A stretch of DNA of 64,000 nt, from assembly GCF_004343705.1 (NCBI RefSeq), contig NZ_SKFH01000007.1:1-64000 (forward strand), written 5' to 3'. The stretch's first letter is position 1. The number at the start of each line of letters is the position of its first letter. Shown piece by piece: positions 1-64,000 of the stretch. The stretch is from Flaviaesturariibacter aridisoli. Its GTDB lineage: Bacteria; Bacteroidota; Bacteroidia; Chitinophagales; Chitinophagaceae. The notes beneath the pieces were generated by a model. That model was given only the letters and a program-made list of their open reading frames with translations, was not told the DNA's origin and searched no databases. Both the position numbers and the translations under genes were made by a program.

Positions 1-24
1 ACTTCCGACTTTTTACTTTTTGTG

Positions 25-744
25 TTACCAGCCGCTGGCCAGCACATCAGCCAGGTGCATGGTTTTGATCGGGGCACCGCGGTGGTTGATATAGCCTTGC
101 AGGTGCATGAGGCAGGAAAGGTCGGTGGAGATTAGGTAGTCGGCACCGGTGGCGAGGGCATTCTCGACTTTTTGCTCGCCCATCCCTACCGAAATGGCTT
201 CGAACTTAACGGCGAACGTACCACCGAAGCCGCAGCAGGTTTCCACATCGGCGAGTTCGGTGAGCTCGAGGCCCTCCACGGCCATCAGTAGCCTGCGCGG
301 TTCTTCCTTGATATGGCACTCGCGGAGGCCGGCGCAGGAATCGTGGTAGGTGGCCTTGCCGGGCAGCTTCGCGCCGAATTCGGTGATGCCGAGCTGCTGC
401 ACAAGGAACTCACTCAGTTCGAAAATATTCTTGCTGATGGCCTGCACGCGGTGATGCAGCGAGGAATTGTCGAACAGCTTTCCATAGTAGTTGCGCACGA
501 AGCCCACACAGGAGGCGCTCGGTGCCACGATGGGCAACTCGGGATCGAAGTCGTTGAGAAACTTGCTGCACACGGCGCGGGCGTCGTCGAGGAAGCCGGC
601 GTTGAAGGCGGGCTGCCCGCAACACGTTTGCTGCGGGTTGTAGCGCACGGTGCAGCCCGCTTTCTCCAGCACCTTCACCATGTTGAAGGCAGTGTCCGGA
701 AAAAGCTGGTCTACGAAACAGGGAACAAAGAGTTGAACGGTCAT
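25..744 (-). CDS. (Fe-S)-binding CCG-domain protein, LutA/YkgE type
   Basis: The 239-residue protein has two cysteine-rich CCG modules: TCCGQPA near residues 40-46 and VETCCGFGG in the C-terminal half. This is the layout of LutA/GlcF-type subunits, which in other bacteria serve lactate or glycolate oxidation through Fe-S or heterodisulfide-reductase-like chemistry. The start at MTVQLF is chosen because the longer open frame upstream runs into ribH and is low-complexity Arg/Pro sequence. It lies 5 bp downstream of ribH and reads toward the window edge, so LutB/LutC partners, if any, would lie outside. The family is clear; the substrate is inferred. Confidence 0.85.
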   Translation of the reverse strand: MTVQLFVPCFVDQLFPDTAFNMVKVLEKAGCTVRYNPQQTCCGQPAFNAGFLDDARAVCSKFLNDFDPELPIVAPSASCVGFVRNYYGKLFDNSSLHHRVQAISKNIFELSEFLVQQLGITEFGAKLPGKATYHDSCAGLRECHIKEEPRRLLMAVEGLELTELADVETCCGFGGTFAVKFEAISVGMGEQKVENALATGADYLISTDLSCLMHLQGYINHRGAPIKTMHLADVLASGW

Positions 745-749
745 TCGTC

Positions 750-1244
750 TTACTTTTTGAGCCGGTGGCTCAGCTGGATCATCTTCAGGGCGGTAACGGC
801 GGCTTCTTCGCCCTTGTGGCCGTGAATGCCACCGGTGCGCTCGTCGGCCTGCTCCTGCGTGTTGACGGTAAGCACCCCGAAAATGGTGGGCACCGGCAGG
901 CGGAGGTTGAGTTGCGTTACGCCCATCGTCACGGCCTGGCACACGTATTCGAAGTGCGGCGTGTCGCCGCGGAGCACGCAGCCAAGGGTGATAAAAGCGG
1001 CGGGTCGGTCTTTTTTCTTGTGCTGCCTCCAGTAATGGCGGACGGCGAACGGAATTTCTACGGCCCCGGGCACCAGCAGCGTTTCGCTGCGGACCTGGTT
1101 GGCGGCCAGCACGCGCAACGCTCCTTCTTCCAGGGCATCAACGGTGGCGGCGTTCCATTCGGTCTTCACCAAAACAACGAGGGCATCCTGAAGCTCAGGG
1201 ATGCCCTCGAAATCCAGTAAGCGGCTGTCTTTGATATCGGCCAT
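750..1244 (-). CDS. ribH: 6,7-dimethyl-8-ribityllumazine synthase
   Basis: This enzyme condenses 5-amino-6-ribitylaminouracil with 3,4-dihydroxy-2-butanone 4-phosphate, the penultimate step of riboflavin synthesis. The 164-residue protein has the family's short single-domain length and its blocks VPGAVEIPF (substrate-binding loop), GCVLRGDTPHFEYV and the C-terminal ERTGGIHGHKGEEAA. It sits 6 bp downstream of a TPR gene and 5 bp upstream of the Fe-S protein gene, so it is probably cotranscribed with both. Confidence 0.97.
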   Translation of the reverse strand: MADIKDSRLLDFEGIPELQDALVVLVKTEWNAATVDALEEGALRVLAANQVRSETLLVPGAVEIPFAVRHYWRQHKKKDRPAAFITLGCVLRGDTPHFEYVCQAVTMGVTQLNLRLPVPTIFGVLTVNTQEQADERTGGIHGHKGEEAAVTALKMIQLSHRLKK

Positions 1245-1250
1245 GGAAAC

Positions 1251-1952
1251 TTACTTGTCTTCGGTATTGTATACACCCAGCTGGGCCAGGTATTTGTCGG
1301 CTTCGATGCCGCGCTGCGTGCGCGGGTATTTCGTTTTCAGCTCGCGGTACAGGTCGGTGGCTTCCTTGCTGTTGTTGAGCACGCGCTGTGCGAAGTAAGC
1401 GGCGGTGAACAGGTAGTCGGCCGAGTTGGCGTCGTCCTGCTCAAAGTGGTGGGCCGCCTTCTTGTAGCTGCTGAGGGCGTCGTTGTTTTTGCCTTGTTCG
1501 GCATAAGCGTCGCCGAGGAGCTTGTAGGCGCGGGCCTGCACCTGCGGGGCGTCGGTGGAGAAGTCGGACAGGAATTTGGCGGCCTTCGCGGCGTCGCCGA
1601 GCTGCAGGCTGATGGCGCCGGCATAGTAGTGGGCGAGCTCACCGGCCTTCGTACCGCTGTACTTGTCGGCGATCTTGGCAAAACCGGGGTTAACGCCGTC
1701 ACCATTGAGGGCCTTCTGCAGTGAGTCCATGCGGAAGTATTCTTCGGCGCGGAACGAAGCTTCGGCGGCCTTTACTTCGTTGGGCTCCTTGAACATTTTT
1801 TTATAGAGCAGGTAACCGCCCGCCAGCAGGATGATACCCAGACCGAGTATCATGATCAGCCGGTTGTTGCGGGTCCAGAAGTCTCTTGCACGATCCACCA
1901 CGATTTCGTGGTCTTCACGGGTTTGGGGCGTTACCGTTTTCGTTTCAGCCAT
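1251..1952 (-). CDS. membrane-anchored TPR protein
   Basis: This 233-residue protein has a polar N-terminus, one membrane helix at about residues 31-50, and then helical TPR-like repeats (ARAYKLLGDAYAEQGKNNDA and following). The topology resembles YfgM-type proteins, with a cytoplasmic N-terminus and an extracytoplasmic TPR domain that helps envelope protein folding. That function is inferred from architecture only. It precedes ribH in the same apparent operon. Confidence 0.8.
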   Translation of the reverse strand: MAETKTVTPQTREDHEIVVDRARDFWTRNNRLIMILGLGIILLAGGYLLYKKMFKEPNEVKAAEASFRAEEYFRMDSLQKALNGDGVNPGFAKIADKYSGTKAGELAHYYAGAISLQLGDAAKAAKFLSDFSTDAPQVQARAYKLLGDAYAEQGKNNDALSSYKKAAHHFEQDDANSADYLFTAAYFAQRVLNNSKEATDLYRELKTKYPRTQRGIEADKYLAQLGVYNTEDK

Positions 1953-1979
1953 TGTCGTAATGTTTAGAGTATGTTAGTT

Positions 1980-2975
1980 TTAGTCGGTGATGAACGGATA
2001 GTTCTGGTCTACGTAGATGTCTTTGTACACTTCGCTGTCATCGGGCCAGGGCGACTCCTCGGCGAATTTCACGCTTTCGGCCACGGCAGCGTCCACGCGC
2101 TCGTTGATCGCCTGGATCTCCTCGTCGGAAACGAGGTTGTTCTCTTTCATCGTGGCCAGCAGGGCGGTGATGGGATCCTTGCCTTTGAATTCTTCCACTT
2201 CTTCCTTTGTGCGGTATTTCTGCGGGTCGGAGATGGAGTGTCCTTTATAGCGGTAGGTTTTGATCTCGAGCAGCGTCGGGCCATCGCCTTCGCGGGCGCG
2301 CTTTACGGCGCGGCTCACGCCTTCGTGTACGGCTTCGGCGCTCATGCCGTCGATCACGTCGCTCGGCATTTCATAGGCGTCGGCCAGCTTGTAGATGTCC
2401 ACGATGTTGGAGGTACGCTTTACCGAGGTGCCCATCGCGTAGTTGTTGTTCTCGCAGATGAAGATCACGGGCAGCTTCCAGGTCATGGCCAGGTTGAAGG
2501 TCTCGTGCAGCATACCCTGGCGGGCAGCGCCGTCGCCGAAGTAGGCGAGGCACACGTTGTCGGTACCCTTGTATTTCTCGGCAAACGCCAGGCCGGCGCC
2601 GGTACCGATCTGGGCACCCACGATACCGTGGCCACCGTAGAAATGCTGTTCCTTGCCAAAGAAGTGCATCGAGCCACCCTTTCCCTTGGCATTGCCGGTG
2701 GCCTTGCCATAGAGTTCGGCCATGCAGGAATTGACGGAGATGCCCTTGGCGATGGCCAGGCCGTGGTCGCGGTACGCCGTGATGAACGGGTCCTCGGGAC
2801 GGGTAGCCGTCATGCAGCCGGCGGCAATCGCCTCCTGGCCCACGTAGGCATGGAAAAAGCCCCGGATCTTGCCTTCCATCTTGTATTTTTCCTCGGCCAT
2901 CAGCTCGAACTGGCGGATCAGCTGCATCAGTTCGTACCAGTACAGGTAGGTTTCTTTCGTGTATTTCGTCGACAC
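1980..2975 (-). CDS. pdhA: pyruvate dehydrogenase E1 component, alpha subunit
   Basis: The E1 alpha subunit binds thiamine diphosphate and decarboxylates pyruvate in the pyruvate dehydrogenase complex. The 331 residues show the ThDP motif beginning GDGAARQG and ending ICENNNYAMG, and the phosphorylation-loop-like segment YRYKGHSISDPQKYR. The start is GTG at 2973-2975; no in-frame ATG lies upstream and the N-terminus matches the family. E1 beta is not adjacent, so it must be encoded elsewhere. Confidence 0.96.
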   Translation of the reverse strand: MSTKYTKETYLYWYELMQLIRQFELMAEEKYKMEGKIRGFFHAYVGQEAIAAGCMTATRPEDPFITAYRDHGLAIAKGISVNSCMAELYGKATGNAKGKGGSMHFFGKEQHFYGGHGIVGAQIGTGAGLAFAEKYKGTDNVCLAYFGDGAARQGMLHETFNLAMTWKLPVIFICENNNYAMGTSVKRTSNIVDIYKLADAYEMPSDVIDGMSAEAVHEGVSRAVKRAREGDGPTLLEIKTYRYKGHSISDPQKYRTKEEVEEFKGKDPITALLATMKENNLVSDEEIQAINERVDAAVAESVKFAEESPWPDDSEVYKDIYVDQNYPFITD

Positions 2976-3167
2976 GGGTCCAATTTTGAAGCGCGAAAAT
3001 AAGACTTTCGGGGGAGTTTATCGGTTAATTGGTCGATTGGTTTATTGGTATCCGGCTCGCTGCCAAATCAAAATCCTAAAAACCTGATACCCAGAACGTA
3101 AAACCTATTACCTGTTCTCCTATTCTCCCTTTATCCCAATAACCCATTCACCTTACCTTCGACCACC

Positions 3168-4253
3168 TTGAGCCTGTTTGTCTCCGACATATCGCTGTTC
3201 CAGTTTAAAAATTACTTCCACCAGGAATTCCGCTTTACCGAACGGATCGTGGGCATCTGCGGGCGCAACGGGCGCGGCAAGACCAACCTGCTCGACGCGC
3301 TGCACTATCTCTGCTTCACCCGCAGCTATTTTACCCGGCTCGACCAGAACGTGCCGCAGCACGGTCACCAGGGCTTTCGCCTCGAAGGCCGCTTCCGGCT
3401 CAATGGCCGGGAGGAAAAAGCGGTTTGTGTACTCCGCGAAACCGGCCGTAAGGAATTTTCGGTCAACGACCAGGCCTACAGTCGCTTTTCGCAGCACATA
3501 GGACGCTACCCCTGCGTGGTCATCGCCCCGGACGATGTGCAGCTCATCATCGGAGGCTCCGAAGACCGCCGCAAGTTCCTCGACACGCTCCTCTCCCAGC
3601 TCGACAGCGCCTACCTGCAGCACCTCATTGCCTACAATAAGATCCTCCAGCAGCGGAATTCCTTCCTGAAAAACTACGGCGACGGGCCCAGCCGCGACCT
3701 GTCGGTGCTCGACGTGCTGGACGAGCAGCTGCTGGCTGAAGGAAATCCCCTTTTCAGCCGCCGGGAGCGCTTCCTTATCGGCTTCCTGGCCGACGTTAAG
3801 CATTTGTACAACGAGATCGCGCAGAATTACGAGCCGCTGCAGCTGCTTTACGACAGCGAGCTGCTTAGCAGCGAATTTGCGGAGCTGCTCCGCTTCAACC
3901 GCCCCAAAGACCTTGTCATCCAGCGAACGGCCTCCGGTATTCACCGCGACGACCTGCAATTCCTGATGGGCACGCAGCCCTTCAAGGCCATTGCCTCGCA
4001 GGGCCAGCGGAAGAGCCTGCTGTTCGCCCTCAAGCTGGCCGAGCTCGATGTGCTCAAGGCGGAGAAGCACCTCACCCCTCTTCTCCTCCTCGACGATGTG
4101 TTTGAAAAACTGGATGAAGAGCGCATCGGCAACCTCCTCAACCGGGTTTCTTCCGACGAAGACGCCCAGATCTTCATCACCGACACCAACTGCGGCCGGT
4201 TGACAAAGCAGCTGGAAGCGCTGAAACAGCCGTTCCAGATCATCGAACTATAG
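3168..4253 (+). CDS. recF: DNA replication/repair protein RecF
   Basis: RecF is an SMC-like ATPase that loads RecA at single-strand gaps. The 361-residue protein has Walker A GRNGRGKT at residues 32-39, an ABC-like signature in ASQGQRKSLLFALKLAE, and Walker B LLLLDDVFEKLD near the C-terminus. The start is TTG at 3168 because no in-frame ATG lies upstream and the N-terminus aligns with RecF. About 190 bp of low-complexity intergenic DNA precedes it, and a DUF721 gene follows, a common pairing in Bacteroidota. Confidence 0.96.
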   Translation: MSLFVSDISLFQFKNYFHQEFRFTERIVGICGRNGRGKTNLLDALHYLCFTRSYFTRLDQNVPQHGHQGFRLEGRFRLNGREEKAVCVLRETGRKEFSVNDQAYSRFSQHIGRYPCVVIAPDDVQLIIGGSEDRRKFLDTLLSQLDSAYLQHLIAYNKILQQRNSFLKNYGDGPSRDLSVLDVLDEQLLAEGNPLFSRRERFLIGFLADVKHLYNEIAQNYEPLQLLYDSELLSSEFAELLRFNRPKDLVIQRTASGIHRDDLQFLMGTQPFKAIASQGQRKSLLFALKLAELDVLKAEKHLTPLLLLDDVFEKLDEERIGNLLNRVSSDEDAQIFITDTNCGRLTKQLEALKQPFQIIEL

Positions 4254-4318
4254 GGAAGTTTGTGGTTTGCAGTCTGTAGTTTGAAGTTGGCTAAAGCTTG
4301 CCAGCCTGCTGAGAATCG

Positions 4319-4326
4319 TATCTTTG
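4319..4326 (+). promoter_or_regulatory. Bacteroidota -7 promoter element (TATCTTTG) for the DUF721 gene
   Basis: An exact TAnnTTTG match lies 57 bp upstream of the DUF721 start, inside the recF-DUF721 gap. It would give this gene its own promoter besides read-through from recF. Confidence 0.55.
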
Positions 4327-4383
4327 TCTACGCCGCATCGCGGAACAACAAACCACCAACCTACAAACTACAAACGGCTTTTT

Positions 4384-4665
4384 ATGGCGCAATACTCCCT
4401 CGGCGACGCGATCCAGAAGTTTTTGCAGGGCAGCCGCCTCAAGGGCGAGATCCAGGCCCTGCAGATCGGCGACGTGTGGGCGGAGCTCATGGGCAAGACC
4501 ATCGCCAAGTACACCGACCGGATCGCCATCATCAATGGCACGCTCTTCATCACCACGCACGTGGCACCGCTGAAGCAGGAACTCTCCTACCAGAAGGAAA
4601 AAATAAAGCTTCGCGTGAACGAAGCTTTGGGAGATGCGGTGGTTAAAGAAGTGGTGATTCAGTAA
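4384..4665 (+). CDS. DUF721 (DciA-like) protein
   Basis: The 93-residue protein carries a DUF721 domain (VWAELMGKTIAKYTDRIAI and HVAPLKQELSYQKEKI are typical). DUF721 includes DciA, which helps load replicative helicase in many bacteria; that role here is inferred. The ATG at 4384 is preferred over an upstream in-frame ATG whose extra 20 residues are translated intergenic repeat. Its last 7 bp overlap the end of the convergent CBS gene. Confidence 0.85.
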   Translation: MAQYSLGDAIQKFLQGSRLKGEIQALQIGDVWAELMGKTIAKYTDRIAIINGTLFITTHVAPLKQELSYQKEKIKLRVNEALGDAVVKEVVIQ

Positions 4666-5099
4666 CTCCAGGTATACAATTCAGAAGCATTTTCTTCCTC
4701 GAAGAAATTGCGGCGCTTCGACAGTGCCTGTTTCATCAGGTCGTGCGAAGAAACGACACCCTTGAAGTTGAAGCGGTCGTAGATGGCTACGTGGCGTACG
4801 TTGTAGCGCTCCATCAGCTGCATGCAATACTCGAGCGTATCGTTCGTGGTGGCCACCGGCAGGTACGTGCTCATGAATTCTTTCACGGTTGCGTGCTCGA
4901 GCTCGCCCGAGCGGTACAGCACTTTTTCGGCAATGTCGTGCTCGGTCAGGATGCCCATGAACCGCTCCTCATCCAGCACGATGAGATAATCGACGTTTTC
5001 GCAATGCATCTGGTGCAGGGCTTCGGTGATTTTACGGCGGGAGGAGGTAGAGTTGAATTGGGGATACTTGTGACGAAGCACATCTGCTACTTTTTCCAT
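4659..5099 (-). CDS. CBS-domain protein
   Basis: This 146-residue protein is a tandem CBS pair (Bateman module), with blocks DYLIVLDEERFMGILTEHDI and RHVAIYDRFNFKGVVSSHDLM. Such modules usually bind adenine nucleotides and act as energy or ligand sensors. No catalytic domain is attached, so its target is unknown. It overlaps the DUF721 gene by 7 bp tail to tail. Confidence 0.88.
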   Translation of the reverse strand: MEKVADVLRHKYPQFNSTSSRRKITEALHQMHCENVDYLIVLDEERFMGILTEHDIAEKVLYRSGELEHATVKEFMSTYLPVATTNDTLEYCMQLMERYNVRHVAIYDRFNFKGVVSSHDLMKQALSKRRNFFEEENASELYTWSY

Positions 5100-5216
5100 G
5101 GTTAAGGGTTTTAAGGGTGAATCCCTTGGGTGGGTTTTGGGTGAAACGTATGGTCCCGGTAAAATTAAAACTCTTTGTTATACGATTCGACGTTTGTGTA
5201 CTTCGGACACGCCGAA

Positions 5217-6263
5217 TTACCGGATGCGCACCCTCGGATCGACGATACCGTAGAGCAGGTCGGCAAGTACATTGATGAGAATGAAAAAGGTAGCCGACAG
5301 CAGCACCGAGCCCATCACAACCGGGAAGTCGAGCTTCTCCAGCGCATCCACAGTCAGCTTCCCGATGCCCTGCCAGCCGAAGATGTATTCAATGAAAAAG
5401 GCGCCGGCGAGCAGCTCGGCAAACCAGCCCGTAACGGCCGTGATGACGGGGTTGAGCGCATTGGGCAGCGCGTGCCGCCAGAGCACGGCGCGGCGCGTTA
5501 GTCCCTTCGCATAGGCGGTGCGGATATAATCCTGCTGCAGCACGTCGAGCATCGCGCTGCGCGTGAGCTGCGTGATGATGGCCAGCGGTCGGATGCCGAG
5601 CGTCAGGGCGGGGAGAATGAGGTTTTGAAGGGTGAGGCGCCGGTGCCCTTGCATGTCGGTCATGAACCAGCTGCCGGTCAGCGATAAACCCGTCCAGCCG
5701 CTGAGCAAAAAGCCAAATACATAGGCAATGATGATGCCCATAAAAAACGAGGGCGCTGAAATGCCGAGTATGGATCCGCCGATGGCGGCACTGTCGGCCC
5801 AGGAGCCTTTGCGTACCGCCGCCAGCATCCCCAGCGGCACCCCGAGCAACACGGCAAGTGTCATGGCGGAAAAAGCCAGCAGCAACGTTCCGGGCAATGC
5901 TTCCAGCAGCATTTCGCCCACGGGCCGCTTGGTCTGGTACGAGCGGCGCAGGTAAGGGGTCTTCAGCACGAGGCAGCGCGCGCCGCCGATGGCAATGCCC
6001 CCGACCTGCCGGGCCTGCCAGTCGCTCCTTGTATAAATACTGACGGGCGACACGTCGTTGAGGTAGTGCAGGAATTGTTGCGGCCGCGGCTGGTCGAGGT
6101 ACAATTCTTTGCGGATGGCCGCCTCCGTGGCCGCGTTGCCGGTTTGCCCGAGCACGAGCCGCGCAGGGTCGCCAAACCCCTGGAACAGCACGAACACCAG
6201 CACCACCACGCCCAGCAGCACGAGCACACCGTTGAACAGCTTTTTCAGGAAATAGGGGAGCAT
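5217..6263 (-). CDS. ABC transporter permease, DppB/OppB family
   Basis: The 348-residue membrane protein has the DppB/OppB layout: an N-terminal membrane helix, an extracytoplasmic loop, then a block of helices with the EAA-like motif DYIRTAYAKGLTRRAVLWRHALPNAL that contacts the ATPase. It would be one permease of a peptide or nickel importer. No partner permease, ATPase or binding protein is adjacent. The start MLPYFLKKLF at 6263 is chosen because the upstream in-frame codons are the repetitive tgagtaca tandem. Confidence 0.9.
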   Translation of the reverse strand: MLPYFLKKLFNGVLVLLGVVVLVFVLFQGFGDPARLVLGQTGNAATEAAIRKELYLDQPRPQQFLHYLNDVSPVSIYTRSDWQARQVGGIAIGGARCLVLKTPYLRRSYQTKRPVGEMLLEALPGTLLLAFSAMTLAVLLGVPLGMLAAVRKGSWADSAAIGGSILGISAPSFFMGIIIAYVFGFLLSGWTGLSLTGSWFMTDMQGHRRLTLQNLILPALTLGIRPLAIITQLTRSAMLDVLQQDYIRTAYAKGLTRRAVLWRHALPNALNPVITAVTGWFAELLAGAFFIEYIFGWQGIGKLTVDALEKLDFPVVMGSVLLSATFFILINVLADLLYGIVDPRVRIR

Positions 6264-6289
6264 ACAGAAAGATAAGAAGAGGGTAGAAT

Positions 6290-6377
6290 AAATGAGTACA
6301 TGAGTACATGAATACATGATTACATGAGGTAAGAAATATTACCTCACTTCACCTTTCATGTACGCATGTATTCATTT
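6290..6377. repeat. nested inverted repeat between two leftward genes
   Basis: The outer arms, 6290-6312 and 6355-6377, are about 23 nt and match as reverse complements with two mismatches. They are built from tandem copies of a gagtacat-like word. Inside lies a perfect 7-bp hairpin, gaggtaa/ttacctc, at 6326-6345. The structure occupies the gap between the DoxX gene and the permease and may end or attenuate leftward transcription. Confidence 0.65.
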
Positions 6378-6388
6378 GCTCCTGTAAT

Positions 6389-7537
6389 CTACAACCTGTT
6401 CAGGATGCGGTCGGCCTTCGGGGCGGCGGCTTTATCGCGGATAGTTCCCTTTTCCACCAGCATCACCGTCGGGTTGGCGCGGGCGGCGGTTTTGACGGCG
6501 GTGTTGTCGCAACTCAGGAACACCACTTCCGGGAGCCCCGCGCTGTTGAACAGCACCTTGCCCTGCGCCACCTGCGGCGTGACCACGAACAGCGGAACGT
6601 TCTTGCTCCGCGCCTGTGCATACCAGTTGCGGAAGGCGGGCATCCACTTATTCAATTCTTTGAAATCAAGCGCAAACACGAGGACAGCTTTCGGTTCGGC
6701 CAGCACCTGTTCGGTCACGTCGCCGGCATCGGAGGTGAGCGAGAAGCCTTTGATCGGCGCTTCGGCATTGCCTTTGCGCACGAGGGTCTGTTCGCGGTCG
6801 ATGAACTTGTAGGAAGCGAGATCGGACGGGAATTCACTGATCCCGAACGAGTACCGCTTGCCATCTTTTTCATAAATGAATTTCATCGCAAAGGAGTCCG
6901 GAACCGCTCCCGCGGGGATCTTCATCCCTTCCGGGATGTTCTTGCCCACCTTGTAGGGCAGGCAGTCCACCGCAGGCAGGAAGCGAAGCATGTACCACTG
7001 GAACACGAAGCTGAATACAATGCTTAGAAGAAACAGCATCCGGTTGGCGCGGTGAGAGAACAGCGGCTGAATGTAGCGCTGGAATACGATCAGCCAACCG
7101 ATCATCAGCACAAGGGCCACGTCTTTGAGGAAGGACGCCAACGGTGTTATGGGCAGGCAGTCGCCGAAGCAGCCGCAGCTGCGGAACTTACCCGACAGGA
7201 AAGCATAGGCCGTAAGAAACGTAAAGAACACGATCAGCAGCGCCAACCCATTGAGCACCCAGCGGCGCCACAACCCCAGGAGCAGCGCCACGCCGGCCAC
7301 GATCTCCAGCGCGATCATCAGCACCGACAAAGCGAGGGAATGCCCGTGCAGGTACTGGAACAGGCGGATAAGCGCGTCCTTCGCGAAGAAGGAACCAGCC
7401 TGCAGCGAGGTATTCCAGACCTCGAAGAATTCTTCCATCTTGTAGCCGAGGCCCAGCGGATCGTTGGCTTTTACGAGTCCCGAGACGATAAAGAGCACGC
7501 CGACGAGGATGCGGATGACATTGGTGACGGTTCTCAT
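6389..7537 (-). CDS. DoxX/MauE-like membrane protein (BT_3928-type)
   Basis: This 382-residue protein begins with a four-helix DoxX-like domain (VGVLFIVSGLVKANDPLG, residues about 10-30, and the cysteine pair in FRSCGCFGDCLP). The C-terminal half is soluble and extracytoplasmic. Bacteroidota DoxX proteins of this layout resemble MauE-type redox-associated membrane proteins; the reaction is unknown. It starts 12 bp downstream of the DUF1599 gene, so the two are probably cotranscribed. Confidence 0.82.
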   Translation of the reverse strand: MRTVTNVIRILVGVLFIVSGLVKANDPLGLGYKMEEFFEVWNTSLQAGSFFAKDALIRLFQYLHGHSLALSVLMIALEIVAGVALLLGLWRRWVLNGLALLIVFFTFLTAYAFLSGKFRSCGCFGDCLPITPLASFLKDVALVLMIGWLIVFQRYIQPLFSHRANRMLFLLSIVFSFVFQWYMLRFLPAVDCLPYKVGKNIPEGMKIPAGAVPDSFAMKFIYEKDGKRYSFGISEFPSDLASYKFIDREQTLVRKGNAEAPIKGFSLTSDAGDVTEQVLAEPKAVLVFALDFKELNKWMPAFRNWYAQARSKNVPLFVVTPQVAQGKVLFNSAGLPEVVFLSCDNTAVKTAARANPTVMLVEKGTIRDKAAAPKADRILNRL

Positions 7538-7549
7538 GGTGGTGGCAGC

Positions 7550-8113
7550 TTAAGCGTTGGTATCGCCGCTCAGGATGAGGGCGAAGACCGCGTAGTTCAG
7601 GATGTCGTTGTAGTTGGCGTCGATGCCCTCACTGACGAGGGTTTGTCCCTTGTTGGCGAGAATCTGGCGGATGCGCGCGAGCTTCATCAGGATCAGGTCC
7701 ACGAAGCTTTCCTGCGACATGCTGCGCCAGGCTTCGCCGTAGTCGTGGTTCTTGTCCAGCATCAGGTCGCGGGCGGTTTGCACGGCGCGGTCGTAGTACT
7801 GCAGCGTGGGGTCCACGGGCAACTCCTCGGCCGCATCTTCGGGCAGCTGCAGCTGGATGAGACCGATGACGGCGTAGTTGGCGATGCCTACGAATTCACT
7901 CCGCATATCGTCGCCGATGCGCTGCGTGCCTTTCTCCTGTATGGTGCGGATCCGCTGCGCTTTGATGTAGATCTGGTCGACGATGGAGATGGGCCGCAGC
8001 ACGCGCCAGGCCGTTCCATAGTCGCTGGTCTTTTTGGCAAACAGGTCGCGGCAGGCCCCGATCACTGCATCATACTGCGCCGATGTGCGCTCCGCTCCTT
8101 GCGTGAGATTCAT
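7550..8113 (-). CDS. DUF1599 protein (two tandem repeats)
   Basis: The 187-residue protein is an internal duplication. Each half has a [L/M][F/L]xKxxDYGxAWR block followed by helices (LFAKKTSDYGTAWRV, then MLDKNHDYGEAWRS). This is DUF1599, linked by comparative genomics to nucleotide-modification enzymes, but no reaction is established to my knowledge. It is divergent from folP with a 40-bp shared upstream region. Confidence 0.85.
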   Translation of the reverse strand: MNLTQGAERTSAQYDAVIGACRDLFAKKTSDYGTAWRVLRPISIVDQIYIKAQRIRTIQEKGTQRIGDDMRSEFVGIANYAVIGLIQLQLPEDAAEELPVDPTLQYYDRAVQTARDLMLDKNHDYGEAWRSMSQESFVDLILMKLARIRQILANKGQTLVSEGIDANYNDILNYAVFALILSGDTNA

Positions 8114-8153
8114 GTGCTGGTAAGTATTACTTTAGCTCCAAAAGTAAGTAAAC

Positions 8154-9038
8154 GTGAGCCGTGAACCGTCAGCCGTGAGCGGGCATTCCGAAAGCCCGGT
8201 GCCGCCTCTTACCGTCAATGCCCGCGGACGCCTTCTCCGGCTCGAAGGCCCGTCCGTGCTGGGCATCCTGAACGTCACGCCCGATTCCTTTTTCAGTGGC
8301 AGCCGCGTGGCTGCCCCCGACGACCTGTTGCGCCGCGCGGAGGGCATGCTGGCCGACGGCGCCTGGATGCTCGATATCGGCGGCCAAAGTACCCGCCCGG
8401 GCAGCGAACGGGTGGATGCCGATGAGGAACAGCGCCGTGTGCTCCCTGCGATTGAGGCGATCCTGAAGCGCTTCCCGGAGGCGCTGATCTCCATCGACAC
8501 CTTTTATGCCTCCGTAGCCCGCGCGGCCGTGGAAGCAGGCGCCATGCTGGTCAACGACGTCAGCGCCGGCAGCATCGACCCGGAACTGCTGTCCACGGTG
8601 GCCGGTCTCCGCGTGCCTTATGTGCTGATGCACCGCCGCGGCGACCCGCAAACAATGCAGGGGCTTACGCAATACAACGACGTGCTGACCGAAGTGTTTG
8701 ACGACCTCAATTTCCGGCTCCGGGAACTGCGTGCCTGCGGCATCAACGACGTGCTGATCGACCCCGGTTTTGGCTTCGCCAAGACCGCGGCGCACAACTT
8801 CCGGCTGCTGCAACAACTCTCCTTCTTCCACGAGCTCGGTTGCCCGCTGCTCGTGGGCATTTCCCGAAAAGCTACCGTGTACCGCACGCTTGGCGTTACA
8901 CCGGAGGAAGCACTCAACGGCAGCACGGTACTCCACACGCTCGCCCTGCAGGGCGGCGCGCAACTGTTGCGCGTGCACGACGTCCGCGAAGCCGTGGAAG
9001 CGATCAAGCTATTCACCGCCGTTCAATCCGCTTCCTGA
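8154..9038 (+). CDS. folP: dihydropteroate synthase
   Basis: FolP condenses 6-hydroxymethyl-dihydropterin pyrophosphate with p-aminobenzoate in folate synthesis. Family blocks are LGILNVTPDSF, DIGGQSTRPGSE, NDVSAG, YVLMHRRGDPQTM, DPGFGFAKT and a C-terminal RVHDVREAVEAI. No ATG fits. GTG codons at 8154, 8175 and 8199 are all possible, because the first 28 or so residues come from a repetitive gtgagccgtga tract and do not look like the family. The given start is the longest. Confidence 0.94.
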   Translation: MSREPSAVSGHSESPVPPLTVNARGRLLRLEGPSVLGILNVTPDSFFSGSRVAAPDDLLRRAEGMLADGAWMLDIGGQSTRPGSERVDADEEQRRVLPAIEAILKRFPEALISIDTFYASVARAAVEAGAMLVNDVSAGSIDPELLSTVAGLRVPYVLMHRRGDPQTMQGLTQYNDVLTEVFDDLNFRLRELRACGINDVLIDPGFGFAKTAAHNFRLLQQLSFFHELGCPLLVGISRKATVYRTLGVTPEEALNGSTVLHTLALQGGAQLLRVHDVREAVEAIKLFTAVQSAS

Positions 9039-9094
9039 CCCTTTGCATTGACCGCCGTTATCAAATAAATATTATTCAATCTTCATTATTCAAT

Positions 9095-9127
9095 AAAAAA
9101 GCCCCCGCCTGAGGCGGGGGCTTTTTT
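9095..9127. terminator. bidirectional terminator between folP and the FKBP gene
   Basis: A GC-rich stem (agcccccgcc/ggcgggggct) has A and T runs on both sides, so it can end both convergent genes. Confidence 0.92.
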
Positions 9128-9128
9128 A

Positions 9129-10100
9129 TTAATGTCCGTGGCCGTCGCCACCTGCTGCGGGCGGGGGCGGCGGGGGCATAGCGGCGCGGGGATCGGCAGT
9201 GCTCACCTCGCGGAGCTCCACGTCGAACACAAGGATCTCGTTGGGGCCGATCTTGCCACCGGGGGGCGGGTTCTCGCCATACGCCAGCGGCGACGGGATC
9301 AGCATGCGGGCCTTGTCGCCTTTCTTCAGCAGCTGGATCGCTTCATCGAAGCCTTTCAGCATCTGGCCCTGCGCCAGTTGGAACGACAGCGGCTGGGGGT
9401 GATGAAAGGCCGTGTCGATATTGGAGTCGAACACCACACCGTTGATGGTGCGGCCCGTGTAATATACGTCCACAAAATCGCCCTTCTGGGCTTTGGCGCC
9501 CGTGCCGGGTTGCGTCACCAGCACATAAACACCGGAAGGCGTCTGCTGGGCCTGGCCTGCGGAAGCACCCAGGAACTGCTGGATCTTCTGCTGGTCTTCG
9601 CGGATCTTGGCCTGGAGCTTCACATCATTTTTGAAGGCCAGCTCGCGTGTTTTGACCTCGTCGTCGTTGGCGGCCTTCTGGTCGGCAAAAATGTCCACCA
9701 CGCGGATCCGCGTGGTCAGCTTGCCCCCCTTCTGGAAGTACGGAGGAGCACCCTGGGGTGAACGGCGCAGGAAGGTGTCGACCGACTGTACCATGATGAG
9801 GCTATCGCCTTTGTGCAGCATCGGAAGAACCTCGGAAAGATCGTAGGGTTGCGTCTGGGCGGTCACCGGCATGTAAAAAGGCGTGCCGCGCTCGTAGGAG
9901 GACTGAAGTACGGAGTCCTTGTTGCCATTGGTGATTGTCACGACGTAATTAAACTTGATCCACTCGTTGTTCTTCACCTTTTGAGCGCCGCTTTGCGAGA
10001 TGATCTTGTACGGCATGCCGCCCTTCGTTTTCTTGAAATCCTTGCAGCCAGCCAGCAGGAGACCCAGCGCGGCGGCAGACAGGAGCGATTTGAAATGCAT
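9129..10100 (-). CDS. FKBP-type peptidyl-prolyl isomerase lipoprotein
   Basis: The 323-residue protein starts with a lipoprotein signal ending LLLAGC (Cys19). Its C-terminal FKBP domain has GDFVDVYYTGRTINGVVFDSN, LPxxx-like LKGFDEAIQLLKKGDKARMLIPS and AYGENPPPGGKIGPNEILVFDVEL. The N-terminal half may be a degenerate or divergent second FKBP-like region. It should act as a prolyl isomerase or chaperone at the outer membrane. The tail is Pro/Gly/His rich. The start at 10100 is chosen for the signal peptide. Confidence 0.93.
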   Translation of the reverse strand: MHFKSLLSAAALGLLLAGCKDFKKTKGGMPYKIISQSGAQKVKNNEWIKFNYVVTITNGNKDSVLQSSYERGTPFYMPVTAQTQPYDLSEVLPMLHKGDSLIMVQSVDTFLRRSPQGAPPYFQKGGKLTTRIRVVDIFADQKAANDDEVKTRELAFKNDVKLQAKIREDQQKIQQFLGASAGQAQQTPSGVYVLVTQPGTGAKAQKGDFVDVYYTGRTINGVVFDSNIDTAFHHPQPLSFQLAQGQMLKGFDEAIQLLKKGDKARMLIPSPLAYGENPPPGGKIGPNEILVFDVELREVSTADPRAAMPPPPPPAAGGDGHGH

Positions 10101-10111
10101 GTATGAATGGT

Positions 10112-11122
10112 TTATTGTAAAAGCGAACTGTTTTGACCAATGGCTTCGCGGAAGCGGCGCACCGTGTCGGTGAGCGATGCGCTGTCGCGGCCGCCGGCGG
10201 CGTTGAAGTGGCCGCCGCCCTCGAACCAGGTCCGCGCAAAGGTATTGCAATCGAAGGTTCCCTTACTGCGGAAGGACCACTTGCGCTCTTCGTCGCGGTC
10301 GATGCAAAGCCCTACGAGCTTGATGCCCTGTATGGACAACGGGTAGTTGACGAGCCCTTCGGTGTCGCCGGTCTTGATATCGAACTTGAGGAGATCGGCT
10401 TTCGGGATCGTGATGAGCGCCGTGTTGAGCTCGTAAATCACTTCCATACGGTTCATCAGCACATGGCCGAGAAAGCGCAGGCGGTTTTCAAGGTAGTTGT
10501 CGTAGAGCGCTTCGTGCACGCGGGTATGATCGAGTCCGCACTCCTTGAGCTTCGCCACCATATGGTGCGTGGCGGCATGCGTGGAAGAAAAGCGGAACGA
10601 ACCCGTATCGGCTACGACGCCGGCATAGAGGCATTCGGCCACCTGGAGGTTGATCTTGTCGGCATGACCCGAGCCTACGATGAAATCGTACACCATTTCA
10701 CAGGTAGAGCTCTTGGAGGTATCAGATACACCATATGTGAACATTTGCTCATCGGGTTCCTGGTGGTGGTCGATGAGCACCTTCACGCAGGGGAGCGCCG
10801 ATAGCTTCGGGGCCATCGTTTTGGTGCGGCCCATGTGGTTGAAATCAAGGCAAAAAAGCCAGTCGGCACTGTCGAGCCACTCGTCGGACTGTTTGCGGAG
10901 CAGCTCGTAATCGAGCACCGCGCGCGCGCCCGGCATCCAGTCTACCCAGCGGGCCCAGTTGGTGGGCGAAATGACCTGCACGGTATGCCCCAGCTGCACC
11001 AGGAAGTGGTACAGTCCAAGGGTAGAGCCCATCGCGTCGGCGTCGGGCTTCTGGTGCATCGTGATGGCTATGCGGCGGGACGGACCTGCCAGCTGGGAGT
11101 AGATTTCAGAGATCGGCTGCAT
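10112..11122 (-). CDS. DHH-DHHA1 phosphoesterase (NrnA-like)
   Basis: The 336-residue protein has the DHH metal motifs HQKPDADAMGS (Asp27, Asp29) and LIDHHQEPD, and the C-terminal DHHA1 motif GGGHFNAAGG. NrnA-type enzymes degrade nanoRNA and dephosphorylate 3'-phosphoadenosine 5'-phosphate. It lies 11 bp upstream of the FKBP gene, so the two probably form an operon. Confidence 0.93.
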   Translation of the reverse strand: MQPISEIYSQLAGPSRRIAITMHQKPDADAMGSTLGLYHFLVQLGHTVQVISPTNWARWVDWMPGARAVLDYELLRKQSDEWLDSADWLFCLDFNHMGRTKTMAPKLSALPCVKVLIDHHQEPDEQMFTYGVSDTSKSSTCEMVYDFIVGSGHADKINLQVAECLYAGVVADTGSFRFSSTHAATHHMVAKLKECGLDHTRVHEALYDNYLENRLRFLGHVLMNRMEVIYELNTALITIPKADLLKFDIKTGDTEGLVNYPLSIQGIKLVGLCIDRDEERKWSFRSKGTFDCNTFARTWFEGGGHFNAAGGRDSASLTDTVRRFREAIGQNSSLLQ

Positions 11123-11193
11123 AAAGAAGCGGCAAACCTAAGGCATTTCCTGCAACACAACGCCCAATTAACAGCGTCCGTACCGCGTCACCG

Positions 11194-12639
11194 CTACAGC
11201 CCTACGGTCTTGATCAGCGTTCCTTTGGACACGTTGTCCGTGAGCTGCATTCCGTTCAGGATCGACAGCTCCTCGAGGCGCGCTTCGGGTGTACCGAGGG
11301 CGGTAAGCACCTGCCGCAGCGTGCCGCCGGTATTGGCGGTGCGCAGGCGTACGCGCTCAGGCCTGCGGTTCAATTTATTGGCGTCGGTGAGTGTGCGGAA
11401 TCCTTCCATGACCGAGGCGAACTGGCCCTCGTAAGCCGGGTAGTCGGCCGCGGACGTGACCCCGATCAGGTGGTAGATCGCGTTGTTGTATTGAATGAAA
11501 TACGACAGCGTACGGATGACGCCACCGCCCTGCTGTTGCTGGTCGGCCACTACGATCTGGGCCGGGAGGCCGTTAACCGTAGAAGTACGGGAGCTGCGCG
11601 CGGTGAGCTGGTATTTCTGGAGCTGGGCGGTGGCGGCTTCCTGGAGGTTGGCGCCCGCGGCCAGCGTCAGGATCATGAGGGCTTTGCCGTCCTGCGGCGC
11701 CATCTGGAACTGTTGCGGCGTATTCTGCGTTTGCCAGCCCTGGGGTACCGGGAACTGGAACTTCAGGTCGGGGTGGTAGAAAGCGCCCGCTTCCACAAAG
11801 CCCTGGCGCGGGTCGGCGCCGTAGATGATGCCTTCCAGGCGGCGCAGGTACGAGTCGCGGTTCACCTTGAGGTTGGCCGTGTTGCCGGTCTTCTGCTGCC
11901 ATTGGTTCGCCAGCTCGTTCACGGTCACGTAGCGGTCGCCCGGGTCGGGGTGAGTGCTCAGCAGCGGGGGCAGAGCCTGGCCGCCGTGCGATTGCGTTTC
12001 GCGCTTCAGCGTCTGGAAGAATTCCGCCATGCGGTGTGCGTCGTAGCCGAGCTTGGTGGAGTATTCCACGCCGAGCTCATCGGCCTGGCGCTCGTCGTCG
12101 CGGCTGAATTTGAGGAGCAGGAGCCCCAGGCCCTGGGAGGCCTGCTCGGCAAATTGCCCGAGGTTGGGGTTGATGATAACGCCGGCGATGATGCCGACCT
12201 GTCCGAGGATCTGGTTGCGCTGCTGGATCACCGAGTGGCGGGCGGTCACGTGGCCGGTTTCGTGGCCAAGCACGCCTTCCATCTGCGCCTCGTCGTTGAA
12301 ATAGGCCATGATACCCCGGGTGAAATATACGTAGCCGCCGGGGGTGGCGAAGGCGTTGATGACATCCGAGTCGAGGATCTTGTAGCTCCATTGCAGGCCA
12401 GGACGGTGACTCACGGCGGCAACGGCCTGTCCGCGCTCACGGAAGTAGCGCTGCAGGGCGCTGTCGGGGTATACCCCGAACTGCGCCGTGATCTGCGGGT
12501 CGGCATCGGCGCCCTGCTGGATCTCGGAGGCTTCGGAGGTGAATACGACCTGCTTTTTGCCCGTAACGGGGTTGCGGGCGCAGGAGTGCATAAAAGCGAC
12601 GGCTGCGGCAAAGGAGCCAAATAGGAATAGACGTTTCAT
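11194..12639 (-). CDS. M48-family metallopeptidase lipoprotein with C-terminal extension
   Basis: The 481-residue protein has a signal peptide with a possible lipobox ending at Cys20, the zinc motif HETGH at residues 126-130, and a downstream ERQADELG segment that supplies the third ligand. This is the BepA/M48C layout, used for outer-membrane protein quality control. The tail (about residues 300-481) resembles the small-domain extensions of M48 lipoproteins. The start at 12639 is chosen because MKRLFLFGSF begins the signal. Confidence 0.92.
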   Translation of the reverse strand: MKRLFLFGSFAAAVAFMHSCARNPVTGKKQVVFTSEASEIQQGADADPQITAQFGVYPDSALQRYFRERGQAVAAVSHRPGLQWSYKILDSDVINAFATPGGYVYFTRGIMAYFNDEAQMEGVLGHETGHVTARHSVIQQRNQILGQVGIIAGVIINPNLGQFAEQASQGLGLLLLKFSRDDERQADELGVEYSTKLGYDAHRMAEFFQTLKRETQSHGGQALPPLLSTHPDPGDRYVTVNELANQWQQKTGNTANLKVNRDSYLRRLEGIIYGADPRQGFVEAGAFYHPDLKFQFPVPQGWQTQNTPQQFQMAPQDGKALMILTLAAGANLQEAATAQLQKYQLTARSSRTSTVNGLPAQIVVADQQQQGGGVIRTLSYFIQYNNAIYHLIGVTSAADYPAYEGQFASVMEGFRTLTDANKLNRRPERVRLRTANTGGTLRQVLTALGTPEARLEELSILNGMQLTDNVSKGTLIKTVGL

Positions 12640-12681
12640 AAATGCTTCGTTGAGGAATGTCATTCAAAAACTGAGCCGTAC

Positions 12682-12689
12682 CAAATATA
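12682..12689 (-). promoter_or_regulatory. -7 promoter element (TATATTTG) for the M48 gene
   Basis: An exact TAnnTTTG match on the minus strand lies 43 bp upstream of the M48 start. It is back to back with the ndk promoter. Confidence 0.6.
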
Positions 12690-12702
12690 GAGGCCGCACC
12701 CC

Positions 12703-12710
12703 TATCTTTG
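12703..12710 (+). promoter_or_regulatory. -7 promoter element (TATCTTTG) for ndk
   Basis: An exact TAnnTTTG match ends 18 bp before the ndk ATG, giving a short leader. Confidence 0.65.
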
Positions 12711-12728
12711 CGCGGCAAAACACAGAAT

Positions 12729-13145
12729 ATGAGCAACCGCACGTTTACGATGATCAAGCCCGACGCCATGCGCAATGGCCATGCCGGCGCTATCCTGGAC
12801 CAAATCATTAAAGCCGGCTTCCGCGTGGTGGCCCTGAAGCAAACGAAGCTGAGCCTTGACCGGGCCGGCGAGTTCTACGCCGTGCACAAAGAACGCCCCT
12901 TCTATGGTGAGCTGACCGAGTTCATGAGCAGCGGTGTGATCATCGCGGCCATCCTCGAGAAAGACAACGCCGTAGCAGACTTCCGCAAGCTGATCGGCGC
13001 TACCAACCCGGCCCAGGCCGAGGAAGGCACGATCCGTAAGAACTTTGCTACCTCCGTCGGCGAGAACGCCGTACACGGTTCCGATTCCGACGAAAACGCC
13101 AAGATCGAGGGCGACTTCTTCTTCTCCGGTCTCGAGCAGTTCTGA
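12729..13145 (+). CDS. ndk: nucleoside diphosphate kinase
   Basis: Ndk transfers the gamma-phosphate of ATP to nucleoside diphosphates. The 138-residue protein starts [13 protein letters not shown]. The phospho-accepting His116 lies in NAVHGSDS, and the length is typical. The ATG at 12729 is preferred because an upstream in-frame ATG would add seven non-family residues and sit on the promoter. Confidence 0.98.
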
Positions 13146-13176
13146 GCCCCCTGTCCCCCAAAGGGGGCACTTAGGT
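13145..13176 (+). repeat. GCCCCCTGTCCCCC palindromic repeat abutting the ndk stop
   Basis: The repeat is GCCCCCTGTCCCCC, a short spacer, then GGGGGCACTTAG. It starts directly at the TGA stop of ndk. The same unit occurs at six other places in the window. Confidence 0.8.
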
Positions 13177-13222
13177 TGAAATGTCCTTACGACTTCAACC
13201 TTACGGTAGATCGATACTAATC

Positions 13223-13255
13223 AAAGCCCCGGATCGCTTCGCAATCCGGGGCTTT
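13223..13255 (+). terminator. ndk terminator
   Basis: A 12-bp stem (aaagccccggat/atccggggcttt) with a 9-nt loop is followed by a T-rich tract. Confidence 0.85.
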
Positions 13256-13261
13256 TCTATT

Positions 13262-13297
13262 CCCCTTCCTCTCGGGAAGGGGTTAGGGGATGGGCTA
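13262..13297 (-). repeat. second palindromic repeat class abutting the TraB stop
   Basis: The sequence ccccttcc-tctc-gggaagggg with ggttaggggatggg runs directly into the stop codon of the leftward TraB gene. On the minus strand it reads TAG followed by CCCATCCCCTAACCCC. Confidence 0.65.
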
Positions 13298-14212
13298 GAG
13301 ATTTTTCTCTAGTTTCTTCAGCATATTGTTGGCCACGGGCTCCACGGTATAGCCGGCATTGCGCAGCAGGCTAAGTACGCCGCGGTCGCCGGGAAGGTGC
13401 CCCGCTCCTACTGCCGCTACGATGGGATGGTCGGGCATCAGCGTTGACAGCTTCGTCACCCAGTCCACGTTGCGGCGGTACAGCAGCAGCTCCATGTATT
13501 GCTCCATGGTGGCGTTCTCTTTTTTGGTGATCGATTCCAGCTGGTCGAGGCGCTGGTTCACGTACGCCTGCATCATCAGCTCGAAACCCTTGCGTCCCTC
13601 ACCCTTACCGTAGTTCCTTACGTAGTCAACCAGTTGCTGCGCCTGGAGGCGGTAAGGAATCGAATCGAATATGCTCATCTGGAAGGCCATCGTTTCCAGC
13701 CCGCGTACGCCCACGTGCTGCTGGCGGGCTTCCACCATGATCAGCTGCTCCATCCCGATGGGGTTCGAGCAGGCCATATCGGCTTCCATAATGGCCGATG
13801 CAGCGAGCATGGGCTTGAATTTTTCCAGCATCGTAAAGGGGATCATCCCCGGCTTGTCGCTGAAAAACGTTTTGACCGAATCGTAGGCGGAGCGTGAAAG
13901 CAGGTCGGCCAGCGTGGTGTCGCCGGTCATTTTCATCTTGCTCATGATGCTCATGAGTTCCTGCATATTTTCCATATCGAGCTCCAGGTACACATAATCG
14001 GAGCGCTTGATGGCATCGCGGAGGCTATCGCTAAGATCGATCTGCGTTGCGCACAGCATATGCATGGTGCCAAAAAGATAAGAGGGTTGCTTGAGGTCTT
14101 TGCCGGAAACCCGCCAGAGGAGCGTGTTTTCGTCCGCCGCTGCTTCACGCGATTGCGCGTGCGCGCTGCCTGCCGCCACCAGCAGCAGGAGAGCCAGTAA
14201 GATGTTTTTCAT
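13295..14212 (-). CDS. TraB/GumN-family protein
   Basis: The 305-residue secreted protein has a signal peptide (residues 1-19), the GTMH motif at 48-51, a central helical region and a C-terminal GAGHLPGDRGV motif. Those paired His motifs define the TraB/GumN family, thought to be metal-dependent peptidases (Tiki-like), though bacterial substrates are mostly unknown. Confidence 0.9.
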   Translation of the reverse strand: MKNILLALLLLVAAGSAHAQSREAAADENTLLWRVSGKDLKQPSYLFGTMHMLCATQIDLSDSLRDAIKRSDYVYLELDMENMQELMSIMSKMKMTGDTTLADLLSRSAYDSVKTFFSDKPGMIPFTMLEKFKPMLAASAIMEADMACSNPIGMEQLIMVEARQQHVGVRGLETMAFQMSIFDSIPYRLQAQQLVDYVRNYGKGEGRKGFELMMQAYVNQRLDQLESITKKENATMEQYMELLLYRRNVDWVTKLSTLMPDHPIVAAVGAGHLPGDRGVLSLLRNAGYTVEPVANNMLKKLEKNL

Positions 14213-14317
14213 GTTTCTTGTCTTTGGGTTAGCGGCAGGCGGACGCGGGTGCGGTGGATCATCCCCAGGTGCGACGAGCGGCAGATTCTTAGGTAGTAAG
14301 ACAAGGGAAGTGCCAAA

Positions 14318-14434
14318 GTCGTGAGGCGTGAGGCGTCAGTTGCTTTCGCCCGTAACGAAAGAACGGATGCCGAAGGCATCCGTTCTTTTTAACCGCGCAC
14401 GAGCGCTCACGGCTCACGCCGGACGCCTCACGAC
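14318..14434. repeat. nested inverted repeat at the ubiD-family 3' end
   Basis: Outer arms gtcgtgaggcgt (14318-14329) and acgcctcacgac (14423-14434) are perfect reverse complements. The right arm contains the stop codon of the UbiD-family gene. A perfect 12-bp terminator hairpin sits inside (14360-14386). Confidence 0.7.
14360..14390. terminator. terminator downstream of the UbiD-family gene
   Basis: The hairpin agaacggatgcc-gaa-ggcatccgttct is perfect, with a T run on the plus side and a T-rich tract on the minus side. Confidence 0.8.
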
Positions 14435-16344
14435 GCTACGGCCTCTTCGCCGTACATCTGGGCGCGGAAGCGCAGCGACGGCGACGATAGGAAAGGCCCG
14501 ATGCCGAGCTTTTCCCACTTCGCGTCGACGGAGCGGATCGTTGCTTCGTCAGCCACGATGATGTTGGGCCAGTCGCGGCCGAAGCCGTCGAGTTCCGCGG
14601 TCTTGCGGGTGCCGTCCATGCCCAGGCAGGCCGTGCGGTGGCCGGAGTCGGAGGATGCGCTTCCCTCGTACAGAAACGAATCGCGGCGCGGATCGAGGTT
14701 GTTGCAAAAGCGCCAGAGGGCCACGCCGAGGTCGGCGGCGTCGACGTTGTGCTCGATGTACAGAATGAGCTTTACCCCTTCGAGTTCGCTGTGCGCCGCC
14801 AGGCGCCCGTGCAACTCGCGGAGCTGGTTGGGACGTTCCTTTTCCACCGACAGTAGTAATACGGGAATATCCTGCTGAAGCAAGTCGGCATTGACCGATT
14901 TCACTTCGGGAAAATCGCGCGGTATGAACGACAGGTCGCGCGAGGTTTGGGCGAAAACGTAGCGGTCGTCGACCTCCTCATCGTGCTTGGCGGTACCGTC
15001 GAGGCACATCTTGCCGCCGTAGCCAAGCTTGCTGCAGCTGTGGTCGAGGACGTCCATCGGGCCCTGCGAAAAATAGATGTCCGTCGCGGGGTTAAGGTTG
15101 CGGAAAACGTATTGCGCGAGTGTTTTGTAATCCTGGATGGGTGTGCCCTCGTCGGTGAGCACGAGGATCTTGTTGAACATCATCTGGCCGGCGCCCCACA
15201 TGGCGTTCATCACCTTTTGTCCTTGCCCGGCATAGTCTTTCCTGATCTGCGCGATGACCAGGTTGTGGGCCACGCCTTCCACGGGCATGTCCATGTCCAC
15301 GATCTCGGGAATGAGCGTCATCTTCATCGGCGCCAGGAAGATGCGTTCGGAAGCCTTGATCAGCCAGGCGTCCTCCTGCGGCGGAATGCCCACGATGGTG
15401 GCCGGATACACCGCGTTTTTGCGGTGCGTGATGGCCGTTACGTGAAAACGCGGGTACCAATCGGGCAGCGAATAGTAACCCGTATGATCGCCGAAGGGAC
15501 CTTCCCAGATCATTTCTTCCGACGGGTCCACATAGCCTTCAATGATGATATCGGCATCGGCCGGCACTTCGATCTCGGGCTGTGTAAGACAGCGCACGAG
15601 CTCCACTTTCTTCTTACGGAGAAAGCCGGCCAGCATGTATTCATCCACGTTATCGGGCAGCGGCGCCGTAGCCGAATAGGCATAGGCCGGATCGCCGCCG
15701 AGCGCCACGGCCACGGGCATTTTCTTCCCGAGTTTCTTGTATTCGTTGAAATGACGCGCAGACACCTTGTGCTTGTGCCAGTGCATCCCCGTCAGCGTTT
15801 TGTCGAACACCTGCATGCGGTACATGCCCACGTTGCGGATACCGGTATGCGGGTCCTTGGTGTGAATGACGGGCAGCGTAACGAAGGGACCGCCGTCTTT
15901 CGGCCAGCAGGTGATCACGGGCAGCTTCGTCATATCGGGATCGAGCATTACCACTTGCTGGCAGTCGCCGCGGCCGCTGCGTACTTTGGGCATCCAGCCC
16001 GAAAACTCGGCGAGGCGCGGCAGCATGCGGAGCTTTTCCATCATACCCTCCTTGGGCGACGAAAGCATCTTGAAGAGGCCTTCGATCTCGCGGGCCACGT
16101 CGTCGAGCTTTTGCACGCCGAGGGCAAGGCACATCCGCCTTTCCGATCCATATGCATTCATCAGCACCGGGAAATCATAGCCCGTGTTTTCGAAAAGCAG
16201 GGCCTTGCCGCCGCCTTCCGTCTTCGACATACGATCGGTGATCTCGGCGATCTCCAGCTTAGGGTCCACATAGGTTTTGATGCGGAGCAGCTCGCCTTCA
16301 CGTTCAAGGATCTCGATGAAGTGCTGCAGGTTCTTAAATGCCAT
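14428..16344 (-). CDS. UbiD-family decarboxylase (menaquinone-type)
   Basis: The 638-residue protein belongs to the UbiD prenylated-FMN decarboxylases. Visible blocks include GPFGDHTGYYS, PPQEDAWLIKASERIF and HNLVIAQIRKDYAGQGQKVM. It is longer than E. coli UbiD (about 497), like Bacteroidota enzymes assigned to menaquinone synthesis. The start MAFKNLQ at 16344 is chosen because an upstream in-frame ATG would translate a dispersed palindromic repeat. Its substrate is inferred from family membership. Confidence 0.9.
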   Translation of the reverse strand: MAFKNLQHFIEILEREGELLRIKTYVDPKLEIAEITDRMSKTEGGGKALLFENTGYDFPVLMNAYGSERRMCLALGVQKLDDVAREIEGLFKMLSSPKEGMMEKLRMLPRLAEFSGWMPKVRSGRGDCQQVVMLDPDMTKLPVITCWPKDGGPFVTLPVIHTKDPHTGIRNVGMYRMQVFDKTLTGMHWHKHKVSARHFNEYKKLGKKMPVAVALGGDPAYAYSATAPLPDNVDEYMLAGFLRKKKVELVRCLTQPEIEVPADADIIIEGYVDPSEEMIWEGPFGDHTGYYSLPDWYPRFHVTAITHRKNAVYPATIVGIPPQEDAWLIKASERIFLAPMKMTLIPEIVDMDMPVEGVAHNLVIAQIRKDYAGQGQKVMNAMWGAGQMMFNKILVLTDEGTPIQDYKTLAQYVFRNLNPATDIYFSQGPMDVLDHSCSKLGYGGKMCLDGTAKHDEEVDDRYVFAQTSRDLSFIPRDFPEVKSVNADLLQQDIPVLLLSVEKERPNQLRELHGRLAAHSELEGVKLILYIEHNVDAADLGVALWRFCNNLDPRRDSFLYEGSASSDSGHRTACLGMDGTRKTAELDGFGRDWPNIIVADEATIRSVDAKWEKLGIGPFLSSPSLRFRAQMYGEEAVAS

Positions 16345-16355
16345 ACTGCAAAGGT

Positions 16356-16390
16356 AGCCCCCTGTCCCCCGAAGGGGCAACGAAGGCGGG
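16356..16390 (+). repeat. GCCCCCTGTCCCCC repeat upstream of the UbiD-family start
   Basis: A copy of the dispersed palindromic unit with a diverged 3' half. It lies 11 bp upstream of the UbiD-family start rather than at a stop codon. Confidence 0.65.
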
Positions 16391-16426
16391 TCATTTTTAC
16401 TTTTCTTGCTATGGAAAACACGCAAA

Positions 16427-16458
16427 AAGTCCAAAGGTTGCTGCCAACCTTCGGACTT
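16427..16458 (-). terminator. terminator of the DUF6089 gene
   Basis: A 14-bp stem with one mismatch (aagtccaaaggttg/caaccttcggactt) and a 4-nt loop is followed on the minus strand by a T run. Confidence 0.75.
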
Positions 16459-16498
16459 AAAAGTGAATTACCGGAGATCGTGATACGGTCTGCCTGTA

Positions 16499-16526
16499 CG
16501 TGCCCTTTTCGGGAGACAGGGGGCCT
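16499..16526 (-). repeat. degenerate GCCCCCTGT repeat at the DUF6089 stop
   Basis: On the minus strand the TAG stop is followed directly by GCCCCCTGTCTCCCG and AAAAGGGCAC, a diverged copy of the stop-abutting unit. Confidence 0.65.
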
Positions 16527-17367
16527 ATTCTGAAACCTTCGGGCAGCCATAACGCTTCGTGCTGCCGCCACCGCTGCCGAGGCGGAACTGCAGGTGCAGG
16601 CCTGTAAAATAATAGAGGTCTTTGTTTTTCGAATTGCCCCGCATGGAACCTTTTTGCGGGTAGGCGGCGCCGGGGTCCACTTCGGGGCGGCGGAAGGCGA
16701 GCTCCACGGACTTGGCGCCGCGCGTAGCCATCAGGTCATTAGCGTCGGCATAGGTGCCGCTCACGTCGTCGATGTAATCGGTGAAGGTCTTGCGCAGTCC
16801 CAGCTCGAGGCCCAGCTGCCAGCGCTCGGTGAGGGCGTAGGTAATGCCGCCGCCGAAGGGAATGGCGAACTGCGTCAGGTGGTACGCCTTGCGGTCGGGG
16901 TATTGCTCCAGGCCCTGGCCTTCGGTGCCCAACGGCATCAGGTACCACTTCTGGCCACCCGAGTCATAGGTGTAGGGATTCATCCGGAAAACGGCCACGC
17001 CGCCGAACACATAGGGCGACCAGCGGGTGTCGTCGAGGTTGAAAAAAGTGTATTGCCCCACCAGGCTGGCTTCCACCAGTTTGCTGGCAAAGCTGAAGTT
17101 GCGCACGCGGAGTTCCTCCTTTGTATTGTAGCGATCGCTGGCTTCGAGGCCCGACAGCGTGAGGCCGGCGCGAAGGGCCAGGCGCGGCGCGAGGTCGTAC
17201 GACGCCGTGAGGCCGAAGGCGCCGCGCGCAAAGCGGCTTTGAAAAACAGAACTCTGGAGATCGCCCTGGTACTGGCTTACGCCTCCGAAGAGACCGATAC
17301 GAAGAGGCGACTGGGCAAAAGAAACGGAAAGAATAAGCAGGCCGAAGACGGTTAGCAAAGAACGCAT
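16525..17367 (-). CDS. DUF6089-type outer-membrane beta-barrel protein
   Basis: The 280-residue protein has a signal peptide (MRSLLTVFG to about residue 19) and alternating aromatic/Gly-rich strands (RIGLFGGVSQYQGDL, SPYVFGGVAVFRMNPYTYDS, FGGGITYALTERWQLGLELG), the pattern of a small outer-membrane barrel in the DUF6089 family. Function is unknown. The start at 17367 is chosen for the signal peptide. Confidence 0.85.
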   Translation of the reverse strand: MRSLLTVFGLLILSVSFAQSPLRIGLFGGVSQYQGDLQSSVFQSRFARGAFGLTASYDLAPRLALRAGLTLSGLEASDRYNTKEELRVRNFSFASKLVEASLVGQYTFFNLDDTRWSPYVFGGVAVFRMNPYTYDSGGQKWYLMPLGTEGQGLEQYPDRKAYHLTQFAIPFGGGITYALTERWQLGLELGLRKTFTDYIDDVSGTYADANDLMATRGAKSVELAFRRPEVDPGAAYPQKGSMRGNSKNKDLYYFTGLHLQFRLGSGGGSTKRYGCPKVSE

Positions 17368-17485
17368 TGAGATTGGGTGTTTTGCGCAGGTAGGCAAATT
17401 TGGGACCGCTTTTGTCCTTTCATCATATTAACAGCAGAGTGACGGCACTTTGACCTATTTTGTAGCCTTCAACACTCAAAATCTT

Positions 17486-19531
17486 ATGCGTCATTCCTTG
17501 CTTACCGCGGCAGCCGCCACGCTCCTGCTGGCAGCCTGCCAACAGGAAACAAAAGTGGCGGGCTCCACAGCCGACAGCCCCGCCAACGACATCCTGTACA
17601 ACGACCGCGACACGACAATCAGCCCGAGAGAAGACTTCTTCGAATACGCCAACGGCGGATGGATCAAGGCGCACCCCATCCCCGAAGACCAGAGCTCCTG
17701 GACCATCGGGCATGCCATCCAGGAAGACCTGTACGTTCGACTCCGCAGTATCAACGAGGAATCGCTCAAAGCGTCCGGCGGTATCGAAAAGAAAGTGGGC
17801 GACTTCTGGTATAGCGCCATGGATTCGGCCACGGCCCAAAGCCAGAAGCTGCAGCCGATCGCTCCCGAGCTCGGTGCCATTGCAAAGGCCGGCGACCTGA
17901 ACAGCCTGCTCGCCGTGATGGCCGACCTGCAAGTGAAAGGCGTCGGCGCCGGGTATAACGCCAGTGTGTACCAGGACGCCAAAAATTCCGACGCCATGGC
18001 GCTGTACCTGAACCAGGGCGGGCTCGGTCTGCCCAACCGCGATTACTACTTCAACAGCGACGCGCGCACGACGGGTATTCGCAACGGCTACCAGCAATAC
18101 GTGCGTTCAGTGTTCGCCGCACTGGGTGCCGACAGTGCCACGGCACAGCAAAAAGCCCTGGCGCACCTGTCGCTGGAAACGCGCCTGGCCAAGGCTTCGC
18201 GCAAGCTGGAAGACCTCCGCGATCCCTACCGCAACTACAACAAAATGACGGTGGACGCCCTCAGCAGCCTCTGCCCCGCCATCCAGTGGAAAGACGTGCT
18301 GCAGCGCCAGGATGTGCACGGCGTGGATACGGTGATCGTTGGTCAACCGGAATTCTACAAAGAGCTCGACGCCACCCTCCGCGGTACGCCGGTGCCCGTG
18401 CTGCAGGATTACCTGCGCTTCCACCTCATTCGCGCCACGGCCCCCTACCTCGACAGCGCCACCTATGGCAGCTATTTCGCCTTCTACGGCAAAACCCTCC
18501 GCGGTGCCAACCAGCCGAAACCGCGCTGGAAGCGCATGCTCGACCTGGAAGACAACCTGCTGGGCGAAGCGCTCGGTAAAGTATTCGTGCAGGAATTTTT
18601 CCCGCAGGAAGCAAAAGACCGCTACACGCGTATGGTGGAAGACATTCGCAGCGCGCTGAAAGAGCGCATTCAGCAACTCAACTGGATGAGCGACAGCACG
18701 AAGCAGAAAGCCTACACCAAGTTGGCCACCATGAAGAAAAAAGTGGGCTACCCCGACAAATGGAAAGATTTTTCGGCCATGAAGATCGAGCGGCAGCCGC
18801 TGGTGCGCAACGTATTCGCCGCCAACAACTGGTGGCACCAATACGAGGTGAACAAGCTGGGCAAACCCGTTGACCGCGATGAATGGGACATGAACCCCCA
18901 AACCTACAATGCCTATTATAACCCGAGCAACAACGAGATCGTGCTGCCGGCCGGCATTTTTACGGTACCCGGTCTGAAAGACAACCAGCTTGATGATGCC
19001 CTGGTATACGGCTATGCCGGCGCCACCACCATCGGCCACGAGATCACCCACGGCTTTGACGACGAAGGGCGCCAGTACGACGAGAAGGGCAACCTCCGTG
19101 CGTGGTGGACACCGAAAGATTCCGCCGAGTTTGCACAGCGCGCTGAATTGATGGTGCGGCAATTCAACGAGTACATGCCCGTGGATTCGCAACGCATCAA
19201 CGGCCGCGCTACGCTGGGCGAGAATATCGCCGACCTGGGCGGCGCCATCCTGGGCCTCGAAGCCTTCAAGAAAACGGAAGCTTACAAAAGCGGCAAACTG
19301 ATCAATGGCATGACGCCGTTGCAGCGCTACTTCCTGGGTTATGCCCTCGGCTGGCTCGGCCACCAGAAAAAAGAGGAACTGGCCAACCGCCTGCTCACCG
19401 ACGTGCACTCACCAGCCAAGTGGCGCGTGAACGGACCCTTTGTGAATGTGCCGGAGTTCTACGAAGCCTTCGGCATTAAACCGGGCGACAAGATGTATCG
19501 CCCCGACTCGCTGCGCGTGCGCATCTGGTAA
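17486..19531 (+). CDS. M13-family metallopeptidase (neprilysin-like) lipoprotein
   Basis: The 681-residue protein has a lipoprotein signal ending LLLAAC, the zinc motif HEITH at 518-522, the third ligand Glu579 in ENIADLGG, and the C-terminal M13 signature RVNGPFVNVPEFYEAF. M13 enzymes are oligopeptidases; the lipid anchor places it in the envelope. The start at 17486 is chosen because the signal begins there. Confidence 0.96.
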   Translation: MRHSLLTAAAATLLLAACQQETKVAGSTADSPANDILYNDRDTTISPREDFFEYANGGWIKAHPIPEDQSSWTIGHAIQEDLYVRLRSINEESLKASGGIEKKVGDFWYSAMDSATAQSQKLQPIAPELGAIAKAGDLNSLLAVMADLQVKGVGAGYNASVYQDAKNSDAMALYLNQGGLGLPNRDYYFNSDARTTGIRNGYQQYVRSVFAALGADSATAQQKALAHLSLETRLAKASRKLEDLRDPYRNYNKMTVDALSSLCPAIQWKDVLQRQDVHGVDTVIVGQPEFYKELDATLRGTPVPVLQDYLRFHLIRATAPYLDSATYGSYFAFYGKTLRGANQPKPRWKRMLDLEDNLLGEALGKVFVQEFFPQEAKDRYTRMVEDIRSALKERIQQLNWMSDSTKQKAYTKLATMKKKVGYPDKWKDFSAMKIERQPLVRNVFAANNWWHQYEVNKLGKPVDRDEWDMNPQTYNAYYNPSNNEIVLPAGIFTVPGLKDNQLDDALVYGYAGATTIGHEITHGFDDEGRQYDEKGNLRAWWTPKDSAEFAQRAELMVRQFNEYMPVDSQRINGRATLGENIADLGGAILGLEAFKKTEAYKSGKLINGMTPLQRYFLGYALGWLGHQKKEELANRLLTDVHSPAKWRVNGPFVNVPEFYEAFGIKPGDKMYRPDSLRVRIW

Positions 19532-19536
19532 TACGG

Positions 19537-19636
19537 CACGCAGAAAACGCGGATAACGCAGATCAGAAAAGCCATCGCATTGCGATGGCTTTTCTTATGT
19601 CATTCAATGAACTGCGTTATCCGCGTTTTCTGCGTG
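19537..19636. repeat. perfect 25-bp nested inverted repeat between convergent genes
   Basis: Outer arms 19537-19561 and 19612-19636 are perfect 25-bp reverse complements made of short cgcagaaaacgcgga-type words. They sit between the stop of the M13 gene (19531) and the stop of the epimerase gene, which begins at 19637. A perfect 15-bp hairpin lies inside. Confidence 0.95.
19565..19595. terminator. bidirectional terminator inside the nested repeat
   Basis: The hairpin agaaaagccatcgca/tgcgatggcttttct has a 15-bp perfect stem with A and T runs at its ends. Confidence 0.8.
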
Positions 19637-20668
19637 TTACTTCTCGTAAGGCTCCGGGTTGAACCGGATGCCCAGCCCGTGTTCTGCACTCGTCATGATC
19701 AAACCGTCGGCACCGTATTCGAGCCCGGTGGCGAGGTCCTGCTTCAGCAGCAAGGGACCGTCGGCATCGATATAGTCGGCGAGGCAGGCCAGGTGCGCAA
19801 TGGCAGCAGAACCCACCGTGCTTTCGTTCATCGCACCGATCATCACGCCGAGGTCCAGTTCGCGCGCGCGACGGATCATCCGGATGGCCGGCGTGATGCC
19901 GCTGCACTTGGTGAGCTTGATGTTGATGCCGTGAAAATGGCCGGCGCACTTTTCCACGTCGCTTTCCGCCACGCAGCTTTCATCGGCGATCAACGGCAGC
20001 GCCGATGCATCCACCAGGCGCTTCATGCCGTCCCAGTCGTCTTTGGCAAGGGGCTGCTCCACGAGTTCTACCCCCAGGCCGGCGAGGACGCGGATCTTTT
20101 CCACCGCCTCATCGTACGTCCAGGCCGCGTTGGCGTCGATCCGGAAGGGCGCATCGGTGTGGCGGCGCAGGGCTTCCACGATCTCGATGTCGCGGTCGGT
20201 GCCCAGCTTGATCTTATACAGGGGCCAGGGATGGGCGCGCAGCTTTTCCACCATCTTTTCCGTGCTGTCGATGCCGATGGTAAAATCGGTGATGGGCCGC
20301 TTTGGCGCTTCGGGCTTCCAGAATTCCTGCAGCGGCTTGCGCTTCATTTTCCCGAACAGGTCCCAGCCGGCGATGTCGAGGGCGCAAACGAGAAAGGGAT
20401 TGGCCGGGTACAGGTGATGCAAATAATGCCAGTAGCGCTCGGGCTCGGTAAAGGCGAACTTTTCAACGAACACCTTTTTGCGCTCGAGGTCGGCGACCAT
20501 CGCTTCCGTGCTGATGTTGTAATACGTGATGGCCGGTGCTTCACCAAAACCAACGTGGCCCAGGTGTTCCAGGGCCACGATGAGGGTCGGCTGATGCGTC
20601 TTGGTGCCCTTCGAGATCGTAAACGGATCACGGAAAGGCAGCTCGTAGGTGCGGTACCAGAGACGCAT
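19637..20668 (-). CDS. dipeptide epimerase (enolase superfamily)
   Basis: The 343-residue protein has the enolase-superfamily epimerase layout: KxK lysines in YKIKLGTD (Lys152, Lys154), metal ligands Asp178/Asn180 (RIDANAAW), Glu204 (VEQPL) and Asp229 (ADESC), and the second catalytic lysine in NIKLTKCSG (about 251-254). It resembles L-Ala-D/L-Glu epimerases, which recycle muropeptides; the exact dipeptide is inferred. It follows malQ with 1 bp between the genes. Confidence 0.9.
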   Translation of the reverse strand: MRLWYRTYELPFRDPFTISKGTKTHQPTLIVALEHLGHVGFGEAPAITYYNISTEAMVADLERKKVFVEKFAFTEPERYWHYLHHLYPANPFLVCALDIAGWDLFGKMKRKPLQEFWKPEAPKRPITDFTIGIDSTEKMVEKLRAHPWPLYKIKLGTDRDIEIVEALRRHTDAPFRIDANAAWTYDEAVEKIRVLAGLGVELVEQPLAKDDWDGMKRLVDASALPLIADESCVAESDVEKCAGHFHGINIKLTKCSGITPAIRMIRRARELDLGVMIGAMNESTVGSAAIAHLACLADYIDADGPLLLKQDLATGLEYGADGLIMTSAEHGLGIRFNPEPYEK

Positions 20669-20669
20669 A

Positions 20670-23360
20670 TCAGCGACCGCTGTTGGTGATGTATTCGCGG
20701 AGCTCCGTATTGAATTCCTTCTCCTTGAGCAGTTGCTCCAGGGACAGGTGCATGCGGTAGCGCCAGTAATGCTTCGGGTCGGCGGGCTGGTTGATACGCT
20801 CCTCGGCCGGGTTGTCGCGGCGCAGGGTATCGCTCATGCCCAGCAGGTCCTGCAGCTGGAAGATGCTCCACATCGCCGGCGCGTAGAGGTGTTGCAGGAT
20901 GATGGCGCGGTTGATCCAGCTTTCGCAGAAATACGGTGCCGCACCGGGCGACTCCAGCACTTCGTTGAAGAAGCGCTGCGTGCGTTCCCGGTCTTCTTCC
21001 CACCAACCACGGATGGTGCTCATGTCGTGTGTGGACGGGGTCACCACGCTCAGGTAGGGCGCCGTTTTGGGATGAAAGAATTCGGTCTTCGGGTCTTTCG
21101 GCATCCGCTGGATCTCGAGGCTCAGGATACCGAGGTCCTTCATCACGCTGGGCACGGTGGCGGGCACCATGCCGAGGTCTTCACCGCAGATCAGCATGTG
21201 CGTGGCCGCTTTCAGGGCCGGCAGCTTGCGCAGGGCCTCGCCTTTCCAGAACTCGTCCTGGCGGCGGAAGAAGTAATCCACGTACAGTTCTTTCAACCGG
21301 CCCTTCGTGCCTTCGTCGAGGTGACGGAAAGACGTCGTGCTGTCGATCGAAATGCGGAAATGATAATTCGTGCCGTTCGAGCCGGGCTCGTCGAAAAAGA
21401 GCACGTTCGACACCAGGTCGTAGAGGCCTTGCTTCAGCGATTCGTTGTCGGGAGTAGCTTCCTGCTGGGCAAAGTAAGTTTCCACTTTGCGCTGCGTCCG
21501 GTAGGCGTCGAGCAGGTCGTAACCGCCGCGGACATTGCTTTGCACAAAATGCTCTTTTACAAACTGGGCGCGGTCAGCAAACACCTCGGCCAGCACGGCG
21601 TCGGTGATGTAGGGACGGCAGTAGCGGTCGTAGTCGAACCAGATGCCGCGTTCGCCAAACTCGTGGTGACGGATGGGCAGCGCCGGGATAAAGCGGCCCA
21701 TGATGCCTTCCACCGCGTCGAGCGGGATGCTCCAGATGCGGAAGAAGCCCAGGATATGATCGATGCGGAAGGCGTCGAAATAGTTGGACATCTGCTCGAA
21801 GCGGCGCTTCCACCAGCGGAAGCCGTCCTGTTGCATCCGGTCCCAGTTGTAGGTAGGAAAGCCCCAGTTCTGACCTTTCACCGCAAAGTCGTCGGGCGGT
21901 GCGCCGGCCTGCCAGTCCATATGGTACAGGCCCGGCTCCTGCCATGCGTCCACGCTGTAGCGGTAGATGCCGATGGGAATGTCGCCTTTGACCACGATGC
22001 CGCGCTTGTGGATGTATTCAACGGCTTCACGGAGCTGCAGGTGCAGGTGGTATTGCACGAAGTAATAGAAGCGGATTTCCTTGCCGGTGCGCGAGCGGTT
22101 GGTCACGAGGCGGTCTACCTCGGCTTCGTCGTACACGCTGTTGGTCTTCCACTGGTTGTAATCGGAGGTACCGAACTTGTCGCGCAGCTGGCTGAAGGTA
22201 GCATAGGCTTTGAGCCAGTGGTTGTTCTGCGCTACGAATTCCTTGTAGGCCGCTTCCTTGGTAAACTCGTCGCCGTCGGCTTCGAAGAGTTCACGCAGCA
22301 CCTGCATCTTGATCTTCATCACCTCTTCGTAATCGATCTCGGCGAGGGCGTTGAGTTGCTTTTGCTTTTTCGCGAGCGACTTCAGCGATGCGGCGCCCTT
22401 CTTGCCGGCAACGCGGGCAAGGCTGATGTACTGCGGGTGCAGGGCAAAGGCAGAAATGGCCGCATACGGATAGGAATCGGCTTTGGTAAAGGTGGCCGAC
22501 GTATCGTTGACGGGAAGCAGTTGGATCAGCTTCATGCCTACGCCCGATGCCCAGTCGGCCAGCAGTTTCAGGTCGGCAAATTCACCAACACCGAAGGAGT
22601 TCTGCGAACGCAGCGAGAACACGGGGATGGCGATGCCGGCGCCCTTCCACGAAGTGTTGGGCAGCCGCAGGAAGCCGTCGTGGAGGATGGTGAGGGTTTC
22701 GGGCGTTTCCTGGCTGTGCAGGAGGCGGTTGTCGCCTTCCTCGTAACAGATAAAGTGATTTTTCTTGAAATTATAAACACCGTACTTGTAGCTCAGGGGA
22801 AACACGGCGTCGCCCAGGTCCAGCCTGGCGGTCCACCATTCGCCGCTGCGCTCGAGCAGCACAGGTGTTTCGTGGTTCCAGTTGCCGAGGCCTTCGCCGT
22901 CGCCGAGGAGGCACACACACTCGTTGGCCTGCAGCAGCGGCGCCTTGACGCGGAACTGGTGGGTATAGCGCTTTGCCTTCTTTACGCGGGGCGAGGAAGC
23001 GCCGTTGAAGAAAACATCCGTGAAAGGCGCCGTATAAAAGGCGTTCTCAAATTCACCGGCGTAGTTCCAGGTATCGATCAGTACGAGCTGCTCTGCGTCC
23101 TTTTTGGCCAGCGCCACGCTGCGGTGCTGCTCGGCATCGGCAATGATCTCTCCGTGCTCATTGGTGTAGAGGTAATGGTAGTGCAGGTGTTCGGCAGTAC
23201 CGGTTTCTACCTCGATGGAGGCGTGCCAGAAGTCGTTGTTCAGGAAGCGCATCGGGAGGGCGGCGGCGGGTTCGCCGGCACCGAGGCTCAGCAGGTTGCC
23301 CGACAACGCCAGCGATTGCCCGTAGCGGGTTTGGAAGCGCAGGTAAAAATCGATCTTCAT
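20670..23360 (-). CDS. malQ: 4-alpha-glucanotransferase with N-terminal starch-binding domains
   Basis: MalQ transfers alpha-1,4-glucan segments in maltodextrin metabolism. The 896-residue protein is long because CBM20-like beta domains precede the GH77 catalytic domain (from about residue 260). The region FDAFRIDHILGFFRIW carries the nucleophile Asp, with GEDLG and STHDMSTIRGWW later. A TTG lies one codon upstream, but ATG at 23360 is the better start. It is immediately upstream of the epimerase gene. Confidence 0.95.
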   Translation of the reverse strand: MKIDFYLRFQTRYGQSLALSGNLLSLGAGEPAAALPMRFLNNDFWHASIEVETGTAEHLHYHYLYTNEHGEIIADAEQHRSVALAKKDAEQLVLIDTWNYAGEFENAFYTAPFTDVFFNGASSPRVKKAKRYTHQFRVKAPLLQANECVCLLGDGEGLGNWNHETPVLLERSGEWWTARLDLGDAVFPLSYKYGVYNFKKNHFICYEEGDNRLLHSQETPETLTILHDGFLRLPNTSWKGAGIAIPVFSLRSQNSFGVGEFADLKLLADWASGVGMKLIQLLPVNDTSATFTKADSYPYAAISAFALHPQYISLARVAGKKGAASLKSLAKKQKQLNALAEIDYEEVMKIKMQVLRELFEADGDEFTKEAAYKEFVAQNNHWLKAYATFSQLRDKFGTSDYNQWKTNSVYDEAEVDRLVTNRSRTGKEIRFYYFVQYHLHLQLREAVEYIHKRGIVVKGDIPIGIYRYSVDAWQEPGLYHMDWQAGAPPDDFAVKGQNWGFPTYNWDRMQQDGFRWWKRRFEQMSNYFDAFRIDHILGFFRIWSIPLDAVEGIMGRFIPALPIRHHEFGERGIWFDYDRYCRPYITDAVLAEVFADRAQFVKEHFVQSNVRGGYDLLDAYRTQRKVETYFAQQEATPDNESLKQGLYDLVSNVLFFDEPGSNGTNYHFRISIDSTTSFRHLDEGTKGRLKELYVDYFFRRQDEFWKGEALRKLPALKAATHMLICGEDLGMVPATVPSVMKDLGILSLEIQRMPKDPKTEFFHPKTAPYLSVVTPSTHDMSTIRGWWEEDRERTQRFFNEVLESPGAAPYFCESWINRAIILQHLYAPAMWSIFQLQDLLGMSDTLRRDNPAEERINQPADPKHYWRYRMHLSLEQLLKEKEFNTELREYITNSGR

Positions 23361-23383
23361 CAATAGGTTGGTTGGTCAAATAA

Positions 23384-23400
23384 TGTGTGCGGCGCACACA
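23384..23400. promoter_or_regulatory. 8-bp palindrome upstream of malQ
   Basis: A tgtgtgcg/cgcacaca inverted repeat with one central base lies 24 bp upstream of the malQ start, where an operator would be expected. No regulator gene is adjacent. Confidence 0.3.
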
Positions 23401-23475
23401 ATGTTTGCGAAAATAGCAAAGGGCGGGGACGTGGAAAAGGCGAAAATAAGATTCGGCCCAATGCAGCCCGTCCCC

Positions 23476-23483
23476 TATTTTTG
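23476..23483 (+). promoter_or_regulatory. -7 promoter element (TATTTTTG) for the small membrane protein
   Basis: An exact TAnnTTTG match lies 15 bp before the ATG at 23499. Confidence 0.5.
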
Positions 23484-23498
23484 CCAAAATTTTTTCAG

Positions 23499-23654
23499 AT
23501 GGAAGTGAAACGTTCTAAACGCGGCATCTACTGGCTCCTGTTCTTCATCTCCACCGCCGCCCTGCTCGCCGCCATCTTCCTGCATTGGGAGTGGCTGACC
23601 CTCATTATCCCCTTCGTGACCACGTTCTTCGTGCTGGCGATGGACATCATTTAA
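23499..23654 (+). CDS. small two-helix membrane protein
   Basis: This 51-residue ORF starts MEVKRSKRG and has two hydrophobic helices (about 11-27 and 33-50) with a short polar link. It has an exact -7 element upstream and a terminator at 23701, which support a real small gene. No family is recognised. It lies between divergent malQ and convergent dnaK. Confidence 0.7.
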   Translation: MEVKRSKRGIYWLLFFISTAALLAAIFLHWEWLTLIIPFVTTFFVLAMDII

Positions 23655-23700
23655 GAGAATTCCGGATGTCGGATTTCTGATGTCTGGTTTTAAGATACAG

Positions 23701-23725
23701 GCCCTGGGGTTTCCCGGGGCTTTTT
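23701..23725 (+). terminator. terminator of the small membrane-protein gene
   Basis: The stem gccctggg-gttt-cccggggc (one wobble) is followed by five T. Confidence 0.75.
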
Positions 23726-23800
23726 GCGTCGCTCCCTCTCCCCGCAACGACGGTTTCAAGGGCCCCGGCCGCGTAAATAGCAACGAAAAGCTACCAACGA

Positions 23801-23830
23801 AAAGACCCCAGCGGGATCGCCGGGGTCTTT
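23801..23830 (-). terminator. dnaK terminator
   Basis: The stem aaagacccc/ggggtcttt lies 15 bp past the dnaK stop; on the minus strand it is followed by a T-rich tract. Confidence 0.8.
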
Positions 23831-23845
23831 CACTAAAATCAGCTA

Positions 23846-25756
23846 TTACTTCACTTCTTCAAATTCCGCGTCGGTCACATTCTCAGAGCCGCCGCCGGGC
23901 TGGCCTTGCTGGCCGCCGGGCTGACCGCCCATATCAGGACCGCCGGGCTGACCGCCTGCCTGGTTGTACATGCTCTCGGAAGCCGACGTCCAGGCTGCGT
24001 TGAGCGCAGCCATGGCCGTGTCGATGGCGCCGAGGTCCTGGCTCTTGTGGGCGTCCTTCAGCTGCGTCAGGGCCGTTTCGATGGGTGCCTTTTTATCTTC
24101 GGGCACCTTATCGCCAAACTCTTTCAGCTGCTTCTCGGTCTGGAAGATGAGGGAGTCGGCAGAGTTCAGCTTTTCCACGCGCTCTTTCTCGGCTTTGTCC
24201 GTGGCCTCGTTGGCGCGGGCTTCGGCCTTCATCTTTTCCACTTCTTCCTTGCTCAGGCCCGAGCCGGCTTCGATGCGGATCTTCTGCTCCTTGTTGGTGC
24301 CTTTGTCCTTGGCCGTTACATGGAGGATGCCGTTGGCGTCGATGTCGAAAATCACTTCGATCTGCGGAACGCCGCGGGGTGCCGGCGGGATGCCGTCGAG
24401 GTTGAATACGCCGAGGCTCTTGTTCTGCGTCGCCATGGGGCGCTCGCCCTGCAGCACGTGGATCTGCACGCCGGGCTGGTTATCGGAAGCCGTGGAGAAG
24501 GTCTCCGACTTCTTCGTAGGAATCGTGGTGTTGGAGGGAATGAGGGTCGTCATCACACCGCCCATCGTTTCGATACCCAGCGACAGCGGGGTCACGTCGA
24601 GCAGCAGCACGTCCTTCACTTCGCCGGTGAGTACGGCACCCTGGATGGCGGCGCCGATGGCTACCACTTCGTCGGGGTTCACGCCGCGGTTGGGCTTCTT
24701 ACCGAAGAATTTCTCGACGATCTCGCCCACTTTGGGAATGCGGGTGGAACCACCCACCATGATCACCTCGTCGATCTGGCTGATGCTGAGACCGGCGTCT
24801 TTGAGGGCCTGCTCGCAGGGCTTCAGGCAGCGGGCAAACAGGGTATCGGCCAGCTGCTCGAACTTGGCGCGGGTGAGCTTCTTCACGAGGTGCTTGGGCA
24901 CGCCGTCGATAGCGGTGATATAGGGCAGGTTGATCTCCGTTTCCGAAGAGGACGACAGCTCCACCTTGGCCTTTTCGGCCGCTTCCTTCAGGCGCTGGAG
25001 CGCCATCGGGTCTTTGCGGAGGTCTACGTTCTCGTCGCCGCGGAACTCTTCGGCGAGCCAGTCCATGATTACTTTGTCGAAGTCGTCGCCGCCAAGGTGG
25101 GTGTCACCGTTAGTGGATTTTACTTCGAATACGCCTTCGCCGAGCTCGAGCACGGAGATGTCGAAGGTACCACCGCCGAGGTCGAACACGGCGATGTGGT
25201 GGTCTTTGCCGCCCTTATCGAGACCGTAGGCAAGGGCTGCGGCCGTAGGTTCGTTTACGATACGGCGCACGTTGAGACCGGCGATCTCCCCGGCTTCTTT
25301 CGTGGCCTGGCGCTGGGCGTCGTTGAAGTAGGCCGGCACGGTGATCACCGCGTCGGTCACTTCCTGGCCGAGGTAGTCTTCGGCCGTCTTTTTCATTTTC
25401 TGCAACACCATCGCGGAGATTTCCTGCGGGGTGTAGAGGCGTCCGTCGATGTCGATGCGGACGGTATTGTTGTCGCCTTTGGCTACTTTATAGCTCCAGT
25501 GGCTGATCTCTTCGGAAACTTCGTCAAAACGGCGGCCCATGAAGCGCTTCACGCTCATGATGGTGTTTTGCGGGTTGGTAATGGCCTGGCGCTTGGCGGG
25601 GTCGCCCACTTTGCGCTCGCCGTTTTTGAGGAACGCCACTACCGAGGGGGTCGTGCGGCGGCCTTCGTCGTTGGCGATGACCACGGGCTCATTGCCTTCC
25701 ATCACGGCCACGCAGGAGTTGGTCGTACCTAAGTCTATACCGATAATCTTTCCCAT
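23846..25756 (-). CDS. dnaK: chaperone DnaK (Hsp70)
   Basis: The 636-residue protein has the Hsp70 signatures [13 protein letters not shown] near the N-terminus, [16 protein letters not shown], and [11 protein letters not shown], then the substrate domain and a Gly/Gln-rich C-terminal linker ending TDAEFEEVK. The start [10 protein letters not shown] at 25756 is the family start. dnaJ and grpE are not adjacent; the upstream gap is repeat-rich. Confidence 0.98.
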
Positions 25757-26063
25757 TGCGTATACTGTTTTTAAGAATTCACCCTGTAGCATCAATCATT
25801 ATGCCCCGGCGGCAGATTATGCAATTTTGTCAGGGCTTCGCCCTTCGACTAGCGCTCAGGGTGACAATTGTCAGGCCGAGCTTGAAAAAACCTGTCATCC
25901 TGCGCGGAGCTCTGTCATCCTGGGCGCAGCCGAAGGATGGGTTTCGGGAAGGCGCCCTTTTGCCGGTTGGAAGATACAGGAAGGTAAATAAGCTTCGGTC
26001 CCGAAGCATCGGGACGCTAGGAGGCTATCTAAAAATGATTCGTTGAAAGTGCGTTAGTAGCGA
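25757..26063. other. upstream region of dnaK with dispersed Bacteroidota repeats
   Basis: No credible gene is seen. The stretch has ctgtcatcctg units near 25890-25935 with a cgcagccgaaggatgg partner, a cttcgcccttcgact/cgctcagggtgac unit near 25835, and a gcttcggtcccgaagc palindrome near 25992. These resemble dispersed REP-like units of other Bacteroidota. No exact TAnnTTTG match to a dnaK promoter was found. Confidence 0.5.
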
Positions 26064-26290
26064 ACCGTCCCGAAGGGACGGAATATCGGTAGCCCCGGGT
26101 GCAACCCGGGGTTAAATGCGGGTAGGTTAACCGCGCACCCTGTAGGGGTGCCACCGCGTAGAACAGGCCCTCCCGGAGGCTTAAGCCCCCGGGATAAAGT
26201 GGCGCCCCTACAGGGCGCGCCTGCTCACCCCGGCTCACGCTACCCCGGGTTATACCCGGGGCTACCAACATGCTGCCTCTTCGAGGCAGT
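26064..26290. repeat. REP cluster of GC-rich palindromes
   Basis: About six short hairpins follow one another: ccgtccc/gggacgg, ccccgggt/acccgggg, caccct/aggggtg, cctcccgg with cccccggg, gcgcccct/agggcgc, and ccccgggt/acccgggg again, ending with a gcctcttcgaggc palindrome. This matches the dispersed REP arrays common in Bacteroidota. No transposase is nearby. Confidence 0.7.
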
Positions 26291-26376
26291 ACTTACCATC
26301 GGGTAATCAACCACTTAATTTTAGACAGTCTCTAAGAAAAGAAGAGAAAAAGGTGGTACGTGAAGGATTCGGGGCT

Positions 26377-26691
26377 GCGTCGGTGGTCCAGGTATCCGCG
26401 TCGATGGTCGGGGAGTCCGCGTTGCGGGTCGGGGAAAGCGCGTCGATGGTCCGGGTATCCGCGTTGATGGTTGAGGTAAGCGCGTTGGTGGTCGAGGAAA
26501 GCGCGTCGATGGTACAGGTATGCGCGTCGATGGTCCAGGAGTCCGTGTTGGTGATTCATTTAAGCGCGTTGCCGGTCGGATTATGCGTGCAGGCGGCCAC
26601 TTTACGCGTGCAGGCGCTCCGTTTATGCGTGCAGGTGCTTGCTGTACCGCTACAGGCGGTCGGTTTACGCCTACCGGCGGATCATCACCCC
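26377..26691. repeat. 21-bp tandem array, 15 units
   Basis: Fifteen consecutive 21-bp units of the form gcgtYgatggtcnaggtatcc run without any insertion or deletion, becoming more diverged toward the right (gtgcaggcg-type units). The unit equals two DNA turns, or seven codons. Both strands can be read as heptapeptide repeats, but neither looks like a known protein. Confidence 0.9.
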
Positions 26692-26695
26692 GCGG

Positions 26696-26773
26696 TGGTC
26701 ATGGAGACGCACATGGTGCGGTGGTCAGGGAGACGCACATGGTGCGGTGGTCAGGGAGACGCACATGGTGCGT
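26696..26773. repeat. 26-bp direct repeat, three copies
   Basis: Three copies of a 26-bp unit beginning tggtcagggagacgcac are nearly identical (differences at the first copy's atg and the last base). The unit is not a multiple of three, so it is unlikely to be coding. It ends 28 bp before the DUF4403 ATG. Confidence 0.9.
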
Positions 26774-26801
26774 CTTTACCATTCTTCCTATTTTGCACCC
26801 G

Positions 26802-28205
26802 ATGAAACGCCTCCTGACCGCCTTCCTTTTATTGCTGACCGCTTCCGCTTTTGCGCAAAAGGGACTTACCGATTCTGCCCGCCGCGTGCTCGATTCGCTG
26901 CCCGAGTCGGACATCGACATTCCCATTACCATCAAGCTCCGCCCCCTGTTCGCGCTGGCGGAAAAAAAGGTCGATACCGCCTTTGCCTCCCCCGGCTGGC
27001 CGGCGGGCTGGGTACAACCCGACTGTGCCACGCGCTATAAATACCACCTCCGCCGCTCGCCGCTGCGCTTCTCGGCATCCGGCACGGCGTTCAACCTGCA
27101 GTTTACCGGCTATTACAAGATCATCGGCTCCTCGCGTGCCTGCGTCAAAGGCACGGTGCTGAGCCCCTGGACGCCCGAGTGCTCCTGCGGTATCTCCGAA
27201 AGCGAGCGCCGCGTGCTGATCGGCTTCGGAGCCACCTTCAGCCTGCAGGCCGACTACCGCCTGCTGACGAAGATCGTGCGCCCCGAGCCCCAGGCCCTCG
27301 ACAAATGCACCGTCTGCTTCTGGGGCCAGGACGTTACTTCCACCGTCATCGACGGCATTCGCGCCAAGCTCGACGCTTCCAAAAAGGAGCTGGAAGATTC
27401 CTTCGGCGTGGTCAACCTCCGCCCCTACCTGCAACAAGCCTGGAATAAGCTCAGCACGGTTTATGCAATTCCTGGTGCAGGCTTCTTTTCGCTTCACCCC
27501 AAACGCCTTCGCATGGAAAACATTTCGGCCCAGAACGACCTGCTCCACATCTCGATCGGCATCTCCGCCACGCCCGTGGTGAGCCTGGTGCGCCCCGGCG
27601 AGGCCAGCACGCCGGTGCCAAACCTGAGCAACGCCGCCCATCCCGGCGGTTTCAACATCTACCTCGAAGCGGCCCTGCAATACGACTCGATGTCGCAGGT
27701 GATGAACCAATACATGCTGCACAAGCGCTTCGACATCTCCGACGGCCTTTTTAAAAAATACATCGTGGTGGAAGGCGTCCGCGTCACTTCCGACACGAGC
27801 GGCAACCTGCGCTTCCAGCTCGACTTCTCGGGGTCGTTCAACGGCACGGCCGTCTTTATCGGCAAGCCCATTTACGATGCGGTGCAAAAGACCATTGAAG
27901 TGCAGGAACTGGAGTACGACCTGCAAACAAAGAGCGTGTTGCTCAAAACGGCCAAGTGGCTGTTCAGCAAAAAGATCACCACCGAATTGCAGAAGTATAC
28001 CACCTTCCCGATGCAGCCCTATTACGACTCGGCTGCGAAGACCATCAACGAATGGCTCAATAAGGAATGGACAAAAGGCATCAAGGGGGCGGGCTCGGTA
28101 AGCGACCTCAAGATCACCGGCCTCTGGGCGCTGCCCGACCACCTGAAGATCCGGACGAATTGCGCGGGGAAGCTGGCGGTGGTGGTGAACGAAATCAACC
28201 TCTAA
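26802..28205 (+). CDS. DUF4403-family secreted protein
   Basis: The 467-residue protein has a signal peptide (MKRLLTAFLLLLTASAFA) and then a beta-rich repeated body (for example FRFQLDFSGSFNGTAVFIGKPIYDA), the pattern of DUF4403, a Bacteroidota envelope family resembling lipid-binding TULIP or BPI folds. That resemblance is an inference. The ATG at 26802 follows the 26-bp repeats. Confidence 0.8.
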   Translation: MKRLLTAFLLLLTASAFAQKGLTDSARRVLDSLPESDIDIPITIKLRPLFALAEKKVDTAFASPGWPAGWVQPDCATRYKYHLRRSPLRFSASGTAFNLQFTGYYKIIGSSRACVKGTVLSPWTPECSCGISESERRVLIGFGATFSLQADYRLLTKIVRPEPQALDKCTVCFWGQDVTSTVIDGIRAKLDASKKELEDSFGVVNLRPYLQQAWNKLSTVYAIPGAGFFSLHPKRLRMENISAQNDLLHISIGISATPVVSLVRPGEASTPVPNLSNAAHPGGFNIYLEAALQYDSMSQVMNQYMLHKRFDISDGLFKKYIVVEGVRVTSDTSGNLRFQLDFSGSFNGTAVFIGKPIYDAVQKTIEVQELEYDLQTKSVLLKTAKWLFSKKITTELQKYTTFPMQPYYDSAAKTINEWLNKEWTKGIKGAGSVSDLKITGLWALPDHLKIRTNCAGKLAVVVNEINL

Positions 28206-28391
28206 GCCCCCTGTCCCCCCAAGGGGGCACTTAGGTGGAGCATATTTTCGAGATCGCGCTATTTCTAACTTTGAAAATACTATAACGGAAATCCCCGCCA
28301 GCAGCGGGGATTTTCTATCTACATCTATTGATAAGACTGCTATTGTAGGAATACAGGAACTAAGTGCCCCCTTCGGGGGACAGGGGGCCTA
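28205..28391. repeat. nested inverted repeat between the DUF4403 and GtrA genes
   Basis: The left arm (28205-28236) and right arm (28359-28391) are two opposed copies of the GCCCCCTGTCCCCC unit. Each begins at a stop codon, TAA for DUF4403 and TAG on the minus strand for GtrA. They enclose a perfect 10-bp terminator hairpin at 28289-28313. Confidence 0.9.
28289..28313. terminator. bidirectional terminator between convergent genes
   Basis: The stem aaatccccgc/gcggggattt is perfect with a 5-nt loop and flanking A/T-rich sequence. Confidence 0.8.
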
Positions 28392-28892
28392 CTCCAATGC
28401 TTTATTTCCTTTAAATGTAAAGAACCGCTGCGCGAGGTAACTGAATAACACCACGATACCGACGGTGGTGATGTAGGAAGGCGTCGGGTAAAAATGAAAA
28501 ACTTCCACGAAGATCTTCACGAAGAGCCAGTTGAGAAAGAGGCAGGCCATCGTCACCAGGAAGTAGCGCCACAACTGGATGCGCCGCTTCAGGTACGAGC
28601 CCTGGAACACGACGAACATCGACAGGTAGAAGCCGATGGGAAAGGTGCAGCAAAACGACAGGAACACCGCCGCCGTATGCGGCTCGAAGGCCCAGAAGCC
28701 GAAGTCGACCACCGACTCGTGGAGCACGTAATGATACGTGAGGTAATAGAGCAGGATGTTGAAGGCGGTATTGCCCCCGCCGCAGGCGGCGTAGCGGAAC
28801 ATCTGCACCGTCATCAGGCGCCGGAAGGGCGGGTAGAACAGGTCGATAAAGCGCAGGATCGCTGCCCGGACCTTATAATGTGCCTGTTTCAT
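28389..28892 (-). CDS. GtrA-family membrane protein
   Basis: The 167-residue protein has four membrane helices with the GtrA opening RYAACGGGNTAFNILLYY and closing helices ending RFFTFKG. GtrA proteins act in polyprenyl-linked sugar transport for polysaccharide glycosylation. It is divergent from argS. Confidence 0.88.
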   Translation of the reverse strand: MKQAHYKVRAAILRFIDLFYPPFRRLMTVQMFRYAACGGGNTAFNILLYYLTYHYVLHESVVDFGFWAFEPHTAAVFLSFCCTFPIGFYLSMFVVFQGSYLKRRIQLWRYFLVTMACLFLNWLFVKIFVEVFHFYPTPSYITTVGIVVLFSYLAQRFFTFKGNKALE

Positions 28893-29028
28893 GAAGCGCG
28901 AATTTAATGTGCTAAACTGCTAATGTGGAAATCTGCTACTACTTTATTCTTTACCAACAGCGGCAACGATCTGCCGCGGGCAAGGCGCTCACAATTAGCA
29001 GACTCGCAGATTATCCCCACCAGCAGAT

Positions 29029-29036
29029 TATCTTTG
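29029..29036 (+). promoter_or_regulatory. -7 promoter element (TATCTTTG) for argS
   Basis: An exact TAnnTTTG match lies 22 bp upstream of the argS ATG, after low-complexity inverted words. Confidence 0.65.
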
Positions 29037-29058
29037 CGGCTTAATTTCCAGAAAGAAG

Positions 29059-30942
29059 ATGAGCCTTGTAGCCCGTGTTAAAGAAGCCAGCGCCGCCGCC
29101 ATCAACGCCCTGTATGGGGCGAACGTGACGGCCGACGCCATTTCCATCAGCCAGACGAAGCCCGAGTTCGAGGGCGATTTCACCGTGGTGCTCTTCGCCC
29201 TTGTAAAGAGCCTGCGTAAAGCCCCCGAAGCGCTGGGCACGGAGCTGGGCACCTATATGGTGAAGCAATCGCCGGAGCTGTTTACGAATTTCAACGTGAT
29301 CAAAGGCTTTCTCAACCTGACGCTGTCCGACGCCGTGCTGATGGATTTCCTGAGCAAACCCGCCTTCGCTGAAGCTACGACGGGCGGAGGAAAGGTGATG
29401 GTGGAGTACTCCTCTCCCAACACCAACAAGCCGCTGCACCTGGGCCACCTGCGCAACAACTTCCTGGGCTGGAGCGTGGCCGAGATCCTCAAGGGCGCCG
29501 GCAACGAAGTGCTCAAGACCTGCATCGTAAACGACCGCGGCATCCATATCTGCAAGAGCATGATCGCCTGGCAGAAGCTGGCCAACGGAGCGACGCCGGA
29601 AAGCAGCGGCATGAAGGGCGACCACTTCGTAGGTCACTATTACGTATTGTTTGAAAATGAATTGAAGGCGGAAACGGAGCCCATCTTCGAGCGCCTCAAG
29701 AACGGTAAGTTCGACGCGCTCGACGAAGCGCAGCGCACGAAAGCCGAAGCCATTTATAAGAACTGGGCCAACGGCGACCGCAAGGGCGAGGCCGCACAGA
29801 AAGCGCTCGACGGCCTTAAAGAGATCGCCCGCGCCGCCACGCACGTGATGCGCGAGGCGCAGCAGATGCTGGTGGACTGGGAAGCGGGAAAGCCCGAAGT
29901 GATCGATCTCTGGAAGCGCATGAACAGCTGGGTGTACGCCGGCTTCGACGCCACCTACCAGCGCATCGGCTCCGACTTCGACAAAACCTATTACGAAAGC
30001 CAGACCTACCTCCTCGGCCGCGATATCGTGCAGGAAGGCCTCGACAAAGGCGTCTTCTTCCGCAAGCCCGACGGCTCGGTGTGGATCGACCTGACGGCCG
30101 AGGGGCTGGATGAAAAGCTGGTGCTCCGCAAAGACGGCACCTCGGTGTACATCACCCAGGACATGGGTCTGGCCCAGCAGAAATACGAGCAGTTTCCCTA
30201 CGACCAGAGCCTCTACGTGATCGCCGACGAGCAGAACTACCATATGAAGGTGCTGCAGCTGATTTTGAAGAAACTGGGACGCCCCTATGCCGATGGTATT
30301 CACCACCTCTCCTACGGCATGGTGGAACTGCCTACGGGCCGTATGAAGAGCCGCGAAGGCACTGTAGTGGACGCCGACGACCTCGTGGACGAGATGGTCC
30401 AGGTGGCCGAAAAAGAAACCCGCGAGCACTGCAAGAACCTCGAAGAGTTCGGCGCGGGCGAGCTGACGGAATTATTTGAAACGATCGCCCTCGGCGCGCT
30501 CAAGTTCTTCCTGCTTCATGTAGACCCGAAGAAGAAGATGCTCTTCAACCCCGAAGAGACCATCAAGTTCCAGGGCTACACCGGTCCGTTCGTCCAGTAC
30601 ACGCATGCGCGCATCCGCTCCATCCTGCGCAAGGCGGGTTCCTTCCGCTTTGCGGCGAACGCGTCGGGTACGCTGCTGCCAAAAGAAAAGGAGCTGCTGC
30701 TGCTCATCGAGCAGTATACGGGCACCGTGCAGCAGGCGGCAACGGAATACAATCCGTCGGTCATCGCCAACTACGCGTTCACCCTTGCGAAGACCTACAA
30801 CGGGTTCTACGCCGAACATTCGGTACTTAATGCCGAAAGCGAGGAGAAGAAGGCGCTGCGTCTCGAGCTGTGCCAGCGCACCAGCGCCGTGCTGAAAGCC
30901 GCCATGGCGCTACTCGGCATCCGGGTGCCGGAGCGGATGTAG
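29059..30942 (+). CDS. argS: arginyl-tRNA synthetase
   Basis: ArgS charges tRNA-Arg. The 627-residue class I synthetase has an N-terminal additional domain, the HIGH-type motif HLGH at residues 127-130, the arginine site around IVNDRGIHICKS, a KMSKS-equivalent MKSREG, and a C-terminal anticodon-binding domain. Between the N-terminal domain and the catalytic start is the segment SKPAFAEATTGGGKV, which coincides with a palindromic insertion at 29359-29387. Confidence 0.97.
   Translation: MSLVARVKEASAAAINALYGANVTADAISISQTKPEFEGDFTVVLFALVKSLRKAPEALGTELGTYMVKQSPELFTNFNVIKGFLNLTLSDAVLMDFLSKPAFAEATTGGGKVMVEYSSPNTNKPLHLGHLRNNFLGWSVAEILKGAGNEVLKTCIVNDRGIHICKSMIAWQKLANGATPESSGMKGDHFVGHYYVLFENELKAETEPIFERLKNGKFDALDEAQRTKAEAIYKNWANGDRKGEAAQKALDGLKEIARAATHVMREAQQMLVDWEAGKPEVIDLWKRMNSWVYAGFDATYQRIGSDFDKTYYESQTYLLGRDIVQEGLDKGVFFRKPDGSVWIDLTAEGLDEKLVLRKDGTSVYITQDMGLAQQKYEQFPYDQSLYVIADEQNYHMKVLQLILKKLGRPYADGIHHLSYGMVELPTGRMKSREGTVVDADDLVDEMVQVAEKETREHCKNLEEFGAGELTELFETIALGALKFFLLHVDPKKKMLFNPEETIKFQGYTGPFVQYTHARIRSILRKAGSFRFAANASGTLLPKEKELLLLIEQYTGTVQQAATEYNPSVIANYAFTLAKTYNGFYAEHSVLNAESEEKKALRLELCQRTSAVLKAAMALLGIRVPERM
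29359..29387. repeat. palindromic element inserted in frame in argS
   Basis: The sequence cccgccttcgctgaagct followed by acgacgggcgg resembles the dispersed Bacteroidota palindrome that translates as PAFAEAT-like peptides. It keeps the reading frame and falls in the linker before the catalytic domain. Confidence 0.55.
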
Positions 30943-31045
30943 CCCCCTGCGCCCCGAGTCCATCGCCAAAGGCTTTGGCCGCCGGCGAAAGGGGGCGCTT
31001 CGGCTGATCATCGTTATCCATTCAAATCTTTCCTCATTTTATTCA

Positions 31046-31078
31046 CTACGGCCCGATCGCTTTGCGATCGGGCCGTAG
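31046..31078 (+). terminator. terminator-like hairpin between argS and nagB
   Basis: A perfect 15-bp stem (ctacggcccgatcgc/gcgatcgggccgtag) with a 3-nt loop is followed by ctttataa. The T run is weak. Confidence 0.7.
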
Positions 31079-31107
31079 CTTTATAATGGAACCAAGGAAA
31101 GATCCAT

Positions 31108-33060
31108 ATGAAAGGAAACTTCGATCTAAGTGCCCCCCTCGGGGGACAGGGGGCCGGGGCCGGCCCCGACACCTTCGAGCGCATACCCGTCTCCGTTTAT
31201 GCAACGCCCGACGAAGGGGCGCGGGCAGCGGCAGCTGCCATTGCCGCCCTGCTGCGGCAGCGGGCTGCGGAAGGATGCTCCTGCGTGCTCGGGCTGGCTA
31301 CGGGCAGCACGATGATCGCAGTGTATGCCGAGCTGCTGCGCCTGCACCGCGAGGAAGGCCTCTCCTTCCGAAACGCCGTCACCTTCAACCTCGACGAATA
31401 TTACCCCATCGACCGCACGGCCTACCAGAGCTATTACCAGTTCATGCAGCGCCACCTGTTTCAGCAGGTGGACATCGCCCCCGCCAACATCCACCTCCCC
31501 GACGGCTCGCTGCCGAAGGAGGCGGTACGCGCGCATTGCGCGGCCTACGAGGAAGCCATCGCGGCGGCTGGCGGCATCGACCTGCAGTTGCTGGGCATCG
31601 GCCACAACGGCCATATCGGCTTCAACGAGCCCGGCTCGGGATTGCACACCCGGACGCGCCTCGTGAACCTCGAGCCGGGCACGCGCATGGCCAACAGCTA
31701 CGAGTTTGCCAACCCCGGCCAGGTGCCGCGGCTTGCCATCAGCATGGGGCTCAGCACCATCCTGCAGGCCCGGCGGATCATACTCCTCGCCTGGGGGCCG
31801 GGGAAGGCGCGCATCGTACGCCAGGCCGTGGAAGGCCAGCCCTCCGAGTCGGTGCCCGCCTCGCTGCTGCAACAGCATCCCGACTGCCGCTTTGTGGTGG
31901 ATACCGCCGCCGCCGCGGAGCTCACGCGCCTGCGCGCACCCTGGCTGGCGGGCGAAGTGGAATGGACCTCCGCCACCGTGCGCCGCGCCGTGGTGCGGCT
32001 GGCGCTGGAAAAGGGAAAGCCCGTGCTCTGGCTGACCAACAAGGACTACACGGAAGCCGGCCTCGGCGACCTGCTCGCCGACCGCGGCGATGCCTACACC
32101 ATTAACCTGGAAGTGTATTACGCCCTCCGCGACAGTATCACCGGGTGGCCCGGGGGCAAGCAGGGCGCCGGCTCCAGCCACCCCGAGCGGGCGGAGCCCT
32201 GGCCGAAGCGCGTCCTTATCTTCTCGCCCCACCCCGACGACGACATCATCTCCATGGGCGGCACATTCCGCCGCCTCCACGAGCAAGGCCATACGGTGCA
32301 CGTAGCCTACCAGACCTCGGGCAACATAGCCGTGACCGACGAATTCCTGCTGCGCCACCTCGACTTCGCTGCCGGTTTTGAAGCGGCTGCCGGCGATGGG
32401 AACGAGCAAACGGGCCGGGCGCTGCAGGAGGTGCACGCTTACCTCGCCCAGAAGGGACCGCACGACCTCGACTCGCCGCTCATCCGCTCCCTCAAGGGTT
32501 TGATCCGGCGCGGCGAAGCCCGCGCCACCTGCCGTTATGTAGGCCTTCCCGAAGACCAGGTGCATTTTCAAAACCTGCCCTTTTACGAGACCGGCACCAT
32601 TGAAAAGAACCCGATGGGACCGGAAGATGTACGCATCACCAAAGAGCTGTTGCAGACGGTACGTCCCCACCAGGTATTCGCGGCCGGCGACCTCGCCGAC
32701 CCGCACGGCACACACAAGGTGTGCCTCGACGTGGTGCTGCAAGCGCTGAAGGAACTGAAAGAGTCCGGCGCCGGCTGGATCGGCGACTGCCGCCTGTGGC
32801 TGTACAAAGGCGCCTGGCAGGAATGGGACGTGGAAGAGATCGACATGGCGGTGCCGATGAGCCCCGGCCAGGTGCTCGAAAAGCGCCACGGCATTTTTAT
32901 GCACCAGTCGCAAAAGGATATCGTACCCTTCCAGGGCGACGACGCCCGCGAGTTCTGGCAGCGTGCCGAGGAACGCAACGCGCACACCGCCGACGCGTAT
33001 GCACAGCTCGGGCTCACCCGCTATGCGGCACTCGAAGCCTTCAAGCGCTGGGACTTTTGA
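31108..33060 (+). CDS. nagB: glucosamine-6-phosphate deaminase fused to a PIG-L/LmbE deacetylase domain
   Basis: The 650-residue protein starts with a NagB domain (about residues 25-280: LGLATGSTM, FNLDEYYP, GIGHNGHIGFNEPG), which converts glucosamine-6-phosphate to fructose-6-phosphate and ammonia. The C-terminal half is a PIG-L/LmbE fold with the zinc motif SPHPDDDIISMGG and DPHGTHKVC. PIG-L domains are deacetylases of N-acetylglucosaminyl substrates, so the fusion could deacetylate and then deaminate. The first 20 residues contain a translated palindromic repeat. An aaggaaag sequence lies just upstream of the ATG. Confidence 0.92.
   Translation: MKGNFDLSAPLGGQGAGAGPDTFERIPVSVYATPDEGARAAAAAIAALLRQRAAEGCSCVLGLATGSTMIAVYAELLRLHREEGLSFRNAVTFNLDEYYPIDRTAYQSYYQFMQRHLFQQVDIAPANIHLPDGSLPKEAVRAHCAAYEEAIAAAGGIDLQLLGIGHNGHIGFNEPGSGLHTRTRLVNLEPGTRMANSYEFANPGQVPRLAISMGLSTILQARRIILLAWGPGKARIVRQAVEGQPSESVPASLLQQHPDCRFVVDTAAAAELTRLRAPWLAGEVEWTSATVRRAVVRLALEKGKPVLWLTNKDYTEAGLGDLLADRGDAYTINLEVYYALRDSITGWPGGKQGAGSSHPERAEPWPKRVLIFSPHPDDDIISMGGTFRRLHEQGHTVHVAYQTSGNIAVTDEFLLRHLDFAAGFEAAAGDGNEQTGRALQEVHAYLAQKGPHDLDSPLIRSLKGLIRRGEARATCRYVGLPEDQVHFQNLPFYETGTIEKNPMGPEDVRITKELLQTVRPHQVFAAGDLADPHGTHKVCLDVVLQALKELKESGAGWIGDCRLWLYKGAWQEWDVEEIDMAVPMSPGQVLEKRHGIFMHQSQKDIVPFQGDDAREFWQRAEERNAHTADAYAQLGLTRYAALEAFKRWDF
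31126..31155 (-). repeat. GCCCCCTGTCCCCC repeat inside the nagB 5' end
   Basis: An inverted copy of the dispersed unit lies within codons 7-16 and is translated as part of the N-terminus (SAPLGGQGAG). No other copy in the window is clearly translated. Confidence 0.75.
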
Positions 33061-33097
33061 ATGGCACCATCATTGTGAGACCCATTAAAAAAAGAGT

Positions 33098-33346
33098 ATG
33101 AAGAAATGGATCCTGATGGCGGGCATCGTGCTGTTCGGCGCCGCCGGCGCTGGTGCGCAGTCGACAACCACAACGACCGCAATAACGACGTACGATAGTA
33201 CGACCGGCACGGCCACGAAAACGAAAGTAAAGCCGAAGACGACGGTAAAGGACAAGGCGTACAACGCCGTGCACCGGCACAAGAAGCGGAGCAGCGGTAC
33301 GAAAACAAAGTCCACTACAGAAACGACAGTACGCAAAGAAGACTGA
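33098..33346 (+). CDS. small secreted Thr/Lys-rich protein
   Basis: The 82-residue protein has a signal peptide (MKKWILMAGIVLFGAAGAGA) and a mature part rich in Thr, Lys and Ser with no known domain. It starts 37 bp after nagB. Function is unknown. Confidence 0.65.
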   Translation: MKKWILMAGIVLFGAAGAGAQSTTTTTAITTYDSTTGTATKTKVKPKTTVKDKAYNAVHRHKKRSSGTKTKSTTETTVRKED

Positions 33347-33455
33347 CGGGCTGCAGGCCGCTAAGGACTTGACTTTGAGCGGAATAGTTCGGCCCGATAA
33401 AAAGTTTTTTCCAATTTTTTTTCGGCCGGATTTGTTTTTTTGCAGTCAGCCGCCC

Positions 33456-33463
33456 TATATTTG
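33456..33463 (+). promoter_or_regulatory. promoter of the left tRNA-Arg (TATATTTG, with upstream TTTG)
   Basis: An exact TAnnTTTG at 33456 has a TTTG at 33431-33434, 21 nt upstream, matching the two-part Bacteroidota promoter. It lies outside the left direct repeat, so it is presumably the original chromosomal promoter of the tRNA. Confidence 0.75.
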
Positions 33464-33478
33464 CACTCCCAATCGGGA

Positions 33479-33560
33479 ATGGCTGCGTAGCTCAATTGAA
33501 TAGAGCATCTGACTACGGATCAGAAGGTTTCAGGTTTGAATCCTGACGCGGTCACGAAGA
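33479..33560 (+). repeat. left attachment repeat (82 bp)
   Basis: It is identical to 50727-50808 and spans the whole tRNA plus two bases before and six after. Beyond 33560 the sequences differ. Confidence 0.95.
33481..33554 (+). tRNA. tRNA-Arg (anticodon ACG), left copy
   Basis: The cloverleaf folds as acceptor ggctgcg/cgcggtc (with G-U pairs), D stem gctc/gagc, anticodon stem tctga/tcaga around loop ctacgga (ACG), and T stem tcagg/cctga. CCA is not encoded. It keeps the chromosomal promoter at 33456. Confidence 0.97.
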
Positions 33561-33591
33561 GAGTCTTACTGAAAAGTAGGACTCTTTTTTT
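33561..33591 (+). terminator. terminator downstream of the left tRNA copy
   Basis: A 10-bp stem with one G-U pair (gagtcttact/agtaggactc) and a gaaa loop is followed by a T run. It lies inside the element, so the element supplies this terminator. Confidence 0.85.
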
Positions 33592-33654
33592 ATGCTCTAA
33601 ATCAAGCGGTTACGCTTAGAGTGGCAGAGACCGACACGTCCCCAGTTCCCTACT

Positions 33655-33706
33655 TGTTTCAGTACTGTTTCAGTAACCGGTGTTCACCAAAAATTCTACT
33701 GAAACA
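33655..33706 (+). promoter_or_regulatory. candidate integrase arm-type sites, left
   Basis: TGTTTCAGTA occurs at 33655-33664 and 33666-33675, spaced one helical turn apart, and inverted at 33697-33706 overlapping the integrase start. The same word occurs three times at the right end, suggesting integrase arm binding. Binding near the ATG could also repress integrase. Confidence 0.65.
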
Positions 33707-34917
33707 TGAACATCACTTTTGCCTTGGAACTTAGTAGTAGCAAGGGCTCCAATGGAGAACAAAGCATCTTGGTCCGGCTTACCCAAAACCGCAGGATGAA
33801 ACGGATCAGCACCGGGATTAAAGTGGAAAGCCGGTATTGGGACAAGGCCAAACAGCTGGTAAAACGGGGGCATCCCCTGTACCAGGAATACAACGCTGTC
33901 CTATCGGAAAAACTCAGGGCCGTGACCAATGTCTACGCAGAGCTGCTAAAAAAGTCAGCCGACGTAGTTTTGGAAGACGTGGTGCATGAACTAGAGAACG
34001 CTTCCGGCTCCGTAGTGTCTTTCTTTGATTTTGCCCACCGTACCAAGCTAGCGGAGATCAAAGGACGGGGAAAGCTCGGCACCCTTCGCCGGTATGAAGC
34101 AGTACTCAGCAAGCTGCGGGACTACGTGGGAAAAGATCTTCCAATACGCAGGATCAATTACACCTTCCTTCAGCAGTACAGTAACCACCTCCGCTCTGAG
34201 CTGAAGAACTCAGAAGATACTGTTTCAGCGAACCTAAGCGTGATCAGGTCCATTCTGAACGAGGCTATCCGCCACGGGGCCTACACGGACCGGAATCCCT
34301 TTGACCAGCTCCAGTTGAAATACACGGACAACACCAAGGAAAAGCTCACGCTGGACGAACTGCGGCGGATTTTTACCACAGAGCTCCCCACAATACCTAC
34401 GCTGCTGCTGGCCCGGGACGTCTTCCTGGCATGTTTCTTAGCGGAGGGCAGCCGGGCCGGCGATATCATCCAGATGAAGCGGGAGCATATTCAGAATGGA
34501 TGCCTGGTGTTCCGGCAAACCAAAACCGGGATGCACATGGCAGTACCGATAACGCCCCCATTACAAGAGATCATAGACCGCCAGCCTTCGAACGGCCCCT
34601 ACATCTTTCCGCTGCTGAACGGAGAGAAGCGGGTAAATGAGATCGTGGTAAACAGCCGGCTGACGATGGTGAACAAGTACCTACGGGAACTTGCCAAGTA
34701 TACGAACATCTGTAAGAAGCTCACCACCCACGTAGCCAGACACACCTTTACGGACATGGCTCTTCAGGCTACAGGGGGAAACATCTACGACGTACAGAAG
34801 TCCTTGGGACACACGTCTGTGAAAACCACGGAGCTCTATAGCCGACAGTTAGTAAACTACCAACGAAAAAACCTGACAGAGCAGGTTCTTGTAATGATAT
34901 ATGACAAAAAGAAGTAG
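33706..34917 (+). CDS. tyrosine recombinase/integrase
   Basis: The 403-residue recombinase has an N-terminal arm-binding domain, a SAM-like core-binding domain, and a C-terminal catalytic domain. The catalytic residues are in place: Arg250 (EGSRAGD), Lys273, His342 and Arg345 (HVARH), His369 (LGHTS) and the nucleophile Tyr378 (ELYSR). This is the standard Bacteroidota mobile-element integrase layout. It should integrate and excise the element at the tRNA-Arg site. Confidence 0.96.
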   Translation: MNITFALELSSSKGSNGEQSILVRLTQNRRMKRISTGIKVESRYWDKAKQLVKRGHPLYQEYNAVLSEKLRAVTNVYAELLKKSADVVLEDVVHELENASGSVVSFFDFAHRTKLAEIKGRGKLGTLRRYEAVLSKLRDYVGKDLPIRRINYTFLQQYSNHLRSELKNSEDTVSANLSVIRSILNEAIRHGAYTDRNPFDQLQLKYTDNTKEKLTLDELRRIFTTELPTIPTLLLARDVFLACFLAEGSRAGDIIQMKREHIQNGCLVFRQTKTGMHMAVPITPPLQEIIDRQPSNGPYIFPLLNGEKRVNEIVVNSRLTMVNKYLRELAKYTNICKKLTTHVARHTFTDMALQATGGNIYDVQKSLGHTSVKTTELYSRQLVNYQRKNLTEQVLVMIYDKKK

Positions 34918-34931
34918 GTGCCGCAGCTGCC

Positions 34932-35288
34932 CTACTTCTTTTCACCAGCAAAGTATGTGTAGATCTGTGATATTACCCAGATTACGGCGGCTGCTATGGC
35001 CAGGTAGATTGCTATTTTGAATGCAAAACTCACGATCGTGCTTACCAACTCAAGGATCAAAATCAGAATTGGGACGCCGGCCAGAAAAGCAGCTAGGAAC
35101 AAAAGTCCCGTTCCGAGCCCCTTGATAGCCTTGATATTTTGAAGAATGAAGCCGATGACTCCAACCACGGCTCCGGCTTTTATGCCCCATAGTAATTCGG
35201 CTTTTGAAAGGTGGTCCTCATCGTCCTGGGCAAAACAGACGGTTACAAGAAGGAGGAACAGTACGGTACAACTTACTCGTTTCAACAT
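34932..35288 (-). CDS. hypothetical membrane protein
   Basis: The 118-residue protein has a signal peptide-like N-terminus cleaved near CFAQ, then three hydrophobic helices. No family is recognised. It runs opposite to the neighbouring element genes and is 14 bp past the integrase stop, convergent with it. Confidence 0.65.
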   Translation of the reverse strand: MLKRVSCTVLFLLLVTVCFAQDDEDHLSKAELLWGIKAGAVVGVIGFILQNIKAIKGLGTGLLFLAAFLAGVPILILILELVSTIVSFAFKIAIYLAIAAAVIWVISQIYTYFAGEKK

Positions 35289-35395
35289 GACAGTTAGTTT
35301 GGACCAAGGTAATTAGATCTGTCCTCAATGCAAAGGTTCTAAACCTAATCATGTTATTCTAAGCATTGGAACTACTCGAAATTTATTGAGAAACA

Positions 35396-35403
35396 TATCT
35401 TTA
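35396..35403 (+). promoter_or_regulatory. candidate promoter of the defence operon (TATCTTTA)
   Basis: A one-base variant of TAnnTTTG lies 17 bp upstream of the hsdM ATG, the only gap long enough for the cluster's promoter. Confidence 0.45.
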
Positions 35404-35420
35404 CGCAAAGACCAAAACCA

Positions 35421-36968
35421 ATGGCTCGAGCTAAGAAAGAGAAAACCCAGGAGCAGAAACCCTTTGAGCAGATGCTATGGCAGGCTGCCGATAAGCTCCG
35501 GAAGAATATTGACGCCGCAGAATATAAACACTACGTTCTCGGCCTCCTTTTCCTCAAATACGTGAGTGATGCCTTTGAGGAGCTGCACCAGACGATCCTG
35601 AATAAGGAGGGCGAGCACGCTTACGATGATCCGGAAGACAAGCTGGTGTATAGTTCCCAATACGTGTTTTTCGTTCCTCCCCATGCCCGCTGGAGCCACC
35701 TGGTGAGCCGGGCCAAGCTGCCGACCATCGGAGAGGACGTAGATAACGCCATGGACCTCATCGAAAAGGAAAATCCCAAACTCCGAGGTGTGCTGCCCAA
35801 GCAGTTCGGCCGCCCGCAACTGGATAAGATGGTACTGGGTGAGCTGATTGACCTGATCAACAACATTAACCTAGGAGATGAAGCGGCCCGAAAAAAAGAC
35901 CTCCTTGGCGTCGTGTACGAGTACTTCCTCGGCCAGTTTGCATTGGCGGAAGGACGCAAGGGCGGACAGTTCTATACGCCCCGCTCCGTGGTGCAGCTCC
36001 TTGTTGAAATGCTCCAACCTGACCACGGTAAAGTATATGACCCCTGCTGTGGCAGCGGGGGAATGTTCGTGATGAGTGAGAAGTTTGTGCTGCAGCACCA
36101 AGGCCGGATCGACGATATCACCATCTACGGACAGGAAAGCAACCAGACTACGTGGAGGCTGGCCGTGATGAATCTAGCTATTCGCGGCATTGATCCAGAG
36201 CAGGTGAAGTGGAACGCTGAAGGAAGCTTTCTGAAGGACGCCCACCCTGACCTGAAAGCCGACTTCATCATTGCTAACCCGCCCTTCAATATTTCCGACT
36301 GGAGTGGAGAACTGCTTCGGAATGACGGTCGGTGGAAGTATGGCGTACCACCAACAGGGAACGCGAACTACGGCTGGCTCCAACATATGCTTTACCACCT
36401 ATCACCCACAGGAAAGGCGGGTGTTGTTCTCTCAAAAGGAGCATTAACAACAAAGTCGGGTGGAGAATACGAGATCCGGAAAAACATGATAGAAGCCGGC
36501 GTTATTGATTGTATTGTAAACCTTCCCACGAAGCTGTTTTTAAACACGCAGATCCCAGCTTGTCTTTGGTTTTTGAACCGGGATGAAAACAGGAAGCGGA
36601 AAGGTCAGATTCTGTTCATTGATGCCCGGAATCTGGGACATTTGATCAACCGGCGGACGCGTGAATTTACTGACACAGATATTCAAAGGATTGCGGACAC
36701 CTATCACCACTGGCTCAATGAGCGAGAATATTATGAGGATATTCCCGGATTCTGTATGAGTTCCAGCCTTCGCGACGTTACACAGATGGACTATGTTCTA
36801 ACCCCTGGACGTTACATTGGCTTACCAGATGATGAGGATGATTTCAATTTTGATGAAAAATTTTCAGAGCTTAAACGGTCCTTGGAGTTCGAAATAAAGA
36901 AGGAGTACGAACTGAATGACCGAATACTTCGAAACCTATCACTCTTAAAACCTTATTCTAATGGGTGA
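35421..36968 (+). CDS. hsdM: type I restriction-modification DNA methyltransferase subunit
   Basis: The 515-residue protein has an N-terminal HsdM domain, the SAM motif DPCCGSGGMF at about 207-216 and the N6-adenine catalytic motif NPPF at 286-289. HsdM methylates adenine in the sequence set by HsdS. It overlaps hsdS by 8 bp. Confidence 0.97.
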   Translation: MARAKKEKTQEQKPFEQMLWQAADKLRKNIDAAEYKHYVLGLLFLKYVSDAFEELHQTILNKEGEHAYDDPEDKLVYSSQYVFFVPPHARWSHLVSRAKLPTIGEDVDNAMDLIEKENPKLRGVLPKQFGRPQLDKMVLGELIDLINNINLGDEAARKKDLLGVVYEYFLGQFALAEGRKGGQFYTPRSVVQLLVEMLQPDHGKVYDPCCGSGGMFVMSEKFVLQHQGRIDDITIYGQESNQTTWRLAVMNLAIRGIDPEQVKWNAEGSFLKDAHPDLKADFIIANPPFNISDWSGELLRNDGRWKYGVPPTGNANYGWLQHMLYHLSPTGKAGVVLSKGALTTKSGGEYEIRKNMIEAGVIDCIVNLPTKLFLNTQIPACLWFLNRDENRKRKGQILFIDARNLGHLINRRTREFTDTDIQRIADTYHHWLNEREYYEDIPGFCMSSSLRDVTQMDYVLTPGRYIGLPDDEDDFNFDEKFSELKRSLEFEIKKEYELNDRILRNLSLLKPYSNG

Positions 36969-38214
36969 ATGGAGAGAGACAACGCTTGGTGAAATCCTTG
37001 GAGCCAAAGGGTATATAAGAGGGCCGTTTGGATCCTCACTTAAACGTAATGACATGAAGAGTTCTGGGACACCTGTTTACGAACAGATGCATGCAATCTA
37101 TGGACATAGAAAATTTCGTTTTTTTGTTGATGACGAGAAGCTAGGTGAGCTTTCACGGTTTCAGGTAAAACCTAATGATCTCATTATTAGCTGCTCAGGT
37201 ACAGTCGGACGAATATCTACGATTTCAAATAGTGACCCTAAAGGAATTATTAGCCAAGCTTTATTAATACTAAGGCCTGACACCTCTTTAGTTCGGCCCC
37301 AATTTCTCAAGTACTTCTTGACATCGGAGTTAGGTCAGCATCATCTTTTATCTGCATCTCACGGATCGGTCCAACCAAATATCTCAGAAAGAAAAATAGT
37401 AGAAAAAATACCCGTTGATTTACCTGACCCTGATACTCAGGATTTAATAGTTGAAGTTCTATCTAGCCTCGACGACAAAATAGAAATTCTTCAACACCAG
37501 AACAAAACGCTGGAGCAGCTAGCGGAGACGTTGTTTCGGCAGTGGTTTGTGGTGAACGAACTTGACGAAACTTTAACGACGACGCTTGGGGAGCAGACCA
37601 CAATTCTTAGAGGTTTGAGCTATAAGGGGGCAGGGCTAACCGAACAATCTGATCTTTTGGCCGTGCCAATGATCAATCTAAACTCAGTGTTTGAAGGTGG
37701 CCATTTTAAGGAGTCTGGTACCAAATACTATAATGGTGACTTCAAAGAACGCCACCTGATATTCCCAGGAGATGTGTTCGTGACAAATACCGAGCAGGGG
37801 CATGAGCACCGACTGATTGGGCACGCCGCTATCGTCCCAAGGAGTATCGGGGAAAGAGCAATCTTCAGTCAACACGTTTACCGGATTGTGCCGAAGAACA
37901 ATGCACTTACCCCCGCCTTTCTTTACCACCTGTTTAATCATTCACCGATGCGGGACCAAGTGATTGGAGCTACAAACGGGTCGACGGTAAACATGCTTTC
38001 TCTTGAGGGACTGGAACGCTGTACTTTTAGTTTGCCTGATGGTGAGCGACTGACGCATTTTAATACCATCAGCGGAGATCATCAGAAGAAGATAGAGGCC
38101 AATAACGAGCAGATAAAGACACTGGCTGGTACCCGAGATCTGATTTTACCTAAACTTATGTCGGGGGAAATCCGTGTTGTAGAAGCTGCAGAACAAATAC
38201 TTGAAACCGCTTAA
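36961..38214 (+). CDS. hsdS: type I restriction-modification specificity subunit
   Basis: The 417-residue protein has two target-recognition domains (opening GEWRETTLGEI and then TTLGEQTTILRG), each followed by a helical spacer (SSLDDKIEILQHQNKTLEQLAE and QKKIEANNEQIKTLAG). These TRDs read two half-sites. Its first half is visibly AT-richer than hsdM, as is common for exchanged TRDs. Confidence 0.93.
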   Translation: MGEWRETTLGEILGAKGYIRGPFGSSLKRNDMKSSGTPVYEQMHAIYGHRKFRFFVDDEKLGELSRFQVKPNDLIISCSGTVGRISTISNSDPKGIISQALLILRPDTSLVRPQFLKYFLTSELGQHHLLSASHGSVQPNISERKIVEKIPVDLPDPDTQDLIVEVLSSLDDKIEILQHQNKTLEQLAETLFRQWFVVNELDETLTTTLGEQTTILRGLSYKGAGLTEQSDLLAVPMINLNSVFEGGHFKESGTKYYNGDFKERHLIFPGDVFVTNTEQGHEHRLIGHAAIVPRSIGERAIFSQHVYRIVPKNNALTPAFLYHLFNHSPMRDQVIGATNGSTVNMLSLEGLERCTFSLPDGERLTHFNTISGDHQKKIEANNEQIKTLAGTRDLILPKLMSGEIRVVEAAEQILETA

Positions 38215-38225
38215 GTCTCCATACG

Positions 38226-39095
38226 ATGAAGGCCCACCATCTCTACGAAAGCTATCCTGATATTTTCCAACCGAAGAAGCTGCCAGAATACCTGCAGTTC
38301 TCAGATATCCTACCGTTTTTCATTGATGATGGAACCGAATCCGAGCGGCCTTCCAGTTCCGCGCGGCCAGTAAAAGTCCTACGCTCGCGGCCGCAAGCCG
38401 AGACACTAGTACCAGTCAAAGGCAAGACATTGGATGACATGATCGAGCCGGGTGAAGATGGAATACCGATGCTCACCCATAACGGTCAGATCCTGGCATT
38501 GTACCTTCCTTTTCATTTCTTCTACCGGCCCGACCAGAGTGAATTTGAACAGTGGTGGGGTATCTGGATCACCGAGACAGCCATTTATGATGTACTTGAG
38601 CCGCTGCTAAGCCACCTTCCGATTAACGCCGCTCAGAGACAGCTGCTGGCCGAAACCTACATCGTCAATTTTGGCCTCTTTTACCACAAAGTAGAGATGT
38701 TCGTTAGCCGGAACGAGGTCTTTGAACGTGAGCCGCTCTATAAATACCATTTTAGCAAATTGAAAAAGGAGCTCCTAAAGCAGATCGACAGACACGCCCA
38801 TACCTACGCAGCTTTGCGGGTTGATCAGGCGGTAAATAAGCGGCTGGAGAGCATTGGGAGAAAGGAGCGGGCTCAAGCGGCCACGATCTTTCGAGAGCTC
38901 TTTGAATACGGGTGGTACAATGAGGAAGCCGACTTGCTGAACGGTATTTACAACGAGATGCACCAACCCGGGCGGCATCGTAACAAGGAGATCTGGACGG
39001 ATCTGGGACACTGGTCGGATGCGGGGATCGTGTCGACTAAAAGAGATAATGTTTTCATCGTTCCGGAGATCATCCCGGGAAGACGTCCAAAATAA
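38226..39095 (+). CDS. uncharacterised protein between hsdS and the Shedu-like gene
   Basis: The 289-residue protein has no domain I recognise. It is soluble, with no signal or membrane helix, and has a hydrophobic core (ALYLPFHFFYRP, residues about 92-103) and a helical C-terminal half. Tight spacing (12 bp after hsdS, 44 bp before the next gene) suggests cotranscription and a defence-linked role, which is inferred. Confidence 0.85.
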   Translation: MKAHHLYESYPDIFQPKKLPEYLQFSDILPFFIDDGTESERPSSSARPVKVLRSRPQAETLVPVKGKTLDDMIEPGEDGIPMLTHNGQILALYLPFHFFYRPDQSEFEQWWGIWITETAIYDVLEPLLSHLPINAAQRQLLAETYIVNFGLFYHKVEMFVSRNEVFEREPLYKYHFSKLKKELLKQIDRHAHTYAALRVDQAVNKRLESIGRKERAQAATIFRELFEYGWYNEEADLLNGIYNEMHQPGRHRNKEIWTDLGHWSDAGIVSTKRDNVFIVPEIIPGRRPK

Positions 39096-39139
39096 AATGC
39101 AGTTTAAGTTTCCTACCTTGTAACCAAACCAACTGACTC

Positions 39140-40312
39140 ATGGCCGCACTTGGCTCAAATAACACGAACGATGAATTCCTCCAGAACCTACGGGAGGGTT
39201 TCGTGTATGGAAACAGGTTTAAGAACGGCATTGGGAGCTATTTCCGGCGGGCATTCGATGAAGTAACGGAGCAAGAAACCGGATTCACGATAAACGTTAC
39301 CAGCCGTATAGTAGTCAGGGCTACCTATATTTCTTCAAACAACGAGATCAATGGAATTGAGCTGACCAAACTCGATAACGGTAAAACAGTACAACAAATT
39401 TCTCTGACTGGCCTCAGTACGAAAGGGATCTGTGAGTTTTTGGAGTTCTTGACATCAGCTGACTTAAAAAACCTCACTGGCAGATTTCGAGTTCCCGTCA
39501 CCTTCAACGATTTTGACCCAGAGGTGGAAGAAGCCGTTCGGGCTCTTTGTTCACGGCGCGACGCTACGAACTTTCTTGAAACATTACTAAAAGAGGACTG
39601 CGTAACCTCTCGGGACATAGTCAATACAGGATACCGAAAAAGGAGCCTGAACACCTTTGATCGGCTTGTCAACGAGGATGACTACTGGAGAGTGTATGCA
39701 GGAGAGCAAGGAGTCAGTGATCACCAAGAGGAGAAGGTAATCCAACACTTTCTGAAAAATAACCCATGGATTTTTGGCTACGGCCTTGATTACCGCTACC
39801 TAGGCATCATCCAACCCGAAGCTCTATTATCTAATCCTAGTTTCGATGGGTCAGGCGGGGTAATCACCGACTTTTGGATGGGCGATCCGAGATTCACCGT
39901 TTTTGTCGAACTGAAAAGACCCGGCACCAGCCTGTTTTCCTCAAAAAACCGCAGTGGGTCGTGGAGATTGTCAAATGAACTTTTCTGGGCGGTTTCACAG
40001 ATTCTTGAACAGAAAGCTGCGGGTACGGAGAAAGTAAAGAACACAAAGTACCTTCCTAGCGGTGAGCTGAACGATCAGTCAGCATACGATCCCAAAGTGA
40101 TTCTGGTGATCGGACGGTGGAAGGAACTGAATGACGCGTCCAATCCCGAAGAACGGGAAATAAAACGACGAACTTTTGAGCTTTTCCGTAGGGATAGCCG
40201 GAATATTGAAATCCTTACGTTTGATGAACTCTTGGAGCGGGCAAGGTTTATAGCAGGTTCGGCATCGTCACCTGAACTCCCTGATGATGATATTCAAGAT
40301 CTTCCATTCTGA
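39140..40312 (+). CDS. Shedu-type (DUF4263) defence nuclease
   Basis: The 390-residue protein ends in a DUF4263 domain of the Shedu anti-phage family: NNPWIFG at 207-213, then the PD-(D/E)xK core with Asp244 (ITDFW) and Glu257/Lys259 (VELKRP), and a helix ending TFDELLERARF. The N-terminal 190 residues are an unassigned regulatory or sensor part. Shedu is a known single-gene anti-phage system; placing it inside a type I operon and beside a cold-shock gene is unusual. Confidence 0.88.
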   Translation: MAALGSNNTNDEFLQNLREGFVYGNRFKNGIGSYFRRAFDEVTEQETGFTINVTSRIVVRATYISSNNEINGIELTKLDNGKTVQQISLTGLSTKGICEFLEFLTSADLKNLTGRFRVPVTFNDFDPEVEEAVRALCSRRDATNFLETLLKEDCVTSRDIVNTGYRKRSLNTFDRLVNEDDYWRVYAGEQGVSDHQEEKVIQHFLKNNPWIFGYGLDYRYLGIIQPEALLSNPSFDGSGGVITDFWMGDPRFTVFVELKRPGTSLFSSKNRSGSWRLSNELFWAVSQILEQKAAGTEKVKNTKYLPSGELNDQSAYDPKVILVIGRWKELNDASNPEEREIKRRTFELFRRDSRNIEILTFDELLERARFIAGSASSPELPDDDIQDLPF

Positions 40313-40318
40313 TAAACT

Positions 40319-41044
40319 ATGAACGGTATCGTCACCTTTTACAACAAGGAAAAATTCTACGGTTTCATTGAATCACAGGAGAGCAAAGAGTCATATTTCT
40401 TTCATGTGGACACGTCAAACCCGAGAAAGGAGCGGAAAGCGGCTCCTAAGGAGGGAGATGAAGTAGTCTTTAATCTCGTAGAGGACAAAACACACCCGGG
40501 TCAAAAAATAGCCGTGGTCCAGGAAGTTCTAGGGAATGAGCGATGGGAAGCTCTCATTGAACGTTTACGACTACAGCCTGTTCAAAGGGGATACTTAAAA
40601 AGAATAAACGGCTCTTGGTTTTTCAAGGTAATGCCTGAAAAGATGATGATACCAATGAAGGGCCCAGGCGTCTACGAGATTAACGTGGCGGAAAAATATG
40701 AAGCTCGAGAAAATCAACTGGTTGACGTCACCATGACTGTTTCCGCAAAGGGGGCCGCAAAAGCTCAGTTGACTGATGCGGCGTTCCATCCTGATTTTCT
40801 TGAAGTAAAAGCAGCATTGGAAGCGGAAGCTGAACTTCCAGCTCGTATTTCTGGACAGAACAAGGATGTATATTTTGTTCAGCTGAAAAGCCTACCCTTG
40901 TGTGTCATCCGAAAGAAAACGCTACCAAAGGCTATTTTTTTTGAGAAGGGTCAGGAAGTGCTTGTCAATGTCCATATGGCAGCTGATTCAATGATTGCAG
41001 TACATCCTGCTGGTGTACCACTAAATACCACCTTAGATGCCTGA
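40319..41044 (+). CDS. cold-shock-domain protein with C-terminal extension
   Basis: The 241-residue protein starts with a cold-shock fold (GIVTFYNKEKFYGFIE, then SYFFHV and GDEVVFNL), a single-strand nucleic-acid binder. The C-terminal 150 residues are beta-rich and unassigned, possibly further OB-like folds. It is 6 bp after the Shedu gene and overlaps the next gene by 8 bp, so it may serve the nuclease as an accessory. That link is inferred. Confidence 0.82.
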   Translation: MNGIVTFYNKEKFYGFIESQESKESYFFHVDTSNPRKERKAAPKEGDEVVFNLVEDKTHPGQKIAVVQEVLGNERWEALIERLRLQPVQRGYLKRINGSWFFKVMPEKMMIPMKGPGVYEINVAEKYEARENQLVDVTMTVSAKGAAKAQLTDAAFHPDFLEVKAALEAEAELPARISGQNKDVYFVQLKSLPLCVIRKKTLPKAIFFEKGQEVLVNVHMAADSMIAVHPAGVPLNTTLDA

Positions 41045-41900
41045 TCAGCTGAGCCCTTTTACCGAAACTTGCGAGCGGCTGGTTCAACACGCTCTCAGTG
41101 AGCTTTCTGGCTTTATATCCAGAGACTTTGAGAGCGAAAAGATGCTACACCTACTCAATTGCTACGAGAAAAAACTTAAACTGCTAGAGCTACTGAACGA
41201 GGTGCCGGATGCCCCTCATAATTCAGTTCTTTTTAAGGAGTTCGGGTGGGCGTCTGACCATAATTCGGCACAGGTTCGTTCGAAGAACTACGAGCAGACC
41301 ACGGCCACCTATTTGGTTTTATCCGCTCTTTGTTTAGTCTCATCTCACAATTTGAGTAATGAGGTCTACTTGACTGATGAAGCCGAAGTAAATAGAGTGG
41401 CGGGCAGGTTCCGATACAATGCGAACATGACAATTTCACCAAAGACCCCACTACGCCGGACCCTGAGCTTCAGGATCTTCGTAATGGAACGCAATTCCCT
41501 TTATCTTGAAAGCAATCCGAGAGAGAACATCTTGAAGGACCTTGACGTAAGCCCGTTCATCGTCCACAGCTGCTCACAAAACTCGAAAAATTACCTTGTC
41601 TCATCGAGAGTGGGGTATATATGCGGTGTGTGTAGTAAACAGAGCAGGGTCGTACAAAGCTGGGAGTCTGAATATCAGCGTGTCTTTAAACAGAAGGGAT
41701 GCACTGATCTGTATAGGTTTTTAAAGGTATCTCCGGAGCTAACCGATCTGCAGAAGTTATTGTATTGGACCCGGAGCATCCTTCCTGAAGCAGAAGCCAC
41801 CCATTATCTCATAAACGAGTTACGGAACTATGAGGAAGAAAAAGTATGGGAGAACATCCTGAAGTTCCATACGGTTGACAACCAAGAAAATGACAACTAG
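41037..41900 (+). CDS. uncharacterised protein downstream of the cold-shock gene
   Basis: The 287-residue protein is soluble, helix-rich at both ends, with one CGVCSK cysteine pair near residue 200 that might bind metal as a dimer. No family is recognised. It overlaps the cold-shock gene by 8 bp and precedes hsdR by 50 bp. Confidence 0.85.
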   Translation: MPDQLSPFTETCERLVQHALSELSGFISRDFESEKMLHLLNCYEKKLKLLELLNEVPDAPHNSVLFKEFGWASDHNSAQVRSKNYEQTTATYLVLSALCLVSSHNLSNEVYLTDEAEVNRVAGRFRYNANMTISPKTPLRRTLSFRIFVMERNSLYLESNPRENILKDLDVSPFIVHSCSQNSKNYLVSSRVGYICGVCSKQSRVVQSWESEYQRVFKQKGCTDLYRFLKVSPELTDLQKLLYWTRSILPEAEATHYLINELRNYEEEKVWENILKFHTVDNQENDN

Positions 41901-41950
41901 AATCACAAACGAAAAAGCCACTTGATCATCTAAGCCAGCCCCTGTACCAC

Positions 41951-44900
41951 ATGAGCTCTATATCCGAAGATCATATTGAACGATGGGTCATTGAGGCCCT
42001 ATCAAAAGATGGTTTCAAATACCTGACTCCTGAATCCATTGACCCAGATGTTGCGGGTTCATTGCGAACATCCTACCAGGAGCTGCTGCTGAAAGACCGT
42101 CTGCAGCAAGCCGTAGTGGCTCACAATCCTACCATTCCTATCACGGCCATTCAGCAGGCTATCAAAGAAGTGGAGCGGGTCAATGCCCACGGTGACCTAG
42201 TATCTTGCAACGCCTACTTTCAAAAGCTGCTCACTGAAGGCGTGGACGTGACATTCATGGAGAAGGGTGAAGAACGCACACAGAAAGTGTGGCTGGTGGA
42301 TATTCACAACCCTGGTAAAAACGATTGGGTTGTCACCCACCAGATGACCATTATTGAGAACGGCCAAAACAAGCGGCCCGACGTATTGATCTTCCTTAAC
42401 GGCATCCCCGTAGTGGTGATGGAGCTGAAAAACGCTACTGATCCGAACGCCACCATCGACAAAGCCTACCAGCAGCTTCAAACGTACCACGCCGCGATTC
42501 CCTCCCTATTCCATTATAACCTGTTGGAAATCATTTCCGATGGTCTTGAAGCCAAGGTCGGAACAATCACTTCCGACATTTCCCGGTTTTTGAGCTGGAA
42601 GACGGCGGATGGGAAGACGACCGCCGACCGAAAAACAAGTGAGCTGCAGGTGATGATGGAGGGGCTACTCAACCCCGGTACCCTGCTGGATATGTTCCTC
42701 AACTTCATCGTTTTTGAACAGTATAAATATGAGGATCTTAAAACAAAGACGATTCAGATTGGCACAATGAAGAAGGTTGCTGCCTATCATCAGTATTACG
42801 CGGTGAAGAAGGCTGTTCTTTCAGCCCAGCGTGCCAGCTCGGAAGCCGGCAACAAAAAAGGTGGCGTTGTGTGGCATACTCAGGGTAGTGGTAAAAGTCT
42901 TTCCATGGTGTTTTTTACCGGTCTACTGGTAAAACACCTGAACAACCCCACTATCGTCGTTATTACTGACCGCAATGACCTGGATGATCAGCTCTTCGAA
43001 ACCTTTGCCAACTGTAAGCAGCTGCTCCGGCAGGTGCCCGTTCAGATAGAGAGCCGCGCAGCCCTGGTAAAGGAACTCAAACAGCGTCAGTCAGGCGGTA
43101 TCTTCTTTACGACCATTCAAAAGTTCCTTCCCGAGGAAGGTAACAGCCAGTTTGAGCTGCTATCTGACCGTCGGAACATCATCGTAATAGCCGATGAAGC
43201 CCACCGGACCCAGTACGGCTTTGAGGCTAAAGTGCGGACCTACAAGGACGATCAGGGTAAGGAGATCGGCTCCGAGGTCTCCTACGGCTTTGCCAAGCAC
43301 ATGCATGATGCCCTGCCGGCCGCCACTTTTGTAGGCTTCACCGGAACCCCAGTAGAGGCAGCAGATAAGAACACGAAAGCCGTATTTGGTGAGTACGTAG
43401 ACATCTACGACATCGAGCGGGCCGTCCGGGACGGGGCTACAGTACCTATCTTCTACGAGAACCGTTTTGCGAAGCTGAAACTGGACCAGTTCTTCGTGGA
43501 GGAACTGGATGACCGGCTTTCCCATGTGGCCGAAGGCCTGCCTGAGTACATCGTAAAGCAATCGGTGGAGAAAGCGACCCGCATGGAAGCAATCGTCGGT
43601 AACCAGGAGCGGATGGAAGCCGTTGCGCTGGACATCATCACCCACTTTGAAGACCGCACCGAAACCTTAAAAGGGAAAGCTTTGGTTGTAGCCATGTCCC
43701 GGAACGTAGCGGTAAAGCTCTATAACGAGATGGTCAGCCTCCGTCCGGACTGGCACAGTGAGGATGACACCGCCGGAAACCTCAAAGTCATTATGACCGG
43801 CAGTTCGTCGGATGATGCCTTCCTGCAACCTCATATACGAAACAAAGAAGGACGCTCCAGGATCGCGGCTCGTTTGAAAGAACCGAATGATCCCCTTCAG
43901 ATGGTGATCGTGGTAGACATGTGGCTCACTGGGTTTGACGCTCCCGTACTCCACACCCTATACCTGGACAAGGACATGTCAGGACACAACCTTATGCAAG
44001 CCATAGCCCGTGTCAACAGGGTTTTCGGATCAAAGCCGGGTGGCTTGGTGGTGGACTACGTACCGGTAACCGGCAACCTGAAAGCTGCCCTTAAAGTCTA
44101 TACGGAAAGTCAAGGCAAGGGAAATATCGCCGCAGATATTAGTGAGGCCGTGGCCTTTATGCTCACCAAGCTTGAAGTGGTGCAGCAGATGTACCATGGG
44201 TTTGAATACCCTGAGTACTTCACATCCCCTGTAGGGAGAAAGATGAACATTATCCTGGAGGCTGAAGATCATATCCTTTCACTGGAGAACGGAAAGGAAC
44301 GGTACCTGAAAGAAGTCACGGCCCTCAGTAAAGCGTACGCTCTGTCTAAGGCGGAGCCGGCAGCCAAAGAGATCACCGAAGAAGTGGCGTTTTTTCAGGC
44401 CGTTAGAGCACGTCTGGCTAAGTTCGATACCCAAGTAACCGGGCAGAGGAGGAAGGAATTTGAAGGTACTGTACGCAATCTAGTGGAAGCGGCCGTAGCT
44501 GCAGACGGGATTGTTAACCTGCTGGATCAGGCAGGTCTCGAAAAACCGGAGATTTCAATCTTTTCCGATGAGTTCATGGACGAAGTCCGTAATATGAAGC
44601 AGCGGAACGTAGCCGTGGAACTGCTGAAGAAGCTCCTTTCCGACCAGATAAAGATCCGGTTCAAACGGAACATCGTGGCTACTAAAAACTTCTCAGAAAA
44701 GCTGACCGAGGCCATCAACCGGTATAACCGGAAAGCTATTACCGCCCTAGAGATGATCGAGTTGCTGCTGGAAATCTCTGGAGAGGTAAATAAAGAAACA
44801 GAACGCGGCCAAGACTTAGGCCTGACGGAAACCGAGAAGGCTTTCTATGATGCCTTGCGGGTCAACAAGTCAGCGTTGGAGCTCATAGGGGATGAAAAGC

Positions 44901-45103
44901 TGATGATCATTGCGCGGGAGCTGGTTTCTCGTGTTAAAAGGAGCACTACGTTGGATTGGACGGTCCGGCAGTCCGCGAAGGACCGTGTAAAGCTTGAAGT
45001 TAAGCGGGTGCTACGGTTTCATAAGTATCCGCCTGACGACGAGCCCAGAGCCACTGAAACTGTGCTCGAGCAGGCGGAACTCCATGCAGCAGATCTGGTA
45101 TAG
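41951..45103 (+). CDS. hsdR: type I restriction subunit R
   Basis: The 1050-residue translocating nuclease has an N-terminal PD-(D/E)xK core (Asp144, Glu158, Lys160), Walker A GSGKS at 312-316, a DEAH box at 415-418, a SF2 helicase C-domain with FTGTPVE and LTGFDAPVLHTLYLDK, and a C-terminal helical HsdM-binding region. It would cut unmethylated DNA after translocation. It is separated from hsdM-hsdS by four genes. Confidence 0.97.
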   Translation: MSSISEDHIERWVIEALSKDGFKYLTPESIDPDVAGSLRTSYQELLLKDRLQQAVVAHNPTIPITAIQQAIKEVERVNAHGDLVSCNAYFQKLLTEGVDVTFMEKGEERTQKVWLVDIHNPGKNDWVVTHQMTIIENGQNKRPDVLIFLNGIPVVVMELKNATDPNATIDKAYQQLQTYHAAIPSLFHYNLLEIISDGLEAKVGTITSDISRFLSWKTADGKTTADRKTSELQVMMEGLLNPGTLLDMFLNFIVFEQYKYEDLKTKTIQIGTMKKVAAYHQYYAVKKAVLSAQRASSEAGNKKGGVVWHTQGSGKSLSMVFFTGLLVKHLNNPTIVVITDRNDLDDQLFETFANCKQLLRQVPVQIESRAALVKELKQRQSGGIFFTTIQKFLPEEGNSQFELLSDRRNIIVIADEAHRTQYGFEAKVRTYKDDQGKEIGSEVSYGFAKHMHDALPAATFVGFTGTPVEAADKNTKAVFGEYVDIYDIERAVRDGATVPIFYENRFAKLKLDQFFVEELDDRLSHVAEGLPEYIVKQSVEKATRMEAIVGNQERMEAVALDIITHFEDRTETLKGKALVVAMSRNVAVKLYNEMVSLRPDWHSEDDTAGNLKVIMTGSSSDDAFLQPHIRNKEGRSRIAARLKEPNDPLQMVIVVDMWLTGFDAPVLHTLYLDKDMSGHNLMQAIARVNRVFGSKPGGLVVDYVPVTGNLKAALKVYTESQGKGNIAADISEAVAFMLTKLEVVQQMYHGFEYPEYFTSPVGRKMNIILEAEDHILSLENGKERYLKEVTALSKAYALSKAEPAAKEITEEVAFFQAVRARLAKFDTQVTGQRRKEFEGTVRNLVEAAVAADGIVNLLDQAGLEKPEISIFSDEFMDEVRNMKQRNVAVELLKKLLSDQIKIRFKRNIVATKNFSEKLTEAINRYNRKAITALEMIELLLEISGEVNKETERGQDLGLTETEKAFYDALRVNKSALELIGDEKLMIIARELVSRVKRSTTLDWTVRQSAKDRVKLEVKRVLRFHKYPPDDEPRATETVLEQAELHAADLV

Positions 45104-45809
45104 GGGGGGCACACTCGGTTCTTCATTAAGACCCCCAAAATGCCCCCCTAACCCCCCATAACAGGAGTGTTATTATGGGATGAGGAGCATTTAGACGGTA
45201 AACCCGCTTTTACTATAAAAGAGGGTTACCCCAAGCCGGAAAATCCAGTGATCCAGACGCGTGGTTGACTTTTGTTTCCGCACTGTTTACCATTGAATAA
45301 ACCAGCGCAGGGGATTCTTTTGAAGGACCTGTAGTGACTGTTTCAGTCCATACCCCGGGGTGAGCCATACGACACCCCTCTCAGGACAGCCATCACATGT
45401 GATTGTTTCCCTTTCAGCTCTTCCCGGTGGTGATCGGGCCTTAGTTCCAGTCTGCTTCCACCGCTTTTGGAGCACGAAGCTCCTCTCATATATAAAATAC
45501 CGATTATTTCCCAAAGATCCGTCCGTTCTGGTATGCCGGCATCCACAAACTGTACACATAATGTGGAAGGCTCTCACAACTAGTAATACAAGGACTTTCA
45601 CGTCACCGGTAGTCAGGGGTGGTTGACTCTTCCATCGGCCCTTTTCATGGCCGTTCGTTTGGTGGACGGGTGGCAGAGAATGGAGTGTCCGCTCAGGTAA
45701 GCATACTTCAGGTATTCGTCAAGGAGTGAAACCATCGTCTCCAGCTTTTGGATTAAATAGCTATAACCCGCACCTTTAGAAGGAGGTCACAAAAAAACAA
45801 CCATGCTCT
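45104..45809. other. long gap downstream of hsdR, no confident gene
   Basis: A hairpin aacccgctttta/taaaagagggtt (one mismatch) near 45200-45227 may end hsdR transcription. A minus-strand frame at 45287-45601 encodes a cysteine-containing peptide (CTVCGC, CDGC) without a known family or promoter; it is not called. A GTTTCAGT word occurs near 45339. No origin of transfer is evident. Confidence 0.5.
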
Positions 45810-46349
45810 ATGTACCTTGACAAGATCAAACAGGTTCCGGCGCCTACGCTCCAAAGCATCGGTCAGTTCGTGGCTAATTTTTGTCAGGCACACAGCTGGT
45901 ACAAACACTTCGGCCGGAACGAGCCCAGCCCGGTAATATTCTTTCTCGATCCAAACGCCAGCCGGCCGGTAGTCATTGGGCCTATTCCACATAAAGGGGG
46001 AGCACCGGCATTGTCCTTTGGCCCCCCTGTAGCGGGAAGGAAAGCATCCCTTTGGCGGTATTACTCCGATCGGTACACCAAAAACCACCTCACCAACGAA
46101 AATGGGGAACTCCAAAACCCGAATGATTACTTGGGGCTCAACGTGCTAGCGGAGGATGGCAGCCTCTTTCCGGTACCGGGAGACGTAGCAGCACTGGGAA
46201 CGATCGGTTTGACAGCATACATTCATGAGAGCTTTAGCCGCGGGCGGGAGAAAGAACAGGTCTGCCATCAACAAGAAAAGGAAAGGCTCAGAAATCATCT
46301 GATCGACGTCTGGAATCATCTGCGGCCTGATGCTCCAATGGAGTTCTAA
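45810..46349 (+). CDS. hypothetical protein
   Basis: The 179-residue protein has no recognised domain. It is polar with a HFGRNEPSPVIFFLDP segment and a helical, charged C-terminus. The ATG at 45810 is used because an ATG seven bases upstream meets an early stop. Function unknown. Confidence 0.65.
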   Translation: MYLDKIKQVPAPTLQSIGQFVANFCQAHSWYKHFGRNEPSPVIFFLDPNASRPVVIGPIPHKGGAPALSFGPPVAGRKASLWRYYSDRYTKNHLTNENGELQNPNDYLGLNVLAEDGSLFPVPGDVAALGTIGLTAYIHESFSRGREKEQVCHQQEKERLRNHLIDVWNHLRPDAPMEF

Positions 46350-46539
46350 ACCCAAACCGAGTACCATAATTTTTCTACCCCCGCCGTCACCACGGGCTAG
46401 CTAACCCCCCGGGCCACCAGAGCTAGAACTAGCCCCCGGGTCCGAAATGTCTCGTGTTCGTGTGAAACTCCCTCTACCAATCATCAGACTCCCCTCCTTA
46501 CGATTAGTCGGGGTTCCCCCGGTCATTAAAATTTATAAG

Positions 46540-46884
46540 ATGGAAAACAAAGCAATCCAAGGGATGATGGCTGTTGATCAGTTTCTCGAGTTTTTGGGTA
46601 TCAATGAACTCCAGTTCTTGAAAGGAAAGGGCCGTGAGTACGTAGGCACGCCTGTCGGCACCGTATTCGTGGCCCGGGAGTTCGATAAGTCCAAACCGGC
46701 TTACATAGCCGTGGCGGGGCCGAACCTTATCAGTGAACGTGGGGAAAGCTTGGCTGGAACACTCTGGCTGGTGAATAGCTCCGTGCAGCTCGGCTCCGTG
46801 AAGCTGGTACGCAACAACAGCAAACCCTATCCGCGTCCGGCAATGAACCTGGACCGCGCACAACTGAACGACGTGGGGGCCTAA
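46540..46884 (+). CDS. small hypothetical protein
   Basis: The 114-residue protein starts MENKAIQGMM and is predicted to be beta-rich, with no known family. The upstream in-frame ATG at 46447 is rejected because its extra residues are Pro/Leu/Arg-rich translated gap sequence. A terminator follows at 46908. Confidence 0.6.
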   Translation: MENKAIQGMMAVDQFLEFLGINELQFLKGKGREYVGTPVGTVFVAREFDKSKPAYIAVAGPNLISERGESLAGTLWLVNSSVQLGSVKLVRNNSKPYPRPAMNLDRAQLNDVGA

Positions 46885-46907
46885 ACCTCCCACGTTTACC
46901 ACATGAA

Positions 46908-46938
46908 AGGCTGACAGCATACCGCTGTTAGCCTTTTT
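46908..46938 (+). terminator. terminator before the AAA ATPase gene
   Basis: An 11-bp stem with one G-U pair (aggctgacagc/gctgttagcct) is followed by ttttc and ttttt. Confidence 0.85.
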
Positions 46939-46963
46939 CTTTTTAAACCTTAAACGTTTACAG

Positions 46964-47839
46964 ATGAAACTACAGACTGCTCAACGAAAAAGAGCCCGCA
47001 TCAAAATGGGGTTACAGGGACCGTCCGGGTCTGGAAAGACTTTCTCCGCTTTGTTATTAGCTTATGGGCTCTGCAACGACTGGTCAAAGGTGGCAGTGGT
47101 CGACACAGAAAACCATAGCTCCGAGCTTTATGCCCACCTCGGACCCTTCCAGGTGCTTCCGATGCGGGCTCCCTTCACGCCGGAACGCTACATGCAGGCT
47201 ATGGAAGCCTGTGAAGCGGGCGGTATCGAGGTCATTATCATTGACTCTGCCACGCACGAGTGGGAAGAGCTGCTCGATCACCACAGCAAGCTGCCCGGAA
47301 ACAGCTTTACTAACTGGGGTAAGATCACGCCCCGCCACAATGCTTTCGTACAACGTGTGCTGCAGTCACCGACTCATGTGATCTGCACCATCCGAACCAA
47401 GCAGGACTACGTGCTGAACGAGAAGAACGGGAAGATGACACCTGAGAAGGTCGGCCTGAAAGGAGTCCAGCGGGATGGTATTGAGTACGAGCTCACACTT
47501 GTCTTTGATCTGGACATCAAGAACCTGGCAGTGGCATCAAAGGACCGTACCGGGCTTTTCTTCGGCAAGCCGGAACAGCGGCTGTCGGTTGAAACAGGGC
47601 TGGCAATCCTGGAGTGGTGTAATACAGGTGCCGACATCACCGCTCACGATGTGTCGGGGCGGATCGGTGATTGCCGCAGCATTCAAGAGCTGCTGGAGCT
47701 TTATCAGGAGTACCCGCAGTTCCAGGGGGTGCTGAAGCCAGAGTTTGAGCAGCATAAGCGGCGGATCATGATCAACCAGGAAGCTCAGAAAGAATTAGCT
47801 AACCAAAACCTCAGTACTAATGGAACCGATCATTCATAA
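46964..47839 (+). CDS. AAA-family ATPase (phage/plasmid type)
   Basis: The 291-residue RecA-like ATPase has Walker A GPSGSGKT at 19-26 and a Walker B VIIIDSATHEWEE. Similar proteins in phages and mobile elements are single-strand annealing or DNA-handling accessory ATPases. It overlaps the DUF3871 gene by 20 bp, so the two act together. Confidence 0.82.
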   Translation: MKLQTAQRKRARIKMGLQGPSGSGKTFSALLLAYGLCNDWSKVAVVDTENHSSELYAHLGPFQVLPMRAPFTPERYMQAMEACEAGGIEVIIIDSATHEWEELLDHHSKLPGNSFTNWGKITPRHNAFVQRVLQSPTHVICTIRTKQDYVLNEKNGKMTPEKVGLKGVQRDGIEYELTLVFDLDIKNLAVASKDRTGLFFGKPEQRLSVETGLAILEWCNTGADITAHDVSGRIGDCRSIQELLELYQEYPQFQGVLKPEFEQHKRRIMINQEAQKELANQNLSTNGTDHS

Positions 47840-48815
47840 TACTTCCCTTTATCCTGTCCCCGAAACGGACCAGCAGCAGGAGTCAACGCTCTCTGTAGCC
47901 TCCAACCCCTTTATCGAGGCAAACACGCTCTCCGTGGACTTGGAGGAAATCCGTGATGAACACATAATCCCCGTTTACGCCAAGGACAACGAGCCGCTGA
48001 TCTCTCATTTTGACTTCCTTGAGACCGTGCATCGGCAGGTGTTGGAGGTCTACCGCGGTGAGACGATCCTGCATCCTTCAGTCCGCGTGTCGCACCCAAT
48101 CAAAGGGCGTATTCCGGATGCCCGGAACAAGCCGGCCAGCCAGCTAGAGGAATGGGAAAAGACGCTGTATTACGAACGTATGGCCTTTGTGATCGAGATC
48201 CCTTCTATAAGGGAGGACGTGGGCGGAAACGCACTATCCCTCACCATCGGTGGCGTGAAGGCCTACAATATGGACCGGCTGCACTTAAAAAAAGGAGCTG
48301 ACGAGCATTTCAAAGTCTTCGTCGGCTTTCAAAACCGGGTGTGTACGAATCTGTGTGTCTGGACAGACGGCTACCTGCAGGATCTAAGGGTGAGCAATCT
48401 TCAGCAGCTTGCGGCTGCCGTAGGTACGCTTTTGCAGACCTACGATCAAAAGCGGCATCTGGCGGAGCTGGCTACGTTTCCGGGTCTCCACCTCGAAGAG
48501 CGGCAGTTTGCCCAACTACTTGGGCGGGCACGCCTGTATCCCTATTTACAGGGGGAGCTCCGTCGAACGCTTACACCGCTGCTCCTCACCGACACTCAGA
48601 TGGGTACCGTTGCCCGGGACTATTACAAAGATCCCAACTTCTGTGGGTCGGGGAACGGGCAGATCAACCTCTGGCGGGCATACAACCTGCTTACCGGGGT
48701 TAATAAGAGCAGCTACGTGGACAGCTTTCTGGATCGGGCGTTAAATGCCTTTCAGTTCATCCAACAGGTCCGCCTGACGCTCGAGGGTAAAGCCAACAGC
48801 TGGTTCCTGCAGTGA
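47820..48815 (+). CDS. DUF3871 protein
   Basis: The 331-residue protein belongs to DUF3871, a Bacteroidota mobile-element family of unknown role. Recognised segments are HPSVRVSHPIKGRIPDARNK and NLTxGVNKSSYVDSF-like LLTGVNKSSYVDSF. It overlaps the AAA gene by 20 bp and is followed by a terminator. Confidence 0.85.
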   Translation: MEPIIHNTSLYPVPETDQQQESTLSVASNPFIEANTLSVDLEEIRDEHIIPVYAKDNEPLISHFDFLETVHRQVLEVYRGETILHPSVRVSHPIKGRIPDARNKPASQLEEWEKTLYYERMAFVIEIPSIREDVGGNALSLTIGGVKAYNMDRLHLKKGADEHFKVFVGFQNRVCTNLCVWTDGYLQDLRVSNLQQLAAAVGTLLQTYDQKRHLAELATFPGLHLEERQFAQLLGRARLYPYLQGELRRTLTPLLLTDTQMGTVARDYYKDPNFCGSGNGQINLWRAYNLLTGVNKSSYVDSFLDRALNAFQFIQQVRLTLEGKANSWFLQ

Positions 48816-48834
48816 GCCTATTATTTTTTCACCA

Positions 48835-48869
48835 GCCCACCCACGATATCTGTTCGGGGTGGGCTTTTT
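48835..48869 (+). terminator. terminator after DUF3871
   Basis: The stem agcccacc/ggtgggct with a long loop is followed by five T. Confidence 0.8.
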
Positions 48870-48878
48870 ATTTCGACC

Positions 48879-49331
48879 ATGAAGAAGACGACACAGCGTG
48901 TTTCAGAGATACGGGTAAGCTACCGGCCCAGGGCGGGCCATAAGCCGTTGATCCAGACTTCCCAAGATGCTTTCAATGAACTGCATCCGTTCTTTCCTTC
49001 CCAGACCATTGCCCTACAAGAGCGGGTGGTAGCCCTATATCTCAACCGGGCCAATCGGGTACTGGGGGCATACGAGGTTTCCAAGGGCGGGATATCGGGT
49101 ACCGTTGTTGACGCCCGGCTGATCCTGTCCGTCGGGCTCAAGGTAGCCTGCAGTGGAATTATTCTCGGCCACAATCACCCATCGGGCAATCCGACACCGT
49201 CACAACAAGATCTGGAACTAACCGCTAGGCTCAGAGAGGCCTGTAAACTCGTCGATATGCGGCTACTGGATCATCTGATCCTGATCCCAGACGGACGCTT
49301 TCAGAGCCTGGCCGATGAAGGATACCTCTAA
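48879..49331 (+). CDS. RadC-like JAB-domain protein
   Basis: The 150-residue protein has the JAMM motif HNHPSGNPTPSQQD (His98, His100, Asp111), the zinc-binding signature of RadC-like proteins. Despite the name, a DNA repair role is not established; such genes are common on mobile elements. Confidence 0.9.
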   Translation: MKKTTQRVSEIRVSYRPRAGHKPLIQTSQDAFNELHPFFPSQTIALQERVVALYLNRANRVLGAYEVSKGGISGTVVDARLILSVGLKVACSGIILGHNHPSGNPTPSQQDLELTARLREACKLVDMRLLDHLILIPDGRFQSLADEGYL

Positions 49332-49388
49332 CCGGGGGAGTCGAGCGGTTCTTTGCCCCTTTCTGTCCGTCATCAGTAAAGGGGTTAT

Positions 49389-49396
49389 TATCTTTG
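49389..49396 (+). promoter_or_regulatory. -7 promoter element (TATCTTTG) before the structured RNA region
   Basis: An exact TAnnTTTG match lies about 70 bp before the first helix of the structured region, consistent with a transcript that begins near 49402. Confidence 0.6.
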
Positions 49397-49401
49397 TTTC
49401 A

Positions 49402-49637
49402 AACACAATGCTATCGGCATAAGAGCTTAATAACATATCATCTCGTTACGACCAATCGTAGCTTTTGTAACCGGGAAAGTCGAGAGTCCAAGTTAGATAC
49501 AAAAAGCAGCGGTGCGGTCCACGTCAAGCGTGGGCTACACTCTGCATGTATCTAAACGGCCTCGACTCCGTCCGGTTACTGTAGATGTTGTTAGCCCACG
49601 TGTCGTTTCAGTACACCTAATTACTAAACCCTGCATT
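49402..49637 (+). ncRNA. candidate structured RNA leader
   Basis: No gene fits this gap, but the sequence folds well. Helices are gtaaccgg (49467-49474) with ccggttac (49572-49579), agtcgag (49478-49484) with ctcgact (49561-49567), and ttagatac (49493-49500) with gtatctaa (49548-49555), nested in order. Inside is hairpin ccacg/cgtgg (49519-49533). Its right strand can instead pair over 9 bp with tagcccacg at 49592-49600, outside the closing stem, giving a pseudoknot or alternative fold. It leads into the lipoprotein gene. Confidence 0.45.
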
Positions 49638-50192
49638 ATGACAAAAAGTAACGTTCAATGGCTAGCTATCACCGCCTTCTGTGTATCGGCATTAACTGGA
49701 TGTAAGAAGAAAAGTTCAGAGGAAGACACTAGCCGTACCACAAGCGGGCCGATATATTATTTCTCCTACACCGTCGGAGGTCAGACAAGAGACCATTCCG
49801 ATACAGGATACGCAAATCTCGCAACCAACCACCTCTATCTCGGGCAAGCGACCAGTAGCCCGAATGTTCATGTTCTGATCTCTGGAGACTGCAATGTTAA
49901 CGGACTACCCCCTTGTATTGACGCGTTTATTGGGTTGAACTCCATGAACGTAGGTACCACACAGATCGGTGGGGCTACGAACCAGAGCTTAAATATTGTT
50001 GAAAATCCCTCATCTCTGAATTCAACAACCTGTTTCATCGACAATCCGGACGGGACAGGAACTGTTACATTAACGGAGGTCGGGCAGATTGGAGGAATGA
50101 TAGAAGGTACGTTCTCGGGTACGGCTTACCGGAACTCCACACAGAACCCTGTTTCCATAACCGGAAAGTTTAGAGTGAGGAGGACACAATAA
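49638..50192 (+). CDS. hypothetical lipoprotein
   Basis: The 184-residue protein has a lipobox signal (VSALTGC) and a Ser/Thr/Asn-rich beta body resembling small secreted Bacteroidota proteins. No family is recognised. The ATG at 49638 is chosen for the signal; an upstream in-frame start would be inside the structured RNA region. Confidence 0.7.
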   Translation: MTKSNVQWLAITAFCVSALTGCKKKSSEEDTSRTTSGPIYYFSYTVGGQTRDHSDTGYANLATNHLYLGQATSSPNVHVLISGDCNVNGLPPCIDAFIGLNSMNVGTTQIGGATNQSLNIVENPSSLNSTTCFIDNPDGTGTVTLTEVGQIGGMIEGTFSGTAYRNSTQNPVSITGKFRVRRTQ

Positions 50193-50207
50193 CTCAAAAC
50201 AATTTCT

Positions 50208-50618
50208 ATGATTTTTACGATAATTATACTGGTTCTTGCGTTGCTGGTAGTTCTCTTCCTCTATGGGAGCAAATTAAACGGCGCGGCAGTACCCAAGCTG
50301 AGTGAAAAGTACCCTGATCTCACCACCCGGCTACTAGGCGGAAACGCTAAGGCTCGGATCTTTCATGATCGAGACAACAAGCTGATCCTTGGAATTAAGT
50401 CACTGGAGGCTGGAAGTACGCTGTTTGAGATCAAGGAGCTTTCTGATGGTAATGTCCGCATCTGGTATACCGTTTCAGAAAGTCCGATGATCCCTAATTT
50501 CCAAGAACGCTTCGAGTTCACGCAGGCTACGTGTCTGAATGATCCCGATGAGGTGGCTGAGAAGATTGACTTCTTTATCGGCCGCCGGATCCAGAAGCAT
50601 CTGGGTAACATGCTCTAA
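50208..50618 (+). CDS. small membrane-anchored hypothetical protein
   Basis: The 136-residue protein has one N-terminal membrane helix (MIFTIIILVLALLVVLFLYG) and a soluble mixed alpha/beta tail. It is 15 bp after the lipoprotein gene, so they are probably cotranscribed. No family is recognised. Confidence 0.7.
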   Translation: MIFTIIILVLALLVVLFLYGSKLNGAAVPKLSEKYPDLTTRLLGGNAKARIFHDRDNKLILGIKSLEAGSTLFEIKELSDGNVRIWYTVSESPMIPNFQERFEFTQATCLNDPDEVAEKIDFFIGRRIQKHLGNML

Positions 50619-50648
50619 CCTCTGATAAAGGGGTTGCCCACTTCTTTA

Positions 50649-50656
50649 TAACTTTG
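50649..50656 (+). promoter_or_regulatory. candidate promoter (TAACTTTG) for the right tRNA copy
   Basis: An exact TAnnTTTG match inside the element, 73 bp upstream of the right tRNA. It could keep this copy transcribed. Confidence 0.45.
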
Positions 50657-50671
50657 TCATTCTCACCGGTT

Positions 50672-50715
50672 TGTTTCAGTAATGTTTCAGTAAGGACCGG
50701 GAAAGTGTTTCAGTA
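50672..50715 (+). promoter_or_regulatory. candidate integrase arm-type sites, right
   Basis: TGTTTCAGTA occurs at 50672-50681, 50683-50692 and 50706-50715. The first two are one helical turn apart, mirroring the pair at the left end. Confidence 0.65.
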
Positions 50716-50726
50716 GACCTCTGCTG

Positions 50727-50808
50727 ATGGCTGCGTAGCTCAATTGAATAGAGCATCTGACTACGGATCAGAAGGTTTCAGGTTTGAATCCTGACGCGGT
50801 CACGAAGA
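50727..50808 (+). repeat. right attachment repeat (82 bp)
   Basis: It is identical to 33479-33560 and contains the second tRNA-Arg copy. Confidence 0.95.
50729..50802 (+). tRNA. tRNA-Arg (anticodon ACG), right copy
   Basis: All 74 bases match the left copy, so the cloverleaf is intact. It is followed by the presumed original chromosomal terminator. Confidence 0.95.
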
Positions 50809-50834
50809 ACCTCACAGAAATGTGAGGTTTTTTT
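50808..50834 (+). terminator. terminator downstream of the right tRNA copy
   Basis: A 9-bp stem (aacctcaca/tgtgaggtt) with a gaaa loop is followed by a run of T. Its stem differs from that of the left terminator. Confidence 0.85.
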
Positions 50835-50940
50835 ATTTTCCATCCGAAAGGCAGTGCACGCACGTTCTTTCCATCGCATCAATCTGTGAAGCACGGTTCC
50901 TCTATCTCCTGTGGAGGTACCGCACCGGCAGGTCCCTGTT

Positions 50941-50981
50941 ACCAATCCACCAATAAACCAATCCACCAATCCACCAATAAA
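50941..50981. repeat. tandem accaatccaccaataa words
   Basis: Short words accaatcc and accaataa alternate four times over about 40 bp between the right tRNA and the small secreted-protein gene. Confidence 0.6.
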
Positions 50982-50984
50982 CAA

Positions 50985-51005
50985 GGCCCCGCTCATCGCG
51001 GGGCC
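50985..51005 (-). terminator. terminator of the small secreted-protein gene
   Basis: The stem ggccccgc/gcggggcc with a 5-nt loop lies about 25 bp past the leftward stop. The T run on the minus strand is weak. Confidence 0.65.
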
Positions 51006-51030
51006 TCGCTCCAATCTTATGTGCTGTTGA

Positions 51031-51324
51031 TTATTGCACCTGCGTGCCGTTCGCATGGAAGGCAGCAGAGCCGTTGGTGTACGAATCTTCCACCGACATG
51101 TCCACGATCACGAAGGTGGCCGTGTAGGTGTTGCCACTGTGCGTCCACACTACGTTGGTGAGCACCTGGTTGTTGGCGGCGTACTGGGCCTGCAGGGCGG
51201 CAAAGGCGTTCTGCACTTGCTTGGGCAGGGCGGCCGCTACCTTAACAGTGCTGTTGGCGAAAAGCTCAGTGGTGCCGGCTACGCCGGTTGTGAGCAGCAG
51301 GGCGGCAAAAAGAATCTTTTTCAT
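51031..51324 (-). CDS. small secreted protein
   Basis: The 97-residue protein has a signal peptide (MKKILFAALLLTTGVAGTTELFA) and a short mature domain (NAFAALQAQYAANNQVLTNVVWTHSGNTYTATFVI) that resembles PepSY-like periplasmic domains, but that assignment is weak. The ATG at 51324 is used; the upstream in-frame extension is not signal-like. Confidence 0.75.
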   Translation of the reverse strand: MKKILFAALLLTTGVAGTTELFANSTVKVAAALPKQVQNAFAALQAQYAANNQVLTNVVWTHSGNTYTATFVIVDMSVEDSYTNGSAAFHANGTQVQ

Positions 51325-51575
51325 AAGGGACGGTTTTGGGATGGATAAAATGGATAACACAACCAAAGTAGTCGTCCCATTCCAAAAAAACAATCGGAAA
51401 AACACGAGATTTGAAAATAATCGACCGTAAATCTACGGTCCTAATGGGAACCCCATAGTCCCCGTAAGGATGAGTCTCAGTACTACTTACCCAATTCCGT
51501 GTCGCTGCAGCGCCGCCGGCATAACAGGCGTAGCGGGCGGCGGAAATTACCCGGAAAGACAAAACGACTGTTCGG

Positions 51576-53039
51576 TCAGGGCTGCACGTTACCCGGCTCC
51601 TTGCCCGGCGACTGGTAGATCTTCGGCACGCGTCGCGCCGGCCGTGGGTTGATCCTCCGGGCTTTTTTGCCCCGCACCAGGTTGTATTCGTCGCCGGTAT
51701 CGTCGGCATTGAGCTCGAAGCGGAAACGGCTGCGACCCGGTCCAAATGTAAACCGGTCCTTCCCGTGAAAGGCCCAGAGCCGCAGCAGGCGGGTATCGTC
51801 TCGGACAAATTGCCTGCTGTACAGTTGCCGGTCGCGGCGGCCGTCTTTCAGCGCGAACACCTGCACCTGCACGCTGTCGCCGCTACCCGAGATGAAAAAT
51901 TCTTCGTCTTTGTCAGAACCGAACACATCTACATAGCCCGATAAGAAGCGGTAGTATTTCAATCCCCTCGTCACCAGGTCGTCGCGGCGGCCTTTCAGTT
52001 GGCGCAGAAGGCGGCTGCCGTTTTTCGCATAGATCTCCGGTGGCATGGCCCGTACCGACTCCTCCAGCACGCTGTCGGTGAGTGCGGACTGCATGTGTTG
52101 CAACTCGCTGGTCCACTGGGCCCGATTGAGGCTGTTGAGAAAGAAGCGGTCGAAGGGCCAGCTCTTAAAGGTGATGCCCCGCCAGTTGCCGAGGTCGTCC
52201 TCGTACGACACGAGGTATTTCAGGGCGACGGCCTGGAAGAGGCGCGGCAGCAGCCCGTTGCTGAAAAAGAAGGCCTGGTCGCGGTCGCGGGGCAGGGCCT
52301 GCACCAGGCCGTTGGACCGCTCGGCCCAGCGCCACTGGCCGGTGTGCCGGTCCCAGTCGCCGATAAAGAGGTCCAACAGCCGCGCCCGCAGGATCTGCTC
52401 CCCGTCGGGCCGGGCAGCGCCGCGGTCGATAAGCCGGTCGAGCACCTTTTCGGAGTTGAGTGTTTTCACTTCGCCCGGCTCCCGCTCTTCGAGCAGGCAC
52501 ACGTTACCCGCGAACCGCTTCTGGAATTCTCCGAAGTCCGGGTCGTCGGGAACATAGTAAATAGCGGGGTGCGGTGTCTTTACACCGACGGCGTCTGACA
52601 GCGGCGCCACCACCAGGGGGGCATAGGGATGCGAGCCGGAGACCTGCTGCTGCACGAGGCTCAGCACAAAGGTCTTGGCCAGCAGCGGCGGCAGCGCTTT
52701 CGTTACTTCCTTTTCCACCGTCCGCAGCACCCATGGGTGCCCCTGCGGGTCGGTGAGCTGCAGCGACAGGGTCTGGTTACCGCCGCCGAGTTCCTTGATC
52801 CTGAAACCTTGCCCCTTGAGGTGAAATACCGGGAGCCGCACGGGGGTCTCCCACAGCTCGCGGTAGTTGTTGCCCAGTAACGCCCGGTTGATCAGCCCGG
52901 GGCGCTCGTATTGCAAGCTCGCCGGCACCCACACCGAATCGTTCTGTGCGGCCAGCTGCCCGGCCGGCAAGCCGGAAAGAATGGTTACCAGGAAAGAAAG
53001 CCGAACTAAAAACCGAATACCCACCACGTGCACATCCAT
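51576..53039 (-). CDS. secreted protein with GDWDRH motif (possible truncated hydrolase partner)
   Basis: The 487-residue protein has a signal-like N-terminus and a GDWDRHTGQWRW motif near the middle, followed by DRDQAFF. This resembles the kinase-fold region often found between a phosphoesterase and a C-terminal barrel in large Bacteroidota outer-membrane proteins. Here it stands alone, ending SPGKEPGNVQP, and may be a shortened family member. ATG at 53039 or 53081 could be the start. Confidence 0.6.
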   Translation of the reverse strand: MDVHVVGIRFLVRLSFLVTILSGLPAGQLAAQNDSVWVPASLQYERPGLINRALLGNNYRELWETPVRLPVFHLKGQGFRIKELGGGNQTLSLQLTDPQGHPWVLRTVEKEVTKALPPLLAKTFVLSLVQQQVSGSHPYAPLVVAPLSDAVGVKTPHPAIYYVPDDPDFGEFQKRFAGNVCLLEEREPGEVKTLNSEKVLDRLIDRGAARPDGEQILRARLLDLFIGDWDRHTGQWRWAERSNGLVQALPRDRDQAFFFSNGLLPRLFQAVALKYLVSYEDDLGNWRGITFKSWPFDRFFLNSLNRAQWTSELQHMQSALTDSVLEESVRAMPPEIYAKNGSRLLRQLKGRRDDLVTRGLKYYRFLSGYVDVFGSDKDEEFFISGSGDSVQVQVFALKDGRRDRQLYSRQFVRDDTRLLRLWAFHGKDRFTFGPGRSRFRFELNADDTGDEYNLVRGKKARRINPRPARRVPKIYQSPGKEPGNVQP

Positions 53040-53128
53040 TTGTGGATAGGACTTTGCAAATCCCGTACTAGCCCCATCCATGAGCCGGCGAAGGAAAATA
53101 ACGTACTATTGCCGGGCACTGCCCCTGT

Positions 53129-53602
53129 ATGAAGATCGCCCTTTGGACCATCGGAAAGCCGCACGAGCCCTACGTTAAGGCCGGCGTGGAAGAATTCACC
53201 AAGCGGCTCGGCCGCTATTTCCAGGCCGAGTGGCAGATCATCCCCGTGCCGCGTAATGCGGCAAGCCTCCCCGAGCCGGAACAGAAAAAGCGGGAAGGCG
53301 AGCTCATCCTGGACCTGCTGCGCCCCGAGGACTACCTGGTAGCCCTCGACGAGCGGGGCAAAAGCCTCAGCTCCGAAGGACTGGCGAACTTCCTCCAACA
53401 GCGCGCTACGGAAAGTACGCGGCAGATCGTATTTCTCATCGGCGGCGCCTTCGGCATCGACGCGGCCGTGCTGAAGCGGGCACAGCTCCAATGGTCGCTT
53501 TCGGCGCTGACCTTTCCGCACCAACTCGTGCGGCTGCTGCTGGCGGAGCAACTTTACCGCGCCTGCACGATCCTGCGCAACGAAAAATACCACCACAAGT
53601 AA
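53129..53602 (+). CDS. rlmH: 23S rRNA (pseudouridine1915-N3)-methyltransferase
   Basis: RlmH is a SPOUT methyltransferase acting on 70S ribosomes. The 157-residue protein has the SAM knot blocks LVALDERGK, FLIGGAFGI and LSALTFPHQL, and the typical ending YHHK. It is divergent from the GDWDRH gene. Confidence 0.97.
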   Translation: MKIALWTIGKPHEPYVKAGVEEFTKRLGRYFQAEWQIIPVPRNAASLPEPEQKKREGELILDLLRPEDYLVALDERGKSLSSEGLANFLQQRATESTRQIVFLIGGAFGIDAAVLKRAQLQWSLSALTFPHQLVRLLLAEQLYRACTILRNEKYHHK

Positions 53603-53612
53603 AGAACGCATT

Positions 53613-54257
53613 ATGGACTTCATTCCCTATATGACCATCGGCATCATGATCCTCACCGTGCTCGTTTCCATCGGCGCCTTTTCGAGCCCGAAGATCATGG
53701 AGGACCTGATCTTTTACCCGCCGGCCGTCGGCCGCGGACAATGGTACCGCTTCTTCACGAGCGGTCTTATCCATGCCGACTACTTCCACCTCGGCTTCAA
53801 TATGTACGCGCTGTTCCTGTTCGGCCGCAACGTGGAGCTCGCCTTCGGCTACATTTTCGGTGACTATGGAAAGTGGGTATACCTGCTGCTGTACGTGCTG
53901 GCCCTCCTGGCCGCGCTGCTGCCCACTTACAACCGCAATAAAGACAACTACGCCTACCGCGGCCTCGGCGCTTCGGGCGCCGTGAGCGCCGTCATCTTTG
54001 CATCCATCCTCATCGACCCGACGGCCAAGATGGGGCTCATCTTTATCCCGGTGTTGGTGCCCGGCTTCGTGTTCGGACCGCTGTACCTGCTTGTGTCGAC
54101 GTACCTCGACAAGCGCGGGGGCGGCAACGTGAACCATTCGGCGCACATCTGGGGGGCACTGTTCGGTATCGGTTTTCTTATTCTCGCGTGCCGGATGGTG
54201 GAGTTCCCGATCGTTCAGAGCTTCCTGCAGGAAGTGAAGCGTTATCGCTGGGGCTGA
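53613..54257 (+). CDS. rhomboid-family intramembrane serine protease
   Basis: The 214-residue polytopic protein has the serine motif GLGASGAVS and the catalytic His in NHSAHIWGA, both within membrane helices. It would cleave membrane proteins. It is 10 bp after rlmH, and its 3' end overlaps tilS by 80 bp tail to tail. Confidence 0.92.
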   Translation: MDFIPYMTIGIMILTVLVSIGAFSSPKIMEDLIFYPPAVGRGQWYRFFTSGLIHADYFHLGFNMYALFLFGRNVELAFGYIFGDYGKWVYLLLYVLALLAALLPTYNRNKDNYAYRGLGASGAVSAVIFASILIDPTAKMGLIFIPVLVPGFVFGPLYLLVSTYLDKRGGGNVNHSAHIWGALFGIGFLILACRMVEFPIVQSFLQEVKRYRWG

Positions 54258-55614
54258 CGGCCGCGAGTCGTAGCTGCAGCACCTTTCGCGTAGCGGGCGT
54301 GACCTTGAAGCGGTCATCGATGCGCAGCCCGGCCACCCACACGATCTTCTTGTGCGATTCCACCACCCACACCCGCTCGCGCAGGTGTCGCGGCAATTTG
54401 CTGTCAATGAAAAAGCGCGCGAGCTTCTTCTTTTTACGCATGCCGAGCGGGTAAAAGTAATCGCCTTCTTTCCAGCGCCGCACCACCAGCGGAAACCGGA
54501 TGTCGCGGGCGTCGAGCAAGGCGATGGCGGGATCGGGTGGCATGACGGCGGGCGCAGCGGTCCATTCTTCCCAGCTGAGCACCTGCTCGTCCAGCAGCAC
54601 CGACGATTCGTTGCGTTCCAGCAGGTGGAGGCGGTTGTCGCGGCCCTGCAGCGGCACCACCTGGAGCCAGACGCCGTAGCGCAACGCGCGGTGCGTAGCC
54701 GAATCGATATAACGTCCCGGCCCGCTGTCGAGCAACCGGCGAAGGCCGTTTGTTTGCCCGGGGGTAAAACCGAAGGGACGCGCGAGCTCGTATAACACCG
54801 TATCCAGCGGCGTTGCCTGCAGCAGCTTGCGCACCGGCACGCGGGCCTCGCTTCCGTGCCATTCCAAAAGCTTTTTCAACTGGGCGTCGATGGAGCTGCG
54901 GTAAACGGCTTCCAGCCCGGCAAAGCGTTCGAGGTTGTGCGCCAGGTTTTGCCGCACCTGCGGGAACAGCTTTTCGAGCAGTGGCAGCACCTCGTTGCGG
55001 AGGGCGTTGCGGGTGTATTTGGTATCGCTGTTGGAACTGTCTTCGCGCCAGCTGAGTGCGCGGGCGTCGGCCCAGGCACGGATCTGCCCGCGGCCGGCGA
55101 AAAGCAGGGGCCGGAGCACGCGCCCGTTTTGCACCGGGATGCCCGTCAGTCCCGCCACCCCGGTGCCTTTGAAGAAGTTCAGTAACAGGGTTTCGATGGA
55201 ATCGTCGAGGTGATGCGCCGTCAGAAGGAATGAATCATCCATGGTGCAGCGGGCATGCGCCCCCCACGGCTGTTGCAGCAATTCCTCGAACCAGGCATAG
55301 CGCAGCTCCCGTGCGGCTACCTGTATCGAGATTTTTTTTTCTACCGAATAGCTGTTTGTATCGAAGCTCTTTTCGAAGTAAGGAACTGCGAGCGTTGCCG
55401 CCAGTGCCCGTACGAATGCCGCATCCGCATCGCTTTCGGCACCGCGCAGTTGAAAGTTGCAGTGCGCGATGGCAAAGTCGTAGCCGGCTTCGCGGCACAG
55501 GTGTGCCAGCACCACCGAATCAAGGCCGCCGCTCACGGCCAGCAGCAACCGTTTTTGGGTAAGGTTCCAACCCAGCTGGTCAATATGATGGAGAAATGCT
55601 TCGGATAAATGCAC
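54178..55614 (-). CDS. tilS: tRNA(Ile)-lysidine synthase
   Basis: TilS modifies C34 of tRNA-Ile(CAU) to lysidine. The 478-residue protein has the PP-loop SGGLDS at 28-33 and the C-terminal TilS domain ending near KVLQLRLAAVSP. The last 25 residues are a tail beyond the family's usual end and are antisense to the rhomboid gene. Confidence 0.95.
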   Translation of the reverse strand: MHLSEAFLHHIDQLGWNLTQKRLLLAVSGGLDSVVLAHLCREAGYDFAIAHCNFQLRGAESDADAAFVRALAATLAVPYFEKSFDTNSYSVEKKISIQVAARELRYAWFEELLQQPWGAHARCTMDDSFLLTAHHLDDSIETLLLNFFKGTGVAGLTGIPVQNGRVLRPLLFAGRGQIRAWADARALSWREDSSNSDTKYTRNALRNEVLPLLEKLFPQVRQNLAHNLERFAGLEAVYRSSIDAQLKKLLEWHGSEARVPVRKLLQATPLDTVLYELARPFGFTPGQTNGLRRLLDSGPGRYIDSATHRALRYGVWLQVVPLQGRDNRLHLLERNESSVLLDEQVLSWEEWTAAPAVMPPDPAIALLDARDIRFPLVVRRWKEGDYFYPLGMRKKKKLARFFIDSKLPRHLRERVWVVESHKKIVWVAGLRIDDRFKVTPATRKVLQLRLAAVSPSDNASLPAGSSERSGTPPSGTRE

Positions 55615-55671
55615 GATTCAGGTTTGACGATTCACGATGCCGGATGACGATAGACGGTTCACGATCACCGG

Positions 55672-55983
55672 TTACATCGTGAGTTCCTCGTAGGCCGAGC
55701 GGAGCTCGGAAAGGGCGTGGTTGTCGCCCGCGGCACGGGCCTGGCGCATCCCTTCTTCGTACACCCGGATGGCCCCCTCTTCTTCGCCCTGGCGCTCGAG
55801 CAGCTTGGCCAGGTGGTAGTAGCTGCCTACGTACCCGGGATCGCTGGCCAGGATAGCCTCAAAGTGGCCGCGGGCGGCGCTTTCGTCGCCCAGTTTGATG
55901 TATTCAAGGGCAAGCGCATGCTGCAGGAAAGAGTCGTTGGGCTGGGTCTGTAAAAGCTCTTTCAGTCGGGCGATCCGGTCCAT
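55672..55983 (-). CDS. small TPR protein
   Basis: The 103-residue protein has two or three TPR motifs (for example YIKLGDESAARGHFEAILASDP). It is divergent from etfB. Such proteins are protein-protein adaptors; the partner is unknown. Confidence 0.75.
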   Translation of the reverse strand: MDRIARLKELLQTQPNDSFLQHALALEYIKLGDESAARGHFEAILASDPGYVGSYYHLAKLLERQGEEEGAIRVYEEGMRQARAAGDNHALSELRSAYEELTM

Positions 55984-56014
55984 GGTAAAAAATATTTTGG
56001 CAGGGGCGAAAGCT

Positions 56015-56022
56015 TATATTTG
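56015..56022 (+). promoter_or_regulatory. -7 promoter element (TATATTTG) for etfB
   Basis: An exact TAnnTTTG match with a TTTG 15 nt upstream (55996-55999), 59 bp before the etfB ATG. Confidence 0.65.
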
Positions 56023-56081
56023 CATGCCGGATGGTTGCTTATGCAACCTTTGGCTCTTCACTTCAAAACCTGTTTGTTATT

Positions 56082-56822
56082 ATGAAAATCTTGGTGTGTA
56101 TCAGTAAGACGCCAGATACAACGGCAAAAATAGCCTTCACCGACAACAACACGAAATTCGCGGACGCCGGCGTGCAGTGGATCATCAACCCGACCGACGA
56201 ATGGTACGCCCTGGTGCGCGCCATCGAGCTGAAGGAAGCCGATGCCTCCACGACGATCCACCTGGCTACCGTGGGCGGCGCCGACGCCGAGCCCATCATC
56301 CGCAAGGCCCTGGCCCTCGGCGGTGACGAAGCCATCCGGATCAACGTGGACCCGCAGGATTCCTACCAGACCGCCGCGGCGATTGCCGAGGTGGCGAAAG
56401 AAGGCGGCTATGACCTCATTCTGACCGGAAAGGAAACCATCGATTATAACAACGGCGCGGTGGGCGGCATGCTCGCCGAGCTGCTCGACCTCCCCTACGT
56501 GGCCCTTGCCACGGGCTTGCAGCTGAGCGGTACAACGGCCACCATCAAGCGCGAGATCGAAGGCGGTGAAGAAACCCTCGAAGGCACGCTCCCGCTGGTG
56601 ATCTCCTGCCAGAAAGGAATGGCCGAAGCCCGCATCCCCAACATGCGCGGAATCATGGCCGCCCGCACGAAGCCGCTGAAAGTGGTGGAAAGCAGCGCCA
56701 AACCGCTTACGGTAGCCGCCGAATACGGCCTTCCGCCTGCAAAAGCCGGTGTGAAGCTCGTACCCGCCGATAACGTCGACGAGCTCATCCGCATGCTGCA
56801 TGATGACGCACGCGTTATCTGA
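56082..56822 (+). CDS. etfB: electron transfer flavoprotein subunit beta
   Basis: The 246-residue protein has EtfB blocks (MKILVCISKTPDT, WIINPTDEWYALVRAIELKE, ILTGKETIDYNNGAVGGMLAE, a late RGIMAARTKPL). It forms the AMP-binding half of the ETF dimer, which takes electrons from acyl-CoA dehydrogenases to the quinone pool. The ATG at 56082 is the family start. etfA follows. Confidence 0.96.
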   Translation: MKILVCISKTPDTTAKIAFTDNNTKFADAGVQWIINPTDEWYALVRAIELKEADASTTIHLATVGGADAEPIIRKALALGGDEAIRINVDPQDSYQTAAAIAEVAKEGGYDLILTGKETIDYNNGAVGGMLAELLDLPYVALATGLQLSGTTATIKREIEGGEETLEGTLPLVISCQKGMAEARIPNMRGIMAARTKPLKVVESSAKPLTVAAEYGLPPAKAGVKLVPADNVDELIRMLHDDARVI

Positions 56823-56924
56823 TCTCAGATCTCAGATTTCGAATTCCAGATTTAAATCTTCACATCTGACATCTGACATCTGAAATTGATTCTAACAATC
56901 TTGAAATCATTAGATCCACACATC

Positions 56925-57884
56925 ATGAGTGTTTTGGTTTTTATCGATCATATCGACGGCCATATCAAGAAGGCCTCGCTGGAAGCGGCCTCTTATGCTT
57001 CCAAAATTGCGCAGCAGGGCGGCACCAAGGCAGAGGCCGTAGTGCTCGGCGCTCCCGCCGACCTGGCGTCACTGGGTAAATACGGTATTACGAAAGTGCA
57101 CCAGGTGCAAAACCCCGCGCTCGACAGCCTCGACGCACAGGTTTATACGTCCGTGATCGCACAGGTGGCGGAAAGCACCGGTGCCGGCATCATCGTTTTT
57201 TCCAACAACAGCAGCGGCAAAGCCATCGCCCCCCGCCTGTCGGTACGCCTGCAGGCCGGTCTCGTGTCGGGCGCCACGGCGCTCCCGGAAACGGGCAGCG
57301 GCTTCACGGTGCGCAAGAACGTCTTCTCCGGCAAGGCCTTCGCCAACGTCCGCGTCGACACCGAGCGTAAGGTGGTGGCCCTCAACCCCAACGCCTTTAC
57401 CGTTACCGAAGGCGAAGGCACGGCCGAGGTGGTGGCGGCTAACGCCAACGTGCCCGCGCCGAAACTGAAGGTGACCGGTTCTACAAAAACCAGCGGGAAA
57501 GTAGCCCTCGCCGAAGCCGACGTGGTGGTGAGCGCCGGCCGTGGCCTCAAAGGCCCGGAAAACTGGAAGATGGTGGAAGACCTCGCCGACCTGCTCGGCG
57601 CCGCTCTCGCCTGCTCGCGGCCCGTTGCCGACGCCCACTGGCGCCCGCACAACGAGCACGTAGGCCAAACCGGTGTGGCCATCGCTCCTAACCTCTACAT
57701 CGCCATCGGCATCTCGGGTGCCATCCAGCACCTGGCTGGCGTGAACCGCAGCAAGACCATCGTGGTGATCAACAAGGACCCCGAGGCGCCGTTCTTCAAG
57801 GCGGCCGACTACGGTATCGTAGGAGACGCCTTCGAAGTGGTACCGAAGATGATCGAAGCGGTCAAGAAATACAAAGGTGCCTAA
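56925..57884 (+). CDS. etfA: electron transfer flavoprotein subunit alpha
   Basis: The 319-residue protein carries the C-terminal FAD site ([60 protein letters not shown]). It pairs with EtfB. A 102-bp gap containing agatct-type tandem words separates the two genes. The ATG at 56925 matches family N-termini. Confidence 0.97.
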
Positions 57885-57900
57885 GCAAAAACTCAGCACG

Positions 57901-57929
57901 AATGCCATAGCCTCCGCTATGGCATTTTT
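57901..57929 (+). terminator. etfA terminator
   Basis: A perfect 11-bp stem (aatgccatagc/gctatggcatt) with a ctcc loop and a T run. Confidence 0.85.
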
Positions 57930-57942
57930 ATTGTTTAATTTG

Positions 57943-57950
57943 TAGGTTTG
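57943..57950 (+). promoter_or_regulatory. -7 promoter element (TAGGTTTG) for the BFN gene
   Basis: An exact TAnnTTTG match lies 29 bp before the ATG at 57980, just after the etfA terminator. Confidence 0.65.
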
Positions 57951-57979
57951 TACGCAGTCTAAGATTTTAGAAACCGGAT

Positions 57980-58603
57980 ATGAAGAAAATCGAACTGGAA
58001 ATTGTGGCGTTGTCGCACAGCATTACCCAAACCCATTCCTATGCCGTCGTGCTGGGCGAAGTGGGCGGACTGCGACGCCTGCCGATCGTCATCGGCGGCT
58101 TTGAGGCCCAGGCCATTGCCGTAGCCCTCGAAAAGATGCAGCCGAGCCGGCCGCTCACCCACGACCTGATGAAGAATTTCATGAATGCCTTCAACATCGA
58201 GCTCCACGAGATCATCATCTCGGACCTCCAGGAAGGCATTTTTTATTCGAAACTTGTCTGTTCCTCCGACAACGATACCATTGAAATAGATTCCCGCACC
58301 TCCGACGCCCTGGCCCTCGCCGTGCGCTTCGGCTGCCCGGTATTTACCTACGAGCACATTCTCGACAGCGCGGGTATCATGATGGAAGACAGCAGCAGCA
58401 GCAAGCGCCGTAAGGCCTCGCCCACCTCGGAAGAGGAAGAAGAGGAAGAGCCCAGCAGCACCATCAGCGGCGGCAAAGAAGACCTCCGCTCCCTCTCCCT
58501 CGACGACCTCAACACGCTCCTTGGTGAAGTGCTGGAACAGGAAGATTACATCCGCGCCATCGCCATCCGCGATGAGATCAATAACCGCAAAAAGCGCAAA
58601 TAA
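57980..58603 (+). CDS. bifunctional nuclease (BFN/DUF151) protein
   Basis: The 207-residue protein has the DUF151 domain (LPIVIGGFEAQAIAVALE, RPLTHDLM, SDALALAVRFGCPV), an acidic linker, and a C-terminal UvrB/UvrC-like motif (LEQEDYIRAIAIRDEINNR). DUF151 proteins are reported with nuclease activity in some organisms; the role here is inferred. Confidence 0.93.
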   Translation: MKKIELEIVALSHSITQTHSYAVVLGEVGGLRRLPIVIGGFEAQAIAVALEKMQPSRPLTHDLMKNFMNAFNIELHEIIISDLQEGIFYSKLVCSSDNDTIEIDSRTSDALALAVRFGCPVFTYEHILDSAGIMMEDSSSSKRRKASPTSEEEEEEEPSSTISGGKEDLRSLSLDDLNTLLGEVLEQEDYIRAIAIRDEINNRKKRK

Positions 58604-58730
58604 CCAGTTTGTCGTTTGTAGATTATAGTTGCCCGCCCGGCTGACCGGTCGGACGGGACTGACGACTGCAAGAGTTACCGCGTACCGCAAAACCACAAAC
58701 CGGAAACCACAAACCACAAACGTTTCCTCC

Positions 58731-59555
58731 TTGCTCCTCTTCCCCAACTGCAAAATCAACCTCGGCCTGCAGGTACGCCGGAAGCGCCCCGACGGGTTTC
58801 ACGACCTGGAGACGGTCTTCTACCCAGTGGCTGTGCATGATGCATTGGAGGTGGTGCAGGCGCCGGGGAAGGGCACCCTTCACTTTACCGGCAGCGGACG
58901 TCGCGTCACCCGAATTCCCGAACAGAACATCTGTGTAAAAGCCTACGGGCTGCTGCAGGAGCGCTTTCCCGGGCTGCCGTCGGTGCGGATGCACCTGCAC
59001 AAAGTGCTGCCCAGCGGCGCCGGCCTCGGCGGGGGCTCTGCCGACGGCGCCTATGCCCTGCTGGCGCTCAATCGAAAGCTCAACCTGGGCCTCACCAATG
59101 ATGACCTGGCTGCGCTCGCGTTACGCCTCGGTTCCGACTGCCCCTTCTTTATTTATAACACGGCGGCCTTCGCCCGCGGCCGCGGCGAACTGCTGGAGCC
59201 GGTGCCCCTCGACCTGTCGGGCTATTCCCTCCTGCTGGTGCACCCGGGCCTGTCCGTTCCCACCGCTGAAGCCTTCCGCCACGTGCGTCCCGATGACGAC
59301 CGGCCCTCCCTGCGGGAACTGGTCCAGGAACCCCTGGAGCGCTGGCAGGACGTACTCCGCAACGATTTCGAAGCCTCCGTTTTCAGCGCCTTCCCCGTCA
59401 TCAGGCAGTTGAAAGAACGCATCCGGGCGATGGGCGCTCGGTACACGGCCATGTCTGGCAGCGGCTCAACGGTATTCGGGATCTTTAGCGCCGGCACACT
59501 GCCCGCACCGACCGGGTTCCCCGACACCTACTTCGTGCGCTCCGTGCCGCTTTAG
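58731..59555 (+). CDS. ispE: 4-diphosphocytidyl-2-C-methyl-D-erythritol kinase
   Basis: IspE phosphorylates CDP-methylerythritol in the MEP isoprenoid pathway. The GHMP kinase has FPNCKINLGL at its N-terminus and the ATP loop PSGAGLGGGSADGAYAL. TTG at 58731 gives MLLFPNCKINLGL, matching the family; an upstream TTG at 58629 would translate repetitive gap sequence. Protein length is 274 residues. Confidence 0.9.
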   Translation: MLLFPNCKINLGLQVRRKRPDGFHDLETVFYPVAVHDALEVVQAPGKGTLHFTGSGRRVTRIPEQNICVKAYGLLQERFPGLPSVRMHLHKVLPSGAGLGGGSADGAYALLALNRKLNLGLTNDDLAALALRLGSDCPFFIYNTAAFARGRGELLEPVPLDLSGYSLLLVHPGLSVPTAEAFRHVRPDDDRPSLRELVQEPLERWQDVLRNDFEASVFSAFPVIRQLKERIRAMGARYTAMSGSGSTVFGIFSAGTLPAPTGFPDTYFVRSVPL

Positions 59556-59575
59556 CACGGTAACGGGAAAGCGCC

Positions 59576-59583
59576 TACATTTG
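59576..59583 (+). promoter_or_regulatory. -7 promoter element (TACATTTG) for the ornithine aminotransferase transcript
   Basis: An exact TAnnTTTG match 155 bp upstream of rocD. The expected start of transcription falls at about the ATG of the 18-codon leader ORF. Confidence 0.6.
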
Positions 59584-59589
59584 TCGCAG

Positions 59590-59646
59590 ATGCATGGCAC
59601 TACCCGTCATATCCTCCAGGCCAACCTCGACCTGCTCAACCACTAA
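59590..59646 (+). other. possible 18-codon leader ORF before rocD
   Basis: An ATG-to-TAA frame encodes MHGTTRHILQANLDLLNH and begins where transcription from the upstream promoter should start. A ggccgc/gcggcc hairpin follows at 59663-59682. It could be a leader peptide for attenuation, but its codon content does not point to one amino acid. Confidence 0.35.
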
Positions 59647-59730
59647 GGACCCGTTCCTTCGCGGCCGCCTTTCGTTGCGGCCTGCTTCCGCATCTGCCCG
59701 ACTCATTCCTTGATCCTTCATACTTCTTTT

Positions 59731-60966
59731 ATGGCTACCACGATCGAGCGGTCTACCGACCCCAATTACTATATGCAGCTGGAGCACCGCTACGGTGCCC
59801 ATAACTATCACCCCTTGCCGGTTGTGCTGGAGCGCGGCCTCGGCGTGCACCTGTGGGACGTGCAGGGCAAACAGTACTACGACTTTCTCAGCGGTTATTC
59901 GGCCGTGAACCAGGGCCATTGCCACCCACGGATCATCGGTGCCCTGGTGGAGCAGGCGCACACGCTGACGCTGACCAGTCGTGCTTTTTACAGCAACCTG
60001 CTGGGTGAGTTCGAACAATACATCACCGCTTATTTCGGGTACGATAAAGTGCTGCCGATGAACAGCGGCGTGGAAGCCGTAGAGACCGCCATCAAGCTGG
60101 CCCGGCGCTGGGGCTACCGCGTCAAGGGAATTGCCGAAGGAGCAGCGAAGATCATCGTGTGCCGGGAGAATTTCCATGGCCGTACTTCTACGGTCATCTC
60201 CTTCAGCACCGACCCGGCTTCTTACCGCGACTTCGGGCCCTTCATGCCCGGCTTCGTGCAAATCCCTTACAACGATGCCGCTGCGTTGGAAGCTGCGCTC
60301 CAGAATCCCGACGTGGCAGGCTTCCTCGTGGAACCGATACAAGGTGAAGCCGGCGTGGTGCTTCCCGACGAGGGCTTCCTGCGCCGCGCTGCCGACCTGT
60401 GCAAAGCGGCCAACGTGCTGTTCATGGCCGACGAGATCCAGACCGGTCTTTGCCGCACCGGGCGCCTCCTCGCTATCGACCATGAAGACGTTCGGGCCGA
60501 CATATTGATCCTCGGCAAAGCCCTCAGCGGCGGTGTACTGCCCGTGAGCGCCGTCCTTGCCGACGACGACATCATGCTTACCATCGCTCCCGGCGAACAC
60601 GGCTCCACCTACGGCGGCAACCCGCTCGCCTGCGCTGTGTCGATGGCCGCGCTGGCGGTGCTCAAGGAGGAAAACCTGGCCGCAAATGCCGAAGAACAAG
60701 GTGCTTATTTCCGCGAGCAGCTGCGCGGCTTGCAGTCACCGTTCATCAGCCTCGTGCGCGGAAAAGGCCTGCTCAATGCCATCGTGGTGCAGCACCCCGA
60801 TAAGGAGGCTGCCTGGAAGCTTTGCCTGGAAATGAAGGAAGCGGGTATCCTGGCAAAGCCGACCCACGGCGACAAGATCCGGTTGGCGCCGCCGCTGGTG
60901 ATCACGCGGGCGCAGATCGACGACTGCGTGGAGCGGATCGGGAAAAGCCTGCAGGTCTTCCAGTGA
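59731..60966 (+). CDS. rocD: ornithine aminotransferase
   Basis: This PLP enzyme moves the delta-amino group of ornithine to 2-oxoglutarate. The 411-residue class III aminotransferase has Lys263 in ILGKALSGG as the PLP anchor, the [13 protein letters not shown] block and [12 protein letters not shown]. Ornithine use is inferred from overall similarity. The ATG at 59731 is the family start. Confidence 0.94.
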
Positions 60967-61054
60967 GCTGAAGAATTCGTGAATCGCGATGCGCGGTAGG
61001 TGAAGTTCATCATTCACGTTGCACAATTTCCTTTCTTTACACAAAGCCTCCCCC

Positions 61055-61753
61055 ATGGATACCCACCTCCACCACGAAGAGCACATGGAAAGCAGCGACG
61101 TGATCAAGGACATCGTGATCGGCATGAGCGACGGGCTGACGGTGCCGTTTGCACTGGCCGCCGGTCTAAGCGGCGCCGTGCACGACGCGCGTATCGTGGT
61201 GATCGCCGGCATCGCCGAGATCGCCGCCGGCTCGATCGCCATGGGCCTGGGCGGCTACCTCGCCGGGCGCACTGAGGCCGATCACTACGAGAACGAGCGC
61301 CGCCGCGAATACTATGAGGTGGAACACCTGCGGCACCGCGAGGTGCAGGAAACGAAAGACTTTTTTGCCGGTCTTGGCCTCAGCGAAGACCTGCAGGAAC
61401 GCGCCACCGCCGAGATCGCTTCGGACACCGACCGCTGGGTAGACTTCATGATGCGTTTTGAGCTCGGACTGGAGCGGCCCGACCCGAAGCGGGCGCACCG
61501 CTCGGCCCTCAACATCGGGGTGAGCTATATCGTCGGCGGCCTCGTGCCACTTTCGCCCTACTTTTTCGTGCAGGAACCCGTGGACGGTCTGAAGATCTCG
61601 GTATGCCTCACCCTGGTTTGCCTGTTCGCCTTCGGATGGATCAAGAGCAAGCTGACGGGGGTGCCGCCCTTCAGCGGAGCCCTGCGCGTGTTGCTGATCG
61701 GCGCACTGGCTGCCGGCGCCGCCTTCGGCATTGCCCGGCTGCTCGAAGGCTGA
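61055..61753 (+). CDS. VIT1/CCC1-family metal transporter
   Basis: The 232-residue protein has five membrane helices (VIGMSDGLTVPFALAAGLSGA opens the first) and a long cytosolic domain between helices 2 and 3, like VIT1-type Fe/Mn exporters. It would move divalent metal out of the cytosol. The N-terminus is His-rich (MDTHLHHEEH). Confidence 0.88.
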   Translation: MDTHLHHEEHMESSDVIKDIVIGMSDGLTVPFALAAGLSGAVHDARIVVIAGIAEIAAGSIAMGLGGYLAGRTEADHYENERRREYYEVEHLRHREVQETKDFFAGLGLSEDLQERATAEIASDTDRWVDFMMRFELGLERPDPKRAHRSALNIGVSYIVGGLVPLSPYFFVQEPVDGLKISVCLTLVCLFAFGWIKSKLTGVPPFSGALRVLLIGALAAGAAFGIARLLEG

Positions 61754-61761
61754 CCGTATTT

Positions 61762-62187
61762 CTACAGTTTTACAAACCGAACAGCCAGCGGCGCGCTGCC
61801 CTTGCTGCTGCCTTGCAGCACGCAGGTACCGGCCGGAAGCGCCTGCAGGTTGCGGATGCTGAGACCTGCCGGCAGGTTTTCCATCCTCTGCAACACGGGA
61901 CGTACCTGCACGTCGACCACCTGGAAGGTGTAAGCGGCGGGGCGATGCAATCGGAGTTGCAGCACGGTGTCCTGCGCAACCCGGTTGGGCAGCTTGCGGA
62001 ACGAGCTGGTGTCTTCATTTACCGAACCCACCGCCAGCACTTCCTGGAATTCATCCGCACCGATGTCGGGCGTCAGCGCCATCCGCGTTTCCGCGTCGAA
62101 ATCCGTGAGGATGCCGGTCACCGGCGCGCCTTTGTGGGACATGGGTGGTAAGGCGGCCCCATCGAAGTGCAGGAAGTCGGCCTGCAT
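61762..62187 (-). pseudogene. remnant of a T9SS-secreted surface protein
   Basis: The 141-residue frame ends in a type A sorting domain (LPAGTCVLQG and LAVRFVKL) and includes the DIGADE segment seen near the end of parallel beta-helix surface proteins. The N-terminal body is missing, and the frame upstream (62188-62296) shows related words in a shifted phase. It is probably a degraded 3' fragment of a larger gene. Confidence 0.55.
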
Positions 62188-62294
62188 GCCGGTCGGTATT
62201 GATCAGCAGGTTGAGGTCATAAAATTTGTTTGAAAAAAAGCGGAGCTCCTGTCGCTGGCGGATAGCAGCGTTTACATTCTGATCCTTCCGGCAC

Positions 62295-62323
62295 AAAAAA
62301 AGGCCTCCCGCGAAGGGAGGCCT
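62295..62323 (-). terminator. terminator of the large T9SS gene
   Basis: A 9-bp stem (aggcctccc/gggaggcct) with a 5-nt loop. On the minus strand it is followed by a T run. Confidence 0.9.
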
Positions 62324-62346
62324 GGATTGCTGAACCCAATAAGAAG

Positions 62347-64000
62347 TTAGAGCCGGATCACCTGCTGCTGGAGCGTAGCACCCGTGCGGGTGTTGACCAG
62401 CTGCACGAGGTAGGCACCCGGGCGAACGCCCGACAGGTCGATGGTGGCCGTCGTACCGGTAAACGTCCGGGGACGCGTAGCCGGCTGACCGAAGCCGTCC
62501 ACCAGCTGCACGGTGAAGGGACCGCTATCGGCACCCGTGTACTGCACCGTTACCTGGCTGCGGGCCGGGTTGGGGCTCAGGGTCATCGAAGTGGCAACAC
62601 GCGCATTCTGGTCGTTGGCACCGGTGCCGCCGGCCTGCGTTACAGGGGGGCAAAAGTTAACAGCGATGCGGAACTTGATCGGCTTGCTGGCCGTGCAGGT
62701 GCTCGTGCCGTTGCCTACGGGGGTTACCGATACATAAGCGTATTGCACGCCCGGTCCGGCATTTACCGTGGTGAAGGAAGGCAGGCTCGTACCCGTGCCG
62801 GAGGCCGCCAGGCCGATCGCCGGGTTGTCGTTGCTCCAGTTGTAGGTGCTGCCTGTGCCGGTAAAGGCTACCGGCGCCGTCACGATACCATTGCAATACA
62901 CCTGGTTGGGGATCGGGTTGACCGTAGCCTGCGGGTTGATCGTAAGCTGCGTGGTAGCCGTGCCCGCGCAGACGCCGCCGGCGAGGGTATAGGTAACCGT
63001 GTAGGTGCCCGCTGTGGAAGCAGCGAGGTTCACCTGGCCCGTAGCGCTGTTGAGCGACAAGCCGGCCGTGGAGCTGTACACGCCACCCGAAGTACCGAGG
63101 TGCGTTACATACGCAGGACCGCTCTGGCAATAGGGCGATCCGGCATAGCGGATCGTGCCTGCCGACGGGGCCACGGCGATCGTGAAGGTTTTAGCGGCAC
63201 CAGCGCAGGAGCGCACATAAGGCGTTACGGTAATGGTGGCCGTTTGCAGCGCTGCACCGTTATTCTGCGCGGTGAACGACGCGATGTTGCCCGTACCGGC
63301 AGCGATAAGGCCGATAGAAGTGTTGTTGTTCGTCCAGCTGTACGTGGTACCGGCCAGGTTGCCCGTGAAGGTCACAGCATCCGTGGCGGCGCCGGCGCAG
63401 AGATTCTGGCTGGCGATGTTGTTCACCGTCGGGAGCGGGTTGACGGCGATGCGGAAGGCCATGATCCTGGCCTTGCATTCCGTGCCGCCTACCGGCAATA
63501 CGCTGATGGTGGCATATGCTACCTCCGTGCCACCGTTGCTGGCGCTGAACGAAGGAATGTTACCCGTGCCCGAAGCGGCAAGGCCGATCGAGGGGTTGGT
63601 GTTGGCCCAGTTGAACGTGATCCCCGCGGGACCGCTGAAGTTGATCGGCGTGGTGCTGCTGCCGGCGCAGTATACCTGGTTGCCGGTAGCGGCGATCAGC
63701 TCCGTCGGACGGATCGACACCTGCGTGGAAGCCGAGGAAGCGCAGGCCGTGCCGCCATTGAAGCTGTAGGTAACGGTGTAGGTGCCGGAAGCGGAAGCTG
63801 CGATGTCGATGGCGCCCGTAGCCGCATCGATGACGAGGCCGGCGGGCGTTGCCGTAAAGGTGCCGCCGTTGGTGCCGCTGAAGAACACGGTGCCGGTACC
63901 CGCAGAAGTACACCAGGGCGAGCCGGGATACGAGATCGAGGCGGAGCCGGACTGGTCGACCGTGATGGCGCCGCTGGCGCCGCTGAATACGGCGGGGTTG
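62347..64000 (-). CDS. large T9SS surface protein with PKD-like repeats (5' end cut by the window)
   Basis: The visible 551 residues or so are repeats of an Ig/PKD-like fold. Each begins with a cysteine motif (NQVYCAGSS, QNLCAGAA, NQVYCNG) and ends in SGTYTVTYTL-type or FRIAVNP strands. The C-terminus is a type A sorting domain (MTLSPNPARSQVTVQY ... GAYLVQLV), so the protein should be exported and anchored by T9SS. The frame is open to the window edge. Adhesion or substrate binding is inferred. Confidence 0.9.
   Translation of the reverse strand, partial: NPAVFSGASGAITVDQSGSASISYPGSPWCTSAGTGTVFFSGTNGGTFTATPAGLVIDAATGAIDIAASASGTYTVTYSFNGGTACASSASTQVSIRPTELIAATGNQVYCAGSSTTPINFSGPAGITFNWANTNPSIGLAASGTGNIPSFSASNGGTEVAYATISVLPVGGTECKARIMAFRIAVNPLPTVNNIASQNLCAGAATDAVTFTGNLAGTTYSWTNNNTSIGLIAAGTGNIASFTAQNNGAALQTATITVTPYVRSCAGAAKTFTIAVAPSAGTIRYAGSPYCQSGPAYVTHLGTSGGVYSSTAGLSLNSATGQVNLAASTAGTYTVTYTLAGGVCAGTATTQLTINPQATVNPIPNQVYCNGIVTAPVAFTGTGSTYNWSNDNPAIGLAASGTGTSLPSFTTVNAGPGVQYAYVSVTPVGNGTSTCTASKPIKFRIAVNFCPPVTQAGGTGANDQNARVATSMTLSPNPARSQVTVQYTGADSGPFTVQLVDGFGQPATRPRTFTGTTATIDLSGVRPGAYLVQLVNTRTGATLQQQVIRL

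Follow-up and report, generated by a model that had tools for sequence, protein, structure and literature searches.

A predicted type I restriction operon enclosing a Shedu nuclease within an element inserted at a tRNA-Arg gene of Flaviaesturariibacter aridisoli

The window, which is the whole 64,000-nucleotide stretch of Flaviaesturariibacter aridisoli DNA that was analysed, carries at positions 35421-45103 a nearly gapless run of genes on the + strand in the order hsdM, hsdS, gene 3, sduA, a cold-shock gene, gene 6, and hsdR. A sequence-only reading had described a type I operon enclosing a Shedu nuclease, and it had placed all seven genes, all of them on the + strand, correctly. The intergenic distances from hsdM/hsdS onward to hsdR are -8, 11, 44, 6, -8, and 50 bp; the last four values listed previously (12, 44, 6, -8, and 50) stand, and the first becomes 11 on recount. 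The methyltransferase gene hsdM (35421..36968, +) matched the Pfam families N6_Mtase (357.9 bits, 6.4e-107) and HsdM_N (6.6e-27) and the PADLOC type I model MTase_I (4.5e-182), and scored under the cut-off of TIGR00497 (175.5 vs. 242.75). The specificity gene hsdS (36961..38214, +) matched Methylase_S in two stretches (69.9 bits, 3.9e-19) and PADLOC Specificity_I (6.2e-82), and the restriction gene hsdR (41951..45103, +) matched TIGR00348 (580 bits, cut-off 284.55) and the Pfam domains T1RH-like_C (379.9 bits), SWI2_SNF2 (260.3), and HSDR_N (151.5). With HsdM, an HsdS containing two recognition regions and an HsdR containing a nuclease and a SWI2/SNF2 motor, this is a predicted complete type I restriction-modification operon, whose HsdMSR products would most likely restrict unmethylated DNA. 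A small gene lies 5' of hsdM on the opposite strand (34932-35288) and matched no Pfam family.

The identification of sduA (39140..40312, +) as a Shedu-type nuclease gene was upheld by the match to Pfam SduA_C (93.1 bits, cut-off 27; 2.6e-26), the match to the PADLOC SduA model PDLC00392 (1.3e-105) and conserved core residues, since D244, E257, and K259 are invariant across four aligned members; by our own assignment, these would be the PD-(D/E)XK motif residues. The window protein thus has in common with the known Shedu proteins (EcSduA, VcSduA, 8ti8, 8ti9) the DUF4263 PD-(D/E)XK core and its motif residues, VcSduA being a further described member of the family (available sections of PMC12137116). 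It differs from them in that its gene lies within a restriction operon and in its N-terminal part, which has no Pfam match before residue 196 and falls outside the match to the solved SduA 8ti8; the catalytic region aligns with that structure from profile position 130. In the available sections of its description, EcSduA binds DNA ends and nicks at a constant spacing from the end (PMC12904381), and the window SduA would most likely be a nuclease in its own right in the same way, with DNA ends or some other infection signal as its probable trigger.

The remaining genes of the run are less readily classified. Gene 3 (38226..39095, +; 289 aa) and gene 6 (41037..41900, +; 287 aa) had been labeled as unknown, and this label still applies, with nothing above noise and no family in Pfam, PADLOC, NCBIfam, or PHROGs. 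No relatives of gene 6 and no credible relative of gene 3 were found in 298 genomes of the order, 119 genomes of the class, plasmids, phages, and viral contigs; one candidate homologue of gene 3 (24% over approximately 92 residues, E 7e-4) was rejected, as it contained three internal stops. The sequence search against solved structures gave nothing usable for either gene, and single-sequence AlphaFold models of both had a mean pLDDT of 37. The cold-shock-domain protein (40319..41044, +; 241 aa) matched Pfam CSD at residues 1-58 (31.7 bits, cut-off 27; 1.4e-07), followed by a C-terminal part of about 180 aa with no family. Matches to this gene were found in 18 other genomes of 395 and mostly covered the cold-shock domain only; some extended to residues 92-142 with internal stops, and one, in G502, covered residues 106-188 (32%, E 8.6e-4). 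The gene had no match in viral contigs and its C-terminal part had none in plasmids, and among solved structures it matched only cold-shock proteins, over residues up to 66, plus two weak odd entries. Weak matches to CSD_V and to the Se72-effector (retron type V-like) fell below the NCBIfam cut-off, and no reverse transcriptase was matched among the operon and element proteins scanned, which comprised part of the ORFs.

The operon sits in a 17.2-kb integrative element, a context on which the previous reading was silent. The element ends are perfect 82-bp direct repeats, each comprising a complete tRNA-Arg(acg) gene: the left repeat, a putative attachment site (33479..33560, +; tRNA at 33481-33555), is 100% identical to the right one (50727..50808, +). 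A tyrosine integrase gene (33706..34917, +; Phage_integrase 1.7e-14, Phage_int_SAM_5 1.7e-15, Arm-DNA-bind_5 9.2e-10) adjoins the left repeat, and further element genes encode an AAA_24 ATPase (46964..47839, +; 4.1e-16), a DUF3871 protein (47820..48815, +; 8.9e-108), and a RadC-like protein (48879..49331, +; 1.7e-33), all by Pfam. The G+C content per kb is 0.44-0.54 within the element and 0.54-0.66 outside. In the two nearest relatives examined (G698 and G695), a 100% match to the tRNA-Arg lies between a nagB-like gene and rlmH, and neither int, hsdM, hsdR, DUF3871, nor radC was matched, so that both relatives have the site but lack these genes. The type I operon is thus carried by an element inserted at a tRNA-Arg(acg) gene.

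The coordination of two defence mechanisms by one promoter, as had been proposed, is putative: promoter-like sites occur at chance level (12 sigma-70-like sites observed vs. 10.7 expected, and 22 TAnnTTTG sites in the window vs. 19.8), and one strong-looking sigma-70-like site lies directly 5' of hsdR. The tight packing of the cargo, with a 6-bp gap between sduA and the cold-shock gene and an 8-bp overlap between the latter and gene 6, would suit an arrangement in which these three genes, with or without gene 3, form one new system whose cold-shock and orphan partners regulate the nuclease. Against it, other embedded Shedu genes stand alone or are accompanied by different genes (GmrSD; SMODS with a SLATT-like gene; Abi_C with Schlafen; AAA_21 with RloB; a Y1 transposase), and when the ORFs of the other Shedu and hsdR loci retrieved were searched with phmmer, neither the cold-shock protein nor gene 3 nor gene 6 had a relative there, so the cold-shock protein was rejected as a regular Shedu partner. 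Moreover, the gene-order search that had been set as a test found the four genes together only once, in the window, within the collections searched, which is the outcome that the previous reading had named as refuting. We therefore regard a single four- or three-gene system as rather unlikely.

What does recur is a Shedu gene inside an hsd operon with other neighbours, rather than the four-gene block. This was observed for 11 of 68 other Shedu loci, comprising 4 of 13 in a sample of 395 genomes of the phylum and 7 of 55 further loci from a genome scan with the alignment A1 (58 loci, from which L060, L062, and L063 were dropped as repeats of L046-L048); the same scan with the single SduA protein returned no loci, and no SduA was found in viral contigs. 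Nine of the embedded genes lie immediately 5' of hsdR or in the hsdS-hsdR interval, and two between hsdM and an hsdS. Because these nine other loci have Shedu directly or a few genes 5' of hsdR in the same run, the arrangement in the window is not a chance neighbourhood. In a Shedu tree of 62 rows (61 of the 68 loci plus the window, including three near-identical pairs, all non-embedded), 12 rows are embedded and seven state changes are needed, at least six of them forced by well-supported branches; seven loci without a Shedu-labelled ORF of at least 200 aa (L077, L078, L106, L111, L114, L115, and L116) are absent from it. Embedded genes are clustered on this tree, none of 500 shuffles giving a value as low, and the loci L046, L047, and L059 have Shedu in common, with hsdR 64-67% identical. 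The association is therefore partly co-inherited, which leaves room for cooperation.

Such cooperation could take the form of a two-step defence, in which cleavage of unmodified phage DNA by HsdR yields ends that license SduA to nick or degrade the fragments, embedding providing both activities as one dose. The behaviour of EcSduA at DNA ends, the recurrence of Shedu in hsd operons across different lineages and the co-inheritance of SduA and hsdR in some loci are all in line with this. Nevertheless, 57 of the 68 other Shedu loci showed no hsd gene in the sequence retrieved (a count that partly reflects unseen context, as several contigs end near the Shedu gene), all five plasmid Shedu loci inspected, out of 36 records found, are located outside hsd operons, the slot also accepts unrelated cargo, and the match to the solved SduA leaves the N-terminal part uncovered, so that end sensing is putative for this protein. 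Taken together, these observations make the two-step scheme improbable in our judgement, and its extension, in which SduA follows HsdR in series, with the hand-over adjusted by the orphan proteins, is likewise considered doubtful.

The acceptance of unrelated cargo emerged from a survey of type I operons in the phylum Bacteroidota, where 54 of 64 resolved hsdS-hsdR intervals contained an ORF of at least 100 aa; these ORFs were called mechanically and are unconfirmed as genes, and a single genus accounts for 23 of the 80 survey loci. The 103 cargo proteins included Fic (8), GmrSD_N (7), RhuM (6), AAA_21 (6), PDDEXK_3 (4), M78 (4), SLFN_AlbA_2 (3), SIR2_2 (3), and McrBC (2) families. Among pairs of hsdR genes with at least 70% identity and cargo on both sides, 54 of 64 had no cargo in common, the pairs not being independent of one another. 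The interval thus looks like a general slot with changing, often defence-type cargo, of which the four window genes are one filling, and since the slot usually holds varied cargo, the four window genes need not be one system.

As the window hsdR is only 51% identical to its nearest relative in the set, boundaries and turnover were read from other operons. In 8 of 9 close pairs, DNA identity resumes no more than 54 bases away from the called hsdR start; L126/L128 keep homologous cargo, with identity from 198 bases before hsdR. At the other side, a block of 55-108 bases is conserved in four of the nine pairs and ends no more than 14 bases from the hsdS stop, two pairs lack such a block, and in L166/L171 similarity persists for about 430 bases beyond the hsdS stop, showing that the boundaries are not uniform among the pairs compared. 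The cargo may be swapped by recombination, with the conserved 3' portion of hsdS on one side and the 5' end of hsdR on the other. Overall, we consider it likely that the locus is a mobile type I operon whose slot holds exchangeable cargo that recombines in and out, with SduA as a separate nuclease.

According to the available sections of PMC12707154, a type IC locus encodes PrrC, which is activated upon inhibition of EcoPrrI. By analogy, the cargo of the window could be a second line released once a phage protein disables HsdMSR; this we hold to be very unlikely, given that the cargo genes have no PrrC-like family match and that no sequence feature ties SduA physically to HsdMSR.

The preferred reading, of a slot with exchangeable cargo, places the locus in a known category, as the previous reading had anticipated: embedding in hsd operons has been described for the Campylobacter rlo genes, TgvAB, and DarTG2. 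The type I loci of Campylobacter jejuni contain R-linked ORFs (rlo), reportedly described by Miller in 2005. These lie between hsdS and hsdR (available sections of PMC4619093 and PMC5183652), a position that the window genes also occupy, on the same strand, and the Shedu locus L099 has an AAA_21 ATPase and RloB beside Shedu; however, the rlo genes named in those sections include neither Shedu, nor a cold-shock gene, nor the two orphans of the window. With TgvAB, as in the window, type I genes enclose a nuclease system, in this case a type IV system of two genes that is GmrSD-related rather than Shedu. The sections available place it in the Vibrio cholerae type I operon of VPI-2 and show that it protects without HsdR restriction activity, although against several phages tgvAB alone gave 10- to 100-fold less protection than the complete cluster did (PMC11411939). 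DarTG2 of E. coli occupies the same hsdS-hsdR slot, together with the repressor RptR (available sections of PMC12255303), but it is a toxin-antitoxin cargo with a dedicated repressor gene in front, whereas the small gene before hsdM in the window is on the other strand. The combination found in the window had been called unmatched, and no description of it was met in the portions of the literature searched; the slot is thus a known one, and its filling here is new.

The available text of PMC12255303 calls the hsdS-hsdR gap a possible hotspot for defence systems, and our results back this remark with a pattern measured within a single phylum, with most resolved intervals filled, cargo turning over faster than the adjacent hsdR, and DNA identity returning near the hsdR start. 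Whether restriction cuts feed an end-sensing nuclease from the same operon also becomes a testable question, and if the series arrangement were true, the slot would be a place where selection assembles restriction partners and not just a parking place. Altogether, the hsdS-hsdR gap offers a ready place to search for new defence genes, and the three orphan genes of the window, which may play a role in defence, are candidates.

The sequence-only reading had placed a Shedu nuclease and three further genes inside a type I restriction operon, and this arrangement was borne out: hsdM, hsdS, gene 3, the SduA gene, a cold-shock gene, gene 6 and hsdR (35421-45103) all lie on the forward strand, with gaps of -8, 11, 44, 6, -8 and 50 bases, and the locus is real and well-formed. 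Family scans of the operon proteins recognised HsdM, HsdS, SduA, the cold-shock domain and HsdR, and gave no match above noise for gene 3, gene 6 or the last 180 residues of the cold-shock protein. The catalytic region of SduA aligns with the solved SduA structure 8ti8, and motif and alignment point to D244, E257 and K259, retained in all four aligned members, as its putative catalytic residues. Bacteroidota promoters carry a -7 pattern TAnnTTTG; TATCTTTA at 35396-35403, 18 bases 5' of the hsdM start, is one letter from this pattern. A sigma-70-like site (11/12 match), a type from which promoters of this phylum differ, lies at 41875-41903, where gene 6 ends, immediately upstream of hsdR.

The operon is held by an integrative element at tRNA-Arg(acg), which comprises the entire 17.2-kb stretch 33479-50808. 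Two identical 82-bp repeats, each with a complete tRNA-Arg(acg), occupy 33479-33560 and 50727-50808; a tyrosine integrase begins 146 bases past the left repeat, an AAA_24 ATPase, a DUF3871 gene and a RadC-like gene are further members, and G+C per kilobase (computed over 28-60 kb) is 0.44-0.54 between the repeats versus 0.54-0.66 outside. The insertion site was compared in 11 fetched same-genus regions by means of a nagB-like gene and rlmH and, since rlmH was not found in nine of them, it was judged only in L196 and L197, which have the nearest nagB-like genes of the 11 (83 and 78%), rlmH close by and a 100% tRNA-Arg match each, that of L197 on the strand opposite to the window's. Neither region gave a tblastn match (1e-5) to int, hsdM, hsdR, DUF3871 or radC. 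Beside the intact copy at the element-free site of L196, the nearest relative examined, lies a 78-bp stretch 85% like tRNA-Arg (15266-15341), which an earlier insertion may have left behind. In L205, among the nine regions where rlmH was not found, a remote match to the integrase (26%) lies near its tRNA.

Shedu was matched in 12 of 395 phylum genomes, the window's included, and four of the 13 other Shedu loci in this sample sit in hsd operons. The gene orders are hsdM, hsdS, Shedu, a 211-aa product and hsdR in L047; hsdM, a 158-aa product, hsdS, Shedu and hsdR in L057; and Shedu, GmrSD and hsdR in L046, whose contig begins before any hsdS is seen. L052 (operon at 3620-12975) has hsdM, hsdS, Shedu, a 94-aa product, a SLATT-like gene (just under the cut-off), SMODS, a 160-aa product and hsdR; its SLATT-like and SMODS genes, within the hsdS-hsdR interval with Shedu, are a CBASS-like pair, so that two further defence systems share one slot. 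A genome scan yielded 58 Shedu loci, or 55 after dropping three duplicates of earlier ones, and seven of these are embedded: Shedu stands before hsdR in L059, L064 (contig beginning within Shedu), L072, L081 and L099, and between hsdM and an hsdS in L065 and L075. The last two (L065:6177-11768; L075:7571-15583) have a second hsdS upstream of hsdM, Shedu lying between hsdM and the downstream hsdS, in L065 along with a RhuM gene. L099 (8257-16004) runs hsdS, Shedu, AAA_21 ATPase, RloB and hsdR, its Shedu adjoining an R-linked ORF of RloB type. Altogether 11 of 68 other loci are embedded, and the remaining 57 showed no hsd gene within the fetched stretch; a weak check, in which an N6_Mtase search of the genomes of 20 loci was compared by eye on coordinates whose contig numbers could not be matched to names, revealed no overlooked hsdM beside Shedu. 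Among 36 plasmid records with Shedu, none of the five loci inspected had an hsd-operon setting. On a Shedu tree built by a quick method (62 rows, 12 embedded), with several long branches that include embedded L057, L081 and L075, the embedded label needs seven changes, of which well-supported branches force at least six; shuffled labels need 11.1 on average, and none of 500 shuffles was as low. Embedding is therefore both clustered and repeated.

HSDR_N was found in 232 of 296 phylum genomes, and the hsdS-hsdR slot was surveyed in 80 hsdR loci (79 fetched plus L057), taken in order from the best-scoring HSDR_N matches listed, window excluded, with an open frame of at least 900 aa and, for plus-strand matches, about 8 kb or more upstream; 23 of the 80, by hand count from the listing, come from one genus. 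One hsdR-anchored interval was taken per locus, with ORFs called mechanically. It reached hsdS in 64 loci and otherwise ended at a gap above 400 bases or the nine-ORF limit (9), a second hsdR (3), a contig end (2) or hsdM (2). An ORF of at least 100 aa was present in 54 of the 64 resolved intervals, eight had none of at least 60 aa, and one (L057) held Shedu. With the L057 Shedu and intervals short of hsdS excluded, the cargo amounted to 103 different proteins of at least 100 aa, whose commonest Pfam families, among the 25 listed out of 94, were Fic (8), GmrSD_N (7), RhuM, AAA_21 and SMC_N (6 each), AAA_15 (5), and PDDEXK_3, GmrSD_C, Y1 transposase, M78 peptidase and AAA_23 (4 each). Each of the 25 PADLOC families listed, mostly candidate families, matched six members. 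The Y1_Tnp matches (4/103) possibly mark a route for cargo movement; IS200-like Y1 transposase genes stand before hsdR at L064:1204-1665 (1e-24) and L117:5476-5934 (7.8e-25).

Turnover was assessed in 73 hsdR genes from the survey, the Shedu loci and the window, using interdependent pairs of at least 70% identity: cargo differed in 54, was shared in 10 (BLAST E 1e-5), and in 14 at least one side lacked 100-aa cargo. When nine close pairs were compared at the DNA level, eight of them regained identity no more than 54 bases from the called hsdR start, and in L126/L128, which have cargo in common, it began 160-198 bases 5' of hsdR. At the other boundary, a conserved block of 55-108 bases reached the hsdS stop or ended no more than 14 bases from it in four pairs (L121/L128, L127/L128, L121/L122 and L123/L125) and was absent in L124/L126 and L124/L128; most of the hsdS 3' half was common to L122/L128, and likeness continued about 430 bases beyond the stop in L166/L171. 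The interpretation put on this is that the stretch running from the 3' end of hsdS to the 5' end of hsdR is exchanged, probably by homologous recombination.

HsdMSR would methylate and restrict in the usual manner. EcSduA is described as tetrameric, binding DNA ends and nicking a fixed distance away from them (PMC12904381), and VcSduA as restricting phage with the host cell preserved (PMC12137116). TgvAB is described as protecting independently of HsdR restriction activity, although against several phages tgvAB on its own gave less protection than the full cluster (PMC11411939). By analogy with TgvAB, the simplest reading here would be two independent systems within one operon; HsdR and SduA could possibly act in series. 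No passage on Shedu within an hsd operon was met in the part of the mainly non-subscription literature covered. At this locus a known slot is filled in a new way, and the survey of that slot is a more general result than the single locus.
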